Source: Acidithiobacillus caldus ATCC 51756 (lineage in GTDB: Bacteria > Pseudomonadota > Gammaproteobacteria > Acidithiobacillales > Acidithiobacillaceae). From it: 64,000 nucleotides of DNA. Both the position numbers and the translations under genes were made by a program. This document shows, piece after piece, positions 1 to 64,000 of the stretch. The notes under the pieces are model-generated. The model saw only the letters and a list, made by a program, of their open reading frames with translations, had not been told where the DNA came from and did not search any database. Position 1 is the stretch's first letter. Every line of letters begins with the position of its first letter. The stretch spans positions 255,549 through 319,548 of the forward strand of contig NZ_CP005986.1 of assembly GCF_000175575.2 (NCBI RefSeq), read 5' to 3'.

Positions 1-2002
1 AGCCCACCCCAGCGCGCAGGAGGGCACGCTCTTGGCTGCGGAAAAACTCGGGCCGACGTTCCAATACCCGGATGCCCCGCAGACCCAGGGCCGGATTGGG
101 CTCGGCGCCGAGCCTCAGGAAAGGAAAGGATTTGTCGGCACCGGCATCGAGCACGCGCAGGATGACGGGCCGCTGGCCGGCGGCCTGCAAGAGTTCCTGA
201 ATGCGCTCTATCTGCTCGACTTCTGTCGGCGCTTCGGTGGCGCCCAGAAAGAGCATCTCGCTGCGCAGCAGACCGATACCGGCGACTCCCAGGCTCGCGG
301 CGGCCTTGGCCTCGGCGACGTTACCGACATTGGCCCAGAATTCCACCTGGCTGCCGTCTGCCAGGGGGAGGCTGGTAATCGGTTGGGGGGGGACCGTGGC
401 GGCGGCGGATGCCACGATTCGCTTGGCAAAGGCCTCCTGCTCCTCTGCAGTGGGGTCGAGCCAATAACGGCCAGCGCCTGCGTCCATGGCGACCATCTGG
501 CCTTCGGCGATGGGGGCGTGGCCAATACCCACGAGGTAGGGAATATTGGCGGCGCGCAGCAGGACGGCGGCATGCGACTGCGGCCCTCCCCGGCGATCCA
601 GCACCCCCAGTGTTCCGCCGTGCGAAAGCCGGCGGGCGACCGAGGGGGGGAGATCTTCCGCCAGGAGGATGCAGGCCCCGGATGTAGGCAACTGCCAATC
701 GCCCAGCACGCCCAAGGCTTCCAGGACCCGAGCGGAGAGGTCGTCGAGGTCGCTGAGACGGGCGCGCAGGGTGGGATCCTGAATGGCTTCGAGATCGTTG
801 CGCAGGCCCTGCACCGCAGCCACCCAGGCCTCGGCCGCACTGAGGTGCTCCACCAGGATCCGCCGTTGCACCCCCTGAGTGAGAGCCGGGTCTTGCAGAA
901 AGAGACTCTGTGCTGCGAGGATCTCATCGGCTGATGTGTCCTCCAGAACCTTTTGCCAGGCCCCCTGTATTCTCCTGAGCTCCGCCTGCGGATCGCCTTT
1001 TTGCTGGGTTTCGGGCTGCGCTTTCCGGGCCCGGCGCAGGATGTGCACGGGGCCCATGGCCAGTCCGGGCACCGCCGGACGTGGTGTGGCGTGGGAGGCG
1101 ACCTGGTGCGATTCCGAGACATCGTCGCGCGTTATTGCGGCACCGGCACGCGGGCTGCTTGCGATCGTGACCGCGGCGGGGGCCGACGTGAGCAGTTTCG
1201 CCATCTCCTCCAACTGCGCCGTGGCCTGGGGATTTTGGATAGCGTAGAGCCAAAGCTTTTGTCCTTGACGCCGATCCAGGCGCAACAGGCGGCTGAGGCT
1301 GTCCAGTGGCAGGCGTGTAGCGCCGCCGTCGATACTCACGAAAAACGCACCGGGTGCTTGCTGTGCCAGACGCAGCAAGGCGGCCGCAGGGCGTAGATGC
1401 AGACCCGCAGGATCGGTGAGGGTGACCTCGATGCTCTGCAGGTCGAGCGCCTCTACACTGTGCAGGCCATCGTCGTCAGGCTTTGCTGAAGCCTCTCCGT
1501 ATTGTGGGGTTGCGTCGTCCGCACCGACCGATCCCGCGCGAGGCGCTTCGGCCAAGGCATCCCGTTTGCTCTCCAGAGCGCCCCGGGCAGCCCGGCAGAC
1601 GTCGTCGAGGCTCGCACCACCGCCGGCTGCGACGGCGGCGGCGAGGGCTCCCTCCACATAGGGAGCCGGACAGATGCGCACCGGCACGCGCTGCGGGGTG
1701 TCCAGCAGCGAAAGCGCAGTCTGCGCGCTCAGTAGGGCACTGCCGAGATCGAGGAGGATCAGGACTCCTGCCGCATCGCCAAGATCCTCCAGTGCGCTCA
1801 GGATGGCGGTGGCATCGGTGCCGAGCTCGCTACCGTCCTCCCCGGCACCAGCGGCGACGGCCACCCTGAGGTCTGGCGCCACCTGTCTCAGAAGCGCGAG
1901 CAGGGCGTCGGCCATTGCCCGGCTGTGGCCGACCAGGAGCAGGGCGACGTTGCCTTGCTGCGGGGATGCTACTGCTCCCTCAGGAGGTGCTGGTGTCGTC
2001 AC
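1..2002 (-). CDS. dhaM: DhaM: EIIA(Man)-HPr-enzyme I phosphotransfer protein of PTS dihydroxyacetone kinase (3' end off window)
   Basis: Passes phosphate from phosphoenolpyruvate to the ADP bound on DhaL, so dihydroxyacetone is phosphorylated in the cytoplasm at the expense of PEP. About 667 residues are visible. An EIIA-Man-like domain comes first (VGHS, His26). An HPr domain follows with GLHLRPA (active His near residue 200). Enzyme I follows with its SHAAVLLRAANIP swivel motif near residue 477 and GIGLLRSE. The frame continues through the PEP-binding barrel to the window edge. The start is a GTG overlapping the end of dhaL by 23 bases, with no strong ribosome-binding site, so it could be slightly off. 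The domain order matches E. coli DhaM, but here enzyme I looks full length. The gene is last in dhaKLM. Confidence 0.88.
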   Translation of the reverse strand, partial: MTTPAPPEGAVASPQQGNVALLLVGHSRAMADALLALLRQVAPDLRVAVAAGAGEDGSELGTDATAILSALEDLGDAAGVLILLDLGSALLSAQTALSLLDTPQRVPVRICPAPYVEGALAAAVAAGGGASLDDVCRAARGALESKRDALAEAPRAGSVGADDATPQYGEASAKPDDDGLHSVEALDLQSIEVTLTDPAGLHLRPAAALLRLAQQAPGAFFVSIDGGATRLPLDSLSRLLRLDRRQGQKLWLYAIQNPQATAQLEEMAKLLTSAPAAVTIASSPRAGAAITRDDVSESHQVASHATPRPAVPGLAMGPVHILRRARKAQPETQQKGDPQAELRRIQGAWQKVLEDTSADEILAAQSLFLQDPALTQGVQRRILVEHLSAAEAWVAAVQGLRNDLEAIQDPTLRARLSDLDDLSARVLEALGVLGDWQLPTSGACILLAEDLPPSVARRLSHGGTLGVLDRRGGPQSHAAVLLRAANIPYLVGIGHAPIAEGQMVAMDAGAGRYWLDPTAEEQEAFAKRIVASAAATVPPQPITSLPLADGSQVEFWANVGNVAEAKAAASLGVAGIGLLRSEMLFLGATEAPTEVEQIERIQELLQAAGQRPVILRVLDAGADKSFPFLRLGAEPNPALGLRGIRVLERRPEFFRSQERALLRAGVG

Positions 2003-2594
2003 CGGCCAGGCATTCCAGAATCAGGCTGGCGGAGGCGGCTCCGGGATCGGCGTGGCCGCGGGAGCGCTCACCGAGATAACTGGCGCGCCCCTTGCGGGCG
2101 ATCAGGGGAATGGTCGCCGCAAGTCCTTGGCGCGCGGCTTCTGCGGCCTTTTGCAGATCGGCGTTTGACTGCAGGGTGTCGATGGCGGGGAGTAGCGCAT
2201 CGACCATGGTCTTATCCCCTTTTTCGGCCTTGCCTAGGCGCTGCAGGCCGGCAAGACCCGCTGCCAGGGCGGCGGCAAGGCCGGCATCGTCCAACGTCTG
2301 GCTACCGGCGGGCAGGGTTTTGCCCGCCTCCAGAAAAAAGGTCCCGTACAAGGGGCCAGAGGCGCCACCGACGGTGCCGATGAGGGTCATGCCGACGAGT
2401 TTGAAAAGGGCGGGTAAATCGGCGGGCGGGGTCGCCTCCAGTTTTTCCCACACCTTGTGGAAGCCTCGGAAGAGATTGCTGCCGTGGTCGGCATCGCCGA
2501 TGGCGGCATCCAGGGCGTTGAGGTCGTCCTTCTCCTGAGCGAGGCGCGCTTCGATACAGCGCAGCCAGTTCTCTAGTGCCGCCAGATCTTTCAT
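1980..2594 (-). CDS. dhaL: Dihydroxyacetone kinase, ADP-binding subunit DhaL
   Basis: DhaL holds ADP as a tightly bound cofactor. DhaM rephosphorylates it, and it passes the phosphate to dihydroxyacetone bound on DhaK. The 204-residue product has the nucleotide and Mg-binding motif DADHGSN near the N terminus and the [12 protein letters not shown] loop, both diagnostic of the DhaL/DAK2 fold. The ATG at 2594 overlaps the dhaK stop as ATGA and has GGGGGAG just upstream, which makes it preferable to the frame's more upstream start. Length matches the family (about 200-210). The middle gene of dhaK-dhaL-dhaM. Confidence 0.94.
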
Positions 2595-3598
2595 GCGGGG
2601 CTCCCCCAACACAGAGCGGGCGTGCGCACGGGGGCATCCCAGAAGCGCCGCAACTCCGGGGTCAGACGCAAAAGGGTGATGGCGACGCCAGCCATGTCCA
2701 GGCTGGTCATGAAAGGGCCCACGAGGCGGCGACTCACCTGCAGTCCTGCATCTCGGGCAATCCGCTCCGCCGCGCGATGGACCACGTAGAGCTCCAGCAG
2801 GGGGGTGGCACCCAGGCTATCGACGAAGAGCAAGACTTCGTCGCCTCGGGTGTAGGGCAGATCTTCGAGAATGGGCTTGAGCAGAAGCTTCGTGAGCTCA
2901 TCCGCCGATGCCATGGGAATGCGGCTGCGCCCGGGCTCGCCGTGAATGCCAATGCCAAACTCCACCTCAACGTCCTTGAGGGTAAAGCTGGGTTGTCCGG
3001 CCTGGGGGTTGGTGCAGGGACTGAGAGCCAGACCCATGGAGCGCGCCCCAGCATTGACCTCGCGGCCAATGCGCGCGACCTCCGCCAGCGGGAGGCCGGC
3101 GGCTGCGGCAGCGCCGCAGATCTTTTCCGCCAGCACCGTGGCACCCACACCACGGCGGCCAGCCGTGTAGAGGGAGTTGGTGACGGCAACATCGTCGTCC
3201 AGGAGTACCGTTTCGGAGGGGATGCCGGAGTCGGCCAGAAGCTCTGCGGCCATCTGGAAGTTGAGCACATCGCCGGTGTAGTTCTTGACGATGAGCAGCA
3301 CCCCCGCGCCGCCATGCACGGCCTGACCGGCGGCAAAGATCTGATCCGGCGTTGGGCTCGTGAAGACTTCGCCGGGGCAGGCGGCGTCCAGCATGCCAGA
3401 GCCTACGAAGCCCCCGTGCATGGGCTCGTGCCCGGAACCACCGCCGGATACCAGGGCGACCTTGCCCGGCACCGGGGCGTCTGCACGCAGGACGTAGCGC
3501 GGGTCCTGCTCCACGCGAATCAGATCGGCGTGGGCCAGCGCCATACCTTCCAGGGCTTCACGAACGATATCGTCGGGCCGGTTCATGAGGGCTTTCAT
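2591..3598 (-). CDS. dhaK: Dihydroxyacetone kinase, substrate-binding subunit DhaK
   Basis: DhaK binds dihydroxyacetone covalently as a hemiaminal on a histidine and receives phosphate from DhaL-ATP, giving dihydroxyacetone phosphate for central metabolism. The protein is 335 residues, the usual size. It begins with the typical [18 protein letters not shown] segment, has the [15 protein letters not shown] motif near residue 55, and has the substrate-linking histidine in the [11 protein letters not shown] stretch. AAGGAG lies a few bases before the ATG. The ATG also overlaps the stop of an upstream open-frame remnant as ATGA, so dhaK was probably once an internal operon gene. Confidence 0.95.
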
Positions 3599-3765
3599 TG
3601 CGGTGCTCCTTCCTTTGCCTTGCGTGCGTCCACTTCCTTGCGTACCTCTTCCAGAGCGGTCTGCAGCTTTTCCAGTTTGAAGCCAAGCCCATGCTGTTCG
3701 ACGTGGGGCTGGCGTTCCTGGAGGAGCTTGGCGTGAGCGTATAGTGTACGACCGATAGATTCATC
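3595..3765 (-). pseudogene. 56-codon open tail of an unidentified gene, coupled to dhaK
   Basis: In the frame that ends with TGA inside the dhaK start (ATGA) there are 56 sense codons after an in-frame TAG at 3766-3768. There is no ATG, GTG or TTG in the stretch. The translation is charged and helical (segments [18 protein letters not shown] and [19 protein letters not shown]), with codon use like its neighbours. An ATGA junction is typical of real operon partners. This looks like the 3' remnant of a lost gene, or a gene broken by one stop, rather than a functional gene. I do not recognise the family. It is part of the only gene-poor stretch over 300 bases (3599-3949). Confidence 0.35.
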
Positions 3766-3844
3766 CTAGACGAAAACGGCAATGCTGGCATCAAGGGATT
3801 GGAGTGGACCGATGCTTGAGTGAGCGCTGGAGATCTGTCGCTCT

Positions 3845-3873
3845 TTGACTAAATACCGATCGGTCGGTATGAT
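3845..3873 (+). promoter_or_regulatory. Sigma-70 promoter with TetR-type operator filling the spacer
   Basis: A near-consensus promoter is visible: TTGACT at 3845-3850, a 17-base spacer, and TATGAT at 3868-3873. The spacer and part of the -10 box form an inverted repeat, ATACCGATCGGTCGGTAT at 3853-3870, with perfect 7-base arms around TCGG. TACCGA...TCGGTA dyads are common operators for TetR-family repressors; that link is family knowledge. The AhpD-like gene starts about 77 bases downstream. No TetR gene is present in the window, so the regulator must lie elsewhere. Confidence 0.75.
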
Positions 3874-3949
3874 GAAAATACGGGTGGCCGCAGCTGGCCT
3901 TCAGCCCGTTTTGTCCTAATAACCTGACATGCAAAAGGAGCAAAAGGCA

Positions 3950-4483
3950 ATGGATCTGAAACTCACTCCGCCGGAACAGGCACAAGGTGACCTTGCGCAG
4001 ATTTATGTCGAGATACAAAACGCTTTTGGTGGTGTTCCCGAAGGCTTGCAGCTTTTTGGGGTGAGTCCAGCCTTGCTGCGCAGTCAATGGCAGAATCTGG
4101 GATATTTCGCTCAGCACCCACATTTGTCCGCCAATTTCTTTGCCTTGTTGCGGTATATCCTCTCGGAGGAGGGAAACTGCCAGTTCTGCATCGGTTTCAA
4201 CGAAGCCCTGCTCCTCAATGCCGGATTCAGTAAATCCGCCATTGCCAATGCACGTCAGAATCCAGCGCAGGGTCCATTGGAGGATCGGGAAAATGCCCTT
4301 CTGGACTATGTCCTTAAAGCGGTGCATGATCCGCATAGCGTGGGCGCAAAGGAAGTGGAGCGATTGCGTCGTTTGGGCTGGACGGATCAGGACATCTTCG
4401 ATGCCGTGGTCCACGGAGCGCAGCATCAAGCCATCGATACCGTGTTCGAGACCTTCGGCGTGGCACCCTACGTGCCCGCCTGA
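3950..4483 (+). CDS. Carboxymuconolactone decarboxylase/AhpD-family protein
   Basis: This 177-residue protein belongs to the all-helical CMD/AhpD superfamily, whose members are decarboxylases or CxxC disulfide reductases linked to peroxide or quinone detoxification. The CxxC is present near residue 80 (NCQFC). The third element of the AhpD signature CxxCxxxH is altered: Asn replaces His (CQFCIGFN). The C-terminal half has a typical WTDQDIFDAV helix. The ATG at 3950 is preferred over the in-frame ATG at 3929 because AAGGAG at 3935-3940 is well placed only for the later one. It is expressed from the operator-containing promoter upstream, so an inducible detoxification role is likely. The substrate cannot be told from sequence. 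Confidence 0.85.
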   Translation: MDLKLTPPEQAQGDLAQIYVEIQNAFGGVPEGLQLFGVSPALLRSQWQNLGYFAQHPHLSANFFALLRYILSEEGNCQFCIGFNEALLLNAGFSKSAIANARQNPAQGPLEDRENALLDYVLKAVHDPHSVGAKEVERLRRLGWTDQDIFDAVVHGAQHQAIDTVFETFGVAPYVPA

Positions 4484-4529
4484 GCGGCGAGTTCGTTGTC
4501 GAATCGCCGAAGTGTGAGTACGGGGGCTG

Positions 4530-7421
4530 GTGGTCTGGGCCCCTGTGAGGGAGTGGGAAGCTATTTTAGATTCTGTAGTGCAAGACCAGTCGGGTACGGC
4601 TCTGGATGGTGCCCGTGATCTCGTAGAAAGTCTTTGTCTCCTAGCCGAGAGATTGACGGAGGGAGCGCTCGCGTCGGTCATGCTGCTGGACGGTGAGGGG
4701 GTTCTGCGCCTCTTTGCCGCACCGTCGGTGCCGGAAGCAGCGCGCGAGCGACTGGATGGGCTGCGCCCGGGTCCGGAGAGCGGTTCCTGTGGCAATGCGG
4801 TGCTGTGCAACGACTCCGTCTTTGTCAGCCAGACCTTGCGCGATCCACGTTGGGCGGGGCTTCGGGATCTGGCCGAAGAGTTCACCCTTCTGGCGTGCTG
4901 GTCCACTCCCATCCGCAATAGCTACGGCAATGTCCTTGGGACTTTTGCCCTATCGAGCTTTACGGAGCGGGCCCCAAATCGCGAGCAGGTGCGTCTGTTG
5001 GAAAGCATCGCTGCAGTGATTGCCGACGTGCTTTTTCAGGAAGAGCGCGATGGGCGGGATCGTTGCTTCGCGGCGGCCCTGCGAGCCATCGACGAGGGCG
5101 TGCTGCTGACCGATGCCGAGCAACGGGTGGTGTACGCCAACCCCGCCTTTCTGCGCCTGAGCGGCTACGAACTTGCGGAAATCCTGGGCAAGAACTGCCG
5201 CTTCCTGCAGGGGCCGGATACCGATCCCGCCACGCGTCAGAGTCTGCACGATGCCTTGGCCGAGGGCAGGGTGTTTCACGGCGATATCCTCAATTACCGG
5301 CAGGATGGTACGCCGTTCTGGAACGCCCTGAACATCAGCCCGGTACGCGATGCGCAGGGGCACATCACCCACTTCGTTTCGGTGCAGCGGGACGTGACCC
5401 TGTCGCGCCGCACCGAACAGGAACTGCGCCTGTCGGCGCAGGCCTTCGAGACGCAGGAAGGCATCCTGATTACCGATGCCCAGCGTCGCATCGTAAAGGT
5501 CAACCAGGCCTTCACCCGGGTGACCGGGTATACCCTGGAGGAGGTTCGTGGGCTGACCCCAGCTATCTTGCAATCGGGCAACCAAGACGCGGATTTCTAC
5601 GAGGCCATGTGGCGGGAGATCGAGCGGGAAGGGGCCTGGCAGGGAGAGATCTGGAACCGGCGCAAGAATGGCGAGGTCTATCCGGAGTTTCTGAGCATTA
5701 CTGCGGTGCAGGACGGTAACGGGCAGGTCAGCCATTACATCGGGCATTTCTTCGATATCAGTTACCACAAGGCGCGGGAAGCCACTCTGGAGCGTCTGGC
5801 GCGCCACGATCCCCTGACGGATCTGCTCAATCGCCGAGCGCTGGACGAGGAACTGCTGCGCGCGCAGCGCCGTGCCGATGCGCAAGAGCGTCTCCTGGCC
5901 GTGGTGATGCTGGATCTGGACGACTTCAAACCCATCAACGATCGCTACGGTCACGATCAGGGAGATGCCCTCCTGGTGCTGGTGGCTCAACGACTGCGCG
6001 ATCATTTGCGGCGCAGCGATGCCATCGCCCGCCTTGTGGGGGACGAGTTCGTGCTGATGCTGGAGGACCTGCGCCAGCTGGATGAGCTCGAACCCATCCT
6101 GGACAAGCTGCAGCGCGCCCTGTGTCAGCCCTATCGATTGCGCGATGGGGTCGAAGTGCAGATCGGTGTCAGCATGGGGGTGAGCATCTATCCCTTCTCC
6201 GCCCAGGGGAACCTCGATGAGTTGCTGCGGGAGGCGGATCAGGCCCTGTTCGCCGCCAAGCAGCAAAAAGGACAGCGTTTGCGTCCCTGGTCCTTCTGGG
6301 AGCCGCCGCAGAGCGCGAGGCGGCTCTATCCCTTGCGAGAACGCTTTCGGACCCAGGGCGTCGAGGCCTGGTTTCAGCCCGTCTGGGATCAGCAGTCCGG
6401 CCGAGTCGTGGGGATCGAGGCCCTGGCCCGCCTGCGCGGCGACGACGGTTCGGTCCTCGCACCCGGTGAATTCCTGCCCCAGCTTCAGGAAACCGATATC
6501 TTCGATCTGACCAACCAGATCCTTGAGCAGTCTTTGACGGCCCTGACGGCTCTGGACGATCTGGATCCGGAGCTCTGGGTGTCGGTGAATCTCGATCCCC
6601 AACTCATCGGCATCACCTGCCTCAAATGTGTGCAACAGATGCTGCAGGGTCAACGGATCGCACCCCAGCGGATCGTCTTTGAGCTCCTGGAGAGTGGTGA
6701 CTTTCTGGATCGGCGTCTAGCGCAGGACCATCTTCTCGATCTCAAAGCCATCGGCGTCCGGCTCGCCCTGGACGATATCGGTAGCGGCTACTCTTCGCTG
6801 CTCCGCCTCAAGGAACTGCCCATCGACAAGATCAAGCTGGATCAGTCCTTTGTCCGTGGTCTGGAGGAGCGGCCCGGCGATCTCCACTTCGTCGAGGCCC
6901 TGCTGGAACTCAGTTCCAGTCTGAATGTGGAGCTGGTGGCGGAAGGTGTGGAGACGGCTGCCATTCGCGATGCGGTGGCGGTGGCGGGGGTGCGCTATCT
7001 GCAAGGTTATGCCATCGCCCGCCCCATGCCCCTGGACGCTCTGCGTAACTTCCTGGTCTCGGGCTGCGAACCCCTGCGCCAGTCGGGCCCGCGCAGTCTT
7101 CTGGGGATCTATGCCGAACAGATGAGCGAGCACGCGGTCTTGCGCAAGGCACTGCGTCAATCCTGGACCATCCTCGATCTGCCGTCCCTGCGGGACCCCC
7201 AGAATTGTCCCACCTATCGGGATATCTGTCGCCTACCCGATGCGGACGCTCAGCGGATTCTCGCGGTATATCGCGACTATCACGAGGCCATCGCCGCCTT
7301 TGCCGACACGGATGCCCGGCATTGGATGCAGCGGGTGGCAGAACTGGAGCGGCAACACCGGCGCTTGTCCGACGCCCTGCTGGATGCCATTCGCACTGCG
7401 AGTGCCACATCTTCGCAGTAG
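4530..7421 (+). CDS. GAF-LOV-PAS-GGDEF-EAL protein, putative blue-light-responsive c-di-GMP enzyme
   Basis: A 963-residue cytoplasmic signalling protein. Order: GAF (about 30-170, with GSCGNAV and ACWSTPI), LOV-type PAS (180-290), second PAS (300-412), GGDEF (418-585), EAL (600-850), and a C-terminal helical tail. The LOV domain has GKNCRFLQG with the flavin-adduct Cys at 223, plus Asn255 (NYRQDG), Asn265 (FWN) and Gln286 (SVQRDVT), the residues that hold FMN in photoactive LOV domains. The cyclase signature reads VGDEF instead of GGDEF. The EAL domain keeps EALARL, LALDDIGSGYSS, DKIKLDQSFV and AEGVET, so phosphodiesterase activity is likely. The GTG start is uncertain; another in-frame GTG lies 15 bases on. 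No transmembrane segment is seen. Confidence 0.9.
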   Translation: MVWAPVREWEAILDSVVQDQSGTALDGARDLVESLCLLAERLTEGALASVMLLDGEGVLRLFAAPSVPEAARERLDGLRPGPESGSCGNAVLCNDSVFVSQTLRDPRWAGLRDLAEEFTLLACWSTPIRNSYGNVLGTFALSSFTERAPNREQVRLLESIAAVIADVLFQEERDGRDRCFAAALRAIDEGVLLTDAEQRVVYANPAFLRLSGYELAEILGKNCRFLQGPDTDPATRQSLHDALAEGRVFHGDILNYRQDGTPFWNALNISPVRDAQGHITHFVSVQRDVTLSRRTEQELRLSAQAFETQEGILITDAQRRIVKVNQAFTRVTGYTLEEVRGLTPAILQSGNQDADFYEAMWREIEREGAWQGEIWNRRKNGEVYPEFLSITAVQDGNGQVSHYIGHFFDISYHKAREATLERLARHDPLTDLLNRRALDEELLRAQRRADAQERLLAVVMLDLDDFKPINDRYGHDQGDALLVLVAQRLRDHLRRSDAIARLVGDEFVLMLEDLRQLDELEPILDKLQRALCQPYRLRDGVEVQIGVSMGVSIYPFSAQGNLDELLREADQALFAAKQQKGQRLRPWSFWEPPQSARRLYPLRERFRTQGVEAWFQPVWDQQSGRVVGIEALARLRGDDGSVLAPGEFLPQLQETDIFDLTNQILEQSLTALTALDDLDPELWVSVNLDPQLIGITCLKCVQQMLQGQRIAPQRIVFELLESGDFLDRRLAQDHLLDLKAIGVRLALDDIGSGYSSLLRLKELPIDKIKLDQSFVRGLEERPGDLHFVEALLELSSSLNVELVAEGVETAAIRDAVAVAGVRYLQGYAIARPMPLDALRNFLVSGCEPLRQSGPRSLLGIYAEQMSEHAVLRKALRQSWTILDLPSLRDPQNCPTYRDICRLPDADAQRILAVYRDYHEAIAAFADTDARHWMQRVAELERQHRRLSDALLDAIRTASATSSQ

Positions 7422-7434
7422 TGACAAGTTGCGA

Positions 7435-7461
7435 CAAAAAACCCTACCGCTGGGGTAGGGT
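7435..7461 (-). terminator. Rho-independent terminator of the DUF4168-like gene
   Basis: ACCCTACC (7441-7448) and GGTAGGGT (7454-7461) form a perfect 8-bp stem with a 5-base loop. Read on the minus strand, the stem is followed by a run of T (the A run at 7436-7440), the layout of an intrinsic terminator for the gene ending at 7513. On the plus strand the stem is followed by TGGC, so it would be weak for the gene ending at 7421. Confidence 0.8.
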
Positions 7462-7512
7462 TGGCAAGCGCTCAGCCGGCGCGTGCAAAGCGCAGCGGCC
7501 GATGGTACCTGC

Positions 7513-7899
7513 TCAGTGCATGGCGCCTTCCACTTCCTTGGCAAAGGCGGGATCCCGCTGGGTCTCCTGCAGAAGCTCGGTATAACGCTGCGCCGTCAAG
7601 TGGTGCTGGGCTAGGATGGCGTTGGTTTTGGCCATGTACTCGTTCTTGAGCTTTTCCTTTTGCGCCGGGGTCAGCTTGGGATTCATGGCCTCCTGGTGCA
7701 CCTGGTTGTTCAGACCCTGCAACTCTTTGACGGCGCCGGCAAAATCGTGGAGCTGGGCGGGGCTCAGCTGGGGGGTTGGGGCGGCAAAGGCGCCGTTGGC
7801 CAATAGCAGGCAGGTGCCGGCCGCAAGGATCAGACCACCGATCCGACTCGTACCGTGTGCTGCGCGCTGGGAATGCTGCGTCGAAATCCTGTGCTTCAT
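7513..7899 (-). CDS. DUF4168-like small exported protein
   Basis: A 128-residue protein with a basic N terminus and a hydrophobic segment (GLILAAGTCLLLANGAFA) ending in a plausible signal-peptidase site before APTPQ, so a periplasmic location is likely. The mature part is helical and charged (LHDFAGAVKELQGLNNQVHQE), with the pattern of DUF4168-type proteins, ending HLTAQRYTELLQETQRDP. The function of that family is not established. The ATG at 7899 has GGAGGG seven bases upstream and is preferred over the GTG at 7911, which would overlap this ribosome-binding site. It is monocistronic, with its own terminator. Confidence 0.7.
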   Translation of the reverse strand: MKHRISTQHSQRAAHGTSRIGGLILAAGTCLLLANGAFAAPTPQLSPAQLHDFAGAVKELQGLNNQVHQEAMNPKLTPAQKEKLKNEYMAKTNAILAQHHLTAQRYTELLQETQRDPAFAKEVEGAMH

Positions 7900-8045
7900 G
7901 AAGCCCTCCACTTGAGTATCGGTGCGAATGAGAACTCTCTACCTACATGATATATAAGCAGATAGTGTGATCCGACCGGGATCGGACCGAGTCACCATAA
8001 CCCACCGTCAGCGCCCGCTGCAAGGTCCCCATGCCCGGAGCGTGA

Positions 8046-9401
8046 TCAGCCAGTAAAAGCGGCGTCGACGGCGTCCTGAAAGCGCGCGCAGGGCAAGGTC
8101 GTGAATCCGGCCAGCCGCGGATGCTCGCCGCGCGGCAAAATGGCGCGGGAAAAACCCAACTTGGCCGCCTCGGCTAGGCGCGTATCCGTCGCCGCCACCG
8201 GCCGCACCTCCCCCGCCAGACCCAATTCGCCAAAGACGACGGTGCCGTCGGACAAGGACCGATTGCGAAAGCTGCCCAGCAGGGCCATGGCCACGGCAAG
8301 GTCGGCGGCGGGTTCGTCCACCCGAATCCCGCCGGCGATGTTGACGAAGACATCCTGATCGAAGAAAAAACTGCCCCCGTGGCGATGGAGAATGGCGAGG
8401 AGCAGGGAGAGGCGGTTGGGATCGAGACCAATGGCCACCCGTCGGGGGTTGGCCAGGGGACTGGGCGTGACCAGGGCCTGAACCTCCACCAAGAGGGGCC
8501 GCGTGCCCTCTTGGGTGGCCAGCACCACGCTCCCGGGCACGGGTCGCTCGTGTTGGGAAAGGAAAAGGCGGGAGGGATTGCGGACCTCCTGTAGCCCCTT
8601 TTCCTGCATCTCGAAGACCCCCAGTTCGTTGGCGGCACCGAAGCGGTTCTTGATGGCCCGGATCAGGCGGTAGGGGCTGCCGGCCTCACCCTCGAAATAG
8701 AGGACGGTGTCCACCATGTGCTCCAGCACTCTGGGACCGGCGATGGCGCCTTCCTTGGTCACGTGGCCCACGAGAAAGACACTGGCCCCCGTTGCCTTGG
8801 CGTGGCGTACCAGGCGCGCGGCGCATTCGCGCACCTGGGCGACGGATCCCGGGGCGGATTGCAGGCTATCGCTGTAGAGGGTTTGAATGGAATCCACCAG
8901 GACCACCGACGGTTTTTCGGCCTCCAGAATATCGGCGATGAGCTCCCAGCGATTCTCGGCCACCACGCGGATGGTCTCGGCCTGGACCCGCAAACGGCGC
9001 GCCCGCAGCGCGACCTGCGCGGACGATTCCTCCCCCGTGACATACAGTACCCGCTGGCTGCGGCTCAAGCCCTCGGCGATTTGCAGCATGAGGGTGGATT
9101 TGCCGATCCCCGGTTCACCACCGAGGAGGATGGCGGCACCCGCCACCAAGCCGCCACCCAGCACCCGGTCCAATTCTCCGAGCCCCGTGTGTTGGCGAGT
9201 GGTGGCATCGACGGCGATGGCGTTGAGGTATTCGGGGCTGCTGGCCACGGCATAGGCCGAGCTACCAGCGCGGACCTGGGACCGCTCTGAGCGTTGTTCG
9301 ACCAGGCTGTTCCAGGCGCCGCAGTCGGGACAGCGTCCCAGCCACTTGGGACTCGTGCCCCCGCATTCCTGGCAGACGAAAAGGGCCTTGTCGCGACTCA
9401 C
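8046..9401 (-). CDS. radA: DNA repair protein RadA
   Basis: RadA is a RecA-related helicase that drives branch migration of recombination intermediates. The 451-residue product has the N-terminal zinc finger (Cys10, 13, 24, 27), a Walker A motif GGEPGIGKST near residue 95, the diagnostic KNRFG motif in the middle, and a Lon-protease-like C-terminal domain. The length is typical. The GTG start overlaps the alr stop (GTGA), so alr and radA are translationally coupled, and radA is the last gene of the pair. Confidence 0.96.
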   Translation of the reverse strand: MSRDKALFVCQECGGTSPKWLGRCPDCGAWNSLVEQRSERSQVRAGSSAYAVASSPEYLNAIAVDATTRQHTGLGELDRVLGGGLVAGAAILLGGEPGIGKSTLMLQIAEGLSRSQRVLYVTGEESSAQVALRARRLRVQAETIRVVAENRWELIADILEAEKPSVVLVDSIQTLYSDSLQSAPGSVAQVRECAARLVRHAKATGASVFLVGHVTKEGAIAGPRVLEHMVDTVLYFEGEAGSPYRLIRAIKNRFGAANELGVFEMQEKGLQEVRNPSRLFLSQHERPVPGSVVLATQEGTRPLLVEVQALVTPSPLANPRRVAIGLDPNRLSLLLAILHRHGGSFFFDQDVFVNIAGGIRVDEPAADLAVAMALLGSFRNRSLSDGTVVFGELGLAGEVRPVAATDTRLAEAAKLGFSRAILPRGEHPRLAGFTTLPCARFQDAVDAAFTG

Positions 9402-10495
9402 GGGACGAGCACTCGCGGAACCCGGGCCTGGATACGGGTGCCCAGCTCATAGGGGATGGTGCCCAGCCGCTCGGCCAGGGACTCCAAAGGCTCGGCTCCA
9501 ACACCCATGAGGGTCACCCAGTCGCCTTCCTGGGCGTCGCTGTCTTGCAGGTCCACAAAGAGGAGATCCATGCTCACCCGCCCCAGGGTTTGGCTGCGTT
9601 GCGATCCAATCCACACCGGCGCTCCCTGCCCCAGGTGCCGATCAAAGCCATCGCCATAACCGCAGGCCACCACGCCCACCCGCTGTTCGTGGGGGGCTTG
9701 GTAAGCGGCGCCGTAGCCCAGCCATTCGCCCGGCGCGAGGCGACGGGTGGCGATGATCTGCGCCTGCCAGGAGAGCACCGGGCGAAGACCGAGGTCGCGA
9801 CCGGTCTGCCCCGGAAAAGGGGATAGTCCGTAGAGCATGAGGCCAGGACGCATCCACGGAAAGCGCGCTTCGCCCAGGGCGAGGACGGCTCCGGAGTTGG
9901 CCAGGGAGTGCTCGCCCAGGGTCCGCTCGCCCCATTGGCCGATGGCGGCGCGGAATTCACGAATTTGCCGGGTGTTGTGGGGGTCATTGGGGGTGTCGCT
10001 GCGGGCGAGATGGCTCATCAGGCCCAGGATGCGCAAAGGGCTTTGCACGGCGGCCAAGGCCTCGAACACCGGGCCCAGAGCGCTCGGGGCGAAGCCCAGG
10101 CGATGCATGCCCGAATCGAATTTGATCCAGATGGACAAGGGCCGATTCCAGCGTTGTTCTTGCAACCAGGCAAGCTGCGCGGCACGGTGGATGACCAGGA
10201 TATGGCCGCGGGCCGCGGCCAGGGGGATCTCTCCGGGCGCAAAGGGCCCGGCCAAAAGGCAGGCCGACGGCCCCAGGGCCAGGTCATAAAGCTGCTCGGC
10301 CTCCTCCATGCTGGCGACGGCAAAGCCCTCCACCCCGGCACGGGCAAGCTCCGGCGCACAGACCGCGAGGCCATGGCCATAGGCATTGGCTTTGACGGCC
10401 GCCATGAGCTTCGCCCCGGGCATCCGCGCCCGCGCCACAGCGACGTTGTGGGCCAAGGCGGAAGCGGAGATACAGGCGCGGACGGGGCGGGTCAT
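9398..10495 (-). CDS. alr: Alanine racemase
   Basis: A PLP enzyme that interconverts L- and D-alanine for peptidoglycan. The 365-residue protein has the PLP-lysine motif AVKANAYGHG (Lys35) and, in the C-terminal domain, the catalytic-tyrosine region LGYGAAYQAP. The fold is an N-terminal barrel plus a C-terminal beta domain, with normal length. The ATG start lies about 80 bases downstream of the outer-membrane-protein gene on the same strand. It shares a GTGA overlap with radA. Confidence 0.95.
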   Translation of the reverse strand: MTRPVRACISASALAHNVAVARARMPGAKLMAAVKANAYGHGLAVCAPELARAGVEGFAVASMEEAEQLYDLALGPSACLLAGPFAPGEIPLAAARGHILVIHRAAQLAWLQEQRWNRPLSIWIKFDSGMHRLGFAPSALGPVFEALAAVQSPLRILGLMSHLARSDTPNDPHNTRQIREFRAAIGQWGERTLGEHSLANSGAVLALGEARFPWMRPGLMLYGLSPFPGQTGRDLGLRPVLSWQAQIIATRRLAPGEWLGYGAAYQAPHEQRVGVVACGYGDGFDRHLGQGAPVWIGSQRSQTLGRVSMDLLFVDLQDSDAQEGDWVTLMGVGAEPLESLAERLGTIPYELGTRIQARVPRVLVP

Positions 10496-10573
10496 GTGGC
10501 CAGTTTAAGCCGACCACGGCGGAAAAGCACGGGAGACACCGCGCCGGGACTTGGCACGGTACCAACGACGGAG

Positions 10574-11458
10574 TTAAAAACGGTAGGCCAAACCCAATTC
10601 CATACCAAATAGGTTCGTGGAGGAGGGGGGTTCCCGGACCGTGCCGGGGATTTGCACTATGGGCGTTCCCTGATAATTGATGGTCTCGAGAGACGGATAC
10701 TCTTTGGTGCCGGTGTACGTGAAGTGGGTAAAATTCAGACCGCCGAAGATATGCCAGTTTCGGCTCAGAGCGTAGTCTGCACTGATTTTAATGCGTTCCT
10801 GGCCGCTAGTGCCAAACCCACCGCTGAAACCGGTGTCTGAGACGGTATATGGTCCACTGCTAGTCACCGTACCGGGGACGTCGATGCCACCACCAACGAC
10901 CGCCAAAAACTGGCCGTCTACCCCAACCACGAAACGTGGTGTCACCGCATATTGGAATAGAGCGCCGAGGCCGACGAGACCGGAGTGGTAATGTTCATCA
11001 TAGCCGCCAGGACCTTGCAGACGACGATCCCAATTCTGATAACCGCCAGCGACGTAGGGCGTCAGCATCGCGTTGGAGGAAAGGAAAAACCCCTTGCCCA
11101 GTCGGGCGATCACGCGATTTGTCGTGGCATTGTCCGTCGTGTTCAAGTGCTCTGCGGGTGTAGATCCATGGTAGGCAATGCCACCTGAGGAGTAGTAGTT
11201 TATTGCGAAGTAGAGGTTTTGAGTGAGTTTGTCGTTCATGCCACTCAGATGCACCGCAAAGCCAGGCATCCAACCGGACTCGATATCGGAGCCATAGGTG
11301 GGCGCTGGAGAGATGTGCTCCTGGTAGTTCATCAAGGTGCCGGTGGCTGCGATGCCGATCTCGTTATTGGCTGCCACAATGGGATTGTCCGATTGCGCCT
11401 GGGCCAGAGGGCTGAGACCCATGGCGGTGAGGGCCAAAGCAAGGATGCGAATCTTCAT
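10574..11458 (-). CDS. Outer-membrane beta-barrel protein
   Basis: A 294-residue exported protein of unknown function. A classic signal peptide (MKIRILALALTAMGLSPLAQA) is followed by alternating hydrophobic and polar strands rich in Gly, Tyr and Asn. It ends in LGLAYRF, and a C-terminal aromatic residue is the signal read by the Bam assembly machinery. The glycine-rich middle (GVDGQFLAVVGGG) may be a loop. The ATG at 11458 with GGAGAGAAG just before it is preferred over a more upstream start, which lacks a signal peptide. OmpW- or OmpA-like barrels are possible relatives, but I see no family-specific motif. Confidence 0.75.
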   Translation of the reverse strand: MKIRILALALTAMGLSPLAQAQSDNPIVAANNEIGIAATGTLMNYQEHISPAPTYGSDIESGWMPGFAVHLSGMNDKLTQNLYFAINYYSSGGIAYHGSTPAEHLNTTDNATTNRVIARLGKGFFLSSNAMLTPYVAGGYQNWDRRLQGPGGYDEHYHSGLVGLGALFQYAVTPRFVVGVDGQFLAVVGGGIDVPGTVTSSGPYTVSDTGFSGGFGTSGQERIKISADYALSRNWHIFGGLNFTHFTYTGTKEYPSLETINYQGTPIVQIPGTVREPPSSTNLFGMELGLAYRF

Positions 11459-11593
11459 GCTTCTCTCCATCAATGATTGGGGTGGTGGCTTCAGCATTTG
11501 CTGTAATGCTGTGCCTGCAGGTAAAAGTAGTACAAAGCCGTATTCTGTCAAGCCGAGACAATGGGGTGGGGTGCCGAGACGGTTGGACGAGGT

Positions 11594-11607
11594 GCGAGGT
11601 ACCTCGC
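11594..11607. repeat. 14-base perfect palindrome at the 3' end of dnaB
   Basis: GCGAGGTACCTCGC is fully self-complementary. Its last base is shared with the dnaB stop codon. As RNA it could form a 5-bp stem with a GUAC loop. There is no T run after it on the minus strand, so it is not a standard terminator; it might mark or protect the mRNA end. Confidence 0.6.
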
Positions 11608-12980
11608 TAAGCGTAATCCCCGGGGGGGGCGTAGTTCTCGAAGCGGGTGTACTCGCCGAAGAAACTCATGCGCACGGTGCCGATGGGGCCGTTACGTTGC
11701 TTGCCGATGATGACTTCGGCGATGCCTTTGACCTCTTCGTTGTCCTTGTTGTAGACCTCATCGCGGTAGAGGAAGAGGATGAGATCGGCGTCTTGCTCGA
11801 TGGCGCCGGACTCGCGCAGATCCGACATTTGCGGGCGCTTCTCGGTGCGGTTCTCGAGGCTGCGGTTGAGCTGGGAGAGGGCGATGACGGGTACCTGGAG
11901 CTCCTTGGCGAGCGCCTTCAGAGAGCGGCTGATTTCCGAGATTTCCGCCACCCGATTGTCGGAGCGTCCCGGCACCTGCATGAGCTGCAGATAGTCGACG
12001 ATGATGAGACGCAGATCTTGCTCGCGCTTGAGGCGGCGGGCGCGGGAGCGCAGTTCACCGGGTGTCAGGGCAGCGGAGTCGTCCGTGAACAGGGGAGCTT
12101 TACCGAGCTCGCCGATGGCCATGGCAATGCGGGGCCAGTCGTCGTTACCGAGGCTGCCGTTGCGCAGGCGGTGCTGATCCACCCGCCCACGCGAGGAAAG
12201 CGCCCGCAGCACGATCTCCTCCGTCGGCATTTCCATGCTGAATACCGCTACCGGCAGGCCCTCGGAGCAGGCCACGTGTTCGGCAATGTTCATGGCGAAG
12301 GCGGTCTTGCCCATACTGGGTCGCCCGGCCACTATGACCAACTGGCCGGGGTGCAGGCCAGAGGTTTTCTCGTCCAGATCGGCAAAGCCGGTGGGCAAAC
12401 CGGTGACGGTCTTGCGCTCGCGGGCGTTGGCCTCGATACGATCGATGACCCGGGGTAGCGCATCCTTGATGCGGGTGAAGGCTACCGCGTCCCGCTTCTG
12501 GCCCTGGGCCAGTTCAAATATCCGCCGCTCGGCCTCCTCCAGCAGGGTCTGGGCATCCCGTCCCTCGGGTCGGTAGGCCAGATCGGCAATTTCCCGCCCG
12601 GCATGGATGAGTGCGCGCAGGATGGCGCGATCGCGCACGATGCTGGCGTAGGCAGGCACGTTGGCCGCCGAAGGGGTGGCATTGGCCAATTCCACCACGT
12701 AGGCGACGCCGCCAGCCTCCGCCAGAAGCTCGTGATCCTGCAGGTACTCGGCCAAGGTGATGGCATCCAGGGGCTTCTGCTCCAGGAGCATCTGCCCGAT
12801 GCAACGATAGAGCACCTGGTGGCGTTTCTGATAGAAGTCCTCCGGGCTCAGCAGGTCGGCGATGCGATCCCAGCTTTCGGGATCGATGAGCAGGCCGCCG
12901 ATGACCGACTGCTCTGCCTCTAACGAATAGGGCAGGGCCTTGATGGCACCGCCATCCTGCAGGGCAAAGGGATAGTCCAT
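11607..12980 (-). CDS. dnaB: Replicative DNA helicase DnaB
   Basis: The hexameric helicase that unwinds DNA ahead of the replication fork. The 457-residue protein has the N-terminal primase-interacting domain (SLEAEQSVIGGLLID), a linker, then the RecA-like ATPase with Walker A GRPSMGKTAFAMN, DYLQLM, and the arginine-finger region ending in LYRDEVYN. No intein or insertion is seen. The ATG at 12980 is the start expected from the family; an open frame extends 43 codons upstream through rplI but is not DnaB-like. It is last in the rpsF-rpsR-DUF2232-rplI-dnaB run. Confidence 0.96.
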   Translation of the reverse strand: MDYPFALQDGGAIKALPYSLEAEQSVIGGLLIDPESWDRIADLLSPEDFYQKRHQVLYRCIGQMLLEQKPLDAITLAEYLQDHELLAEAGGVAYVVELANATPSAANVPAYASIVRDRAILRALIHAGREIADLAYRPEGRDAQTLLEEAERRIFELAQGQKRDAVAFTRIKDALPRVIDRIEANARERKTVTGLPTGFADLDEKTSGLHPGQLVIVAGRPSMGKTAFAMNIAEHVACSEGLPVAVFSMEMPTEEIVLRALSSRGRVDQHRLRNGSLGNDDWPRIAMAIGELGKAPLFTDDSAALTPGELRSRARRLKREQDLRLIIVDYLQLMQVPGRSDNRVAEISEISRSLKALAKELQVPVIALSQLNRSLENRTEKRPQMSDLRESGAIEQDADLILFLYRDEVYNKDNEEVKGIAEVIIGKQRNGPIGTVRMSFFGEYTRFENYAPPGDYA

Positions 12981-12981
12981 G

Positions 12982-12995
12982 CCCGGGATCCCGGG
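12982..12995. repeat. 14-base perfect palindrome over the dnaB translation-initiation region
   Basis: CCCGGGATCCCGGG fills nearly all of the gap between the rplI stop and the dnaB ATG. In the mRNA it can fold into a 5-bp all-GC stem with a GAUC loop exactly where a ribosome-binding site would be, and no separate Shine-Dalgarno sequence is visible. It may limit dnaB translation. A second palindrome of the same length lies at the other end of dnaB. Confidence 0.6.
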
Positions 12996-12996
12996 T

Positions 12997-13443
12997 TCAG
13001 GCGCGTTCCACCACCACGTGGATGTCCAGCTCGACCTCGGGGTGGAGGTGGAGGCGGGCCGTGTGCTCGCCAACGCGCTTGATGGGGCCATCGGCCAAGC
13101 GCACCTCACTGTGGCTCACCGGATGGCCCATCTCGCCCAGCAGCCGGGCGATGTCGTGGTGGCTGACGGAGCCGAAGAGGCGGCCATCTTCACCAGCCTG
13201 CAGGGCAATACGCACGGCCACATCAGCGAGGGCGGCGGCGCGCGCCTGTGCCGCCTGTAGACGTTCCTGTTCGGCCGCTTCCAGAGCGGCCTTGCGCTCG
13301 GCAAAACTCGCGAGGTTGCTGGGTGTGGCCAGGACGGCCTTACCCTGAGGGACCAGGAAGTTACGCCCGTAGCCGGGGCGTACCTCGACGACGTCACCCA
13401 GACGACCGAGCTTGTTGATACGTTCCAACAGTATGACTTTCAT
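12997..13443 (-). CDS. rplI: Large-subunit ribosomal protein bL9
   Basis: The 148-residue protein matches bL9: the N-terminal domain MKVILLERINKLGRLGDVVEVRPGYGRNFLVPQG-like opening, a long connecting helix rich in Ala, Glu and Arg, then a C-terminal rRNA-binding domain. bL9 binds 23S rRNA near the L1 stalk and helps keep the reading frame. It lies between the DUF2232 gene and dnaB, the standard order in many proteobacteria. Its stop is 16 bases before the dnaB ATG. Confidence 0.97.
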   Translation of the reverse strand: MKVILLERINKLGRLGDVVEVRPGYGRNFLVPQGKAVLATPSNLASFAERKAALEAAEQERLQAAQARAAALADVAVRIALQAGEDGRLFGSVSHHDIARLLGEMGHPVSHSEVRLADGPIKRVGEHTARLHLHPEVELDIHVVVERA

Positions 13444-13503
13444 GTGGACTTCCCTCTAAAGTTTATGCACGGAACCGGTATGAGCCCGGCCCCGATTCTC
13501 GGA

Positions 13504-14424
13504 TTACGGTCCCGGCGGGCGCAGGCGCCCATGCCAGGAAAAAAAACGGTCCAGAATACCCAGCAGCATCACCGGCAAGGCCAGCTGCGACAGGAGGATC
13601 AGGCCCAGATAGAATAGCACCAGCCCCCAAGCCGGCCAGCTGCGCAGCACAAACCACAGATGTACCAGGCTCAGGCCCTGAAGCAGGTAGAAGGCGCTCA
13701 GGAAGAGCGTCAGATTCTCTGCCCACCACAGGCCAAGTCCCGTCAGCACCAGACTGGCGGCGGTGCTGAGCAGGAACGGCCAGATCCACCAGGAAGGCAG
13801 AACCAGAGTCGAGAAAGGCCGCTGTACGCGTAGATCGCCCTGCAGCCGTTCACGCCAGCGGCTGGCGAGAACCCCGGCTACGGTCCCCATGAGCACTACC
13901 CCGAGGGATACGACTCCGGGCGTGAAGGGGACCACCAGATCGATAGCCTCTTTCTGCTGTGTGCTCAGGCGCTCCGCCAGGGGCTTCAGGAGCGTTGCCA
14001 GCTGGCTTTGCCAATATTCCGGGCCCGCGGCACCGGGTAGGACCCAGAGCGTCACGAGGAGGCTCAGTAGACCCAGGACCGCCAGTGCCCAGAGCAGGCC
14101 ACGCCAGTCTTCACGCCACAGCAGCCCTTCACCGATGAGGCGACCGGGAAGCCAGGCGAGGAGAACGAAGGCCACGGCAAAGGCCGGACTCCAGGTGACT
14201 ATGCCCACGCCGATGGTGGCTATGGCCAGTACTTCCAGGCTTTCCTTGCGCCCCGCCTGCATGGTCACCAGCGCCAATAGGGCGACGACGTTGATCAGGA
14301 GCGGCAGGGCAAGCACCGGCAGCAACCGCGCCAGCGCAAACAGGAGGACGATGGCGGCGCTGGCCTGCCAGCGACCACTGAGGAACCAGCCCAGGAAACC
14401 CGAAGACTGGTCTGCCCTGTTCAC
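13504..14424 (-). CDS. DUF2232/YybS-type integral membrane protein
   Basis: A 306-residue polytopic protein with about eight hydrophobic helices (for example IVLLFALARLLPVLALPLLINVV near the N terminus, and VLFYLGLILLSQLALPVMLLG near the end) and short loops. No catalytic motif is visible. YybS/DUF2232 proteins commonly sit between rpsR and rplI; their role is unknown, though the family fold suggests a transport or sporulation-type membrane function. Position and topology support the assignment. It starts 18 bases after rpsR. Confidence 0.8.
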   Translation of the reverse strand: MNRADQSSGFLGWFLSGRWQASAAIVLLFALARLLPVLALPLLINVVALLALVTMQAGRKESLEVLAIATIGVGIVTWSPAFAVAFVLLAWLPGRLIGEGLLWREDWRGLLWALAVLGLLSLLVTLWVLPGAAGPEYWQSQLATLLKPLAERLSTQQKEAIDLVVPFTPGVVSLGVVLMGTVAGVLASRWRERLQGDLRVQRPFSTLVLPSWWIWPFLLSTAASLVLTGLGLWWAENLTLFLSAFYLLQGLSLVHLWFVLRSWPAWGLVLFYLGLILLSQLALPVMLLGILDRFFSWHGRLRPPGP

Positions 14425-14442
14425 CTTCGCGGCAACCCGAGC

Positions 14443-14721
14443 TCAGCGCACGACGTAAGGCAGGAGCGCCAGGAAGCGGGCCCGCTTGATGGCCGTCGCT
14501 AGCTGCCGTTGGTACAGCGTGCTGGTGCCGGTGATGCGGCTGGGCACGATCTTGCCCGTTTCACCGATGAAGGCCTGTAGCGTCTTGAGATCTTTGTAAT
14601 CGATTTCCTTGACGCCCTCGGCCTTGAAGCGGCAGAACTTGCGCCGCCGGGAGAAGCCCCCGCCACCGCGGCGATCATCGCCATCCCGATCCCGGTCCCG
14701 ATCTCTTTGCTGAAATGCCAT
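14443..14721 (-). CDS. rpsR: Small-subunit ribosomal protein bS18
   Basis: bS18 pairs with bS6 on the 30S platform. The core is clear: [20 protein letters not shown], then the [28 protein letters not shown] ending that defines the family. At 92 residues it is longer than usual (about 75) because of an N-terminal tail rich in Arg, Asp and Gly with an RDRDRDRD run encoded by repeated CGGGAC/CGGGAT units. The single Cys of the usual zinc set is kept. It follows rpsF by 39 bases. Confidence 0.96.
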
Positions 14722-14760
14722 GATGTGAACTCCTTGACTGATGGTGCTCCGACGGCGGCC

Positions 14761-15138
14761 TTATTCGCCAGCGGCTGTCTGCAATTCTTCCTGACTCTCG
14801 CTGCGCTCGCGTCGGTCGTTTTCGTCCCGGGCGAGGAAGGAGGGCTGGGTGATGGCCTCATCCCGTGCCAGGATCAGGTGACGCAGCACTGCGTCGCTGA
14901 AGCGGAAGGCGTCTTCCAGTTCCGCCAGGGCGGCGGCAGAGCATTCCACATTCATGAGGATGTAGTGGGCCTTGTGGGCCTTCTTGATGGGATAGGCCAG
15001 CTGGCGCCGACCCCAGTCTTCCAGGCGGTGAATGGTGCCGCCGTCGCCTTCGATCATGCCGCGATAGCGCTCGATCATCTGGGGAACCAGCTCGCTCTGG
15101 TCGGGGTGGACCAGAAAAACAATTTCATAGTGCCGCAA
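14761..15138 (-). CDS. rpsF: Small-subunit ribosomal protein bS6
   Basis: The 125-residue protein has the bS6 ferredoxin-like fold: [15 protein letters not shown] start, [28 protein letters not shown] in the middle, then an acidic and basic tail ([15 protein letters not shown]). It binds 16S rRNA with bS18. The start is TTG with AAGGAG eight to nine bases upstream; no in-frame ATG is nearby. It is first in the rpsF-rpsR-DUF2232-rplI-dnaB operon, and its leader carries a strong hairpin. Confidence 0.95.
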
Positions 15139-15165
15139 AATAAAGCTCCTTACGGTTCACGGGGA

Positions 15166-15188
15166 GTCCGGACGCCGATCGTCCGAAC
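15166..15188 (-). promoter_or_regulatory. Hairpin in the rpsF 5' leader
   Basis: Nine paired bases (one G-U) enclose a 5-base AUCGG loop, about 28 bases upstream of the rpsF TTG start. Leaders of rpsF operons in many bacteria bind the bS6:bS18 complex through a hairpin with an exposed CCG and shut down translation; I cannot match the full motif by eye. It could also be the end signal of nagZ, which stops at 15277, but no T run follows. Confidence 0.4.
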
Positions 15189-15276
15189 AAGGAGACACCG
15201 GAAAAAAGGTGAGCGCGTATTCTACCTGTTGCCCCGGGAAAAACAAGCGCTTGCCCCGTGCATGGCGGGCCATGCC

Positions 15277-16314
15277 TCAGAGCTTGGCAAGGCGTGTCCG
15301 GATCGCATCCCGCGCAGCGGGGCTGAGCGGTGATGTCGCCGGGCGAGCGGAAAGGTTTTCCAGTCGCGGCGCAGGCAGGTCACCGCGATGCAGGACCGCC
15401 AGGGATTCCTCCACTGCCTGCCGGTCGTTGCAGACCAGCAGCAGTTCGGCACCCGCGCTCTGGGCCGCGTGCACGCGCTCGGCCATGCCCCCCACCACCG
15501 CCGCCCCGGCCATGACCAGGTCGTCACTGACGAGGATTCCGTGAAAGCCCAATTCCCCACGGAGGATGTCCTGCAACCAGCGGCGCGAGAAGCCTGCGGG
15601 GTTTCTGGGGTCGACGGCGGGGTAGAGGCAGTGCGCCGGCATGATGGCGGGGATGCCGGCAGCGATGAGGGTACGAAAAGGCTTCAGATCCGCTTGCAGC
15701 AGTGGCCAGGGACGGAGGTCTTCGGGCAGGCTGGTGTGCGAATCCGCCGTCACTGCGCCGTGTCCCGGAAAATGCTTGGCGACACCGGCAAGGCCCTGTT
15801 CCTGCAGGCCAGACCATAGCGCTCCTGCCAACTGCGCTACCCACTCTGGCCGGTCGCTCAGGGCCCGATCGCCAATGACCTCGGAAACTCCCCAGTCGAT
15901 ATCCACACAGGGCGTAAAATCGAGGTCGATACCCAGATCGCGCAACTCAGCGGCAAGCAGTCGACCCCAGTCGCGGGCAAGATCGATGGCGCTCTCGATC
16001 CCTTCCGCCTCGGCCAGACGTCCCAGAGCGCGCTGCGGTGGAAAGCGGGTAACGCCCTCGCGCAGGCGCTGCACCCGCCCGCCCTCCTGATCGATGCCGA
16101 TGAGCAACGGTGGCTGGCGCAAGGCCCGTATCTCCCGACAAAGCTCTGCCACCTGCAGGGCCGACAGACAGTTACGGGCGAAAAGGATGACGCCGCCGAT
16201 GGCCGGATCTTGCAGGAGCTCGCGCTCGGCAGCGTCCAGCTCGCTGCCCCCCAGGTCCACCATGAGTGGACCGCGGGGCAGGACTACCGGTTTAACTGCG
16301 GAAGGCTGGGTCAT
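15277..16314 (-). CDS. nagZ: Beta-N-acetylhexosaminidase NagZ
   Basis: A cytoplasmic glycoside hydrolase family 3 enzyme that removes GlcNAc from anhydro-muropeptides during cell-wall recycling. The 345-residue single-domain protein shows the GH3 signatures GIDQEGGRVQRL and KHFPGHGAVTADSH (catalytic His and the adjacent Asp-Ser-His loop), and the nucleophile region ILVSDDLVMAG. The ATG overlaps the end of the KimA-like transporter gene by 23 bases. It lies downstream of an L,D-transpeptidase gene, a cell-wall context. Confidence 0.93.
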   Translation of the reverse strand: MTQPSAVKPVVLPRGPLMVDLGGSELDAAERELLQDPAIGGVILFARNCLSALQVAELCREIRALRQPPLLIGIDQEGGRVQRLREGVTRFPPQRALGRLAEAEGIESAIDLARDWGRLLAAELRDLGIDLDFTPCVDIDWGVSEVIGDRALSDRPEWVAQLAGALWSGLQEQGLAGVAKHFPGHGAVTADSHTSLPEDLRPWPLLQADLKPFRTLIAAGIPAIMPAHCLYPAVDPRNPAGFSRRWLQDILRGELGFHGILVSDDLVMAGAAVVGGMAERVHAAQSAGAELLLVCNDRQAVEESLAVLHRGDLPAPRLENLSARPATSPLSPAARDAIRTRLAKL

Positions 16315-18391
16315 GGGATTGGGGTTCCGAGCTGGGCTTGCTCCGGGCAGGATCGGCCTGTACCAGCTCGAGGTCCGGGGGCATGGAGATGGGCAGGGAG
16401 ATGCTGGTCAGCTGACTGCTGAACCCATGCACGTGTACGGGGACGATCATCATGCTGAAGCCATCGTGCTGCAGGCGATCCTGGATGATGAAGCTGACCT
16501 CGTCGTGGAGGATGCTCCAGATGGCATTACGGTGCTTGGAATCGATCACCCGCCCAGCAAAGAAGATGCTTTGCGGGAAGTAGCGTATGGCCACGTTGGC
16601 CAATTCTTCCATGGCCTGGATGCGGTCGGTGCCGTAGGTGGCGAACCAGGTGGCGGGCATGCCCTGACTGCGGCAGAAGGCCACGTACTGGTTGCCCTCA
16701 GTCTCGACATAGACCTTGAGTTGCTCTACGGCCTTGCGGCCCTTGAATTCACCCTGGCCAACGATTCCGGCCAGGAGAAAAACGTAGTTCTTGACGAAAC
16801 CGCCCACCATGCGGTGTGCCGTCAGCAGCGTGTGCAGGCCCAGACCGTCGAAGCGATGCACGAAAAAGACGGCGGTATTGGCGCGCGGGTCCAGAGGCAG
16901 GGGCGGGCCCGGCTGGATATCTTCGGGGACGATATCGAGCATGGTCTCGTCCAGTTCGCGGGTGAGTTTGCCGAGCTCCTGATAGTGGCGATAGATGAAC
17001 CAGGCAAGGACGATGACGATGCCGGTGACGAGGAGGGTAAACCAGCCGCCGGCATCGAACTTCTCAAAGATGGTGATGAGCAGGATGGATGCCGTCACCA
17101 CGAGCCCGATGCTGCTCACCACCAGGCGTTTGGCCCAGGCCGGATGCTGCCCGCGCTGACCCCACCAGTGGCGGGAGAGCCCCGCCATGGTCAGGGTAAA
17201 GGTGATGAACACGTTGATACTGTAGAGCACCACCAGCACCCGTACCTGCCCGCCGGTGGCCAGGAGGATGGCGATGGCCGCCGCGCCGATGAGGAGGACA
17301 CCGTTGCGGGCGACGAAGCGGTCCGACAGATAGGAAAAGCGTTCGGGCAACCAGCGGTCCACCGCCATGTTGGCCATGACGATGGGCGCGGTGATGATAC
17401 CGTTGTTGGCGCCAACGAAGAGGAGCAGCCCTTCGGTGAGCAGAGTGAACCAAAGGGCCGCCGGCGCCAGGTGCAGGCCACCCACGGTCCAGTGCTCGGT
17501 GATGCTGCGATAGAGCACGGCATTGAGGGTCTGCCCGTGCACGATTTGAACGTGGTAAAGCAGATACAGAAAGATCAGGCTGCCTGCCACCAGGGACAGG
17601 GAAATGGCCAGATAATTCATGGCGCGACGACCCGTCTGTGCGCGCGGCTCGCGCAGCATGTGGACGCCATTGGCAACGGCTTCGAGGCCGGTGTAGGTAC
17701 CTCCCCCCATGCTGAAGGCGCGTAATACCAGGGCGATGATGAAGAGCAGGCCAAAATGACCGAGATCGCTCTGGGTGCTGCGGACCGTATCCTGAGCCAC
17801 CTGTGGCAGTTGCGGCAGGTGCGAGAATAGTCCCCAGCCCAGCACGAGGATATGGCTGACTATGAAGCCCAGAAAAATGGGTAAAAGGATCTTGATGGAT
17901 TCCTTGGCCCCACGCAGATTGATCATCACCAGGAAGAGGAGGATGCCGATGTCGATGGGTATCCGCCAGGCGTACCAGCTGCCTGGCAGCAGGCTCAATA
18001 CGGCCTCGGTCCCGGAGGCGACGGAAATGGCAGCGGTGAGTATATAGTCGATGATGAGCGCCGAACCGCTCACCAGTCCCGCCAGCGGATGGAGCAGGGT
18101 CGTGGCGGTATGGTAGCCACCCCCGCCTTCCGGAAAGAGGGAAATGACCTGCCGGTAACCGGCGGCGATGATGAAGACCGTCAAGGGGATGCCGATGGCC
18201 AGGATGACCGAGAGATATTCGTGTCCCTTGAGGGCGTAATAGATCTCCGGTGGACCATAGGCCGACGACGACAGGGCGTCGGCGCCAAGTCCTACCCAGG
18301 CGAGAAAGGCGGCAAAGGTGACGCTTTCAAAATTCTTGGGGTTGAAGACATCCAGACCACGGCGCCAGCGCGGCAAATGCAACCAGGACAT
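16292..18391 (-). CDS. APC-superfamily transporter, KimA (K+ importer)-like
   Basis: A 699-residue membrane protein with about 12 helices and a roughly 200-residue cytoplasmic C-terminal domain. The opening GADALSSSAYGPPEIYYAL, the GGGGYHTATT loop and the IDYILTAAISVASGTEA helix follow the pattern of the KimA/YdaO potassium-proton symporters; the tail motif ILHDEVSFIIQDRL also resembles KimA. General amino-acid permease function is the alternative. Its ATG directly follows the ldt stop (TGAATG), and its 3' end overlaps nagZ. The C-terminal tail is longer than in Bacillus KimA (about 607 residues). Confidence 0.75.
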   Translation of the reverse strand: MSWLHLPRWRRGLDVFNPKNFESVTFAAFLAWVGLGADALSSSAYGPPEIYYALKGHEYLSVILAIGIPLTVFIIAAGYRQVISLFPEGGGGYHTATTLLHPLAGLVSGSALIIDYILTAAISVASGTEAVLSLLPGSWYAWRIPIDIGILLFLVMINLRGAKESIKILLPIFLGFIVSHILVLGWGLFSHLPQLPQVAQDTVRSTQSDLGHFGLLFIIALVLRAFSMGGGTYTGLEAVANGVHMLREPRAQTGRRAMNYLAISLSLVAGSLIFLYLLYHVQIVHGQTLNAVLYRSITEHWTVGGLHLAPAALWFTLLTEGLLLFVGANNGIITAPIVMANMAVDRWLPERFSYLSDRFVARNGVLLIGAAAIAILLATGGQVRVLVVLYSINVFITFTLTMAGLSRHWWGQRGQHPAWAKRLVVSSIGLVVTASILLITIFEKFDAGGWFTLLVTGIVIVLAWFIYRHYQELGKLTRELDETMLDIVPEDIQPGPPLPLDPRANTAVFFVHRFDGLGLHTLLTAHRMVGGFVKNYVFLLAGIVGQGEFKGRKAVEQLKVYVETEGNQYVAFCRSQGMPATWFATYGTDRIQAMEELANVAIRYFPQSIFFAGRVIDSKHRNAIWSILHDEVSFIIQDRLQHDGFSMMIVPVHVHGFSSQLTSISLPISMPPDLELVQADPARSKPSSEPQSHDPAFRS

Positions 18392-18931
18392 TCAGGTTCT
18401 CCGAGGCGGTGGTGGCGAACTGGGAGGAGCAAGGCCGATGTAGACGGGCAGCCCCGCCGGACAAAGATCGAAGAGCGCGCAGATATCCTCCGGTGCCAGA
18501 CGAACGCAGCCAGCCGATGCGGCCGTTCCGAGCTTCTGGCGCTGCGCCGTTCCGTGCAGGTAGATGTAACGGCGAAAGGTGTCCACCACACCGCCGCGGT
18601 TGCGCCCCGGCTCGAGTCCCGAAAGCCAGAGAATCCGGCCCAGAATCCAGTCCGCGTCCGTACCGTCGGCGGCGGACCAGCAGCGACCCGTCCAGCGGCG
18701 TCCGCGCAGGATGGCCGTGGCTGGCAGGCCGGCGCCGATGCGCGCCCGCACCTCATGCCAGCCGCGCGGGGTGCAGGCGCTGTCGCGTACTTCACCGAGC
18801 CCGGCGCGGGCGGTGGAGGCGGGCCCCCACCAGAGGGTCGTGCCGCCACAGCGCAATTCCACCCGTTGCCGGCGGGCGTCCACCCAGAGCCAGGTCCTTT
18901 CAGCGGGTGAAAAGGGCAACGGATTCGACAT
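18392..18931 (-). CDS. L,D-transpeptidase (YkuD domain) protein
   Basis: A 179-residue protein with a YkuD-type catalytic core near its C terminus: HGT (catalytic His) followed 14 residues later by SAGCVRL with the nucleophile Cys. The usual SHGC is SAGC here; that variant exists in the family, and the replaced His is not the catalytic one. Such enzymes crosslink peptidoglycan or anchor proteins. No clear signal peptide is seen, which is odd for a periplasmic enzyme. The ATG at 18931 lies inside the last codons of rlmD (32-base overlap) with only a weak ribosome-binding site, so coupled translation is likely. Confidence 0.72.
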
Positions 18932-20222
18932 GCGCCGTGTGTGGAAACATATTGACGATACCCGCCGCCTCCAGACGAAAGCCCTGTTGTTGCACGAGAT
19001 AGGCACTGTCGCGAGCGAGGGTATCGGGATTGCAGGAGACGTATACTAGGCGCCGCAGGGCGGGACCGATGCCTTTCAGGATCTCGATGGCGCCAGAACG
19101 CGGTGGATCGATGAGCATCTTGCGTACGCCGGCGGCGCCCGGGAGGTCGGCCAGGGCCGTCTGGGTGAGATCCGCTGCGATGAAATGGGCACGCGCAGCG
19201 AGTCCGTTGAGTTCGGCGTTGAACCGTGCCTGGGCAACCAGGCGGGTATCTCCTTCTACTCCCAGGGCGCGCGCGCCGAGGCGCGCCATGGGCAGCGTGA
19301 AGTTGCCGAGTCCGCAGAAAAGATCGACGATTTCCTCACCGGGCTCCGGCGCCAGCAAGGCCATGGCGCGCCGTACCAGGACTGGGTTGATCCACGGGTT
19401 GACCTGGATGAAACCCAAGGGCTGAAAGCGCAGGCGCAGGTCGAACTCCGGCAGGGCATATTCGAGCTCTGGCACGTCCTCCCCAGGCAAGGCTTGCAGG
19501 CTCTCGGGGCCGCCTCCCTGGAGCAGGATACGCAGACCGTGGGCGTCCGCGAAGCCCTGCAGAAGGCGCAGATCGCTACGGCTCAGGGCGTCCAGGTGGC
19601 GCAGGATGAGGACGGCGTGCGCGTCGGTGCAGGCTATCTCCCACTGGGGAATGGCTGCGGGGCGCTGGAGGCGGGCCACCAGAGCACGCAGGTCGAGAAT
19701 GCGCTCGCCCACCCGCGGATCCAGCACAGGGCAACTTTCCATGGCCGCGACGAAGCTCGAGTGGTACTCGCGAAAGCCCACCAGAGCACCGCGGGTCTTG
19801 GGCACCCGCACCGACAAGCGTGCCTTGCTGCGGTAGTGCAGGCTGGGCCCCTGGATGGGTGGCAGGATGCGCGCCGGGCGTACCCGCCCGATGTGCTGGA
19901 GCTGATCCTCCAGATGCCTTTGCTTGACGGCTATCTGGGCGCCGGGCTCGAGGTGCTGCAGGCTGCAGCCACCGCAGACGCCCGCGTGGGCACAGGGCGG
20001 CGTGACCCGCTGGGATGAAGCCCGTTCCACCTCCACGACCCGCGCCCGGTCGTAGCGCGGCGTACCCTCGTAGCGGCGAACCCGGACACACTCCCCGGGC
20101 AGGGCCCCGGCGACGAAGAGCACCTTGCCGTCGACACGGGCCACACCCGTACCCTCGCCATCCAAGCCGGTGATGTGGACGCGCTCCACCGGCATGTCCC
20201 GCAGGGGCTTGGGGCGGGTCAC
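18900..20222 (-). CDS. rlmD: 23S rRNA (uracil-1939-C5)-methyltransferase RlmD
   Basis: This enzyme uses S-adenosylmethionine to make m5U1939 in 23S rRNA. The 440-residue protein has an N-terminal TRAM domain, the [4Fe-4S] cysteine cluster [14 protein letters not shown] near residues 76-90, the Rossmann motif [13 protein letters not shown], and the catalytic [10 protein letters not shown] near the C terminus. Length is typical (433 in E. coli). It lies 71 bases downstream of the DUF1318 lipoprotein gene and overlaps the L,D-transpeptidase gene. Confidence 0.94.
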
Positions 20223-20293
20223 GACTGGGCCTCAGACATCGACGGCAAAGGTACCCCGGTCATGCTGCCGGTACCGCGGCTGGAGGGAGAAAA

Positions 20294-21019
20294 TCACTTG
20301 CGCTGCCAAGCCCCGCCGGCCGTCTGATACCAGTATCCCGGGGGTGCCTTGCGGATCCAGGCCTGGGCGAAGGTTTCCTGGATCTGCGCTTTCCACTCCG
20401 GATGACCGTTGGCGTCGGCGATCTGCTGATAGAGGTTGCCGAGCGCTCGATTGTAGCTGGCGACGAGACCCGGCAGGGCGGCGCGCTGGGCGAGGGAAAC
20501 GGCATCGGCATCGTGTACCGCGACCAGTCCGGCGTTGGTGTAGCCTACGGCTCCGCTGACAAAATAGGGCTGCATCTGCGCCGCCAGGGACTCGAGCTCG
20601 GCGCGGGCCGCCACGACACCAGGGCTGGAGGCATTGAGGTCGGCGGCCGCGCGCGCCGTGCCGCTGAAACTCGTGAAGACGGTGTTGGCCAGGGCGCCGG
20701 CACCGCGTTCCCACCAGGGAGCCGCCGGAGATGGCCGGAGCCAGGCCGAAGGCGCCGGAGCGACCGCACTGCGCCCGCTGGCGCTGGGGGTGGCGGGAGC
20801 GGCGGGTGCCGTGCCCTTCTCGTGAACCTCCACCTTACCCTTTTCCGCGGCACGGTAGACCTGTTCCACGACCTGATCCGCGAGCTTCTGCGCCGCCGCC
20901 GCGGGGAAATAGATATTGACGGTGACACAGGCCGAGAGCAGGGCGACCATGGCCAGACCCAGTAGGCTCCGCGTTACACTCTGAGCCAAGCGACGCACTG
21001 TTTTCAGACGGTTTTCCAC
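20294..21019 (-). CDS. DUF1318 (YdbL-like) lipoprotein
   Basis: A 241-residue lipoprotein. A lipobox LLSAC ends the signal peptide, and the mature N terminus CVTVNIYFPAAAAQK is followed by a Pro/Ala-rich linker and a C-terminal DUF1318 domain (LVASYNRALGNLYQQIADANG ... PPGYWYQTAGGAW). In E. coli, YnbE is the small lipoprotein and YdbL the periplasmic DUF1318 protein of the YdbH phospholipid-transport system; here one chain seems to hold both. The GTG start has a perfect AAGGAGGA and directly follows the ydbH stop, so the two are co-translated. Confidence 0.78.
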   Translation of the reverse strand: MENRLKTVRRLAQSVTRSLLGLAMVALLSACVTVNIYFPAAAAQKLADQVVEQVYRAAEKGKVEVHEKGTAPAAPATPSASGRSAVAPAPSAWLRPSPAAPWWERGAGALANTVFTSFSGTARAAADLNASSPGVVAARAELESLAAQMQPYFVSGAVGYTNAGLVAVHDADAVSLAQRAALPGLVASYNRALGNLYQQIADANGHPEWKAQIQETFAQAWIRKAPPGYWYQTAGGAWQRK

Positions 21020-23068
21020 CTAGGGTCCTCCTTGTATGGGCGTCTCGCCGCGGATGGCAGCCAGCAGCCGGGACACCAGCTCACTCCACTGCGTGCGGCG
21101 ATTGTACCCCACGATGTTCACCCTGGGCAGTCCCGCGCCCTGCAGGAGGGTGAAATGATCGCTTTTCTCGGCATCTTCCGCGCCACCGATACCCGAAAGC
21201 TCGGCAACGCCATCCGTGAGGCGGACACCCATGCCCAGTTTTTCGTAGTGAAAGGTCTTGAAAAGCCGCAGATACAGGCCCTGGAACAAGCCTCCGATAC
21301 CACCGCCACCGCCCAGGCGGCTCAGGTTTTCGATAGCCGTCGCGCTGATCTCCTGCTCCAGGCCGGGCTCGCGCTGGGAGTAGAGGCGGGCATCGAAGCT
21401 CACCGGCCGCCAGTCCAGGAGCACGAGGTGGTGGATATAGCCATCCAGAGCGCCGTTGATGTAGCCAAAATGGAAAACGTCCGTCATGGGTCGCAGATGC
21501 AGGCGGTGCAGACGGATGTCCGCCGTCAGGACCGGCGCCGTCCCCAGAAAGTGGGAGATGGCCAGATCCCGCACCTCCACCTGCCCGCCAAAGACCTGCG
21601 CCGCCAGGGTGCCATCGGTGCTCAGGCGGCCATCGGCATAGGCCAGTTGCGGAAGGCTCGCCGACAGTGTCCCGCTGAAGGGGGGCCAACCCAGATCGCG
21701 GGTCAGGGGCGCCAGCTGCAGATCGTGGAGGGCGCCATTCATGCGTAGGGAAAGACGGCCCGTTCGCCAACTGGCGCGCAGATTGCGCAGGCCAATGCTG
21801 CCGCCGAGCAGGGCAACCTGCATGGGGGAGCGCGACTCCAGCGTATGTGGACCCAGGGTGAAGTCGCCATCCAGGGCGCCAAAGGGCAGCGCGTACACCG
21901 CCCCTTCGCGCCAGTTCAGACCCGCCCGCCCGGGACCGGTGGCAGACCAGTGGCCGGAACTGGAGATGCCGTCGATGCGCAAGTACCCGCGCGGATCTGT
22001 CAGGGCCCCGTCGCGCCAGCGCCAGCGCGCAGAGCGCAGACCCGGCCCGAAGCGCAGGGCGATCTCGGCGACACCGGCGGCGTCCAGACGTGCCGGCACG
22101 CTGCCGGTGCTCAGGATCGGGCGGATCCACTGGGCGTAGAAGGGCCGCATCTGCACCTCCCGGGCATCCAGGGACCAAGCCAAAGGTTGCCTTCCCATAC
22201 GCCCTGCACGAAAGCCCGCCTGCCCGAGGCCGGGCCAGCGCAGCTCGCCGTCGCGCAGCTCCCAGAAACCCTTTCCCACCAACCAGTTGCTGGACAGTTG
22301 GACGGGTCCTTCCTTGGGTGCCTCGGCAAACCAGGGAGTCCAGAGGAGCGCACCCTTCTGCCAGTGCAAGACGGCACTGCCGCGCCAGTCGGTAGCGTGC
22401 ATGGCGACCACCCGCAGACTTGCCCTGCCATGCTCCGCCGCCTGCAGCCCATCCGGGCTCTGCCAGCCGAGATTGTGTGCCTCTACGTCCACGGCGGCAA
22501 TACTGAGCTCATGCCAGGAGGCCCCCTGAGCCTGCCCCGTCACGACCAGAGTGCCGCTGCTGTGCCAGTGTGGTGGTAGCAACGAAGCGAGCCAAGTCTG
22601 GGCCGGGGCCTGCCCCTGCAGGTGACCATGCCATGTACCGCCCGCCGTACTCTGCCACTGCCCACGCCAGTCCCCCGCCCGTTTGCCTCGCAGCGTGAGC
22701 TGCATCCCGGCCGCGCCGTTCAGGGCGGCGATGGCACCGCTAAAATGCAGGGACAAGGGCCCGTAGGCCCGGGACAGGATCTGGCCCGTACCGGCGTCGC
22801 AGCGCCAAGGGCCACTGGTGTGCAGAGTGCAGGCGAAGGTCGCCTGCTGCCAACCACCGTGTCGTCCGAACTGCAGGGCGGCGCTGGAGAGGTCGATGCG
22901 CTCACCCCCGTGCCCGAGTGTATGCAGCCGAAGGCGCGGCTGCTGCAATGAAAAACCCGGTCCCGTGATGCTCTGGGCGCGGAGCTCCAAGATGGTGGCA
23001 CGGGCCTGGGCGCAACCATGCGAGAGACCGAGGCCGAGGACGGCGAGAAGCGCTCCCCAGCGGCGCAC
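21020..23068 (-). CDS. ydbH: YdbH-like AsmA-type intermembrane phospholipid transport protein
   Basis: A 682-residue, beta-rich exported protein; YdbH, TamB and YhdP are bridge-like proteins that move phospholipids from the inner to the outer membrane in E. coli. The C-terminal region (VFHFGYINGALDGYIHHLVLLDWRP, then GLYLRLFKTFHYEKLGMGVRLTDG) is characteristic of the YdbH family. The N terminus MRRWGALLAVLGLGLSHGC is a signal or membrane anchor. I chose the GTG at 23068, seven bases after the cysM stop; an upstream start at 23149 inside cysM cannot be excluded. The DUF1318 partner follows with no gap. Confidence 0.72.
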   Translation of the reverse strand: MRRWGALLAVLGLGLSHGCAQARATILELRAQSITGPGFSLQQPRLRLHTLGHGGERIDLSSAALQFGRHGGWQQATFACTLHTSGPWRCDAGTGQILSRAYGPLSLHFSGAIAALNGAAGMQLTLRGKRAGDWRGQWQSTAGGTWHGHLQGQAPAQTWLASLLPPHWHSSGTLVVTGQAQGASWHELSIAAVDVEAHNLGWQSPDGLQAAEHGRASLRVVAMHATDWRGSAVLHWQKGALLWTPWFAEAPKEGPVQLSSNWLVGKGFWELRDGELRWPGLGQAGFRAGRMGRQPLAWSLDAREVQMRPFYAQWIRPILSTGSVPARLDAAGVAEIALRFGPGLRSARWRWRDGALTDPRGYLRIDGISSSGHWSATGPGRAGLNWREGAVYALPFGALDGDFTLGPHTLESRSPMQVALLGGSIGLRNLRASWRTGRLSLRMNGALHDLQLAPLTRDLGWPPFSGTLSASLPQLAYADGRLSTDGTLAAQVFGGQVEVRDLAISHFLGTAPVLTADIRLHRLHLRPMTDVFHFGYINGALDGYIHHLVLLDWRPVSFDARLYSQREPGLEQEISATAIENLSRLGGGGGIGGLFQGLYLRLFKTFHYEKLGMGVRLTDGVAELSGIGGAEDAEKSDHFTLLQGAGLPRVNIVGYNRRTQWSELVSRLLAAIRGETPIQGGP

Positions 23069-23075
23069 GATGGGC

Positions 23076-23960
23076 TCAGGCAGGGAAAACGCCGGTGGAG
23101 AGATAGCGGTCACCGCGGTCGCAAACGATGCTGACGATGGTGCCGGCATCCAGCTCGGCGGCGACCCGCAAGGCCGCGACCATGGCGCCGCCCGAGGAAA
23201 TGCCGGCGAGTATGCCCTCCTCCCGCGCCAGCCGCCGCGTCATCTCCTCCGCCTCATCCTGACCCACGTCGAGGATACGGTCGACGCGGGAGGCATCGTA
23301 GATGGCAGGCAGATAGGCCGCAGGCCAGCGCCGGATGCCCGGAATCTGCGATCCCTCCCGGGGTTGCACGCCGACGATGCAGATGTCCGGACGGACCTCC
23401 CGCAGATAGCGGGAGGTGCCCATGATGGTCCCGGTGGTACCCATGGCCGAGACGAAATGGGTGACGCTGCCGCGGGTGTCGCGCCAGATCTCCGGACCCG
23501 TGCTGAGGTAGTGGGCCTCGGGATTGTCGGGATTGGAAAACTGGTCGAGCATGACGCCTTCTCCGGCAGCGACCATGGCGCGGGCGCGCTCGATGGCGCC
23601 CTCCATTCCCTGTGTGGCGGGGGTGAGGAGAATGTCGGCGCCGAAGGCCCGCATGACCTGACGTCGTTCGATGCTCATGTTTTCCGGCATGATCAGGGTA
23701 ATGGGGAGCCCGCGGATGCTGGCGGCCATGGCCAGGGCGATGCCCGTGTTACCACTGGTGGGCTCGATCAGGCGCGTTCCGGGAACGATGCGCCCACGAT
23801 CCAGGGCGCGGCGGATCATGTGGGTAGCGGCGCGATCCTTGACGGAGCCCGCCGGATTGTTGCCTTCGAGCTTGGCGAAAACCCGCACCCGGCCAGGCCG
23901 ATGCAGGCGCTGCAAGAGGCAGAGGGGGGTATTGCCGACCCAGTCTTCCAGTCCGGCCAT
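23076..23960 (-). CDS. cysM: Cysteine synthase B (O-acetylserine sulfhydrylase)
   Basis: A PLP enzyme making cysteine from O-acetylserine and sulfide or thiosulfate. The 294-residue protein has the PLP lysine in GNNPAGSVKDRAA, the phosphate loop TSGNTGIALA and the closing GISSGGAM motif. Length and the AGSVKDR context fit CysM better than CysK. The ATG at 23960 follows GAGGAC. It is first in a minus-strand run cysM-ydbH-ydbL-rlmD-ldt-kimA-like-nagZ and is divergent from the VIT-type gene across a 114-base promoter region. Confidence 0.93.
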   Translation of the reverse strand: MAGLEDWVGNTPLCLLQRLHRPGRVRVFAKLEGNNPAGSVKDRAATHMIRRALDRGRIVPGTRLIEPTSGNTGIALAMAASIRGLPITLIMPENMSIERRQVMRAFGADILLTPATQGMEGAIERARAMVAAGEGVMLDQFSNPDNPEAHYLSTGPEIWRDTRGSVTHFVSAMGTTGTIMGTSRYLREVRPDICIVGVQPREGSQIPGIRRWPAAYLPAIYDASRVDRILDVGQDEAEEMTRRLAREEGILAGISSGGAMVAALRVAAELDAGTIVSIVCDRGDRYLSTGVFPA

Positions 23961-24013
23961 GGTGATGGTCCTCGGAGCACAAAGCGATGGCGACAGCCTA
24001 GCACCGCAATGCG

Positions 24014-24050
24014 CTGGACCCAAGGTCCAGAGCCTCCTAAACTGGTAGGA
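24014..24050. promoter_or_regulatory. Two inverted repeats in the cysM/VIT divergent region
   Basis: CTGGACC-CAA-GGTCCAG (24014-24030) is a perfect 7-base inverted repeat. TCCTA-N6-TAGGA (24035-24050) lies immediately beside it. The pair sits in the 114-base gap between divergent genes, where operators would be expected. No known motif is matched confidently. Confidence 0.45.
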
Positions 24051-24074
24051 CAGACGCTCAGGGAGGGTTTCGTC

Positions 24075-24833
24075 ATGACGTCCGAACCGCAAAGCGCCGC
24101 CCTCGATGCCCGCAGTGTGCGCCGGCAGGAAGCCATGCACCACGAGCACCACGAACATCACCACCACGAGCAGGTAGGCTGGCTGCGCGCCAGCGTCCTC
24201 GGTGCCAACGATGGCCTGCTCTCGACGGCGGCGCTCCTCACCGGTGTTGCGGCAAGTAGCATGGGCGCGCAACAACTGGTGCTTACCGGTGTCGCCGCCC
24301 TGGCTGCTGGCGCCTTTTCCATGGCGGCCGGGGAGTACGTTTCGGTCAGTTCCCAGGCCGATACCCAGGCTGCCGATCTGGCCATCGAGGCCCGGGAACT
24401 GCGCAAGAACCCCGAAATGGAACTGCTGGAACTCACCCACATCTACGTAAAGCGCGGCCTCGACGAAGATCTGGCGCGGCAGGTGGCCGCCCAGCTCATG
24501 GAGCACGACGCCCTGGGCAGCCACGCCCGCGATGAGCTGGGATTGACGGAAATGGCGCAGGCGCGCCCCATCCAGGCCGCCGGCGCCTCGGCCCTCTCCT
24601 TTGCCGCGGGGGCCATCTTCCCGGTGCTGGCAGCGGCCCTGGCGCCCCGGGCGATGGTCTTGCCCCTGCTCTTCGTGGTCACGCTCGTATTGCTGGCGAT
24701 CCTTGGTGCCGTCGCTGCCCGCGCCGGTGGTGCACCCATGTGGCGCGGTGCCCTGCGGGTCCTCTTCTGGGGTACCTTGTCCCTGGCGGCTACCACGCTC
24801 ATCGGCCACGTCCTGGGGGCGCAGGGTATCTGA
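24075..24833 (+). CDS. VIT/CCC1-family Fe(II)/Mn(II) transporter
   Basis: A 252-residue membrane protein of the vacuolar iron transporter (Ccc1) family, which exports or sequesters Fe(II)/Mn(II). The first membrane helix carries the signature ASVLGANDGLLSTAALLTGVAAS, followed by AAGAFSMAAGEYVSVSSQ; the cytoplasmic metal-binding region EMELLELTHIYVKRGL and three more hydrophobic helices complete the fold. The N terminus has a His-rich stretch (MHHEHHEHHHHEQ) that could bind metal. The ATG at 24075 with AGGGAGGG upstream is the proper start of a much longer open frame. It overlaps pgl as TGATG. Confidence 0.92.
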   Translation: MTSEPQSAALDARSVRRQEAMHHEHHEHHHHEQVGWLRASVLGANDGLLSTAALLTGVAASSMGAQQLVLTGVAALAAGAFSMAAGEYVSVSSQADTQAADLAIEARELRKNPEMELLELTHIYVKRGLDEDLARQVAAQLMEHDALGSHARDELGLTEMAQARPIQAAGASALSFAAGAIFPVLAAALAPRAMVLPLLFVVTLVLLAILGAVAARAGGAPMWRGALRVLFWGTLSLAATTLIGHVLGAQGI

Positions 24834-25528
24834 TGGCCCTCGCTACGCCCAACTGGCACATCCACCGCGATGCCGACCATTTGGCGCAGGCTCTGGCGGA
24901 GGCCATCGCCCGCATCGCGGCGGAGTCCATTGCCCAGCGCGGCGCCTTTCACCTCGTTCTGGCGGGGGGGCACACGCCAGCGTCGACCTACGCACGTCTG
25001 CCGCAGCTCGGTCGCCGCTGGCAGGACTGGCACCTGTACTATGGCGACGAGCGCTACCTACCACCAGGCCACCCCGAGCGCAACGACAGCATGGTAGAGG
25101 CGCAATGGACGGGAAAGGTGCCCATCCCCGCGCAGCAGCACCACCGCTTGGCGCTGGTCGACGATCCAGAAGCAGCTGCGGTCGCTTACGCCCGGATTCT
25201 ACCGCCGCAGGACTTCGATCTGGTGTTGCTGGGTCTTGGCGAGGACGGCCACTGCGCCAGCCTTTTCCCCGGACACGCCTTAGGCTTGGATGCGGGTGCA
25301 CCAGCCGTCCTGGCCGTGGACAATGCCGCCAAACCGCCGCCGCGACGTATCACCTTGAGCGGTTGGCGACTGCTCCGCAGCCGTAAACGCTTTTTTGTGG
25401 TCACGGGTGCCGCCAAAGCCGCGGCGATTTCCCGCTGGCGCGCTGGAGAGCCCCTCCCGGCGGCGCAGCTGGGCGCCGGTGCCGAAGTCTGGATGGACCC
25501 GGAGGCGGCGCGCTGGCCCACCCCCTAG
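24833..25528 (+). CDS. pgl: 6-phosphogluconolactonase
   Basis: Hydrolyses 6-phosphogluconolactone in the oxidative pentose-phosphate pathway. The 231-residue protein is in the NagB-like superfamily, with LAGGHTPASTYARL near the N terminus, the YYGDERYLPPGHPERNDSM substrate loop, and LGLGEDGHCASLFPG in the middle, all diagnostic. The ATG overlaps the stop of the VIT-type transporter gene (TGATG), so it is translated from the same mRNA. No other pentose-phosphate gene is nearby. Confidence 0.93.
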   Translation: MALATPNWHIHRDADHLAQALAEAIARIAAESIAQRGAFHLVLAGGHTPASTYARLPQLGRRWQDWHLYYGDERYLPPGHPERNDSMVEAQWTGKVPIPAQQHHRLALVDDPEAAAVAYARILPPQDFDLVLLGLGEDGHCASLFPGHALGLDAGAPAVLAVDNAAKPPPRRITLSGWRLLRSRKRFFVVTGAAKAAAISRWRAGEPLPAAQLGAGAEVWMDPEAARWPTP

Positions 25529-25637
25529 GGTCTGCAGCCGCAGGCATGGACGCCTCTGCGGCGCACGAAAGTGATTGTGGCGGGAGGAGGTGCCGCCCGA
25601 GCTTTGGGACGGTGTCCAGTCTTTAGCGGATTGGATA

Positions 25638-25713
25638 TGGTGGGAGCGATGGGATTCGAACCCATGACCCACGGCTTAAAAGGCCGCTGCTCTACCGGCT
25701 GAGCTACACCCCC
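25638..25713 (-). tRNA. tRNA-Lys (anticodon UUU)
   Basis: The minus-strand sequence folds into a full cloverleaf: 7-bp acceptor stem with one G-U, D arm with AGCCGGTA loop, a 5-bp anticodon stem with loop CTTTTAA, and a T arm with TTCGAAT. The anticodon at loop positions 34-36 is TTT, read as Lys. The 3' CCA is encoded (25638-25640). Length is 76 bases. Confidence 0.96.
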
Positions 25714-25780
25714 AGACCTGTCACGCGAACAGGGTCGCCATTATCGGGCGGCCCTGTTCTGGGGTCAAGGCGAATTCGGC

Positions 25781-26350
25781 TCAGATGGCCAGCATGGCAG
25801 CGGCCCAGAGGCCGATACCGCCCAAGGCACTGAGGATACCCAGGCCAAAGAGCCAGGTGCGGCGGGTCAGGGCGGTGATGGAGGCCAGGGAAATGGCGAT
25901 CTGCAGAAAGATCATGGCGATTTCCATATCGTTGTGCGGCCGGTTGAGTCGGGCCGATTCGGCATCGGCCTTGGCCGACTGCGCCTCGAGGGTGCGCGCC
26001 TTCTCCAGGATGGCGCTCTTTTGTTCGGTATATTTCTGGATCTTGGGGGCAAATTGCCGTGCCTTGTCGGGGTCCAGGGTGCTGCCCAGTTCCAGCAGGT
26101 GCAGTTTGGTGCTCACGGCCTGGTAGTAGTTCCACTGGTCGGTGGCGCGGGCCTTTTCCAGCACCGCCTCGTTTTTGTAGAGCAGAACCTCGTTCATGAG
26201 GTGGCTGCCCTGGTAGCTCACCACGGCGCCGAAGGCGGCGAGGATGGCCGTGAATATGGCCACCCATTGCCCGAGACTGTGACCCGATCCCGCCCCATGG
26301 TGCAGGGCCTCTTCGTGCGGGGCGTGGGTGTGCAGACCGTGTTCGCTCAT
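25781..26350 (-). CDS. DUF4337 membrane protein
   Basis: A 189-residue protein with a first membrane helix near the N terminus (WVAIFTAILAAFGAVVSYQGS), a long helical, charged middle (YTEQKSAILEKARTLEAQSAKADAE) that may form a coiled coil outside or inside the membrane, and two C-terminal helices. This arrangement, with the WNYYQAVSTK segment, is typical of DUF4337. The function of the family is unknown. The ATG at 26350 fits a GAGGC ribosome-binding site. It is divergent from msrA, 85 bases apart. Confidence 0.8.
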   Translation of the reverse strand: MSEHGLHTHAPHEEALHHGAGSGHSLGQWVAIFTAILAAFGAVVSYQGSHLMNEVLLYKNEAVLEKARATDQWNYYQAVSTKLHLLELGSTLDPDKARQFAPKIQKYTEQKSAILEKARTLEAQSAKADAESARLNRPHNDMEIAMIFLQIAISLASITALTRRTWLFGLGILSALGGIGLWAAAMLAI

Positions 26351-26435
26351 GGGCGCCTCGTTTGCCGTCGGCGGAAAATCCGCGCTATCCTGAGATCTCG
26401 TCCGGTGTTCGTCAATCCTGTGGGAGAGCCCGACC

Positions 26436-27032
26436 ATGGCCGTTGCTACACCACCCCCTGAGTGGGATGAGGAAGCCGCCTCGGCGCCGGCGCAGGCCAT
26501 CCTCGCCGGCGGCTGTTTCTGGTGCGTGGAGGCAGTCTACCGGGAACTCCGTGGCGTGCAGGCGCTGACCTCGGGTTACTGCGGTGGGGCGGCGGAGGAT
26601 GCCCACTATGAGCGGGTCTGCAGCGGTCGGACCGGCCATGCCGAGGCACTGCGCATCGATTTCGACCCCGGCCAACTGAGTTACGGTCGTATCCTGCAGG
26701 TGTTTTTTGGGGTGGCCCACGACCCGACCCAGAAGGATCGGCAGGGCAACGATATCGGTCCTCAGTATCGCTCGGCCATTTTCCCGCTGAATCCGGCCCA
26801 GGAGCGCGTCGCCCGGGCCTACATCGCGCAGTTGGAGCGCAGCGGGCTCTTTACCGGACCCATCGTCACCGCCATCGAGGGGCCAGCGACTTTTTACCCC
26901 GCCGAGGCCTACCATCAGGATTATGCCCATCGCCATCCGGATCAGCCGTATATCTGTGCGGTGGCGCGTCCCAAAGCGATCAGTCTGCGGCGTATCTTTC
27001 CCCAGTTTCTCAGGACCCCGAGCCAGGAGTAG
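26436..27032 (+). CDS. msrA: Peptide-methionine (S)-S-oxide reductase MsrA
   Basis: Repairs oxidised methionine in proteins, acting on the S-sulfoxide. The 198-residue protein has the active-site motif GGCFWCVE near residue 26, then GYCGG and the YHQDY helix near the C terminus. The ATG has GGGAGAG upstream. It is followed after six bases by msrB, so both sulfoxide stereoisomers are handled by one operon. Confidence 0.95.
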   Translation: MAVATPPPEWDEEAASAPAQAILAGGCFWCVEAVYRELRGVQALTSGYCGGAAEDAHYERVCSGRTGHAEALRIDFDPGQLSYGRILQVFFGVAHDPTQKDRQGNDIGPQYRSAIFPLNPAQERVARAYIAQLERSGLFTGPIVTAIEGPATFYPAEAYHQDYAHRHPDQPYICAVARPKAISLRRIFPQFLRTPSQE

Positions 27033-27038
27033 ACACTC

Positions 27039-27482
27039 ATGCCCACCTCTTCCGCCGGTTACGATCTTGGCCCTCTGGATCCCAAGCGGCGCGCCGAACT
27101 GGCTCGCGATCTTCCCGCTCCAGTGCGCCACATCCTCTTCGAGCACGGTACGGAGACCCCCTTTTGTGGCGGTCTACTGCACGAGAAGCGGGAAGGCGAT
27201 TATTGCTGCGTGCTCTGCGGCCTACCGCTTTTTCGTAGCGCCGACAAATTTGAATCGGGAACGGGATGGCCGAGTTTTGTCGCTCCCTTTGCTCCGGACC
27301 ATCTGAAGGAAATCACGGATTACAGCCACGCAATGGTGCGTACGGAAATCCGTTGCGCCCGCTGCGACAGCCACCTTGGGCACGTCTTTCCGGACGGTCC
27401 GCCGCCTACGGGTTTGCGCTACTGCCTCAATTCCGCCGCACTCCGGTTTGTCCCCAAGGAGCCACCGCAGCCCAGCCGTTGA
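27039..27482 (+). CDS. msrB: Peptide-methionine (R)-S-oxide reductase MsrB
   Basis: Reduces methionine-R-sulfoxide. The 147-residue protein carries two zinc-binding CxxC pairs (CVLC and CARC), the substrate motif GTGWPSF, and the catalytic cysteine in [11 protein letters not shown]. Length is normal for a stand-alone MsrB. It lies directly after msrA on the same strand and converges with the globin-coupled signalling gene, whose stop is 39 bases away. Confidence 0.95.
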
Positions 27483-27521
27483 AGCGGCCCACAGCAAGGC
27501 GTGCGCCGGTGCGGGGCAGGC

Positions 27522-30500
27522 TTAGCTCAAGGATGTGTTCTGGGTGGTGGGATTGCCGCGTTTCAGTTCCCGCATGGCTGTGGTCAAGGCCCCCCGCGCG
27601 CGTGTCAGTGCGGCCTCGTCGCCATGGACGAGGGCTGTGTGATAGGCCTGGTGGGCTGCCGCAAGGCTCGTTCCCTCCAAATGGTGTTCGCGCAGGAAGC
27701 GCCCCAGTCGGCAGGCGCGGTGGTCGCCGAGATGGGGGAGCTTTTGTACCACCCTCGGTGCCAGTCGATAAATGGCGTCGAACTGCAGATGTGCCGCGTA
27801 GGCACCGAGCAGGGTCTGGGGCAGGTCCGGCTGAGGTCGAGGCCGATAGTGCGCGATCCAGGACCAGACCTCCTGTGCCGGCATCGGCCGGGCAATGCTG
27901 TAGCCCTGGACGTAGGGGATGGCCAGCACGCCGAGGGCGTCGAGGATGCTGAGATCTTCCACCCCCTCGACGACGTAGCGGGCGCCAATGGCTTGCGCAA
28001 GGCCGCCGACGTTGAGAACGAAATTGAGATCTTCGGGTCGCTTGCCGATTTCGCGCACAAAGCTCTGATCGAGCTTGACCTCGTCCACGGCAATCTCGCG
28101 CAGCCGCAAGAGGGAGGCGTAGGCGCTGCCGACATCGTCCAGAGCAATGCGTACCCCCAGACGACGGATCTCATCGATGCGGTCGCGGGCAAGGGCCAGG
28201 TTCAAAAATTCGCCGCTTTCGAGAATCTCCAGGGTGAGCTGGGCCGGGGCCACCCCGCTTTGGCGGACGACCCGGTGCACGAGGTCGATGAAGGAGGCGT
28301 CCAGGAGCAGATCCGGACCGATGTTGACGGAGACTTCCAGATGCCTGCCCCGGCGACCGCCCTCGACGGCCAGCGCAAGGGCCTCGGACAGCATTTGCCG
28401 GGTGAGCTCCCTTTGATCGGGACGCGACAGTTGAGTCAGAAAATGCGCCGGTGTCAGGAGCAGGCCGCCTTGTTGCAGGCGGGCCAGCGCCTCGAAGCCT
28501 GCCACCTCGCCCGAGGCCAAAGCGATTATGGGCTGAAAATAGGGGACCAAGGCGCCACTGTGCAACAGGGTAGCGTAGGGAGCGGGTTCCTCCCGGCCCT
28601 CCTCCCGGCCCCGATACATTTCCCAAAAGTGGGAACGCTGGTGCTTCCCGACCTTTGCCCGGTACATGGCGTGATCGGCGTGGCGCAGCAACTGTTCGGC
28701 ATCGCCATCGTCGAAGGGGAAGATGCTGACTCCGAGGCTACCGCCGGTATGGGCCTCGATACCGCCGGGCAGCAGGGTTGGCGTCTGTAGGGCACGGTCG
28801 ATGCGCTCCAGGAGCTGTTCCAGATCGTCCATGCGGCTCAGTCCTTCCAGCAGCAGGGCGAATTCATCACCACCCATGCGGGCGATGAAGTCGGTCTTGC
28901 GCAAGACTCCCTGCAGGCGCAAGGCGAGGGTCCGCAGCAGGGCATCGCCAGCGGCGTGTCCATAGCGGTCGTTGACGGGTTTGAAATCGTCCAGATCCAG
29001 CATGCAGATGGCCAGCAGACGATCCCCTCTGAGCGCCCGCTCCATGGCCTCGGGAATACGGTCCAGGAGGGCGACGCGGTTGGGCAGGCCGGTGAGGGCA
29101 TCGTGCCGCGCCATCCAGCTCTGTACCTTGCGTTCCTGCTCGATGCGCTCGCGCAGGTCCAGTTCGTCCAGACCGAAGCCCAGGAGCCGGCTAATCCTGG
29201 CCAAGGCACGCAGGGTTTCTTCATCGAAGACGTCTTTTTCGGTACTGATGATGGTCAAAAGGCCCCACAGCGCACCGCCGCGCAGGATGGGAATGGCGGC
29301 AGAGCTGGCCCAGCCCTGCTCCCGGAAGGTCGGGTGATAGGCGGCGTAACGCGGGTCGTGGCAATAGTCGTTATGGTAGCGCAGCCGCTGGTTTTGCCAG
29401 GCCTCGCCGACGATGCTGGGTGGCTCGCGCTGATCCGTGTGGATGTGGAGGTTTGCCAGCACGTTGCTGCCGCGCCCGGCCGAGGCGAGGGGGCGGAACC
29501 AGCCGTCGCGATCGGGACGGACGACGGCGACGGTACTGAAAAACGTACTCTCCACCAGGCGTTGGCAGCTACGCCGGAGCATTTCGGCCTCGGAGCGGGC
29601 ACGGATGAGGACGTCGCCCTCGGCGAGAAAGGCTCGATACAGCCCGTGCACCTGTTCCAGGTGGCGGTGTTGCTCCAGTCGGCGCAGAGCGATTCCGAGC
29701 ATGACGGCCAGGTGTTGGAGCAGCCGTTGCCGTTGGGGATTGGAAAAAAAACCGGGCAACGTGCTGTAAAGCCCGAGGATTGCCTGAATCCGCTCGCCGA
29801 GAAGAATGGGAATACTTGCCGTGCTGCGCCAGCCGCGGGCGTTGGCCGCCTCACGCCAGGGCCCGAAGTGCGGATAGGTGTGGATGTCGTCGACGATCAC
29901 CGGCTGGGCAAGGTGCCAGGCTCGTCCCGCTGGACCTCTGGCGGTTTCACCGCCATCGATGCGGATCTCTCCGACCTCCAGATAGCTGGACATGCCCGCG
30001 CCGATGCTGGCCAGGATCCGTAGGCCGCCGCGGCCGTCGGGTTCGCCGAGCCAAGCGGCGGCCAGGCCGGGAATGATCAGAAGTTCATCCAGGATGCTTT
30101 GGGCCAGCTGGGTGACGGGTAGCTCCGCCACTAGAAGGAGATCGATCTTTTCCGTGACCTCCGTCTCCACCCCCCGGGCTTCGTCCATACCCGCCAGCTG
30201 CGCGCTGAGATCCTGACCCAGGCGTTGCAGCAGAAGGTCGCGCAGATTCCCGTCGCGCTGCAGGAGGGGATCCAGAGCCTTGAGGAGCGCAGTGGCATAG
30301 AGGGCGGTCGCCTCTATCACGTATTCCGGCACCACACCAAAGAGTGCGTGCCGACGCCCTGCTTTGCGTGCACGGGCATCGCGCTCGGCATCCGGCAGAA
30401 CACTCAAAATCATCCAGGCGTGCTCGCGCTGCGCGCGGATGAGGCGTTCCAGACCATCGTCGCCCAGGCGCTGAAGGAAGGGTCCAATTAGGGAGTGTTG

Positions 30501-30653
30501 CCGGGCGTGGACATAAAAATCGTCCACGGCATGGACGATGGCGGTTTCCACCAGGTCCTCAAAGCGGTCCAGGGGGGAGATGAGCGCTGGTCGATCTCGC
30601 CCGGCGGACACCTCGTCGGCACCGGACAACGACCCGGAGGATGTGGATTTCAA
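27522..30653 (-). CDS. Globin-coupled GAF-GAF-GGDEF-EAL protein with CZB-like tail
   Basis: A 1043-residue c-di-GMP signalling protein. The N terminus (about 25-160) resembles a sensor globin: DFYVHA with the likely distal Tyr47, and GRRHALFGVVPEYV with the likely heme-ligand His102. Two GAF domains follow (about 175-330 and 340-510). The GGDEF domain near residue 610 has an intact GGDEF. The EAL domain keeps FEALARL and LEILESGEF but has ALDDVGSAYAS and VEGVED variants. The last about 90 residues show His, CxLG and HxxxH spacing like a CZB zinc-binding domain. The start is TTG with GGGAG upstream. Probably oxygen- or redox-responsive; output direction is uncertain. Confidence 0.85.
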   Translation of the reverse strand: MKSTSSGSLSGADEVSAGRDRPALISPLDRFEDLVETAIVHAVDDFYVHARQHSLIGPFLQRLGDDGLERLIRAQREHAWMILSVLPDAERDARARKAGRRHALFGVVPEYVIEATALYATALLKALDPLLQRDGNLRDLLLQRLGQDLSAQLAGMDEARGVETEVTEKIDLLLVAELPVTQLAQSILDELLIIPGLAAAWLGEPDGRGGLRILASIGAGMSSYLEVGEIRIDGGETARGPAGRAWHLAQPVIVDDIHTYPHFGPWREAANARGWRSTASIPILLGERIQAILGLYSTLPGFFSNPQRQRLLQHLAVMLGIALRRLEQHRHLEQVHGLYRAFLAEGDVLIRARSEAEMLRRSCQRLVESTFFSTVAVVRPDRDGWFRPLASAGRGSNVLANLHIHTDQREPPSIVGEAWQNQRLRYHNDYCHDPRYAAYHPTFREQGWASSAAIPILRGGALWGLLTIISTEKDVFDEETLRALARISRLLGFGLDELDLRERIEQERKVQSWMARHDALTGLPNRVALLDRIPEAMERALRGDRLLAICMLDLDDFKPVNDRYGHAAGDALLRTLALRLQGVLRKTDFIARMGGDEFALLLEGLSRMDDLEQLLERIDRALQTPTLLPGGIEAHTGGSLGVSIFPFDDGDAEQLLRHADHAMYRAKVGKHQRSHFWEMYRGREEGREEPAPYATLLHSGALVPYFQPIIALASGEVAGFEALARLQQGGLLLTPAHFLTQLSRPDQRELTRQMLSEALALAVEGGRRGRHLEVSVNIGPDLLLDASFIDLVHRVVRQSGVAPAQLTLEILESGEFLNLALARDRIDEIRRLGVRIALDDVGSAYASLLRLREIAVDEVKLDQSFVREIGKRPEDLNFVLNVGGLAQAIGARYVVEGVEDLSILDALGVLAIPYVQGYSIARPMPAQEVWSWIAHYRPRPQPDLPQTLLGAYAAHLQFDAIYRLAPRVVQKLPHLGDHRACRLGRFLREHHLEGTSLAAAHQAYHTALVHGDEAALTRARGALTTAMRELKRGNPTTQNTSLS

Positions 30654-30773
30654 GGGCGCTCCCGCGTTGGAGGATGACTTGGACCCAGTGGGATATTCCT
30701 GGCAAGGTGATGGATAGAACCGATCTTATCTTACGACCTACCTCTGCCTCTGCCTAGTCGCCGTGCCGGGAGT

Positions 30774-32738
30774 TCAGTGGCCAGAGACCTCGGGGAACAG
30801 GCGCGTCGCCAGTCCACTCATGCGCCGTCCGTGCCGGCCCAGAATCCGGCTCAGCGTTTCCAGGGGAGTGACGGCGATGAATTCGCGCCGCGCCCGCGTG
30901 ACGGCGGTGTACAGTAGCTCGCGGCTGAGCACCGGCGAATCTTCGGGAGGCAGGATCAGAAGAACGCGCTGAAACTCGGAACCCTGGGCCTTGTGCACGG
31001 TGAGGGCATAGGCGCTGGTGGCGTCGCCAAGGCGTTGGGGGTGCAGGCGCAGCGGCGCCAGCTGTGGCCCCCGGGGGAAATAGACCTGCAATCGTCCCTG
31101 GGTGTCGGGGAGTACGAGGCCGAGATCACCGTTGTAGACACCGGCTATGGGATCATTGCGCTGGACCAGCACGGGACGCCCGGGATACCAGTCGCCGGAA
31201 TATCCCGGCGGACGCAGTTGGGCTGCCATCTGGGCATTGATGCCGGCAACCCCCCAGGGGCCCTCGCGCAGGGCGCACAGGATGCGGAAGGTGTCGGCAG
31301 CCGCGAGCAGCTCGCGCACCCAGGTAGCGTGTTCCGTCTCGCCGCTGGGGACCTGCTCCAAGCGGGCTTGGGTGGAGCGCCAGGTACGCTCGGCCAACTC
31401 CAGGAAGTTTGCGCGCCCAGCGCCCGCGCGGGGATCGATCCAGCCCAGGGCGCTGCCCTCCACCGTGGTACTGGCGGCGAGGAGGTCGATCACGCACTCG
31501 GCGTCTCCGCTACGGATGGCCGTGGCCAGCTTGGCGATGGGTCCGTCGAAGCGGTAGCTACTGCTCAGCCGTACCACCGCCTCCTCCAAGGCACTGGCAT
31601 CGTCGCGGAGAGAATCCGCCGCCAGGGCGATGCCCCAGCGCCTTTTCAGGTCCTCTGCCGTGGCCGGCGAGTAAACGGCGCGCCCACGGCAGATTTCTGC
31701 CAGCACCGCGCCGGCCTCCACCGAGGCCAGCTGATCCGGGTCGCCCAGCAGAATGAGTTGGGACCGCGCCGGTGTGGCGCGCAGCAGGGCAGCCATCAGG
31801 TCGTGCTGGATCATGGAAGCCTCGTCCACCACCAGGAGGTCGAAATTCAGGGGACGATGGGCGTCGTGCCGCAGGCGCCGGGTGCCAGGCCGGGCCCCCA
31901 GGAGGCGGTGTAGGGTCTGGGCCGGGGGAACCTGACGCAAGAGATCGGCAAGATCGTCGTCGCCGCGTCGGACAAAATCGTCGACGCTCTGCCGCAGGGC
32001 TGTGTCCATGCGCAGCGCCGCCTTGCCGGTGGGAGCGGCCAGCGCAACCCGCCGCGGCGCGGCTTGCATGAGCAGCACCAGGAGACGGGCGATGGTGTAG
32101 GTCTTGCCGCTACCGGGTCCACCGGTGATGAGGGTAAAGCCGCGCTCGGCGGCCAGAGCGCAGGCGAGGCGCTGCCCATCGCCAGCGCTGGAGCTACTGG
32201 CGGGGCCGAAGAGCCGCGTCAGGGTGGCAGAGCCCTCGGAAAAATACGCGACGGTGGTGCCGACGCGGCTTTGTAACTGGCGGTCGATCTCCCATTCGTC
32301 GCGAAAATGCCGGCGCAGGTACAGACGCCGTCCATCCCAGACCAGGGGAGTTTCCGGCCCTCGCTGGCTGATATTGGGGGGAGTGCGGTCGTGGTATTGT
32401 GCCAGCATCCGGCCGCCACGGATGAGGGCGGCCTGCCAAGCTTCTGGTCCAGACCCCATCGCTGCGAGGAATTCCTCCAGGGCTTCACCGGCCTGTTCTG
32501 GCCAGTCCAGGTAGTAGAGGGGCTGGGCGAGAAAAGCCGGCACATCCAGACTGGTGTGACCGAGGCCTTCGAGGTGGACGGTGATGGCGGCGAGGAAGAG
32601 GAGTTCGGGGGCGATGTCCGGGTCGCGCTCCGCCATCCAGCGGGCCAGAGCGGGCTCCAGAGGGCCGATCCAGCCGGCACGGTGCCAGTCGTCCAATAGC
32701 TTCAGGATACGGGAACGATCGCGGGGGGCGTGGGGCAT
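30774..32738 (-). CDS. recD: Exodeoxyribonuclease V subunit RecD
   Basis: The 5'-3' helicase subunit of RecBCD, which processes double-strand breaks for recombination. The 654-residue protein has Walker A GGPGSGKTYTIARLL, Walker B VVDEASMIQ, and the C-terminal superfamily-1B motif YALTVHKAQGSEF. The ATG start is five bases after the recB stop. It is the last gene of the recC-recB-recD run. Length matches family values (about 600-650). Confidence 0.94.
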   Translation of the reverse strand: MPHAPRDRSRILKLLDDWHRAGWIGPLEPALARWMAERDPDIAPELLFLAAITVHLEGLGHTSLDVPAFLAQPLYYLDWPEQAGEALEEFLAAMGSGPEAWQAALIRGGRMLAQYHDRTPPNISQRGPETPLVWDGRRLYLRRHFRDEWEIDRQLQSRVGTTVAYFSEGSATLTRLFGPASSSSAGDGQRLACALAAERGFTLITGGPGSGKTYTIARLLVLLMQAAPRRVALAAPTGKAALRMDTALRQSVDDFVRRGDDDLADLLRQVPPAQTLHRLLGARPGTRRLRHDAHRPLNFDLLVVDEASMIQHDLMAALLRATPARSQLILLGDPDQLASVEAGAVLAEICRGRAVYSPATAEDLKRRWGIALAADSLRDDASALEEAVVRLSSSYRFDGPIAKLATAIRSGDAECVIDLLAASTTVEGSALGWIDPRAGAGRANFLELAERTWRSTQARLEQVPSGETEHATWVRELLAAADTFRILCALREGPWGVAGINAQMAAQLRPPGYSGDWYPGRPVLVQRNDPIAGVYNGDLGLVLPDTQGRLQVYFPRGPQLAPLRLHPQRLGDATSAYALTVHKAQGSEFQRVLLILPPEDSPVLSRELLYTAVTRARREFIAVTPLETLSRILGRHGRRMSGLATRLFPEVSGH

Positions 32739-32743
32739 GGGGT

Positions 32744-35700
32744 CTAGCTCCTGCCCACGGCGCTGTCCAGGGCGTCCAGCAGTTGGGGGTCCGCCGCGAG
32801 GTACAGGAGCCCGCCGCCGGCGGTGGCACAGGCGCGTAGATACCAGAGCCAGGCACCGCCAAGATGCTGCTCGGTTCGATACTGGCGCCCCAGGCGCTGA
32901 CGCAGGTGGCGATGTAGGGCCAGAAGATAGAGGGCCGCCTGCAGTTCGTAGCGGTGCTCGAGGACATCCTCGCGGATGGCCGTGTCGCCGTAGGCAGCAT
33001 CGTTTTCACCGAGACGCGTGGATTTGTAATCGAGGACGTAATAGCGGCCATCCACGGCAAAGACGAGATCCATGAAGCCGTGAAAGAGCCCGTGCAGGTT
33101 CTGTTTGCCAAGTATCGGGCGTTCGCGTCCCGGCAGCAGGTACTGGCGGCAGAGGGTGTCGAGCTGGTTCGTGGGCAGATGCTGGCTGGGAAACCAGAAG
33201 GGCATTTCCGTGCGCGCTCCGCGCAGCTCAGCGAATGTCGTCCCGAGGGACCCAAGGGGGCTGGCGCGCAGTACCGCAAACCAGTGGACGAGGACGGAGC
33301 CCCATGGCGCGTAACCGCGCTCATCGCAACGATGCAGGAAATCTTCACGCCAGTCTTCGGGCCAGCGGCCGTCACGCCACAGCCATTGGAGGAGTTCGTG
33401 AAGGAAGCGTCCCGCCCCGGGCCCTTGGGGAAAGGTGTGCCAGCCTTGCCCTGCCGCCTCCGCGCCCGGGTCTAGGCGATCTGGGGATGGATACGGGCCA
33501 ACGGAGGTTTGGAGGCTCTGGCTGAGGCGGCTGAAGCTGTGGATACTCCAGTCGCGTTCGAACCGAGCCGTGTACACCGGCGGTGTTCGCCTGGGCTCCG
33601 GGGGTTCGGCGAAGCGTGGTGCTGGGGCGCTGGGGATGGTGTCGGCGGCGAGCACCCGACAGGCGGGGTACCGTTTCCAGGTTTCCAGGCATTGGTCAGG
33701 GGTCTTGCCCTCGTCTGCGCCCAGCAGACGTCCCACGGCACTGCGCCACCAGAGTGGAGTGGAGGCGGTTTTGCCCGCCGCAAGGCCAAGCCAGAGGGCA
33801 TACTCGGCCCGGGTCAGGGCGACGTAGAGCAGACGCAGATCTTCCCGCAGGCGTTCCCGGTCCATGAGCTCTGCAGATGGACTTTGCCAGGATAGGGTCG
33901 AATGGTCGTCGTCGGTGACGACCTGCCAGGGTGGGACGTTCCCGTCTTTGCGGGTTGCGGCGATGAAGGGGAGGAAGACCAGGGGATACTGCAGGCCCTT
34001 GGCGGAGTGGATGGTGCGGATGCGGATACAGTGCGCGTCGCTTTCGAGGCGCAGGACGTGGCTATCGGCGGGGTTGTCCTCGCTGTCTTGCTCGCGCTGC
34101 AAATGCTCCAGGAGGGCCTCTCTCCCCTCCAGATGCTGACTGGCCTGTTGCAGCAATTCGCCGAGATGCAGCAGATTGCTGAGACGACGCTCACCGTCGG
34201 GACGCGCCAGAATGCGCGCGGCGGTGGCCTGCTGGTGCAGGCGCCGGTGCAGGGTGGTCAGGATACCCGAGTGCGCCCAGATCCTGGCGTGTTCACGCAG
34301 CCGTTCCACCTCTTGCGCCCAGAGTCCCTCGTCCGTATCGAGTCGCCACAGGTCGTGCTGGGCAAGACCCAGTAGCGGCAGGGCAAGGGCGCAGCGCAAG
34401 GCGGCTTCGTCTTCGGGGTGGAGCAGGGCGAACAGCCACAGACGGAGTTCTTCGGCTTCGGGACTATGGTAGACGGACTGCTTCTCGCTCAGGAAGGCTG
34501 CTGGCAGCCCGCGTCGGTGCAAGGCCGAGAGCATGATGGCGGCTTCCTTGCGATCGCGCAGGAGAATGGCGATGTCGCCGGCACCGACGCGTCGCAGTTT
34601 GCCATCGGCACCGACGAAACCGCTGGTGGAGTCCCCGAGCAACTGCGCGATGGTGGCTGCGGTCCACTCGGCGAAATGGGTCAGGAACTCCTCCTTGGTC
34701 AGGGCCAGAGGGTGCTGGGCAAAGGTGATGGCCGGGCCTTCCTGTCCGCCTAGCTGCCAGCGCTGGCTGCGGCCGGCAGCAGCTACGGCCTGATAGGGCA
34801 GGGGATCGTCGCCTTCGCCGCGGTAGTCGAAGGCTCCGCCGGGACAGCGCTCGTCCGCCCGCGCGTAGAGGGCATTGAGGGCCCCCACCAGAGGCTCGGC
34901 GGAGCGATAGTTGGTGCCCAGGACATAGTGCCGCGGGGCGGTATCGGCCCGCGCGCGCAGGTAACTGTCGAGGTCCGCCCCGCGAAAGCGGTAGATGGAT
35001 TGCTTGGGATCGCCGATGAGCAGCATGAGGCTGTCGGGCCACGGCTCACTGGGGCGATAGATGCGTTCGAAAATGGCGTACTGGCGGGCGGAGCTGTCCT
35101 GAAACTCATCGATGAGGATGACCGGGAAACGCTGGCGCAGCGCCTCTGCCAGCGCCTCGCCGCCGGGGCCGCGTAGCCCGTTCCAGAGTGCTCGGCTAAG
35201 GTCATTGAATTCCAGCTGGCGCAGGCGTTGCTTTTCCTCGCCGTAGAGCGCCGCCATGCTGGCTGCCGCCTGCGCCAGCGCCTGGCCATGCAATACCTCG
35301 TCGTCCACTTGCCATTGTTGGAGTGCGGCAAGGAAGGTATCGAATTGCGCCTGGGAAGGCGGTGCCGGGCAGTGCATGCCCTTTTTGACACATTCCGCCA
35401 AGGCGCTGCCCAGTTTGGCGACCGTGGCCATGGCCGTGGGAATGGAGGCGTCCTTCTCCACACACCATTGGTCGAGGCTCTGGAGTGCGCCTTGGAGTTT
35501 CTCCGGAGGGAGGCTTTTTCGATTCAGAGGGTAAGGATCACGGTCGGCAAGTTCCCGTAGCCACCGGCCATAGGTATCGCGGAGGGTACTGGACCACTGC
35601 GCCTTGAGCTCGGTGCCCGCCTTCAGCAGGGGCGCGGCTGCGTTCTCCAGCCAGTCGTGGAAGGCTGCTCTCGGTGCGGGCAGGGGCGGATCCAGCCAGG

Positions 35701-36301
35701 GCAGTCCCGCGACCTGTTCCAGCAGGGTTTCCGGATCCGGGGTACGCTGGAGCCACCAGGGTGCGGCACGCTGCAGCGGATAGATCTCGCGCCGCCAGAA
35801 ATCCTGCACCGCGCGGATGCGCAGGGGTGCGCTGTCCGTCAGGATCTCGGCTTCGGGATCGTGACCCGTAGCCAGGGCGTGCTCCCGCAGGACCCGGTGA
35901 CACCAGGCATCGATGGTGTGGATGCTGGCCTCGTCCACGCTGTTGAAGGCGTTTTCCAGACGGATAATGGCCGCCGCCCGCGTCGCCGGATCCGGGTAGT
36001 CACGCAGCAGCCTCTGCAGGAGCGCATCACTGGAGGCAGGCGGGGCGCCCTCGCGCAGGGCAGTAATGGTCTCATACAGACGCAGGGCGATGCGCTCCCG
36101 CAATTCCTCCGTGGCCGCCCGGGTAAAGGTCATCACCAAAATCTCACGGGGCTGGCGTGGCGGTGTCGCGGGCTCGCCGTGGCCGAGGAGCAGACGCAGG
36201 TAGAGGGTGGCGATGGTGTAGGTCTTGCCCGTGCCGGCGCTGGCCTCGATGAGGGCGCTCCCCTGCAGGGGCAGGCTGAGGGGATCGAGGACGCGGCTCA
36301 T
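32744..36301 (-). CDS. recB: Exodeoxyribonuclease V subunit RecB
   Basis: The 3'-5' helicase and nuclease subunit of RecBCD. The 1185-residue protein begins with GSALIEASAGTGKTYTIATL (Walker A), shows VILIDEFQDSSARQYAIF (helicase motif II) and IRTIHSAKGLQYPLVFLP (motif V/VI region). The C-terminal nuclease has MDLVFAVDGRYYVLDYKSTRLG with the catalytic Asp and Lys. The ATG at 36301 overlaps the recC stop as ATGA. It is close to the E. coli length of 1180. Confidence 0.95.
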   Translation of the reverse strand: MSRVLDPLSLPLQGSALIEASAGTGKTYTIATLYLRLLLGHGEPATPPRQPREILVMTFTRAATEELRERIALRLYETITALREGAPPASSDALLQRLLRDYPDPATRAAAIIRLENAFNSVDEASIHTIDAWCHRVLREHALATGHDPEAEILTDSAPLRIRAVQDFWRREIYPLQRAAPWWLQRTPDPETLLEQVAGLPWLDPPLPAPRAAFHDWLENAAAPLLKAGTELKAQWSSTLRDTYGRWLRELADRDPYPLNRKSLPPEKLQGALQSLDQWCVEKDASIPTAMATVAKLGSALAECVKKGMHCPAPPSQAQFDTFLAALQQWQVDDEVLHGQALAQAAASMAALYGEEKQRLRQLEFNDLSRALWNGLRGPGGEALAEALRQRFPVILIDEFQDSSARQYAIFERIYRPSEPWPDSLMLLIGDPKQSIYRFRGADLDSYLRARADTAPRHYVLGTNYRSAEPLVGALNALYARADERCPGGAFDYRGEGDDPLPYQAVAAAGRSQRWQLGGQEGPAITFAQHPLALTKEEFLTHFAEWTAATIAQLLGDSTSGFVGADGKLRRVGAGDIAILLRDRKEAAIMLSALHRRGLPAAFLSEKQSVYHSPEAEELRLWLFALLHPEDEAALRCALALPLLGLAQHDLWRLDTDEGLWAQEVERLREHARIWAHSGILTTLHRRLHQQATAARILARPDGERRLSNLLHLGELLQQASQHLEGREALLEHLQREQDSEDNPADSHVLRLESDAHCIRIRTIHSAKGLQYPLVFLPFIAATRKDGNVPPWQVVTDDDHSTLSWQSPSAELMDRERLREDLRLLYVALTRAEYALWLGLAAGKTASTPLWWRSAVGRLLGADEGKTPDQCLETWKRYPACRVLAADTIPSAPAPRFAEPPEPRRTPPVYTARFERDWSIHSFSRLSQSLQTSVGPYPSPDRLDPGAEAAGQGWHTFPQGPGAGRFLHELLQWLWRDGRWPEDWREDFLHRCDERGYAPWGSVLVHWFAVLRASPLGSLGTTFAELRGARTEMPFWFPSQHLPTNQLDTLCRQYLLPGRERPILGKQNLHGLFHGFMDLVFAVDGRYYVLDYKSTRLGENDAAYGDTAIREDVLEHRYELQAALYLLALHRHLRQRLGRQYRTEQHLGGAWLWYLRACATAGGGLLYLAADPQLLDALDSAVGRS

Positions 36302-39300
36302 TGCGCCGCCTCGCGGAGGCTGCTCACGCTGTCCACCGCCCGCTGCAGTAGCTGCGGGCCCGACAGTTCCAGCCCATCCGCCAGGGGCTGGACCGCTGCC
36401 AGCCACCGACGGTAGGGTTCGTAGATCCTGCGCGCCAGATCCAGAGCCGATAGTCCGGCGCTGCTGCGCCATTCCAGCACCGCCTCCGGGTTGGGAAAGT
36501 GGCGTTGCAGTAGCCAGTTCTCACGCCAGGCACCGGCTGCACCGCGGCCGTCACCAAGGATGTGGCGACGACTGCCGGCGCCGTCGCCACGATCGGCATC
36601 CGCCAATAGGGCGAGGGCCCAATCCAGACTGAGGGGATGTGGCTCGCGCAGGGCTTCTCCCAGCCATGCCAGGAGTTCCGCCAGGGATTCATCGGCTGCC
36701 ACTGGCGCCGGCGCACAGAGCCAGCCGTCCTGACCGAGGAAGAGGCCGAGCACCGCGCCCTCCCGTCGCTTGGTTTGCAGCACCGTGAGCTCCAGCCACC
36801 ACAGCAGCAGGCGATCTGCCCGGGCCTTGCCCCCATGCCACAACTTGCTGGTGTGGCGACGCAGGTGGATGCCCAGCGGATTGGCGTTCCAGGAGCGATC
36901 TTTGGGCAGCCTGGCTTGGAGGCGAAAGCCATCGCCCAGAAATTCGTCCTCCAGCACTTCGTGCTCGGGACCCAGTGCTTCGGCTACGGCCTGCCAGCTG
37001 CCCAAGAGGGATTCCATGAGGGTCAGCAGCCGCTGCTGCTGCAGTATTCCGGCGGCGGCCAGGGGTAGGTGCCCCCGTCGCGCCTCGGCCGCAAGACCCT
37101 CGCGCAGCTCCGCGGGGCTCGCCGCGCGCTCCCAGAGCTGCTGCAAGATCTGCCACTGTCCGAGTCCGTCCAGCCGGAAGGCTTCGTCGTCCGCTGCCAT
37201 CCTGTCGCGCCACGGCGACTCGACGCCTAGGCGCAGGGCGTAGAAGCTCGCCAGTGCGTCGGACAGGGCACCTTTCAGGTCCAACAAAGCGAGCTCCAGG
37301 CGGGCAGCGGGAGGCGAAAGGACAGCCACGCTTCGGTCCTCCACGGTGGACACGGGGAACCACTCGCGGGCAAAGCTCTCTGGGCCATCGGGCTCCAGAT
37401 AGCGGGGGCTGAAAGGCTGCAGGGGGTCCAGGTGCAAGCGCGTGCGCAGGGCGTCTTCGCCCCAGATGCCGACGATCTCGCGCTGCAGTTGCAGGATGAG
37501 GGCCGAGGGAGCGCGGTTTTCCTGATTGCGCGGATCGCGGCCGGTCCAGCTGAGGTAGAGACCATCCCGGGCAGAGAGCAATGCCTCCAGCATGAGATAG
37601 CGATCGTCCTCGCGGCGCGAGCGATCGCCGGGGCGGGCCATGTCGGGCAGGGTCATGAGATCGAAGTCGCGTCGCGGATCGGGACGCGGATAGTCCTCAT
37701 CGTTCATGCCCAGCAGACAGACCATGCGGAAGGGAATGGAGCGCATGGGCATCAGGGTGCAGAAGGTAACGCCGCCGCCCAGGAAGGCGCCATCCCCCGC
37801 GGACTCGAGGCCGTCGAGCCAGGCCTCGCGGAAGATCTCCAGAGGTAGAGGCCCGTCCCAGGCGGCCTTCTCGGTTTGCAGCAGCCAGTCCTCCAGGGCA
37901 CTTTCCAGTTGCTCGAGGGCCTCACGGTCCGCCGTATCGCTGGCCACAAAAAAATCGGCAAGGAGCTGGCGCGCCCGCTCCACCCAATGCTCCGGGGTCG
38001 TCGCCTCCTTCAGGCGTTGGCGCCAGGATTCCAGCCGCTCCCAGAGCACCCAGAGTTTGCCGAGGAGGGCGGCATCCAGGCTGCCCACCTCGGCGCAGGC
38101 CTCGATGCCGTCGAAGTGACTGTCGCTGCCGTTGGTGTAGCCCAGCAACAGACTCTGGAGCGCGAAGGCGCCGCTGGTGGGAGCGCCGCAGGCGGCAAAA
38201 CCCAGATCGGCTCGGTGCGCCGCCGACAGGCCCCAGCGCCAGCCTCCCTGTTCCAGCCAGGCATGGATTTGGGGCAGATCCTCCGGCGCAAGGCCAAAGC
38301 GTCGCTGCAGGGCGCTGCAGTCCAGGAGATCGCGGATCTCGCTCTGGGTGACGCGGCCTTGGGGCAGACCCAGCAGCCAGACCAGGGCGCGGATCAGGTT
38401 TGAGCGCTCCTGCGGGGTGAGGTCGACGATATGAAACGGAATATAGCGCGGGTCGTTCTTTCCATAGACGCCGAACACCGCCTGAACCAAAGGCGCATAG
38501 GAGGCTATGTCCGGCACCATGACCACGATGTCCCGTGGCCGCAGACCACGACCACGGCCAAGGCGCAGCAAGAGCTCATCCTGCAGTACTTGGAGCTCGC
38601 GCAGAGGGCCATAACTGCTGTGCAGGACCAGGGAGTCGTCGTTCTCGGCCAGGGTTCTGCCGGGCTCCCGGCTGTCTACGAGATCGCGGATACGGGTCTG
38701 CAGCTGCCGCAGCAGGGTGGTGCCGGTATCCTCGGTGAAGAAGTCCACCCGTTGCAGGCCCCAGAGCGGACCCATCTCCACGCTCTCGTCGAAACGATCC
38801 AGAAGGCGCATGAAATCGCGTCCCTGACGTCCCCAGGCTGCCAGAAGGCGTGGGCCGAAACCCGCTTCTGAGGTGCCGAGGACACGGCGCCGGCGCTGCC
38901 GACGCAGATCCTCATCGGCCCCGGCGACATCGCTCCAGTGATACGCGCTGGGATTGGGGATGGCCATGAGCACCTGCAGGTGCCTCCCAAGGGCAGCCAG
39001 GGCCTCCAGGCTCTGGGCTGGCAGGCTGACGGCACCGAAGAAGATGAGTCGGGGCGGCAGATCCAGAGAGCCAGGAGCGGCTTCCCGCAGGCGCTGCAGA
39101 AACGCCTCGTGGATCTCCCCGCGGCCAGCGAAGTGGCTGCCACCCTCCGTCACCTCGCGGCAGAGCCAATGCCAGAGCTGGGCCTGCCAGCGCTGGTCCT
39201 GCGGCAGATCACGCAGGACGCCGCGTCCGTCGCGCAGGGTCCAGCGGCCTGCGGCCCAATCCTTCAGCCAGTCGGCACGATAGACCTGATACTGATCCAG

Positions 39301-39738
39301 GAGATCTGCCAGAAGGCCCGCCAGGCGCCAGCGCCGCTCCAGGGCGGAGGAATCCGTGGTGGCCAGATAACGCAACAGTGGTACGCCGCCGGGGTCCGCT
39401 TCGTGCGCGAGTCTCGGCAAGAGCCGCAGCAGGCGCCAGCGCAGCGCCGCCTTGCTCCAGACGGTGTCGTCGGGCACGCCACGGGGTCCCAGCACCCGAC
39501 GGTAACTTTCCCACAAGAAGCGGGCGGGCAGGCTGACCCGGATCCCGGCACAGATCCCATCGCCCTCGGCCAGCTGCCATTGCAGCCATTCGCCCACGGC
39601 ATTGCTCTGCACGAGAAAGGTGTCCTCCACCAGGGGCGGCAGCGGATTGGCCCCGAGCCACTGACGTATGGCCGTGAGCAGATCCTCCAGGCGATCGCCG
39701 TGCAGTACCACGACGCCGGGCCGGGGAAGCCCACTCAC
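36298..39738 (-). CDS. recC: Exodeoxyribonuclease V subunit RecC
   Basis: The Chi-recognition subunit of RecBCD, an inactive helicase-nuclease relative. The 1146-residue protein shows RecC hallmarks: QSNAVGEWLQWQLAEGDGIC near residue 45, PFHIVDLTPQERSNLI, and CLLGMNDEDYPRPDPRRDFDLM. The GTG at 39738 overlaps the BufC-like gene's stop (GTGA); a longer open frame continues upstream but only through other genes. The length fits E. coli RecC (1122). It is followed by recB with an ATGA overlap. Confidence 0.93.
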   Translation of the reverse strand: MSGLPRPGVVVLHGDRLEDLLTAIRQWLGANPLPPLVEDTFLVQSNAVGEWLQWQLAEGDGICAGIRVSLPARFLWESYRRVLGPRGVPDDTVWSKAALRWRLLRLLPRLAHEADPGGVPLLRYLATTDSSALERRWRLAGLLADLLDQYQVYRADWLKDWAAGRWTLRDGRGVLRDLPQDQRWQAQLWHWLCREVTEGGSHFAGRGEIHEAFLQRLREAAPGSLDLPPRLIFFGAVSLPAQSLEALAALGRHLQVLMAIPNPSAYHWSDVAGADEDLRRQRRRRVLGTSEAGFGPRLLAAWGRQGRDFMRLLDRFDESVEMGPLWGLQRVDFFTEDTGTTLLRQLQTRIRDLVDSREPGRTLAENDDSLVLHSSYGPLRELQVLQDELLLRLGRGRGLRPRDIVVMVPDIASYAPLVQAVFGVYGKNDPRYIPFHIVDLTPQERSNLIRALVWLLGLPQGRVTQSEIRDLLDCSALQRRFGLAPEDLPQIHAWLEQGGWRWGLSAAHRADLGFAACGAPTSGAFALQSLLLGYTNGSDSHFDGIEACAEVGSLDAALLGKLWVLWERLESWRQRLKEATTPEHWVERARQLLADFFVASDTADREALEQLESALEDWLLQTEKAAWDGPLPLEIFREAWLDGLESAGDGAFLGGGVTFCTLMPMRSIPFRMVCLLGMNDEDYPRPDPRRDFDLMTLPDMARPGDRSRREDDRYLMLEALLSARDGLYLSWTGRDPRNQENRAPSALILQLQREIVGIWGEDALRTRLHLDPLQPFSPRYLEPDGPESFAREWFPVSTVEDRSVAVLSPPAARLELALLDLKGALSDALASFYALRLGVESPWRDRMAADDEAFRLDGLGQWQILQQLWERAASPAELREGLAAEARRGHLPLAAAGILQQQRLLTLMESLLGSWQAVAEALGPEHEVLEDEFLGDGFRLQARLPKDRSWNANPLGIHLRRHTSKLWHGGKARADRLLLWWLELTVLQTKRREGAVLGLFLGQDGWLCAPAPVAADESLAELLAWLGEALREPHPLSLDWALALLADADRGDGAGSRRHILGDGRGAAGAWRENWLLQRHFPNPEAVLEWRSSAGLSALDLARRIYEPYRRWLAAVQPLADGLELSGPQLLQRAVDSVSSLREAAQ

Positions 39739-40472
39739 CGGCTTTCGTCCTCGCGGAAACCGAGGAGAGCCTCCGCATCCACCAGGCTCCTGAAGAGATT
39801 GGCGATACGCGCGCGCAGACCGTCGTCCAGGGGACTGTCGGGAAAAGCCCGGGCCACGGCCGCCGCCACCGTGCCCGCTCCCTCGCTGAGAGCGCTGAGC
39901 AGGCGCGCCTCGGCCAGATCGAGTTCCCGGTGACGAACGAAGCCTTCGCCGTCGCGGTAACGCAAAACATAGACGGTTTCCGCCACCGGCGGGCCCGTGC
40001 GTTCCTCGACACGATGCACGGCGTAGGCATAGGCGCGCAGGCTGTGTGTGGGATTGAGCAGTGGCCGGTCTTGCCAGGACCGGAAAACTCTCCGGGCAGG
40101 AGGCGTCGGGACCGAGGGGGCCAGGGATAGGGCCAGCTCTTCCCATTCCCAATGGGCGAGGGCCGCAAGCCACGGCGGCTGTCTTCCCTCTCGAGCAAGG
40201 AGATGGCGCAGAAAGGCTTCGGGACATTCGTGGAAGGCGGGGCTTGGGAGAGAACCCTCAGCGAGGAAGTCGTGCACGAGCACCGGCCAGTCAGAACCGA
40301 GGAGCCTTTTGCACTGCGGATAACAGGCGGCAAGCCCTGCCTCGAGATTGCTGAGTAGAAGTTCGCGATACAGCGTGAAGGTAGCGCCGGTCATGCCCGC
40401 CGCCGCAGCCATCTGTGCGTCACCGCGGCGCAGAGCCATGGCCAGGCGATGCAGTGGTGCGCCGGCGCTCAT
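39735..40472 (-). CDS. bufC: BufC/HvfC-type DUF2063 protein of a MNIO RiPP system
   Basis: A 245-residue protein with the DUF2063 fold in its N-terminal half (TLYRELLLSNLEAGLAACYPQCKRLLG, then HECPEAFLRHLLA). In MNIO systems BufC/HvfC recruits the precursor peptide to the BufB/HvfB enzyme; this is family knowledge. The C-terminal half carries LRYRDGEGFVRHRELDLAEARLL, the usual second domain. The ATG overlaps the bufB stop (ATGA), and its own stop overlaps the recC GTG start (GTGA). Confidence 0.85.
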   Translation of the reverse strand: MSAGAPLHRLAMALRRGDAQMAAAAGMTGATFTLYRELLLSNLEAGLAACYPQCKRLLGSDWPVLVHDFLAEGSLPSPAFHECPEAFLRHLLAREGRQPPWLAALAHWEWEELALSLAPSVPTPPARRVFRSWQDRPLLNPTHSLRAYAYAVHRVEERTGPPVAETVYVLRYRDGEGFVRHRELDLAEARLLSALSEGAGTVAAAVARAFPDSPLDDGLRARIANLFRSLVDAEALLGFREDESR

Positions 40473-41302
40473 GCCGCGGCGACAGTAGCGGTAGCCGCGA
40501 GTTGGCCGAGTTCCTCCAGCAGCAGATCCAGTCTCGGGATGGCGTGGTCCCACTCCAGGAGGATCGGACGTGGACCGAGATACGCCAAAGCCTCCCGCAG
40601 TAACTGCAACACCGGCGCCGAAACCCCGCGGTCGTGGGTGTCGATGAGCTGACCGCTGGGATGTGCAGCGTGTCCTGCCAAGTGCAGATAGACCACCCGC
40701 TCTGCCGGTAGTGCCCGCAAGAAGCTCAGGGCGTCGTAGCCGTGATTGCGGCTGTTGACGTAGAGGTTGTTGATATCCAGGAGAATCCGACAGTCGCTCT
40801 CGTGTACCAGCTGGCAGAAAAACTCCGTCTCGCTCAGCGTGCTATTCGCAAAATCTCCGTAGTATGCGGTGTTTTCCAGCAGCAACGGGCGCTCCAGAAT
40901 GTCCTGCACTTGCACGATACGGTCGCGGCAGTGGCGGAGGGTGTCCTCATTGAAGGGGATGGGGAGCAGGTCGTGGAGGTAGGAACCATCGCGGCAGAAG
41001 GCCAGATGTTCACTATAGTGTGGACAACCGTGTTCCTCCAGAAACCGCGCCACGTCGTCCAACAAGGCGCGATCCAAGGGATCCGGGCCACCAATGGATA
41101 GCGACAGCCCGTGTGCCAGGAGCGGCACACGCTCGCTCAGCTGACGGAGGGTATGCGCAGGGCGCCCACCGAAGCGGAACCAGTTCTCCGGAGAGGTCTC
41201 CAGGAAGTCCACGGGCAGAGGGTCGCGTGCCGCGAGCTCCGCCAGAAAACTGCGGCGCAGGCCAAGGCCCAGGGCAGAGCCGGACGGTGGCAGCGCAGCC
41301 AT
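40469..41302 (-). CDS. bufB: BufB/HvfB-type DUF692 (MNIO) enzyme
   Basis: A multinuclear non-heme iron-dependent oxidase of 277 residues with a TIM-barrel fold. Such enzymes turn precursor cysteines into thiooxazoles or related groups in copper-binding RiPPs. Metal-ligand regions are visible: LAHGLSLSIGG, YSEHLAFC, LLENTAYYG, LDINNLYVNSRNHG, YLHLAGH, DTHDRG and LEWDH. The ATG is six bases after the precursor gene's stop. Its end overlaps bufC. Substrate and product are inferred from family and context only. Confidence 0.9.
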   Translation of the reverse strand: MAALPPSGSALGLGLRRSFLAELAARDPLPVDFLETSPENWFRFGGRPAHTLRQLSERVPLLAHGLSLSIGGPDPLDRALLDDVARFLEEHGCPHYSEHLAFCRDGSYLHDLLPIPFNEDTLRHCRDRIVQVQDILERPLLLENTAYYGDFANSTLSETEFFCQLVHESDCRILLDINNLYVNSRNHGYDALSFLRALPAERVVYLHLAGHAAHPSGQLIDTHDRGVSAPVLQLLREALAYLGPRPILLEWDHAIPRLDLLLEELGQLAATATVAAA

Positions 41303-41308
41303 CGCGCC

Positions 41309-41614
41309 TCAGTTGTCCTCGGGCATGGCCATGTTGTGCGTGTCCATGTAGTGCTTGCCGCAATTGCCGCCGTGTGCCTTGATGGCCGCAGCGCTGACAC
41401 AATGTCCCTCCGGCGCCATGGAGCGGGAGCAGCCGCCCTCACCCATTTTCGTGCTCATGGACCGAGAGCAGCCGCCTTCCGTCATGTTCTTGCTGCTCTG
41501 CATGGTGGTGGACGCCGCCGGCGCAGGCATGGCTGCGAGACTGGCTGCCGGCAGAGCCCCGAGGCTCAGGGCGAAGAGGGAAGCCAAAGGTAGGGAGCGT
41601 TTAGGATCGTGCAC
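41309..41614 (-). CDS. Secreted Cys-repeat peptide, likely MNIO RiPP precursor
   Basis: A 101-residue preprotein with a signal peptide (SLPLASLFALSLGALPAASLA) and a mature part with four cysteines at 49, 62, 72 and 85. The first two lie in identical EGGCSRSM units, the third in EGHC, the fourth in GGNC. Repeated EG-x-C motifs resemble the EGKCG repeats of HvfA-type precursors modified by MNIO enzymes, though the flanking residues differ; it is not a close match to DUF2282-type BufA. The GTG start has AGGAGG seven bases upstream. It lies six bases before bufB. Confidence 0.72.
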   Translation of the reverse strand: MHDPKRSLPLASLFALSLGALPAASLAAMPAPAASTTMQSSKNMTEGGCSRSMSTKMGEGGCSRSMAPEGHCVSAAAIKAHGGNCGKHYMDTHNMAMPEDN

Positions 41615-41640
41615 GATGAATCCTCCTGAAATTCCATTGC

Positions 41641-41655
41641 CCGGCACATGGCCGG
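41641..41655. promoter_or_regulatory. Hairpin upstream of the RiPP precursor gene
   Basis: CCGGCACATGGCCGG has a 5-bp GC stem with a 5-base loop, ending 26 bases before the precursor GTG on the minus strand, between the membrane protein gene and the precursor gene. There is no T run, so it is not a clear terminator. It may be an attenuator or mRNA-processing site. Confidence 0.35.
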
Positions 41656-41666
41656 ACGGTTGCCCT

Positions 41667-42017
41667 TCAGGCCTTGCCCGAGGGGCCACGACTGCCGAAA
41701 TAGCCGACACCCAAGAGTATGGCCGCCATCACCAGCTCCTGAATGGCGGGTATGAGCCAACCCCGCGGCCAGGCATTGAACCAGACCATGGCCAGGGTGA
41801 TGACCCCAAGCAGCACCATGAAGCCGCCGAGCTTGCCCAGGGCACGGAAGACATTGGCGGCGGTGAGTACGCCGATGCCCCGATGCAGGCCGAGGCCCCG
41901 CAGGCGGCGATCGAGAAACTGCGGCGCGACGAGGTAAGTGAAGGCGACGGCCAGAAAGAGCAGAACCGCGACGGCGATGATGACGCCAAGGATATCCAGC
42001 ACGTTGGATGCGGGCAT
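41667..42017 (-). CDS. Small integral membrane protein of unknown function
   Basis: A 116-residue protein with three hydrophobic helices: LDILGVIIAVAVLLFLAVAFTYLV near the N terminus, LGGFMVLLGVITLAMVWFN in the middle, and LIPAIQELVMAAILLGVGYFG near the end. No catalytic motif is seen, and it does not look like DoxX, the usual membrane partner of RiPP cassettes. GGAGG lies eight bases before the ATG. It follows glrR by 52 bases and precedes the RiPP precursor gene by 52 bases on the same strand. It could belong to either unit. Confidence 0.7.
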   Translation of the reverse strand: MPASNVLDILGVIIAVAVLLFLAVAFTYLVAPQFLDRRLRGLGLHRGIGVLTAANVFRALGKLGGFMVLLGVITLAMVWFNAWPRGWLIPAIQELVMAAILLGVGYFGSRGPSGKA

Positions 42018-42069
42018 GGGGCATACCTCCAGCCCCTACCATAGCGCGGCATGCCGCCGCTGCCAAGGA

Positions 42070-43425
42070 TCAGTCCGAATCTTCTTCCTTGAAGGCTGCC
42101 GGATCCAGGTGGTAGCGCCGCAGCAGGCGGTAGAATTCGGTGCGGTTGCGTTGCGCCAGCTGTGCCGCCTGGCTCACATTGCCACGGGTCATGCGCATGA
42201 TCTGGATGAGGTAATTCATCTCGAAACGACCCTTGGCATCGGCCAGGGGAAGCACCTCTCCCTCGCGGTCGCGCAGGGCGTGGCGGATGAGGGGTGCACC
42301 GATACGGGGTGTGGTGGACAGGACCACGGCCTGCTCGATGACGTTGGCCAACTGGCGGACGTTACCGGGCCAGGGAGCAGCCACCAGGAGTTCCATGGCC
42401 TCGGGAGCAATGCCGCGCACGTCCTTACGGTTCTTGCTGGCGGTGTCGCGGAGAAAGAACTCCGCCAGCAGGGGGATATCTTCGGGCCGTTCCGCCAGGG
42501 ACGGCAACTCCAGCGTAACCACGCACAGACGATAGTAGAGGTCGTCGCGAAAGCGCCGTTCCGCCATTTCCTTTTCGAGATCGCGGTGACTTGCCGAGAT
42601 TACCCGAACGTCCACCGGAATACTCTCCGTGGCTCCCACGGGTCGTACCACGCGCTCCTGCAGTGCCCGCAAGAGCTTGACCTGCAGCGCCAGAGGCATG
42701 TCGCCGATTTCGTCCAGAAACAGGGTCCCGCCATCGGCGGCCTGAAAGAGGCCCACGTGATTGCTGGCCGCCCCGGTGAAGGCCCCCTTCTTGTGGCCGA
42801 AGAGTTCCGACTCCAGCAGTTGCTCGGGAAAGGCGCCGCAATTGACGGCGACGAAGGGCTTGTTGCGGCGCGGGCTAGACTGGTGAATGGCCTGGGCCAG
42901 GAGTTCCTTACCCGTGCCGCTGGCACCGTGAATGAAGACGCTGGCGTCCGATGCCGCCACCAGTCGCGCCTGATCCAGCACCGCCTGCATGCGCGGGCTG
43001 CGGGTGAGGATACGCTCGAAACCCAGGTCCGAGGTCTTGCGGCTGCCGGTACTGGCCGCCGTGAGATTGAAGGCGCGTTCCACCTGAGCCATCAGATCCT
43101 TGCCGTCGAAGGGCTTGGTCAGAAAGGCGAAAACCCCCTGATCGGCGGCGACGAGGGCATCGGGGATGGAGCCGTGCGCCGTCAGGATGATCACCGGCAG
43201 GGTGGGATAATCGCGGCGGATGGCATCCAGCAGGGCCATGCCGTCCATCTCGTCCATCTTGAGGTCGGTGATGACCAGGCCCGGATGTTCCATGGCCAGC
43301 ACCGACAGGGCCTCGCTGCCATTGGCGGCAGTGAGGATGGCGTAGCCTGCACTTTTCATGCGCAAAGACAGCAGCCGCAGCAGATCGGCATCGTCATCTA
43401 CGAGAAGGATCTTTCCCTTGTCCAT
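42070..43425 (-). CDS. glrR: Sigma-54-dependent response regulator GlrR (QseF)
   Basis: The 451-residue regulator has a receiver domain (phospho-acceptor Asp54 in [13 protein letters not shown], Lys in FLTKPFDG), an AAA+ sigma-54-activating domain with [15 protein letters not shown] and GAFTGA, and a C-terminal DNA-binding helix-turn-helix ([24 protein letters not shown]). It is downstream of a matching sensor kinase and a YfhG-type lipoprotein, the GlrK-YfhG-GlrR set that in enterobacteria responds to envelope stress. Gene spacing from yfhG is six bases. Confidence 0.9.
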
Positions 43426-43431
43426 GCGTTT

Positions 43432-43866
43432 TCAGTTTCCCTGGGGTACGCGGGCGTTTTTTTCGATCTGGACCAGCTCATTCAGCTTCTTGCGCAGCTC
43501 ACCCTCACGCTGCAGCGCCTGGCTCAATCGGTTTTGCAGGTCGTTCACCTTGGCCTCCAGTTTCTGATAGCCGGGGTCGCCGGCGCGCGCGGCGGCCAGC
43601 TGGCGCGCCAGATTGCTGGCCTCGCTCTGGGCCGATCGGCAGTCGGCGGTGGGCGCTGGCGCCTTCTCCAGCTCCGCCACCTTGGCTTCGAGGGCGGCGA
43701 GACGACTGGCGGACACGACCACTTCTCCGGGAGCGAGGACCACGCTAGGGGGCTTGGGTTTCTCGCTCGGCAGGTTTGCGCAGCCGCTGAGACTGGTCAG
43801 TGCCAGCATCAGGACGAGACTCGGGCGCCATCGGCAAACGACACCGGAAATGCGCACCGGGACCAT
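43432..43866 (-). CDS. YfhG/QseG-like lipoprotein
   Basis: A 144-residue lipoprotein: hydrophobic signal (PSLVLMLALTSLSGC with lipobox LSGC) followed by SEKPKPP and a long coiled-coil region (ARAGDPGYQKLEAKVNDLQNRLSQALQREGELRKKLNELV). QseG/YfhG proteins are outer-membrane lipoproteins that modulate the partner kinase. The start is uncertain: ATG at 43866 (taken) or GTG at 43857; both lie inside the end of glrK, giving an overlap of over 110 bases, unusually long. Confidence 0.65.
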   Translation of the reverse strand: MVPVRISGVVCRWRPSLVLMLALTSLSGCANLPSEKPKPPSVVLAPGEVVVSASRLAALEAKVAELEKAPAPTADCRSAQSEASNLARQLAAARAGDPGYQKLEAKVNDLQNRLSQALQREGELRKKLNELVQIEKNARVPQGN

Positions 43867-45244
43867 CGGAATCGACAATTTCAAGACTTCCCCCGTAGCT
43901 CGTAACGTATTCTCTGGCAATGGCAAGCCCCAGGCCACTGCCTTCCACTTTCCCCTGACCGCTGGCACTGCCGCGGTAGAGGATATCAAAGATCTTTTCG
44001 CGCTCCTCGGGCGTCACCCCGGGGCCAGCGTCCATGACGTCGAGGACGGCATCCCCGTCCACGGGCTGCAGCCGCAGGCGTATGGTAGTCCCTTGGGGCG
44101 AGAACTTCACCGCATTGGACAAGAGATTGTCGCAGATGGTGCGCAGCCGATCGCGATGACCGGCGACCAGAAGCGGGGCAAGTTCCATGTCCAGCCGCAG
44201 GTTCTTGCTGCGCAGCACCGGTTTGTAGCTCTGCGTGAGCTCTTCCAGGAGCGCGTCCAGACGCACATCCTGCTGCATCCCGGCCGCCACCGGCCCTTCG
44301 GCGATGCTGAAGCGCAGGAGATCCTCGATCAGGCGTTGCAGGCGCAGGCTATTGTCGCGGACGATGTGGACGATCTCGCGCTGCTCGGGATCCAGTTCAT
44401 GACCCAGGTCCTCTTGCAGGAGCTCGGCGCCTTCGCGAATTGCCGTGAGGGGCGTCTTCAGCTCGTGGGAAAGCTGCCGCAGAAAGTGGATCTTGGCCGC
44501 CTCCAGCTCGCCCAGGCGCTGCCGCAGCCACTCCAGGCGGTCGCCCAGGCTGGCGATGTCTCGCGGGCCGTTGACGCGGATGGGGCTGTCCAGATCGCCC
44601 GCGCCAAGGCCAGTTATGGCGTGGTCCAGGCGACGGATGGGGCGGGTGATGAGGACGATGAAAAAGAGGGCCACGGCAATGGACAGTGGCAGCACCAGGA
44701 GTACTTCGAGGATGGTCAGGCGTTTGATGGCCAAGGCCCGGGTGCCGAGTTTGGCCACTTCGGAACTGATGCCGTCGTTGACGTCGCTCTGCAGGCGCTG
44801 CACCTCGCCGTTGGCGCGGCTGAATTCGCTTTCCAGGGCACTGCGGTTGCCCTCCAGGGCGGCGACGGGGAGCAGGCGGCGCGCCTGGCGCAGATGGGCG
44901 TCGAGGCGGTTCAGGCGAGCGAGATCGGTCTTGGTGGGAGCGGCCTTGCGAAAGCGAGCGCTGACATCCCGATATTCCTCATAGCTCTGCTGAAAGAGCA
45001 CGAGCAGGGCGGAATCCTGCAGCACCGTGTACTGCAGCCCGTAGCGCTCCATGGAGCGCACGGCGCTGCTCATGCGGTTGGCCGAGTCGCTGAGGGCCAC
45101 TGCCCGCAGAATGCCCGCCTGTCCCTCCTCGGCAAAGTGGGCAATGGCAATGGTCACGCTAACGATGACCAGCACCAGCGGAATGATGGCAAGGCCAAAG
45201 CCCACTACCACCAGGCGGGAGATGGAATTGGGACGCAGGTTCAT
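43745..45244 (-). CDS. glrK: Sensor histidine kinase GlrK (QseE)
   Basis: The 499-residue membrane kinase has an N-terminal helix (LVVVGFGLAIIPLVLVIVSVTIAIAHF), a periplasmic helical domain, a second membrane helix (LLVLPLSIAVALFFIVLI), a HAMP segment, the H-box FLRQLSHELKTPLTAIREG and ATP-binding motifs SNAVKFSPQG, DAGPG and GSGLGLAIAR. Its partner regulator is GlrR. The ATG overlaps the pyrC-like stop (ATGA), linking it to the pyrimidine genes. Confidence 0.9.
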   Translation of the reverse strand: MNLRPNSISRLVVVGFGLAIIPLVLVIVSVTIAIAHFAEEGQAGILRAVALSDSANRMSSAVRSMERYGLQYTVLQDSALLVLFQQSYEEYRDVSARFRKAAPTKTDLARLNRLDAHLRQARRLLPVAALEGNRSALESEFSRANGEVQRLQSDVNDGISSEVAKLGTRALAIKRLTILEVLLVLPLSIAVALFFIVLITRPIRRLDHAITGLGAGDLDSPIRVNGPRDIASLGDRLEWLRQRLGELEAAKIHFLRQLSHELKTPLTAIREGAELLQEDLGHELDPEQREIVHIVRDNSLRLQRLIEDLLRFSIAEGPVAAGMQQDVRLDALLEELTQSYKPVLRSKNLRLDMELAPLLVAGHRDRLRTICDNLLSNAVKFSPQGTTIRLRLQPVDGDAVLDVMDAGPGVTPEEREKIFDILYRGSASGQGKVEGSGLGLAIAREYVTSYGGSLEIVDSDGPGAHFRCRLPMAPESRPDAGTDQSQRLRKPAERETQAP

Positions 45245-46527
45245 GGCTCCCGGCGATGGACGATGCGCCCATCCCGCAGGGTCAGCCGTACGGCCCCGCG
45301 CAGCTCCCACTGGCGGTAGGGATGGTTGTCTCCCGCGCTCCAGCCTTTTGCCGGTGCCTCCCAGGCGTATTCCGGATCAAAGACGCAGAGATCCGCAGAC
45401 GCTCCCGGGGCCAGGCTGGGCGGCGGCAGACCCAGGGCCGTAGCCGGCCCCGTGGTGAGGCGCTGCACCAGTTGCAGCAGAGAGAGCACGCCTGCCCGTA
45501 CCAGATTCAGGGATAGGGGCAGCAGGTACTCGATGGCGGCGATGCCAAAGGGGGCTGCCGCCATGGTGGCGTTCCCGTGATCCGGCCCGCGTGGCTCGTG
45601 CTGCGCCGACAGCACCGACAGGGTGCCGCGCGCCAGTGCCCGACGCAACCCCTCCTGCTGGCGGGCGTCCCGCAGCGGTGGCAGGATCTTGGCGTGGGTA
45701 TTGAAGTTACCGATATCCTGGCTCGTGAGGAGCAGGTGGTGGATGCTCACCCCGGCCGTAACCGCCTGTCCCGCCGCCTGCGCCGCGGCAAGCTGGGCGA
45801 CGGCCGTGGCACTGCTCAGGGTGGGAAAGTGCACCCGTGCGCCGACGAGTCGCGCGATCTCGAGATCGCGATACAGACCGATGTCCTCGGCGGCACGGGC
45901 CCGCCCGGTAAGTCCGAGACGTAGGCTCAACGGGCCCTCATCCACCACACCATCCGCCGCCAGACGCGAGTCTTCCGGGTGCAGCAGAACGGTACGGTCA
46001 AAGTCGGCGGCGTAGGCAAGGGCCAGGCGCAGGATCTGGGCGTCTTCGACACTGCGCTGGGCCTGACCGAAGGCGACGGCACCCGCCTCCAGCAAGGCGG
46101 ACATCTCGCAGAGCCCACGACCATCGAGCTTGGGTGTCAGCGCTGCGCAGGGCATGACGCGGATGAGGCCGACGGCTTCTGCCTGGGCCAGTTGTTCCCG
46201 AATCACCCCGGGCGTATCGGCGACGGGCTGGGTATCGGGGCGCAGGAGTACGCGGGTGAAGCCGCCCGCCGCCGCGGCCCGCAGCTCCGAACCGAGGTCG
46301 CCGTCGCGCCCGGAGCCTGGGGTATGCCCCTGGAAGCTCGTCTCGATGAAGCCGGGACAAAGGCAGCAGCCGTGGGCATCGACGACCTCCGTCGCTGAGA
46401 AGTCGCGGGGAATATCGCCCACGGCCAGAATCCGGCCCTTGGCGATGGCAAGGTCGGCAACGCCGTCAAAACCCGTGCTCGGGTCCAGCAGACGTGCGCC
46501 GCGAATGAGGCGGGCTTCAGTCTTCAT
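45241..46527 (-). CDS. Dihydroorotase homologue, probably catalytically inactive (PyrC'-like)
   Basis: A 428-residue amidohydrolase of the dihydroorotase family. The expected HxH metal motif after the first strand is absent (GFIETSFQGHTPG instead of a DLHVHLREPG-type sequence), and the catalytic Asp region reads SAQHEPR instead of ATDHAPH. Other family features remain (LLHPEDSRL, VSIHHLLLT). In Pseudomonas, an inactive PyrC' forms part of the aspartate transcarbamoylase complex; the position right after pyrB fits that role. The ATG at 46527 overlaps the pyrB stop by 11 bases. Confidence 0.85.
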   Translation of the reverse strand: MKTEARLIRGARLLDPSTGFDGVADLAIAKGRILAVGDIPRDFSATEVVDAHGCCLCPGFIETSFQGHTPGSGRDGDLGSELRAAAAGGFTRVLLRPDTQPVADTPGVIREQLAQAEAVGLIRVMPCAALTPKLDGRGLCEMSALLEAGAVAFGQAQRSVEDAQILRLALAYAADFDRTVLLHPEDSRLAADGVVDEGPLSLRLGLTGRARAAEDIGLYRDLEIARLVGARVHFPTLSSATAVAQLAAAQAAGQAVTAGVSIHHLLLTSQDIGNFNTHAKILPPLRDARQQEGLRRALARGTLSVLSAQHEPRGPDHGNATMAAAPFGIAAIEYLLPLSLNLVRAGVLSLLQLVQRLTTGPATALGLPPPSLAPGASADLCVFDPEYAWEAPAKGWSAGDNHPYRQWELRGAVRLTLRDGRIVHRREP

Positions 46528-47500
46528 GGCCAGGGACCCCCGCAAGCAGACTGAGAACGGCCATACGCACCGCCAGCCCATGCTCCACCTGGGCCAGCAC
46601 CACGGACTGCGGTCCATCCACGACGGTGCTGGCGATTTCCACACCCCGGTTGATGGGGCCCGGGTGCAGCACCAGGGCGCCGGGTGCAGCCAGCGCCAAT
46701 CGCTCCGGGGTGAGGCCAAAGCGGCGATGAAACTCATCGAGGCTGGGCAGACGGTGGCTTTCCATGCGCTCCCGCTGCAGCCGCAGGGCGTAGACGATGC
46801 TGGCACCGGGCAGGGCGGCACGCGGGTCGTGGTGGACCTGGACACCCAGGCTGGCAAACTCCGGAGGGACCAGGGTGCGCGGCCCCAGCACCCGGATCTC
46901 GGGGCAGCCCAGGATCGACAGGGCGTGGATCAGGGCCCGGGCGACCCGAGAGTGCAGCACATCACCCAGGATACAGACCACCTGTTGCTCCACGGGTCCC
47001 GCCAGTCGGCGGATGGTGAAGACGTCCAGGAGCGCCTGGGTGGGGTGGGCGTGCTGACCATCGCCGGCGTTCACCACCAGAGCCCGTTCCCCCAGGTGCC
47101 GGGCCAGGAGGTGCGCGGCCCCCGCCTCCGGATGACGGACGATAAAACCGTCCACCTGCATGGCCATGAGATTGTCCACCGTGTCGAGCAGGCTTTCGCC
47201 CTTGGTGGTGCTGCTTTGGCTCGCGCTGATGTTGAGCACGTCCGCCGATAGGCGTTTGGCGGCGAGCTCAAAGGTGCTGCGGGTACGAGTGCTGTTCTCG
47301 AAAAACAGATTCACCAGCGTCCGACCGCGCAGCGTCGGTGTCTTCTTTACGGTCCGTTGGGCGATGCTCAGGAAAGACTCGGTGGTATCGAGGATCTGCA
47401 GGAGGTCTCGCTCCCGCAGGCCCTCGATACTGAGCAGGTGGCGCAGGCGTCCCTGGCCATCGTACTGCAGGTTGCCGTCGCCAAAGTGCAGGGTGTTCAC
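46517..47500 (-). CDS. pyrB: Aspartate carbamoyltransferase catalytic subunit
   Basis: Condenses carbamoyl phosphate and aspartate in pyrimidine synthesis. The 327-residue protein has FFENSTRTRSTFELAAKRL (carbamoyl-phosphate site), VIRHPEAGAAHLLA, and HPTQALLDVFTI; a length typical for PyrB working without PyrI. The GTG start overlaps the pyrR stop (GTGA), and its stop overlaps the pyrC-like start. Active dihydroorotase must be encoded elsewhere if the next gene is inactive. Confidence 0.95.
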   Translation of the reverse strand: MNTLHFGDGNLQYDGQGRLRHLLSIEGLRERDLLQILDTTESFLSIAQRTVKKTPTLRGRTLVNLFFENSTRTRSTFELAAKRLSADVLNISASQSSTTKGESLLDTVDNLMAMQVDGFIVRHPEAGAAHLLARHLGERALVVNAGDGQHAHPTQALLDVFTIRRLAGPVEQQVVCILGDVLHSRVARALIHALSILGCPEIRVLGPRTLVPPEFASLGVQVHHDPRAALPGASIVYALRLQRERMESHRLPSLDEFHRRFGLTPERLALAAPGALVLHPGPINRGVEIASTVVDGPQSVVLAQVEHGLAVRMAVLSLLAGVPGHED

Positions 47501-48003
47501 GCGCGGGTCTCCCGCGTCTGGATTTCCAGACGCAAGGGCTCGGGGCCCATGAGCTTGATCTCCTGCCCGCTGTCCAGGGGCAATTGCAGGGCCGAGAAGT
47601 CGGCGGCGATGGGGAGTTCCCGGCTGCAGCGGTCTACCAGCACCACCAGGCGGATGCGCCGTGGCCGACCGTAGTCAAAGATCTCGTTGAGGGCGGCACG
47701 GACGGTTCGGCCGGTGTAGAGGACGTCGTCCACCAGCAGAATGTCGCGATCCTCCACATCGAAGGGCAGCCGCGAGGCACGCACCTCCGGGTGCAGTCCG
47801 ATACGGCTGAAATCGTCGCGGTAAAAGGAGATATCCAGTTCGCCCAGGGGTAGCTCGAGGCCAAGACGGCGGTGCAGGGCATGGGCTACCCAAACGCCGC
47901 CGGTGAAGATCCCGATCATGGCCGTCGCCGTGGGATCCACCAGTGGCCGGAGCCGTCCAGCCAGGGTATCCAGGAGGGCATCCACGTCAAAGCAGGAGTT
48001 CAT
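47497..48003 (-). CDS. pyrR: PyrR: pyrimidine operon regulator/uracil phosphoribosyltransferase
   Basis: The 168-residue protein has the PRPP-binding motif DILLVDDVLYTGRTVRAAL and the N-terminal GIFTGGVWVAHALHRRL. In Bacillus it regulates pyr mRNA by attenuation and can also make UMP from uracil. The ATG at 48003 overlaps the ruvX stop (ATGA), preferred over GTG at 48012. I see no clear PyrR-binding attenuator in the short coding overlaps around it, so its regulatory target here is not evident. Confidence 0.93.
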   Translation of the reverse strand: MNSCFDVDALLDTLAGRLRPLVDPTATAMIGIFTGGVWVAHALHRRLGLELPLGELDISFYRDDFSRIGLHPEVRASRLPFDVEDRDILLVDDVLYTGRTVRAALNEIFDYGRPRRIRLVVLVDRCSRELPIAADFSALQLPLDSGQEIKLMGPEPLRLEIQTRETRA

Positions 48004-48446
48004 CCGCGACACCTTTCGCTCTGAAAGCCGCGGAGGATCTCGCAGGCCGCTAGGGGGTCCAGGGCCAGCCGCTGCCGACGCTTGCGCGGACTGGCCTCGC
48101 GCAGGCGGACTGCGGCGGTGACGCTGCTCAGGCGCTCATCCTGCCAGAGGATGGGCAGGCCGTAGCGTTGGCTGAGCGCTGCCGCAAAGTGACGAGCCCC
48201 GCGGGCGACGGCGCTTTCCGTACCATCGGCGCGGGCGGTGAGGCCGACGACGCAGGCGACGGGCGCCCACTGCGCTAGGACCTTTTCCAAAGCCGGCCAA
48301 TCGGGCCCGCCACCGCCGTTGGCCACGGTGCCCAGGGGGCGGGGCGCAATGTCTAGGTGGGCGAGAATGGCCAAACCGATGCGACGACTGCCGTAGTCGA
48401 TGCCAAGCCAAGGACCAGTGGCGCTTTGCGCAGGATCCTCAGGCAT
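48000..48446 (-). CDS. ruvX: RuvX/YqgF family Holliday-junction resolvase-like protein
   Basis: A 148-residue RNase H-fold protein with LGIDYGSRRIGLAI at the N terminus, VVGLTARADGT in the middle and WQDERLSS near residue 105, the family's acidic active-site positions. YqgF acts in pre-16S rRNA 5' end processing and has been proposed as a Holliday-junction nuclease. The ATG at 48446 overlaps the yqgE stop by eight bases, and it directly follows yqgE, the standard pairing. Confidence 0.93.
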   Translation of the reverse strand: MPEDPAQSATGPWLGIDYGSRRIGLAILAHLDIAPRPLGTVANGGGGPDWPALEKVLAQWAPVACVVGLTARADGTESAVARGARHFAAALSQRYGLPILWQDERLSSVTAAVRLREASPRKRRQRLALDPLAACEILRGFQSERCRG

Positions 48447-48996
48447 GACCCGCCGCGCCACTGAGCAGACGCATGTCCACCCCGAGTCCGCGAGCCGCCG
48501 CCTGCCAGCGCTCGGCGGGGGGGAGCTCGAAAAGGACACTGAGATCAATGGGCCCGTGTAACCAGGAGTTCTCGCTGAGTTCCTGTTCTAGCTGTCCCTC
48601 GCCCCAGCCGGCATAGCCCAGAGCCAGGAGAAAGCGCTCCGGCCCGCGGTGCTCGGCTATGGCCATCAGAATATCCGGCGAACTCGTCAAAAAAAGCCCC
48701 TCCCCCACGGCCATGCTCACCTGCCAGTCACCGGCACCTTCGTGAAGGATGAAGCCGTGCTGCGGTTGCACTGGGCCACCCCAGAAGACGGGTTTTTGTG
48801 CGGCATCCTCGGGCGGGGTGATGTTCACGGCCTCGAGGGCTTTGGCCAGGGAAATATCCAGCAGGCGATTGATGACCAGTCCCATGGCACCCTCTGGGCT
48901 GTGCTCGCAGATGACGATGACGCTGCGATCGAACATGCCGTCGTGCAGATTCGGCATGGCGATGAGAAGGTGATTCTTGAGGGACGAAAAGCTCAT
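48439..48996 (-). CDS. yqgE: YqgE/AlgH family protein
   Basis: A 185-residue protein with the AlgH/YqgE pattern: LKNHLLIAMPNLHDGMFDRSVIVICEHSPEGAMGLVINRLL at the start, PVFWGGPVQPQHGFILHE in the middle, and LLALGYAGWGEGQLEQELSENSWL near the end. The function is not established. It precedes ruvX, as in many gamma-proteobacteria. It appears to head an eight-gene minus-strand run down to glrR, starting 61 bases after gshB ends. Confidence 0.92.
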   Translation of the reverse strand: MSFSSLKNHLLIAMPNLHDGMFDRSVIVICEHSPEGAMGLVINRLLDISLAKALEAVNITPPEDAAQKPVFWGGPVQPQHGFILHEGAGDWQVSMAVGEGLFLTSSPDILMAIAEHRGPERFLLALGYAGWGEGQLEQELSENSWLHGPIDLSVLFELPPAERWQAAARGLGVDMRLLSGAAGHA

Positions 48997-49057
48997 GCGC
49001 TCATGATACCTGCTTTACCGGTTTTTGACAGATACACCCACGGCTCCCGGGATCGCG

Positions 49058-49990
49058 TCAGGCCCCTTGCTCCAGACGCTGCCATAGGAGATCCGCCGCG
49101 TCGATGCCCGAGAAGCGCTGGATCTCCCGCGCGCCCGTGGGGCTGGTCACGTTGATTTCGGTGAGATAACCGCCGATGACATCGAGCCCCACGAAGAGGA
49201 GCCCACGCTCGCGCAGCACCGGTCCCAGGCGCGCACAGATCGCACGCTCGCGCGCGTTCAGATCGGCTGCTTGCGGCTGCGCCCCGGCCACGAGGTTGCC
49301 GCGGAAGTCATCGGCAGCCGGTACCCGCAGCATGGCCGTGGCGATGGGCTCACCGTCCACCAGCAGAATCCGCTTGTCGCCCTCGCGGATGGCCGGCAGG
49401 TAGCGCTGTGCCATGACGGGATGGCGTCCCCACTGGGTCACCGTCTCCAGGATGCTGCCGATGTTGGGGTCGCCCAGGCGCAGATAGAAAACACCCTCGC
49501 CACCCCGCGCATTGAGGGGTTTGACGACGATCTCCTCGTGCTCGCCCAAGAAGGCGCGCAGGGCCGCCATGTCGCGGCTGATGAGGTGCTCCGGCAGGAA
49601 CTCGGGAAAGTGCAGGGCAAAGAGTTTCTCGTTGGCCTCGCGCAGGCTGCGCGGGTCGTTCACCACCCAGGTACCGGCATGGTCCAGGAGGTGGCAGGCC
49701 AGCAAGAAATCCAGATCCACCGGCGGGTCCTTACGCATCAGCACGAGATCCAGTTCCGCCAGGGGGCGATGGACGGGCGCGCCCAGGCGATAATAGTCCG
49801 TGGCGCGATCCCAGACCTCCACCGGCCACAGCCGTCCCCAGGCCCGACTGTCTCGGACCCAGAGTTCGGCCAGGGTAAACACCCACAGACGATGCCCCCG
49901 CCGCTGACCCGCCAGCAGCATGGCGAAGGTCGTATCCTTGGCGGGTTGTATTCCGCCAATGGGGTCCATGAGGACGGCAGCCTCAAGCAC
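49058..49990 (-). CDS. gshB: Glutathione synthetase
   Basis: ATP-grasp enzyme joining gamma-glutamylcysteine and glycine. The 310-residue protein opens with the family's AVLMDPIGGIQPAKDTTFAML, has VVNDPRSLREANEKLFAL, VVKPLNARGGEGVFYL (ATP site) and ends with GGYLTEINVTSPTGAREI. The GTG at 49990 overlaps the gshA stop by eight bases. The family opening puts the initiator only a few residues before AVLMDP, which supports this start. Confidence 0.95.
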   Translation of the reverse strand: MLEAAVLMDPIGGIQPAKDTTFAMLLAGQRRGHRLWVFTLAELWVRDSRAWGRLWPVEVWDRATDYYRLGAPVHRPLAELDLVLMRKDPPVDLDFLLACHLLDHAGTWVVNDPRSLREANEKLFALHFPEFLPEHLISRDMAALRAFLGEHEEIVVKPLNARGGEGVFYLRLGDPNIGSILETVTQWGRHPVMAQRYLPAIREGDKRILLVDGEPIATAMLRVPAADDFRGNLVAGAQPQAADLNARERAICARLGPVLRERGLLFVGLDVIGGYLTEINVTSPTGAREIQRFSGIDAADLLWQRLEQGA

Positions 49991-51278
49991 GGCTCTGGGT
50001 ACTCCAGTCGCGCGCCTCCCGAGCCGCCGCCATGACCGCGAGGCGCGCGATGACGCCATAGGCATAATAGCGGTTGATGGGGGCGTCGGGCGGGGAGTTG
50101 CGGCAGGGGTTGACCCCTGTCTCGGCAAAGGCCATGGGTTCGAAGTGGGCTCCCGGCGCGTTGAGGTTCTCGTCTTCGCCGCGCTCGCGATGCACGCGAT
50201 AGAAGCCGCCCAGCACCTGCTGCCCCACCAGGTACACCACCGGTTCGGCCACGGCGTTTTCGGCCGTGCGCTCGTAGGTGTAGACCCCCTCCTGAATGAA
50301 GACGTCGCTCACGGGCAGGCCCTCCTTGCTCTTGGCCATGCGTGTGCGCGCCTTGCGGTTGAGCTCCAGGAATTCTTCACCGGAATAGGCGGTCATCACG
50401 CCCATGCCGTAGGTTCCGGCATCGGCTTTGACGATGACGAAGGGGCGCGCCTGGATACCGTAATGGGCATAGCGCTCGCGGATGGCGTCCAACACCGCGT
50501 TGACGTTGGCGACCAGGCAGTCGCGACCTTCGGCGCGCATGAAGTCGATACCCTGACAGCGCCGGAATATGGGGTCGATGAGCCAGGGATCGATGTCGAT
50601 GACCTCACCCAGTTCCTGCGCCAGACGCCGGTAATGGGCGAAGTGCTGGCTCTTGCGCCGGGTACGCCAGCCGGCGGCCAGGGGCGGCAGAATGGTCTGG
50701 GCAAGACCCTCCAGCAGAGGCGGCGTCCCGCCCGAAAGATCGTTGTTGAGGAGGATGAGCTCGGGCAGGAAATCCCCCGCCTGCAGATGATCGCCGTGGC
50801 GTTCTAGGGCCTCCAGGCGCAGCCGACCACCCGAGGGTAATTCCAGCTCCTGAGCCTCCCCCCTCAGGGAGGCCACCCGCACGTTCAGACCCGCCTGCTC
50901 CAGAAGTTCCGCCAGCCGCGCCACGTTTTCCAGGTAGAAACCGTTGCGGGTGTGGTTCTCGGGCAGCAGCAGTACCCGCTCCAGTCCCGGATGGTATTGG
51001 GCAAGGTAGTGCTGCACCGCGCTTACATACAAAGGCGCATATTCCGGGTTGAGGTTGTTGAAGCCCGCCGGAAAAAGGTTGGTGTCGATGGGCGCGAGCT
51101 TGAAGCCGGCATTGCGCAAGTCCACGGAGGCGTAGAAAGGCGGTGGTGTTTTTTGCCACTGACAGCGAAACCAACGTTCGATGGCGCACTGCTCCGTGAT
51201 CAGGTGCTGTTCCAGGGACAGGAGCGCTTCGACGCGATCCGTCGCCAGACGCGGCGCCGTGCCCATTACGCCGATCAT
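49983..51278 (-). CDS. gshA: Glutamate-cysteine ligase, proteobacterial GshA type
   Basis: A 431-residue enzyme of the PF08886-like glutamate-cysteine ligase group, unlike E. coli GshA. Features: PPFYASVDLRNAGFKLAPIDTNLFPAGFNNL near residue 45, VIVKADAGTYGMGVMT in the middle, and a C-terminal GVNPCRNSPPDAPINRYYAYG. It makes gamma-glutamylcysteine for glutathione. The ATG at 51278 overlaps the gltA stop (ATGA). Its 3' end overlaps gshB. Confidence 0.9.
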   Translation of the reverse strand: MIGVMGTAPRLATDRVEALLSLEQHLITEQCAIERWFRCQWQKTPPPFYASVDLRNAGFKLAPIDTNLFPAGFNNLNPEYAPLYVSAVQHYLAQYHPGLERVLLLPENHTRNGFYLENVARLAELLEQAGLNVRVASLRGEAQELELPSGGRLRLEALERHGDHLQAGDFLPELILLNNDLSGGTPPLLEGLAQTILPPLAAGWRTRRKSQHFAHYRRLAQELGEVIDIDPWLIDPIFRRCQGIDFMRAEGRDCLVANVNAVLDAIRERYAHYGIQARPFVIVKADAGTYGMGVMTAYSGEEFLELNRKARTRMAKSKEGLPVSDVFIQEGVYTYERTAENAVAEPVVYLVGQQVLGGFYRVHRERGEDENLNAPGAHFEPMAFAETGVNPCRNSPPDAPINRYYAYGVIARLAVMAAAREARDWSTQSRA

Positions 51279-52444
51279 GGGTTTTGACCCCGGGACGGCC
51301 CACGCGGATAATGCCGCGGTCCGGCGCCGGTATATACCTGGGTCGGACGAAAAATCCGATTGTCCGCCAGCTGCTCGCGCCAGTGGGCCAGCCAACCCGC
51401 CGAGCGGGCCATGGCAAAGATGGGCGTGAACAGATCGCTGCGGATACCCATCTCGTGGTAGAGGATGCCGGAATAAAAGTCCACGTTGGCGTGAATGCCC
51501 TTGGGACCCAGCCGCTCACTGGCCTGACGCTCCAACTCCAGGGCCACGTCAAAGAGCTGGCTGTGGCGTAGATTGCCGGCCTCGGCCAGACGCTGCATCA
51601 TCCCCATGAGGAGAACGGCGCGGGGGTCGCGGGTCTTGTAGACGCGATGCCCGAAGCCCCAGATTTTTTCCTTGCGTGCCAGGCGCTCGTCCAGGAAGCT
51701 TGCCACCTTCTCCACCCGGCCGATGCTTTCGAGCATTTCGATGACCTTCTGGTTGGCGCCCCCGTGCAGTGGGCCGGCCAGGGTGCCGATGGCGCCGGCG
51801 ATGACGTGATAGGGGTTGGTCAAGGTCGATGCCGTCACCAGAACCGAGAAGGTGCTGGCGTTGATGGTGTGCTCCGCATGCAGAATGAGGCAGGCATCGA
51901 GGATACGGGCGTGCAGTGGGTCCGGCTCGGAGCCCGTCAGCATGTACAGAAAATTGGCGGCGTGGTTGAGGTCGGCCCGCGGCGGCAAAGGATCGTTGCC
52001 GTAGCGCATCTGTTCCCACATGGCGACGATGGTGGGAATGCGGGCGATGATGCGCATGGCCATGGCGTCCAGGTGCGACACGTTTTCCCGTTCGCTGTCG
52101 GACAGCTCCTGCTGGGGATAGAACATGCCGAGACTGGCCACGGCGCAGTGGAGCATATCCATGGGATGCCCGGTGACGGGCATGAACTTCATGATCTCGC
52201 GGACGTTGTACTTGACCTGGCGATGACTGCGTAGACCGCGGTCGAAACGTTCCAGAACCTCGGCGCTGGGCAGCTCGCCGTCCAGCAACAGCAGGGCCAC
52301 TTCCTCGAAGCTGCTGTGCTCCACGAGCTCGTCGATGGGATAGCCGCGGTAGGAGAGGCGCCCGGCCTGCCCGTCGATTTCGGAAATGCTGGAGCAGGTG
52401 GCGGCAATGCCCTCGAGACCAGGGGCAACGGATGTTTCGGCCAT
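51275..52444 (-). CDS. gltA: Citrate synthase
   Basis: Condenses oxaloacetate and acetyl-CoA. The 389-residue protein has the active-site histidines in LHGGANQ and GFGHRVYK and the catalytic Asp in NVDFYSGILY. Its size fits the compact type II/Gram-positive-like citrate synthases (2-methylcitrate synthase is an alternative). Opening residues include QAGRLSYRGYPIDELVEHSSFEEVA. It leads the gltA-gshA-gshB run; the gshA start overlaps its stop. Confidence 0.92.
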   Translation of the reverse strand: MAETSVAPGLEGIAATCSSISEIDGQAGRLSYRGYPIDELVEHSSFEEVALLLLDGELPSAEVLERFDRGLRSHRQVKYNVREIMKFMPVTGHPMDMLHCAVASLGMFYPQQELSDSERENVSHLDAMAMRIIARIPTIVAMWEQMRYGNDPLPPRADLNHAANFLYMLTGSEPDPLHARILDACLILHAEHTINASTFSVLVTASTLTNPYHVIAGAIGTLAGPLHGGANQKVIEMLESIGRVEKVASFLDERLARKEKIWGFGHRVYKTRDPRAVLLMGMMQRLAEAGNLRHSQLFDVALELERQASERLGPKGIHANVDFYSGILYHEMGIRSDLFTPIFAMARSAGWLAHWREQLADNRIFRPTQVYTGAGPRHYPRGPSRGQNP

Positions 52445-52533
52445 AAGGACCCCTCAACGCAGCCAAAGGCCGGATGATACCCCAGAACGGGAGGAGATGG
52501 GGAGACGGGAACGCCTCCCCCGGTGTCTCGGGC

Positions 52534-52905
52534 TTAGGCCGAGAAGGAGGAGCCGCAGCCGCAGGTGGTGGTGGCGTTGGGGTTCTTGATGACGAACTGG
52601 GCGCCCTCCAGGCCCTCGCTGTAGTCGATCTCGGCACCCACCAGGTACTGGTAGCTCATGGGGTCCACCAGCAGGGTAACCCCATGCTGCTCCACTTCCG
52701 TGTCGCCGTCGTTGACGTTCTCGTCAAAGGTGAAGCCATACTGAAAGCCCGAGCAACCGCCACCGGTGACAAAGACCCGCAGCTTGAGATCCGCAGAGCC
52801 CTCCTCCTCGATGAGGGACTTGATCTTCTCCGCCGCATTGGTGGTCAGGGTCATGACGGGCGGCAGCTCGCTCAGGTTGGTCATGCTTTCCGTTGCAGTG
52901 CTCAT
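52534..52905 (-). CDS. erpA: Iron-sulfur cluster insertion protein ErpA
   Basis: A 123-residue A-type Fe-S carrier. The three ligand cysteines are present: [11 protein letters not shown] and the closing CGCGSSFSA. It delivers clusters to respiratory and isoprenoid enzymes. The ATG at 52905 with GGGAGA upstream is preferred to the 52926 start, which includes the ribosome-binding site. The N-terminal extension compared with E. coli ErpA (114 residues) is only short. It ends 89 bases before gltA begins. Confidence 0.93.
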
Positions 52906-52979
52906 GAAGGTGTTCTCCCGCGCCATAGCGCTCTAATGTGCCAATACCCGACTAGTTTGCTCGTCCATGGCCGCCGTCG

Positions 52980-53267
52980 TCAAGTTTGGTCACGGTCCAC
53001 CCAGACAAAGCGTGCCGGCGCCGGGGCTTGCGCGCTGGCATCGTTCCCGGCACGGCCGCTGCAGGCGGTGCAGCGGCTGGCGCAGGACGATGCCGGGTTG
53101 GTGGAAGGACCGAGGGCAAAGATCCGGCGTACGCTTTTGCGCCGGCGCCAGTGCGCCAGTGCCAGGGCGGTGGAGTCGGCATCGAGGCCCGTGGCGAGGC
53201 TCAGCTCCGCCAAGCTCAGGGGGCGGGCACGCAAGGCATCGCGGACGCGGAACAGGGGGCTCATCAT
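52980..53267 (-). CDS. feoC: FeoC-like winged-helix Fe-S protein
   Basis: A 95-residue protein with an N-terminal helix-turn-helix segment (FRVRDALRARPLSLAELSLATGLDADSTALALAHWRRR pattern) and a cysteine cluster CASRCTACSG in the C-terminal half, like FeoC proteins that bind an Fe-S cluster and tune FeoB stability or feo expression. The ATG overlaps the feoB stop (ATGA). The last gene of feoA-feoB-feoC. Confidence 0.85.
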   Translation of the reverse strand: MMSPLFRVRDALRARPLSLAELSLATGLDADSTALALAHWRRRKSVRRIFALGPSTNPASSCASRCTACSGRAGNDASAQAPAPARFVWVDRDQT

Positions 53268-55591
53268 GGTCTTTGCGCAAGCCCATGGCTAGGGGTCTTG
53301 CCTTGGACGCGGCGACCGTAACGCCGCCACTGCCACCAGAACAGGGCGATCAGCGCGAGCACCATGGCCAGCCAGGCGAGGGATTGGCCTGGGTGTCGGG
53401 CAAAGGTCCCCAGCTGATAGACGCTGCCAGCGGCGATCCAGGCCGTCGCAAGACCGTAGAAGACAGAAAACCAGGCCCAGGGACGTCCAATTTCCCGGCG
53501 TAGGGCGGCAAAGGTGCTGGCGCAGGGCAGGTAGAGCAGGACAAAGAGCAGATACGCGAAGGCCGATAGATCCGTGAAGCCTGCCGTGAGCCCTTTGAGG
53601 GTGGCCTCATCGGCACCCGCGGCAGCGGCGCTCGCGGCCCGATCGCCGATAGAGGCAAAGCCCAGAGGGTCGGTGAGATTGTGCAGGAATTCCTGCCCGT
53701 GGGCCGGAATGGTGGCGAGGGCGGCGCGCAGCTCGGCGCCGAGGTCGGGATCGCGATAGGCGGTCATGAGGTCCGTCTCCCCCTGGCGCTGATAGATGCC
53801 GTTCATCACACCGATCACCACTTCCTTGACCAGAGCGCCGGCGACGAGTCCCGCCACCGCCGGCCATTGCTCCGTACCGATGCCCATGGGAGCGAAGACG
53901 ACGGTCAGAGTCCGGCTGCCCTGGGCCAGCAGGGAGTGCTCCATATCGGTGCTGCGCAGGCCACCATCCACCCAGCCGATACCCGGCAGGAGCAGGAGAA
54001 TGGCGCCGAGCACGGCGATGACTTTACCCACCCGCATCACGAAGACGCGCAGGCGGTGCCAGGCGTGCAGGGCGACGCTGCGCAGTCCCGGCCAACGGTA
54101 GGGCGGCAGTTCCAGTGCCAGGGGCCGCTCTGCCCCGGGCAGGGGACCCCGCCGCAACAGCCAGGCCGTCAGCACGGCCGCCAGAATACCCGTGAGATAC
54201 AAGGCGAAGACCACCTGCCCGCCGTAGCCCCGAAAAAAGACGGCGGCAAAGGCCAGGTACACCGCCAGGCGTGCCGAGCAGGACATGAAGGGCTGCATCA
54301 AGGCCGCGATTACCCGCGCCCGCGGATCCTCGATGGTGCGTGTGGCGAGGATTGCCGGCACGTTGCAGCCAAAGCCGATGACCATGGGTACCATGGCCGT
54401 GCCCGGCAGGCCGAGATGGCGGAAGAAACGATCCATGACAAAGGCTGCCCGCGCGAGGTATCCCGAATCCTCCAGCGCGGCGAGCAAGAGAAAGGTGAAG
54501 GCAATGGGCGGCACGAAGCTCAAGACGATGCTCACCCCACCCCCAAATCCCCCCGCCAAAGCCTGTACGCCCCAGTCGGGAAGGCCCGCGTCGAGGAGCA
54601 GATGGCCCAAGCCGTGGACCAGAATGGCCTTGCTGCCGTCCTCGAAGAAATCCTGGAAGATCGCACCGGCGTTGAAGCTTGCCACCAGGAGGGCATAGAG
54701 GACCCCGAGAAAGATGGGCACGCTGATGACCGGGTGGAGGATCCAGCGGTCCAGGCGCTGCGTCCAGCGCTCTTTGGCAGAGGCGGTGGTGGCCGGCAAA
54801 ACGGCACGGGCCGTGTCTTCGGCCCAGGCGAAGCGGGCGGCCGCCAGGGCATCGGCGGCATCCTCTCCGGTTTTTGCCCGTATCTCCTCACGGGCCCGGC
54901 GAGCATGCGGCTCAGCATCCGTCGGCGGCGGCGCCAGCCCTTCCAGGATACGCAGCCGATCCAGGGCCGCGAGTGTGGGCGTCTGGGCGGCCAATTGGGC
55001 CAGGGTGTGCGCAAGCTCCGCTGGATAGAGGGCAGGAACGGGCTCGCCGCCCTGCGGAAAATCCCGTTCCAGGGCCTCGCGCAGTTGCGCAAGCCCCTCG
55101 CCGCGGCGAGCAACCATGGGCAGCACCGCGATGCCCCCCAGACGCTGGCGCAGCCGGTCGAGATCCGGTACGGCGCGGCGGGCGCGGGCCTCGTCCATCA
55201 TGTTCAAAACCAGCAGCAAAGGGCGACCCAGGTGCAGAAGCTCGTGGGTAAGGAGCAGGTGGCGTTGCAACTGGCCGACGTCCACCACCTGCACGAGGCC
55301 GTCCAGTTGCGCGTTCTGCACGTAGGCGCGGGCGATGTCCTGATCGACCCCACCGCCGCCCAAAAGGCTGTAGACGCCCGGCAGATCGACCACGATGAGT
55401 TCACCCGAATCCAGACGCAGCCGCCCCTCCCGTCGCTCCACCGTCACCCCGGGCCAGTTGCCCACCTGCTGGTGCGCACCCGTGAGGGCGTTGAAGAGGG
55501 TGGTCTTGCCGCTATTGGGATTCCCCACCAGAGCGATGCGGCGGCCTCCGCGGGCGCCGACCATGGCCGTGTGCGACATGGGTTCAGTCAT
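53264..55591 (-). CDS. feoB: Ferrous iron transporter FeoB
   Basis: The inner-membrane Fe(II) transporter. The 775-residue protein has the N-terminal G domain (GNPNSGKTTLFNALTG, NWPGVTVE, DLPGVYSL, NMMDEA) and about ten membrane helices with the Gate motifs (for example IGFGCNVPAILATRTIEDP). The ATG at 55591 overlaps the feoA stop by eight bases; an ATG at 55579 is a possible alternative. Its stop overlaps feoC. Confidence 0.95.
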   Translation of the reverse strand: MTEPMSHTAMVGARGGRRIALVGNPNSGKTTLFNALTGAHQQVGNWPGVTVERREGRLRLDSGELIVVDLPGVYSLLGGGGVDQDIARAYVQNAQLDGLVQVVDVGQLQRHLLLTHELLHLGRPLLLVLNMMDEARARRAVPDLDRLRQRLGGIAVLPMVARRGEGLAQLREALERDFPQGGEPVPALYPAELAHTLAQLAAQTPTLAALDRLRILEGLAPPPTDAEPHARRAREEIRAKTGEDAADALAAARFAWAEDTARAVLPATTASAKERWTQRLDRWILHPVISVPIFLGVLYALLVASFNAGAIFQDFFEDGSKAILVHGLGHLLLDAGLPDWGVQALAGGFGGGVSIVLSFVPPIAFTFLLLAALEDSGYLARAAFVMDRFFRHLGLPGTAMVPMVIGFGCNVPAILATRTIEDPRARVIAALMQPFMSCSARLAVYLAFAAVFFRGYGGQVVFALYLTGILAAVLTAWLLRRGPLPGAERPLALELPPYRWPGLRSVALHAWHRLRVFVMRVGKVIAVLGAILLLLPGIGWVDGGLRSTDMEHSLLAQGSRTLTVVFAPMGIGTEQWPAVAGLVAGALVKEVVIGVMNGIYQRQGETDLMTAYRDPDLGAELRAALATIPAHGQEFLHNLTDPLGFASIGDRAASAAAAGADEATLKGLTAGFTDLSAFAYLLFVLLYLPCASTFAALRREIGRPWAWFSVFYGLATAWIAAGSVYQLGTFARHPGQSLAWLAMVLALIALFWWQWRRYGRRVQGKTPSHGLAQRP

Positions 55592-55865
55592 CCTGCCTGT
55601 TCCCCGCCTTGAGCGTTGGACCGCCGAATCGGCGCACGGCAATGGATTCCAACCAGGGCCGGCCAAGGGCGATGCGGACGCTGCCGATTTGAAGGACGGC
55701 GCCCTGGGCATTGGGCCCCTGACAGATCTGTGCCAGGCATCCAGGACGCAGACCGAGACCGAGCAGGCGCCGCCGCTCTTGCGCCGAGGTCTGGATGGCA
55801 CAGATTTCCACCTGCTCACCTGCGCGGGCCGAGCTCAGGCGGTGGGGGGAAAGGACTTGGGTCAT
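55584..55865 (-). CDS. feoA: Ferrous iron transport protein FeoA
   Basis: A 93-residue SH3-like protein (QERRRLLGLGLRPGCLAQI, then VRIALGRPWLESIAVRRF) needed for FeoB function. The ATG at 55865 is preferred; a GTG nine bases upstream is possible. It is the first gene of the feo operon, directly downstream of a promoter with a Fur-like box, and its 3' end overlaps feoB. Confidence 0.9.
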   Translation of the reverse strand: MTQVLSPHRLSSARAGEQVEICAIQTSAQERRRLLGLGLRPGCLAQICQGPNAQGAVLQIGSVRIALGRPWLESIAVRRFGGPTLKAGNRQDD

Positions 55866-55897
55866 GACGCTCACACTCCCAACGAGTTCGTGGGGAC

Positions 55898-55925
55898 ACT
55901 ATATCATAATGGTAATCATTTGCAA
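55898..55925 (-). promoter_or_regulatory. feoA promoter with Fur-box-like operator
   Basis: On the minus strand a -35 TTGCAA (55925-55920), a 16-base spacer and a -10 TATAGT (55903-55898) lie before feoA. The spacer region 55905-55923 reads CATAATGGTAATCATTTGC on the plus strand, which by hand count matches 15 of 19 positions of the classic Fur box GATAATGATAATCATTATC. Repression by iron-bound Fur is inferred. Confidence 0.8.
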
Positions 55926-55971
55926 TATCAGCCCAGGGGAGGGCCGTCCCGGCGGACGCAGCCGCCGACGC

Positions 55972-56469
55972 TCAGTCCAGGTCGCCGTGCCTGGGTGTAA
56001 AACGCACGGCGGCGATGCGCGCCCCCACGAGCACGGCCAGGAGGGCGGCCGTGGCGAGGAGATCCAGGGGCCCCAGACGGTGGGCGTAGAGACCGATGAA
56101 GAGCTCGCGGAGCACAAAGACGATGGCCACTTCCGACAATACCCGCAGCCGGATACGGTGAAATTCCAGATAATCGGTAAAAGTGCGAAAAAGCTCGATG
56201 AGGACAAAGACGGAGAGGACATCCGAGACGAGACTGCGGATGACTTCCTCTTGTCGGAAATCCCGCAAAGAGCCATAGATGTCCCAGAAAAGGCTGGCCA
56301 CGGCAAACACCAGCGTGAGGAGCATGAGAAAGATCATCACCGCGACGATGACGTCGAGGATCTTGGCGTAAAAACGCAGAACCGTCCCGCGCAGACCCTC
56401 GACGAAGCTGCCCGGCAGGATCTGGGACGGGTGCGTCGGCGCCGGACGCTTGCCCTCGCTCACGGGCAC
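55972..56469 (-). CDS. PsiE-family membrane protein
   Basis: A 165-residue protein with four hydrophobic helices (VIVAVMIFLMLLTLVFAVASLF, DVLSVFVLIELFRTF, EVAIVFVLRELFIGLYA, LLATAALLAVLVGARI) and the YLEFHRIRLRVLSE segment typical of PsiE (phosphate-starvation-inducible E) proteins, whose function is unknown. The GTG start is five bases after the E2-E3 stop, so it is probably co-transcribed with the pyruvate dehydrogenase genes. A second GTG lies six bases further on. Confidence 0.82.
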   Translation of the reverse strand: MPVSEGKRPAPTHPSQILPGSFVEGLRGTVLRFYAKILDVIVAVMIFLMLLTLVFAVASLFWDIYGSLRDFRQEEVIRSLVSDVLSVFVLIELFRTFTDYLEFHRIRLRVLSEVAIVFVLRELFIGLYAHRLGPLDLLATAALLAVLVGARIAAVRFTPRHGDLD

Positions 56470-56474
56470 TTCGC

Positions 56475-59400
56475 TTAGGCCTTGGCCCGTGCCGAGCGGC
56501 GCAGGCGGGACAACAGCCGTCGCGCCATCTCGCCGAAGAGTTCCGTCTGGGTGGGGTGCGGATGGATGGCCGTCGCCACCTGTTCCAGGGTGAGCTCGGC
56601 ACTGACCATCATCACCGCCTCACCCACCAGAGTGTCGGCGTGATCCGTCAGGAAGTGGACACCGACGATGCGATGGCTCTGTCGCTCCGCCACCATCTTG
56701 ATCAGGCCGTCCGTTTCCCCAGTCATCATGGCCTTGGCATCGATGCTCATGGGTACTTTGACTTCCACGACGTCGAGGCCAGCGGCCTTGGCCTGTTCCG
56801 TCGTCAGGCCGACGAAGGCCACCTGGGGGCGGGTGAAGGTGACACCGCAGTCCTTGCGCGCTTCGTAGGTGGCGCGGTGACCCAGGAGGTTGGCCGCCGC
56901 CACCCGTCCCTGCTGGGCGGCGGTGTGGGCGAGCATGTAGCCGCCCACCACGTCACCCACGGCATAGATGTGCGGTACCGAGGTCTGGCCCCGGGTATCC
57001 ACGGCTATGGCCCCGCGTTCACCGAGCCGGACCCCGGCACGCTCCAGGGCAAGTCCGGAGGTATCGGGACGTTTGCCGGTGGCGATGAGCAGCAGGTCTG
57101 CCGCTACCACCTGCGTTTCCTGCCCTTTCCCATAGCGGATCTGGAGGTTGCCCGCCTCTCCGGAGATGTCCTTTACCTGCACATCCGTAAAAACCTGTAG
57201 CCGCGGGCTGTTCTTGGCCAGCGCACGCATCAGTTGTTCGGCCAGTTCCGCTTCCATTTCGGCCACGGGGCGCGGAAGTGCCTCCAGGACCGTCACCTCG
57301 GCGCCAAAATCGTGGAACATCTGCGCCATTTCCATGCCGATGGCACCGGCGCCGATGATGCACAGACGCTTGGGCGGGGCGGTCAGATCCCAGACGGTGT
57401 CCGAGGTGACGGCGGCACCCGCCGCCAGGGCTTCCTTGGCGCCGGGAATAGGGGGAACGAAAGCGGGTGCGCCGGCGGCGATGACGCAAGCAGCAAAAGT
57501 CAGGGTGCGCGCGTCCCTGCCCTCGATATCGACGCTGTGGGGCCCAGTAAAGCGGGCGTGTCCCTCCAGAACCTGTATCTTCATGCCTTGGTCGGTCTTC
57601 AAGGCCATTTCGCCGCGGGTCTGGACGATGCTGCGCCGATGTTGCTCCAGCTGCTGCCAGTCGAGGTGCGGCTCACCCAGCTGGATACCCATGGCGGCAT
57701 CGTGGACGCGATCGCGGATGCGGTCCGCCGCCGCCCGCCAGGCCTTGGACGGAATGCAGCCGCGCCAGAGGCACTCGCCACCCGGGAGGGGCGCATGGTT
57801 GACCATGGCCACGCGGATACCGTTCTCGGCCAGTTCCCGGGCGCAGTCCTCTCCTCCCGGACCCGCGCCGATCACCAGGACCTGAACATCGTAGTTTCCC
57901 TCCGGGATGACCGGGCCGCTCGCCGTAAGCCAGCTCTGCGGCGCCTCCACCAGCGCCTTGAGATCCTTGAGGAAGGCAGCGGCATCCGCCCCGTTCACCA
58001 CGCGATGGTCGGCGCTGATGGTGACGGGCATGCCGTCCGGCCCCGTCGCCGCCACGGCGAGGATGGCCGCCGTTCCCGGGGTGACGATGGCATCAAACTG
58101 GCTGACGCCGTACATCCCCATATTGGAGATGGTGAAGGTGGGATGCTGGTAATCCGCCGGGCTGAGACGCCGCTTGCGTGCCCGCTCCAAGAGCGGTGTC
58201 CATTCCTCCTGCAGGGTCTTGAGATCCTTGTTGGCCAGATCGCGCAGGACCGGCACCACGAGGCTGCCGTCCTCGGTGGTGGCAGCGATGCCAATGTCGT
58301 GGGGCCTCCCCTCGACGATGCGATCCGGATGCTGATAGGCGGCATTGATGCGGGGTTGTCGCAGCAGTGCCTCGGATACCGCCTTGGCCAGAGCCACGGT
58401 AAAGGAGACGCCCTCGGCTTTGGCCGCACGCTGCAAGGCCTCGGGACGGATGTGCATGGTTACGTGGAAGACCGGAATGGTCAGGGAGGCGGTCATGGCC
58501 TGGCTGATGGACTTCTCGATGGCCGTCATCGGACGCCCGTCGCCCGGGACGGCCACCGCAGCCGCGGCGACATTGGACGCGGCGGCGGTTTGGGCGGAGA
58601 CGTCGGCGGCGACGATGACGCCGTCCGGCCCACTGCCCCGCAGTCCATCCAGACTCAGCCCGCGGCTGCCCGCCAGAAGCCGGGCATAGGGCGTTGCCTT
58701 CGCGCCACGGGGACGGGGTGCGGGGCGAATGCTCCCGTCGCTGGGCACCGCCGGCGCCGGTTCCGCGGGGGTCACCACCGGCGCTGTGGCGGGCGTCGGG
58801 GCGGGCGTGCCAACGCTGCGGTTGGCCGCGCCGCCGGTGGCGGACGCCAAGGCCCGCTTAGCCTCGCGTTGCACCTTGTCGGCGCTGTCCACCAGCCAGG
58901 CCATGGCCTCACCCACGGGAACGACACTGTCCACGCTCAGCATGGGCCCGGAAAGGAAGCCCGAGCGGAAAACCTCCACATCCATGATGGCCTTGTCCGT
59001 CTCGACGGTGGCGACGATATCGCCGCGCTCCACGCGATCTCCCAGTTGCTTTTCCCAGGACACCAGGACACCCTCGGTCATGGTATCCGACAGCTGAGGC
59101 ATCTTGATGGGATATGCGTTTTCTGCCGGTGCGGCGGAAGCTGCCGGTGCCGGTACCGATGCTGATTCCGCCTCCGCCTCTACCGCCGCCCTGGCGCGCG
59201 AGTCGGTCGATTTCGCTGAATCTGCCGTCACCATGCCCGGGGAGTCGACGGAGCCCTGGGGCGTGTCCGTCAGATAGCCGATGGCTTCCCCAACGGGTAC
59301 GACGCTGTCCACGGCCGCCAGGGGGCCGGCGAGGAAACCCGAGCGGAATACCTCCACGTCCATGATGGCCTTGTCCGTTTCGATGGTGGCCACCACGTCG

Positions 59401-59504
59401 CCCCGTTCCACTCGATCGCCGGGTTGCTTCTCCCAGGAGACGAGCACGCCCTCGGTCATGGTGTCCGAAAGCTGGGGCATCTTGATGACGTAGGGTTCAG
59501 CCAT
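56475..59504 (-). CDS. Pyruvate dehydrogenase E2-E3 fusion (dihydrolipoyl acetyltransferase + dihydrolipoyl dehydrogenase)
   Basis: A single 1009-residue chain holding two enzyme components. Lipoyl domain 1 (1-79, lipoyl Lys45), lipoyl domain 2 (130-206, Lys171), a Pro/Ala linker, a peripheral-subunit-binding domain (269-302), the acetyltransferase domain (326-530, catalytic His500 in ADHRVVNG), then a full dihydrolipoyl dehydrogenase (540-1009): FAD-binding GAGPGG, redox disulfide CLWRGC (Cys578 and Cys583), and HPHPTQTE near the end. Asn504 replaces the usual Asp of the E2 HxxxDG motif. The ATG at 59504 is used; GAGGAA lies upstream. E1 genes precede it. The frame is open throughout, so the fusion is not an assembly of two ORFs. 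Confidence 0.93.
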   Translation of the reverse strand: MAEPYVIKMPQLSDTMTEGVLVSWEKQPGDRVERGDVVATIETDKAIMDVEVFRSGFLAGPLAAVDSVVPVGEAIGYLTDTPQGSVDSPGMVTADSAKSTDSRARAAVEAEAESASVPAPAASAAPAENAYPIKMPQLSDTMTEGVLVSWEKQLGDRVERGDIVATVETDKAIMDVEVFRSGFLSGPMLSVDSVVPVGEAMAWLVDSADKVQREAKRALASATGGAANRSVGTPAPTPATAPVVTPAEPAPAVPSDGSIRPAPRPRGAKATPYARLLAGSRGLSLDGLRGSGPDGVIVAADVSAQTAAASNVAAAAVAVPGDGRPMTAIEKSISQAMTASLTIPVFHVTMHIRPEALQRAAKAEGVSFTVALAKAVSEALLRQPRINAAYQHPDRIVEGRPHDIGIAATTEDGSLVVPVLRDLANKDLKTLQEEWTPLLERARKRRLSPADYQHPTFTISNMGMYGVSQFDAIVTPGTAAILAVAATGPDGMPVTISADHRVVNGADAAAFLKDLKALVEAPQSWLTASGPVIPEGNYDVQVLVIGAGPGGEDCARELAENGIRVAMVNHAPLPGGECLWRGCIPSKAWRAAADRIRDRVHDAAMGIQLGEPHLDWQQLEQHRRSIVQTRGEMALKTDQGMKIQVLEGHARFTGPHSVDIEGRDARTLTFAACVIAAGAPAFVPPIPGAKEALAAGAAVTSDTVWDLTAPPKRLCIIGAGAIGMEMAQMFHDFGAEVTVLEALPRPVAEMEAELAEQLMRALAKNSPRLQVFTDVQVKDISGEAGNLQIRYGKGQETQVVAADLLLIATGKRPDTSGLALERAGVRLGERGAIAVDTRGQTSVPHIYAVGDVVGGYMLAHTAAQQGRVAAANLLGHRATYEARKDCGVTFTRPQVAFVGLTTEQAKAAGLDVVEVKVPMSIDAKAMMTGETDGLIKMVAERQSHRIVGVHFLTDHADTLVGEAVMMVSAELTLEQVATAIHPHPTQTELFGEMARRLLSRLRRSARAKA

Positions 59505-59552
59505 GGTCTGCAAATTCCTCAGGACAAGGGGTGGGCTGGCCGCGCCGGCGGC

Positions 59553-60533
59553 CTAGCGACCCAGAAGTTTGCGCGCCGCCGCGACGACGTCGTCGGCGTT
59601 GGGGATGGAGGCCTTCTCGAGGCGCCGGTTGTAGGGGGTGGGTACGTCCCGGGCATGCACCCGCACGGGCGCCGCATCCAGCTCAAAGAAACACTCCTCG
59701 TTGAGGATGGCGATGACCTCGGCACCTACCCCCACCGGGGCCTCGTCTTCTTCCACCACGATGGCCCGGTGCGTCTTGCGCACGCTGGCGGCAATACCCG
59801 CCCGATCCAGGGGTTTGAGTGCGCGCAGATCCACCACCTCCGCGGCGATACCGAGCTCCTTGGCCAGTTTGTCGGCGGCGGCCAGAGCCCAGTGCACACT
59901 GATGTTGTAGGCGAAGAGGGTGAGGTCCTTGCCCGGGCGCACGACCTCCACACCCTCCAGCGCGGTGAAGTATTCCTCGTCCGGAACCTCGCCCTTGAGG
60001 TTGTACATGGCCTCGTGCTCGATGACCACCACGGGATCGTCGCAGCGTACGGCGCTTTTCAGCAGGCCGTAGGCGTCGCGCGGCGAGGACGGAGTCACGA
60101 CCCGCAAGCCCGGCACGCCCATGAACACCTTCTCCATGCGCGCCGAGTGCTGCGCTCCCAACTGGTGGGCGGTGCCACCGGGCAGGCGCAGAACCAATGG
60201 ACAACGGATTCGCCCGCCGGACATATAGTGGATCTTGGCGGCATTGTTCATGAGCTGGTCCATGGCGAGCCAGGCGAAGTTGACGCTCATGATTTCGACG
60301 ATGGGACGGCAGCCGAGCATGGCCGCACCCACCCCGATCCCGGTATAGCTGTTTTCCGAGATAGGGGTGTCGATGACTCGCTTTTCACCGTACTTGGCGT
60401 AGAGGCCCGTAGTGGCCTTGTAGGTACCGCCGGCCACACCGATATCCTCGCCCATGGCGAACACCAGGGGATCCCGTGCCATTTCCTCGTCGTGGGCGCG
60501 CAGGATGGCCTGCCAATAACTCAGTTCTGCCAT
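59553..60533 (-). CDS. pdhB: Pyruvate dehydrogenase E1 component, beta subunit
   Basis: With the alpha subunit it decarboxylates pyruvate and loads acetyl groups on E2. The 326-residue protein has the E1-beta opening ELSYWQAILRAHDEEMARDPLVFAMGEDIGVAGG, the IDTPISENSYTGIGVGAAM stretch, and the C-terminal VVVEEDEAPVGVGAEV transketolase segment. The ATG overlaps the pdhA stop by 13 bases. It precedes the E2-E3 gene by 48 bases. A branched-chain or acetoin substrate is possible in principle. Confidence 0.92.
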   Translation of the reverse strand: MAELSYWQAILRAHDEEMARDPLVFAMGEDIGVAGGTYKATTGLYAKYGEKRVIDTPISENSYTGIGVGAAMLGCRPIVEIMSVNFAWLAMDQLMNNAAKIHYMSGGRIRCPLVLRLPGGTAHQLGAQHSARMEKVFMGVPGLRVVTPSSPRDAYGLLKSAVRCDDPVVVIEHEAMYNLKGEVPDEEYFTALEGVEVVRPGKDLTLFAYNISVHWALAAADKLAKELGIAAEVVDLRALKPLDRAGIAASVRKTHRAIVVEEDEAPVGVGAEVIAILNEECFFELDAAPVRVHARDVPTPYNRRLEKASIPNADDVVAAARKLLGR

Positions 60534-61507
60534 GCCTTGCAGCCTCCTTCGACATACACATAGCGCTCCAGATCCTCCACCGCCGGCTCGGGGCTCTGCT
60601 CGGCAAAGGGAATGATCTCCTTTTCGATTTCGTCCTGGATGGCCTGGTCCATGGCAGCGAAATCCGCCTCGCTAAGGACTCCGGCAGCGACCAGGCGGGC
60701 CTTGTAGATGCCAATGGGATCCCGCTGCGCCCACTGTTCCACCTCGTCCTTGCTACGGTAGGCGCCAGAATCGGACATGGAGTGGCCACGCAGACGGTAG
60801 GTCATGAGCTCCAGGAAGTAGGGACGGCGTTTTTCACGCACGTAATTCACGGCCGCCTCGGCGTGCTGCAGGACGACGTCGATATCCTGGCCATCGCACT
60901 GGGCCGCTTCGATACGATAGGGCGCCACGCGCTTGTACTGATGGATTTCGACGGTCGCGCGCTCGATGGCCGTGCCGATACCGTAGAGGTTGTTCTCACA
61001 GACGAAAAGCACCGGCAGATCCCAGAGGCTCGCCATGTTCATGGTCTCGTGGAAGGTGCCCTGATTATTGGCACCATCGCCCAGGAAGCAGATGCTGATC
61101 TCGTCGCCACCGCGCATCTGGATGGCCTTGCCAAACCCGGCGGCCAAAGGAAAGGGCCCGCCCACCAGGGCGTAGCCGCCCATGAAACGCCGGTCCGGGT
61201 CGAAGAGGTGCATGGAACCGCCACGCCCCTTGGAACAGCCCGTTTCCTTGCCGAAGAGCTCGGCCATGACCGCCTTGGGATCGACACCCGACTTGATGGC
61301 GTGGATGTGGTCGCGGTAGCCGGTGACCACATAGTCGTGGCCGGGACGTGCCTTTTCCAGCACGCCGATGGCGCAGGCCTCCTGGCCCGGATAGAGATGC
61401 AGAAAGCCGCCGATCTGCCGCTCCTGATAAGCCTCTGCACAGCGCTCCTCAAAGCGGCGGGCGAAGAGCATCTCCCGCAACAGGCGCTTCTGGTCGGTCG
61501 CGTCCAT
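60521..61507 (-). CDS. pdhA: Pyruvate dehydrogenase E1 component, alpha subunit
   Basis: The thiamine-diphosphate-binding subunit, 328 residues. The TPP motif is GDGANNQGTFHETMNMASLWDLPVLFVCENN, and RGHSMSDSGAYRSKDEVEQW is the conserved loop found in E1-alpha. The ATG has AGGAGG immediately upstream. It is the first gene of the pdhA-pdhB-E2/E3-psiE-like run. Pyruvate is the most likely substrate given the E2 type, though related 2-oxoacid complexes look similar. Confidence 0.92.
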   Translation of the reverse strand: MDATDQKRLLREMLFARRFEERCAEAYQERQIGGFLHLYPGQEACAIGVLEKARPGHDYVVTGYRDHIHAIKSGVDPKAVMAELFGKETGCSKGRGGSMHLFDPDRRFMGGYALVGGPFPLAAGFGKAIQMRGGDEISICFLGDGANNQGTFHETMNMASLWDLPVLFVCENNLYGIGTAIERATVEIHQYKRVAPYRIEAAQCDGQDIDVVLQHAEAAVNYVREKRRPYFLELMTYRLRGHSMSDSGAYRSKDEVEQWAQRDPIGIYKARLVAAGVLSEADFAAMDQAIQDEIEKEIIPFAEQSPEPAVEDLERYVYVEGGCKAWQN

Positions 61508-61575
61508 GATCCTCCTGAGTACGATTTTGGTGAAAAGTAAATCCGGTCAATGATGGCTTAGGCCCGGCGCGAGCG

Positions 61576-62322
61576 TCAAGGGTAAGGCCGCGCCGCGTGC
61601 CCCAGTACTCCCGAAGGCCGGGGGACGACGATGAAACCCTCGCGCACCATTCCGGCTTTCCAAAAAGGGGCAACGCCCGCGGCCCAGTATCCGGCCTCCT
61701 CCCGTTCTTCCAGAGCGAGACCGGCGAGGCCGGCAACCAGTGCCTGCAACTCGTCGTGATCGGGTTTGCGCGCAACCTGCAGAGGGAAGCGCGCGCAGAG
61801 GCTCGAAAACGCCGCGTCGAGGTCGATGGGATGGGTCTTTGCCTTGGCCGGCAGGGTGCGCAGGCCAAGCCCACGCCAGGCGGCGGTGGGAAAGGATTCC
61901 ACCGCCCGCCCCTGGGAGTGGCGCGGATCCTCCAGCCTTGGCCAACCCAGCTGCGCCAGGGTATCGAAGACCGCGATGGAGAAGGCGACGAAGGGCCCAT
62001 AATTGGCGGGCTTCACCTGTCCCGGCGTGCCGGTCTTGGCCGGCGTGTTGAGGGCGCGCTCGCTGCACCGCGAATGCGCGCAGCCATTGTCCCCATCCTT
62101 CCAGGCCTGAGGGCCGTCCAGAAGCATGCACGACGCACCTAGCTCCGCGGCAATCTCGGCAAGGCGCTGGGCCAGGGCGTCGGGCCGAGGGCTGCCAGAC
62201 AGCCCAAGGCTGGGGAACTCGACGCGAATCTCCCCGTCACCTCGGCGCAGGAGGGCGATCCCGCAATCGCGATAGCACTTGTAGGCGAGATCGACGGATA
62301 GTACGGTCACGGGCGCTGCCAA
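61576..62322 (-). CDS. DUF429 protein
   Basis: A 248-residue protein with the DUF429 pattern of an RNase H-like fold: SVDLAYKCYRDCGIAL at the N terminus, MLLDGPQAWKDGDNG near residue 70, SIAVFDTLAQLGW, and ESFPTAAWRGLGL in the middle. The function is unknown. It lies between the transporter gene and pdhA, 68 bases before the E1 alpha start, on the same strand. Confidence 0.8.
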   Translation of the reverse strand: MAAPVTVLSVDLAYKCYRDCGIALLRRGDGEIRVEFPSLGLSGSPRPDALAQRLAEIAAELGASCMLLDGPQAWKDGDNGCAHSRCSERALNTPAKTGTPGQVKPANYGPFVAFSIAVFDTLAQLGWPRLEDPRHSQGRAVESFPTAAWRGLGLRTLPAKAKTHPIDLDAAFSSLCARFPLQVARKPDHDELQALVAGLAGLALEEREEAGYWAAGVAPFWKAGMVREGFIVVPRPSGVLGHAARPYP

Positions 62323-62365
62323 GGGGCGCGGGCGCTCGGGGACCGTGTCGACATCGGCGCCACCT

Positions 62366-64000
62366 TCAAAAGGGAAAAAACTGGGGCAACGTCCAGCTGA
62401 TGAGTACGCCCATGAGGATCAACAGCGGTAGCCCCACCCGAAAGAAATCCATGAAGGTATAGCCTGCGGCATTCATGGTCAGGACATTGGTCTGGTAAGC
62501 CATGGGGGTGGCGTAGCCGAGATTGGCGCCAAAGAGTACCGCCAGCAGGAAGGGTTCGGGGGACAATCCCAGACCATGGGCGATCTGCACCGAGATGGGC
62601 GCGCCGATGAGGGCGCCCGTGGTGTGCGAGGCCACATTGCCGAGGAAGGCGACGAAAAAGAGGATGAGGCCCACGAGGATGGTCGGTGGCAATCCCTGGG
62701 TCAAGCTGAGGAAGGCCTGGGCCAGAAAATGCGCGGCCCCGGTCTTGACCAGGGCCATACTCAGGGCGATACCGGCGGCGATGAGGAGGATGACGGAGGC
62801 ACTGATGGCGCCGCCCACCTGGCGCCACTCGATGCAACCGGTGACGATCATGAGCAGGACGCCCACGGGTGCCGTGACGGCGATGGGCAAGAGATTCAGA
62901 GCCGCCGGCAGGACGATGGCGAGCATGATCAGCAAGGCCAAGGGCGCCTTTTTGCTGCGCGGCAGGTCGACACTGGCATCTAGAAAGGTCAGATCGCCGC
63001 GGGCGCGGATCTCGGCAATGCGCTCCCGTGCGCCCTGTACCAGGACGACGTCGCCGTTGCGCAGGCGCTCGGCCTCGAGATCGTCCGTCTGCAGGCTGGT
63101 GCCGCGGCGGTAGATGCCCAGCGGGGTGAGATCGAAGCGGGCGGCGAAACGACTGCCCTTGAGGGTTCGCCCCACCAGGGGAGAGGCGGGTAGTATCACC
63201 ACCTCCACCACCTGCTGGTCACTGTCCGCATCCTTGTCCTTGTCCGCGGCATCGACCTTCTTGTCGCCGAGGGTCAGTTCCGCCCCGATGCTGGCCTCCA
63301 GATCCTTCAACTTGTCGGCATAATCGCGCACCTGCAGTTCATCGCCGGCGGCAAGCTTGAGGTCGGGGAAGGGCACGAGGATCTGCTCCCCCCGCTGTAC
63401 CCGACTCACCTTGAGATCGCCCACCTCCTTGCGCAGCTCCGCCAGGGTCTTGCCGGCAAACTTGCTGTCTTCCTTGAGCTTGAGCTTGGCATTGAAGATG
63501 CGCGGTGAGCGATCACCGGAGGGTGTTGGCCGCTTGGGCAGGAGCAGGGGGGCGATGAGCCAGAGGTAGACCATCGCCACCCCGCCGGCGATGGCGGCGG
63601 GTAGGGTGAAATGGAACATACCCATGGGCGGCAGACCCAAGGACTGGGCCACGGACACCACCACCAGGTTGGTGGAAGTACCGATGGTAGTGGCCATGCC
63701 GCCGATGAGGGCCGAAAAGCCCAAGGGCATGAGCATGCGTGAGACCGGCCGGTTGGTGCGCAGGGCAATACTGGTGAGCAAGGGGATCAGGAGGACCACC
63801 AGAGGCGTGTCGTTGACGAAGGCGCTCAAGACAGCGGTGACCAGGAGTACCAGCAGTAAGGCCAGGGGTGGCGCCCAGTTCCAGACCTTGCTCAGAAATC
63901 GACCCAGAGGCTCCAGGGCGCCGGTGTGGACGATGGCCGCGCCGGCCACCATCAAGGAGACGATGGCTACCAAAGCCTCATTGCCAAAGCCCTGGAAAAA
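62366..64000 (-). CDS. SLC13/DASS-type transporter with RCK_C domains (5' end off window)
   Basis: At least 544 residues of a polytopic transporter; the start lies beyond the right edge. The visible N-terminal part (NEALVAIVSLMVAGAAIVHTGAL, then NDTPLVVLLIPLL and GTSTNLVVVSVAQ) matches divalent-anion:Na+ symporter-like proteins (sulfate/thiosulfate or dicarboxylate transport). Two cytoplasmic TrkA-C (RCK_C) domains sit in the middle (for example LAAGDELQV and LRNGDVVLVQG), separated by a strongly charged segment. The C-terminal helices follow (LILFFVAFLGNVASHTTGALIGAP). It is placed just before the DUF429 gene on this strand. Confidence 0.9.
   Translation of the reverse strand, partial: FFQGFGNEALVAIVSLMVAGAAIVHTGALEPLGRFLSKVWNWAPPLALLLVLLVTAVLSAFVNDTPLVVLLIPLLTSIALRTNRPVSRMLMPLGFSALIGGMATTIGTSTNLVVVSVAQSLGLPPMGMFHFTLPAAIAGGVAMVYLWLIAPLLLPKRPTPSGDRSPRIFNAKLKLKEDSKFAGKTLAELRKEVGDLKVSRVQRGEQILVPFPDLKLAAGDELQVRDYADKLKDLEASIGAELTLGDKKVDAADKDKDADSDQQVVEVVILPASPLVGRTLKGSRFAARFDLTPLGIYRRGTSLQTDDLEAERLRNGDVVLVQGARERIAEIRARGDLTFLDASVDLPRSKKAPLALLIMLAIVLPAALNLLPIAVTAPVGVLLMIVTGCIEWRQVGGAISASVILLIAAGIALSMALVKTGAAHFLAQAFLSLTQGLPPTILVGLILFFVAFLGNVASHTTGALIGAPISVQIAHGLGLSPEPFLLAVLFGANLGYATPMAYQTNVLTMNAAGYTFMDFFRVGLPLLILMGVLISWTLPQFFPF

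Follow-up and report, generated by a model that had tools for sequence, protein, structure and literature searches.

A Cys-repeat peptide encoded beside an MNIO enzyme gene in Acidithiobacillus caldus: a probable divergent relative of the EGKCG precursors

The window analysed here, a 64,000-nucleotide stretch of the Acidithiobacillus caldus ATCC 51756 genome, carries on its minus strand a short gene for a Cys-containing repeat peptide, followed by genes for an MNIO, an iron enzyme, and a DUF2063 partner protein. The features of the locus are as follows.

39735..40472, minus strand: partner protein with DUF2063 and NGO1945_C domains (HvfC/PME1-like); its start overlaps the MNIO stop (ATGA)
40469..41302, minus strand: MNIO enzyme (HvfB/FonB-like), 277 aa, with E250-W251-D252-H253 at the substrate-contact site and R16-R17 kept
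41309..41614, minus strand: precursor peptide gene, 101 aa, with a GTG start, a Sec-type signal-like N-terminus and four Cys
41345..41410, minus strand: C-terminal unit of the precursor, EGHCVSAAAIKAHGGNCGKHYM, residues 69-90
41417..41440, minus strand: second EGGCSRSM unit, residues 59-66
41456..41479, minus strand: first EGGCSRSM unit, residues 46-53
41667..42017, minus strand: three-helix membrane protein, 116 aa, without known family, directly upstream of the precursor

Translation of the minus strand from 41614 to 41309 gives V(M)HDPKRSLPLASLFALSLGALPAASLAAMPAPAASTTMQSSKNMTEGGCSRSMSTKMGEGGCSRSMAPEGHCVSAAAIKAHGGNCGKHYMDTHNMAMPEDN, a protein of 101 residues in which EGGCSRSM occurs twice, EGHC once and GGNC once. 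This is the peptide that a first-pass annotation had described from the letters of the DNA; the strand, which it left unstated, is minus. The six-base distance it gave to the MNIO gene also holds, GGCGCG being the gap between the precursor stop and the MNIO ATG (41302). An AGGAGG site lies 7 bases 5' of the GTG start. The exact 8-residue duplication, the longest internal repeat in the peptide, exceeds chance: when the same residues were shuffled, the maximum was 6, reached once in 5,000. The two EGGCSRSM units differ at three bases, all of them synonymous. Compared with its counterpart in Acidithiobacillus sp. KMB_Bin03, the closest species compared, the precursor is 80% identical (dN 0.13, dS 0.87), with dN/dS of about 0.15 for the precursor and about 0.11 for the MNIO. 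We conclude that the precursor ORF is a real, conserved gene. The peptide had also been called secreted; the signal-like N-terminus agrees with this, and export itself is predicted. A Pfam match to the GW182 'M domain' (E=0.24) was put down to chance, as was a Fab match, the sole match returned by a search of solved structures.

That an MNIO gene adjoins the precursor is confirmed by a match to Pfam MbnB_TglH_ChrH (E=1.6e-96), and the DUF2063 partner gene can be added to it. In the NCBIfam models, the enzyme scores 316 bits against HvfB (cut-off 360) and 270 against BufB (cut-off 310), while the best model for the partner is HvfC (137.9 bits, cut-off 142). The BufB and BufC names given earlier should therefore be replaced by HvfB/FonB-like and HvfC-like, a change with which the tree described below agrees for the enzyme. 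The precursor matches the HvfA model NF050188 weakly, at 21.3 bits for a cut-off of 95. That HvfA, HvfB and HvfC all stay under their cut-offs counts against placing this system with the captophorins, the class that holds oxazolin and fontiphorin; the NF050188 model, for its part, is narrow, since its cut-off was reached in a single genome out of 398 from the phylum. Aligned with 3bww, the MNIO has H64, H99, E143, D176, N179, H207, D221, H223, E250 and D252 in place; these are taken, by analogy, as the conserved metal ligands and catalytic Asp of the captophorin class.

No copper gene or DoxX gene lies beside the operon, and a search of the whole genome returned no DoxX match; this speaks against the captophorin reading, and the locus differs here from HvfA/oxazolin clusters, where DoxX is frequent, not universal. 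The genome holds two DUF2063 genes and no DUF2282, and the precursor itself has no Pfam match. Several Acidithiobacillus species have a homologue of the 116-aa membrane protein close to the precursor; this protein is under strong constraint (dN/dS 0.08). Further upstream, at 42070-45310 and in the window's genus only, are genes for a GlrR-like sigma-54 response regulator, a small coiled-coil protein and a histidine kinase; Igneacidithiobacillus has a PAS-type sigma-54 activator in this place. A scan of the window, prompted by the GlrR-like regulator, found no sigma-54 promoter before the precursor. RecB and RecC genes (32744-39741) are located closely 3' of the operon, likewise in several Acidithiobacillus species.

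Homologues were sought across the host's family, order, class and phylum. This yielded 18 full-length Acidithiobacillia MNIOs of the clade, 17 of which have an EGxC-type precursor just upstream; in the exception, A. ferrianus, the precursor is away from the MNIO. A scan of the whole collection with the family alignment, which relied on one C-terminal pattern and which relatives lacking that pattern would escape, found 15 loci, 14 in Acidithiobacillus or Igneacidithiobacillus and one in a 'Proteobacteria bacterium' MAG, whose contig is identical to that of G013, a family member known from the genome search. Judged by these searches, the precursor family appears confined to Acidithiobacillia in the genomes covered. 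Plasmid records contained no relatives.

Within the family the repeat unit is EG[NG]CS[RQK]xM, present in 0-4 copies, of which EGGCSRSM is the form of the window's genus. E, G, C and S are each invariant (29/29 units), and Met occupies the fourth position after Cys in 26 of the 29. The most conserved part, however, is not the repeat but the C-terminal C-x12-CGK unit, with consensus C[VT]Sxxx-I-K/R-xH-x-G-x-CGKxxM and with C72, S74, H81, G83, C85, G86, K87 and M90 invariant. The earlier emphasis on EGGCSRSM as a distinctive repeat type thus stands in so far as the unit differs from EGKCG, but the unit is broader than that one form and the CVSxxxIKAHxGxCGK region is better conserved. The di-Cys unit is kept even in copies without any EGxCS repeat. 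Such MNIO-distant copies, with 0-1 EGxCS repeats and an intact C-terminal unit, occur in A. ferrianus, A. ferriphilus and others (L098, L103, L055, L059), one of them (L103) near a DsbG-like gene.

The mature part of the precursor is rich in Met and His, residues that bind metals without modification. This fact, together with the MNIO-distant copies in some species, would suit a periplasmic metal binder rich in Cys, Met and His that acts unmodified while the adjacent MNIO serves another substrate. We regard this as very unlikely, because the order precursor–MNIO–partner is kept tightly in almost all species, because no other convincing Cys-rich candidate was found beside the MNIOs of the Acidithiobacillia clade, and because precursor and enzyme pocket change together, as described below.

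Several comparisons bear on the ancestry of the system. In a maximum-likelihood tree of 54 MNIOs, the Acidithiobacillia enzymes stand beside those associated with EGKCG precursors (support for the EGxCS group, 63/95), and a 100/100 branch splits the DUF2282-associated enzymes from both. Searches with the family profile reach EGKCG precursors elsewhere in the class, in other families, at E-values between 1e-7 and 7e-4. When compared by hhalign, the family matched EGKCG precursors at 95.8%, the match lying in the signal/leader region, and DUF2282 precursors at 0.45%. From the enzyme tree, the profile searches and the leader match, we infer that the precursor is related to the EGKCG class and that its branch is the HvfA/fontiphorin (EGKCG, captophorin) side, away from bufferin-1. 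The C-terminal 'IKAHxxxC' looks like the bufferin-1 core 'AKAHxxxC', but the profile comparison gave this likeness no support.

What the locus has in common with HvfA/oxazolin is a secreted-type repeat peptide encoded ahead of HvfB-type MNIO and HvfC-type partner genes, E-G before Cys and a related leader. The differences are as follows: EG[NG]CS[RQK]xM takes the place of EGKCG, with Ser, Val or Thr after Cys, there is an extra C-terminal unit, and the enzyme has EWDN/H, not ERDF. The leader element NPF..L..GY, found by a strict pattern in 13 of 28 EGKCG precursors, occurs in 0 of 15 from Acidithiobacillia. Leader homology, the sister position of the enzyme and the retention of E and G before Cys in all repeats might suggest an ordinary EGKCG/oxazolin precursor whose repeats have drifted, with the same function. 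This explanation appears highly improbable to us, given that the changes hold without exception in several genera, in every repeat unit and in all 18 enzymes, and that the HvfA score is so far below the cut-off. The repeated EGKCG motif itself is absent, the units being EGGCS in the window and EG[NG]CS across the family.

With fontiphorin (FonABC) and the captophorin class (PMC12668002) the locus shares an MNIO–PME1 (DUF2063) pair, a Cys-repeat precursor and the Arg pair at the enzyme entrance. The 5-mers screened in the main text of that paper (EGKCG, DGKCG, AKCGA, GKCGT, NVCGG, LVHCY, QCEKA, HNDCK and NACKG) include neither EGNCS nor EGGCS. The repeat therefore lies outside both EGKCG and these 5-mers, in keeping with the 'new type' claimed initially, but as a relative of the EGKCG class it is better called a variant; the earlier interpretation is right in kind and off in detail. 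Literature searches turned up no paper that takes Acidithiobacillus together with MNIO, DUF692 or bufferin as its subject, although the supplementary datasets of PMC12668002 and PMC12452194 may include the sequence without comment.

The position after Cys separates the two groups of precursors. EGKCG precursors have Gly there in 202 of 204 cases, including sites with a different residue before Cys; in the Acidithiobacillia family the count is Ser 29, Gly 15, Val 9 and Thr 6 (n=59), with Ser in all 29 repeat units. The enzymes differ in parallel, the pocket motif being ERDF in 29/29 of the nearest MNIOs outside Acidithiobacillia and EWDN (16) or EWDH (2, the window's genus) in the 18 within. 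In the published FonB model, Phe250, which adjoins the catalytic Asp249, makes contact with positions 3 and 5 of the substrate; within its own motif, FonBC tolerated no residue other than Gly or Ala after Cys (PMC12668002), unlike the Ser of the Acidithiobacillia unit. An EGNCG precursor is paired with an ERDF enzyme (L119), which indicates that the pocket does not follow the residue before Cys; the residue after Cys is the better candidate. Modification motif and enzyme pocket thus appear to have changed together. This covariation runs between clades and so amounts to few independent events, and we treat it as a lead on specificity, not as proof. Sister clades that differ jointly in two residues of the enzyme and one of the substrate offer a natural test of what determines substrate specificity in thiooxazole-forming MNIOs.

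Other MNIO systems also depart from ERDF. The bufferin-1 enzymes (DUF2282, BufB1/BufC1) mostly have EWD[N/S/A/T/V], several thus sharing an EWDN-type pocket with the Acidithiobacillia, and in both cases Cys is not followed by Gly; unlike here, however, the bufferin-1 precursor is a DUF2282 protein, its profile is unrelated and its enzyme is on a distant branch. Bufferin-2/Cys-Lys precursors likewise have several Cys and an MNIO–PME1 system, but carry Lys after Cys, and the pocket of their enzymes is mostly RDD (RDD 8, RDA 2, RDG 1); Cys-Lys enzymes are reported to have Asp at the site of FonB Phe250 (PMC12668002).

The altered pocket raises the possibility that the same enzyme pair makes another product, either because Ser after Cys leads to a different oxidised heterocycle or because only some Cys, for example those of the C-terminal CGK unit, are modified and the rest form a disulfide as in bufferin-1. 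The pocket is unlike that of every EGKCG enzyme sampled, the four Cys stand in differing contexts (GC-S, GC-S, HC-V and NC-G), the invariant part of the peptide is the di-Cys unit that persists without EGxCS repeats, and bufferin-1 is modified at the central Cys only (PMC12452194). On the other hand, EWDN is shared by enzymes associated with DUF2282, and that family is reported to form thiooxazoles where a residue other than Gly follows Cys. We consider such a product unlikely, though clearly a more serious contender than the unmodified binder.

We therefore favour, with reasonable confidence, the view that the peptide is the precursor of an MNIO-made product of captophorin kind in a divergent Acidithiobacillia form, for which thiooxazole chemistry, export, copper binding and metal protection are predicted. 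The MNIO–DUF2063 pairs studied so far turn Cys into 5-thiooxazoles, and as a rule the products bind Cu (PMC12668002; PMC12538549; PMC12452194). Since such pairs do so, and since the expected ligands and catalytic Asp are present, thiooxazoles and Cu(I) chelation would be expected here. In the cytoplasm, the MNIO and its DUF2063 partner would bind the leader of the precursor, a step that we leave as a proposal because the NPF..L..GY element is missing. The Cys of the EG[NG]CS units would then be converted to 5-thiooxazoles, with loss of 4 H per Cys, and those of the C-terminal C-x12-CGK unit probably likewise; modification at sites followed by Ser, Val or Thr would rely on the changed pocket, given the narrow preference of FonBC. 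The peptide would next be exported by the Sec route and would chelate a soft metal at low pH through its thiooxazole sulfurs, possibly joined by the Met four residues after each repeat Cys; Cu(I) is the most likely metal.

Met makes up 11.8% of the core in the family as compared with 2.0% in EGKCG precursors. Acid weakens thiol and imidazole ligands, and extreme acidophiles are used in metal leaching. Met enrichment may supply acid-stable ligands, which is conjecture on our part. A more specific and distinctly tentative proposal is that this is a co-evolved, lineage-specific captophorin, in which Gly after Cys gave way to Ser, Val or Thr, ERDF to EWDN/H, and Met was added at the fourth position after each repeat Cys, to give a mixed thiooxazole–thioether copper site working in the periplasm near pH 2-3. 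The findings suggest that the extreme acidophiles of metal leaching produce a class of modified metal-binding peptides of their own.

The same genome has a second MNIO cluster, outside the window (5477-12778 of locus L151; about 1,760,476-1,767,777 of C1). Its precursor, which has a lipobox-like LASC and two GGMMRHGCSG repeats, is accompanied by a BufB-like MNIO and a DUF2063 partner; the surrounding genes are DsbD, three of DsbG/thioredoxin-like type and an Lnt gene. Another genus (G021, G022) shares about 8.7 kb of this region at 99.3% identity, so the cluster has moved recently. Elsewhere (L169, in G124), a 431-residue ORF with 14 Cys lies upstream of an MNIO with an EWDG pocket and may represent a protein-sized MNIO substrate.
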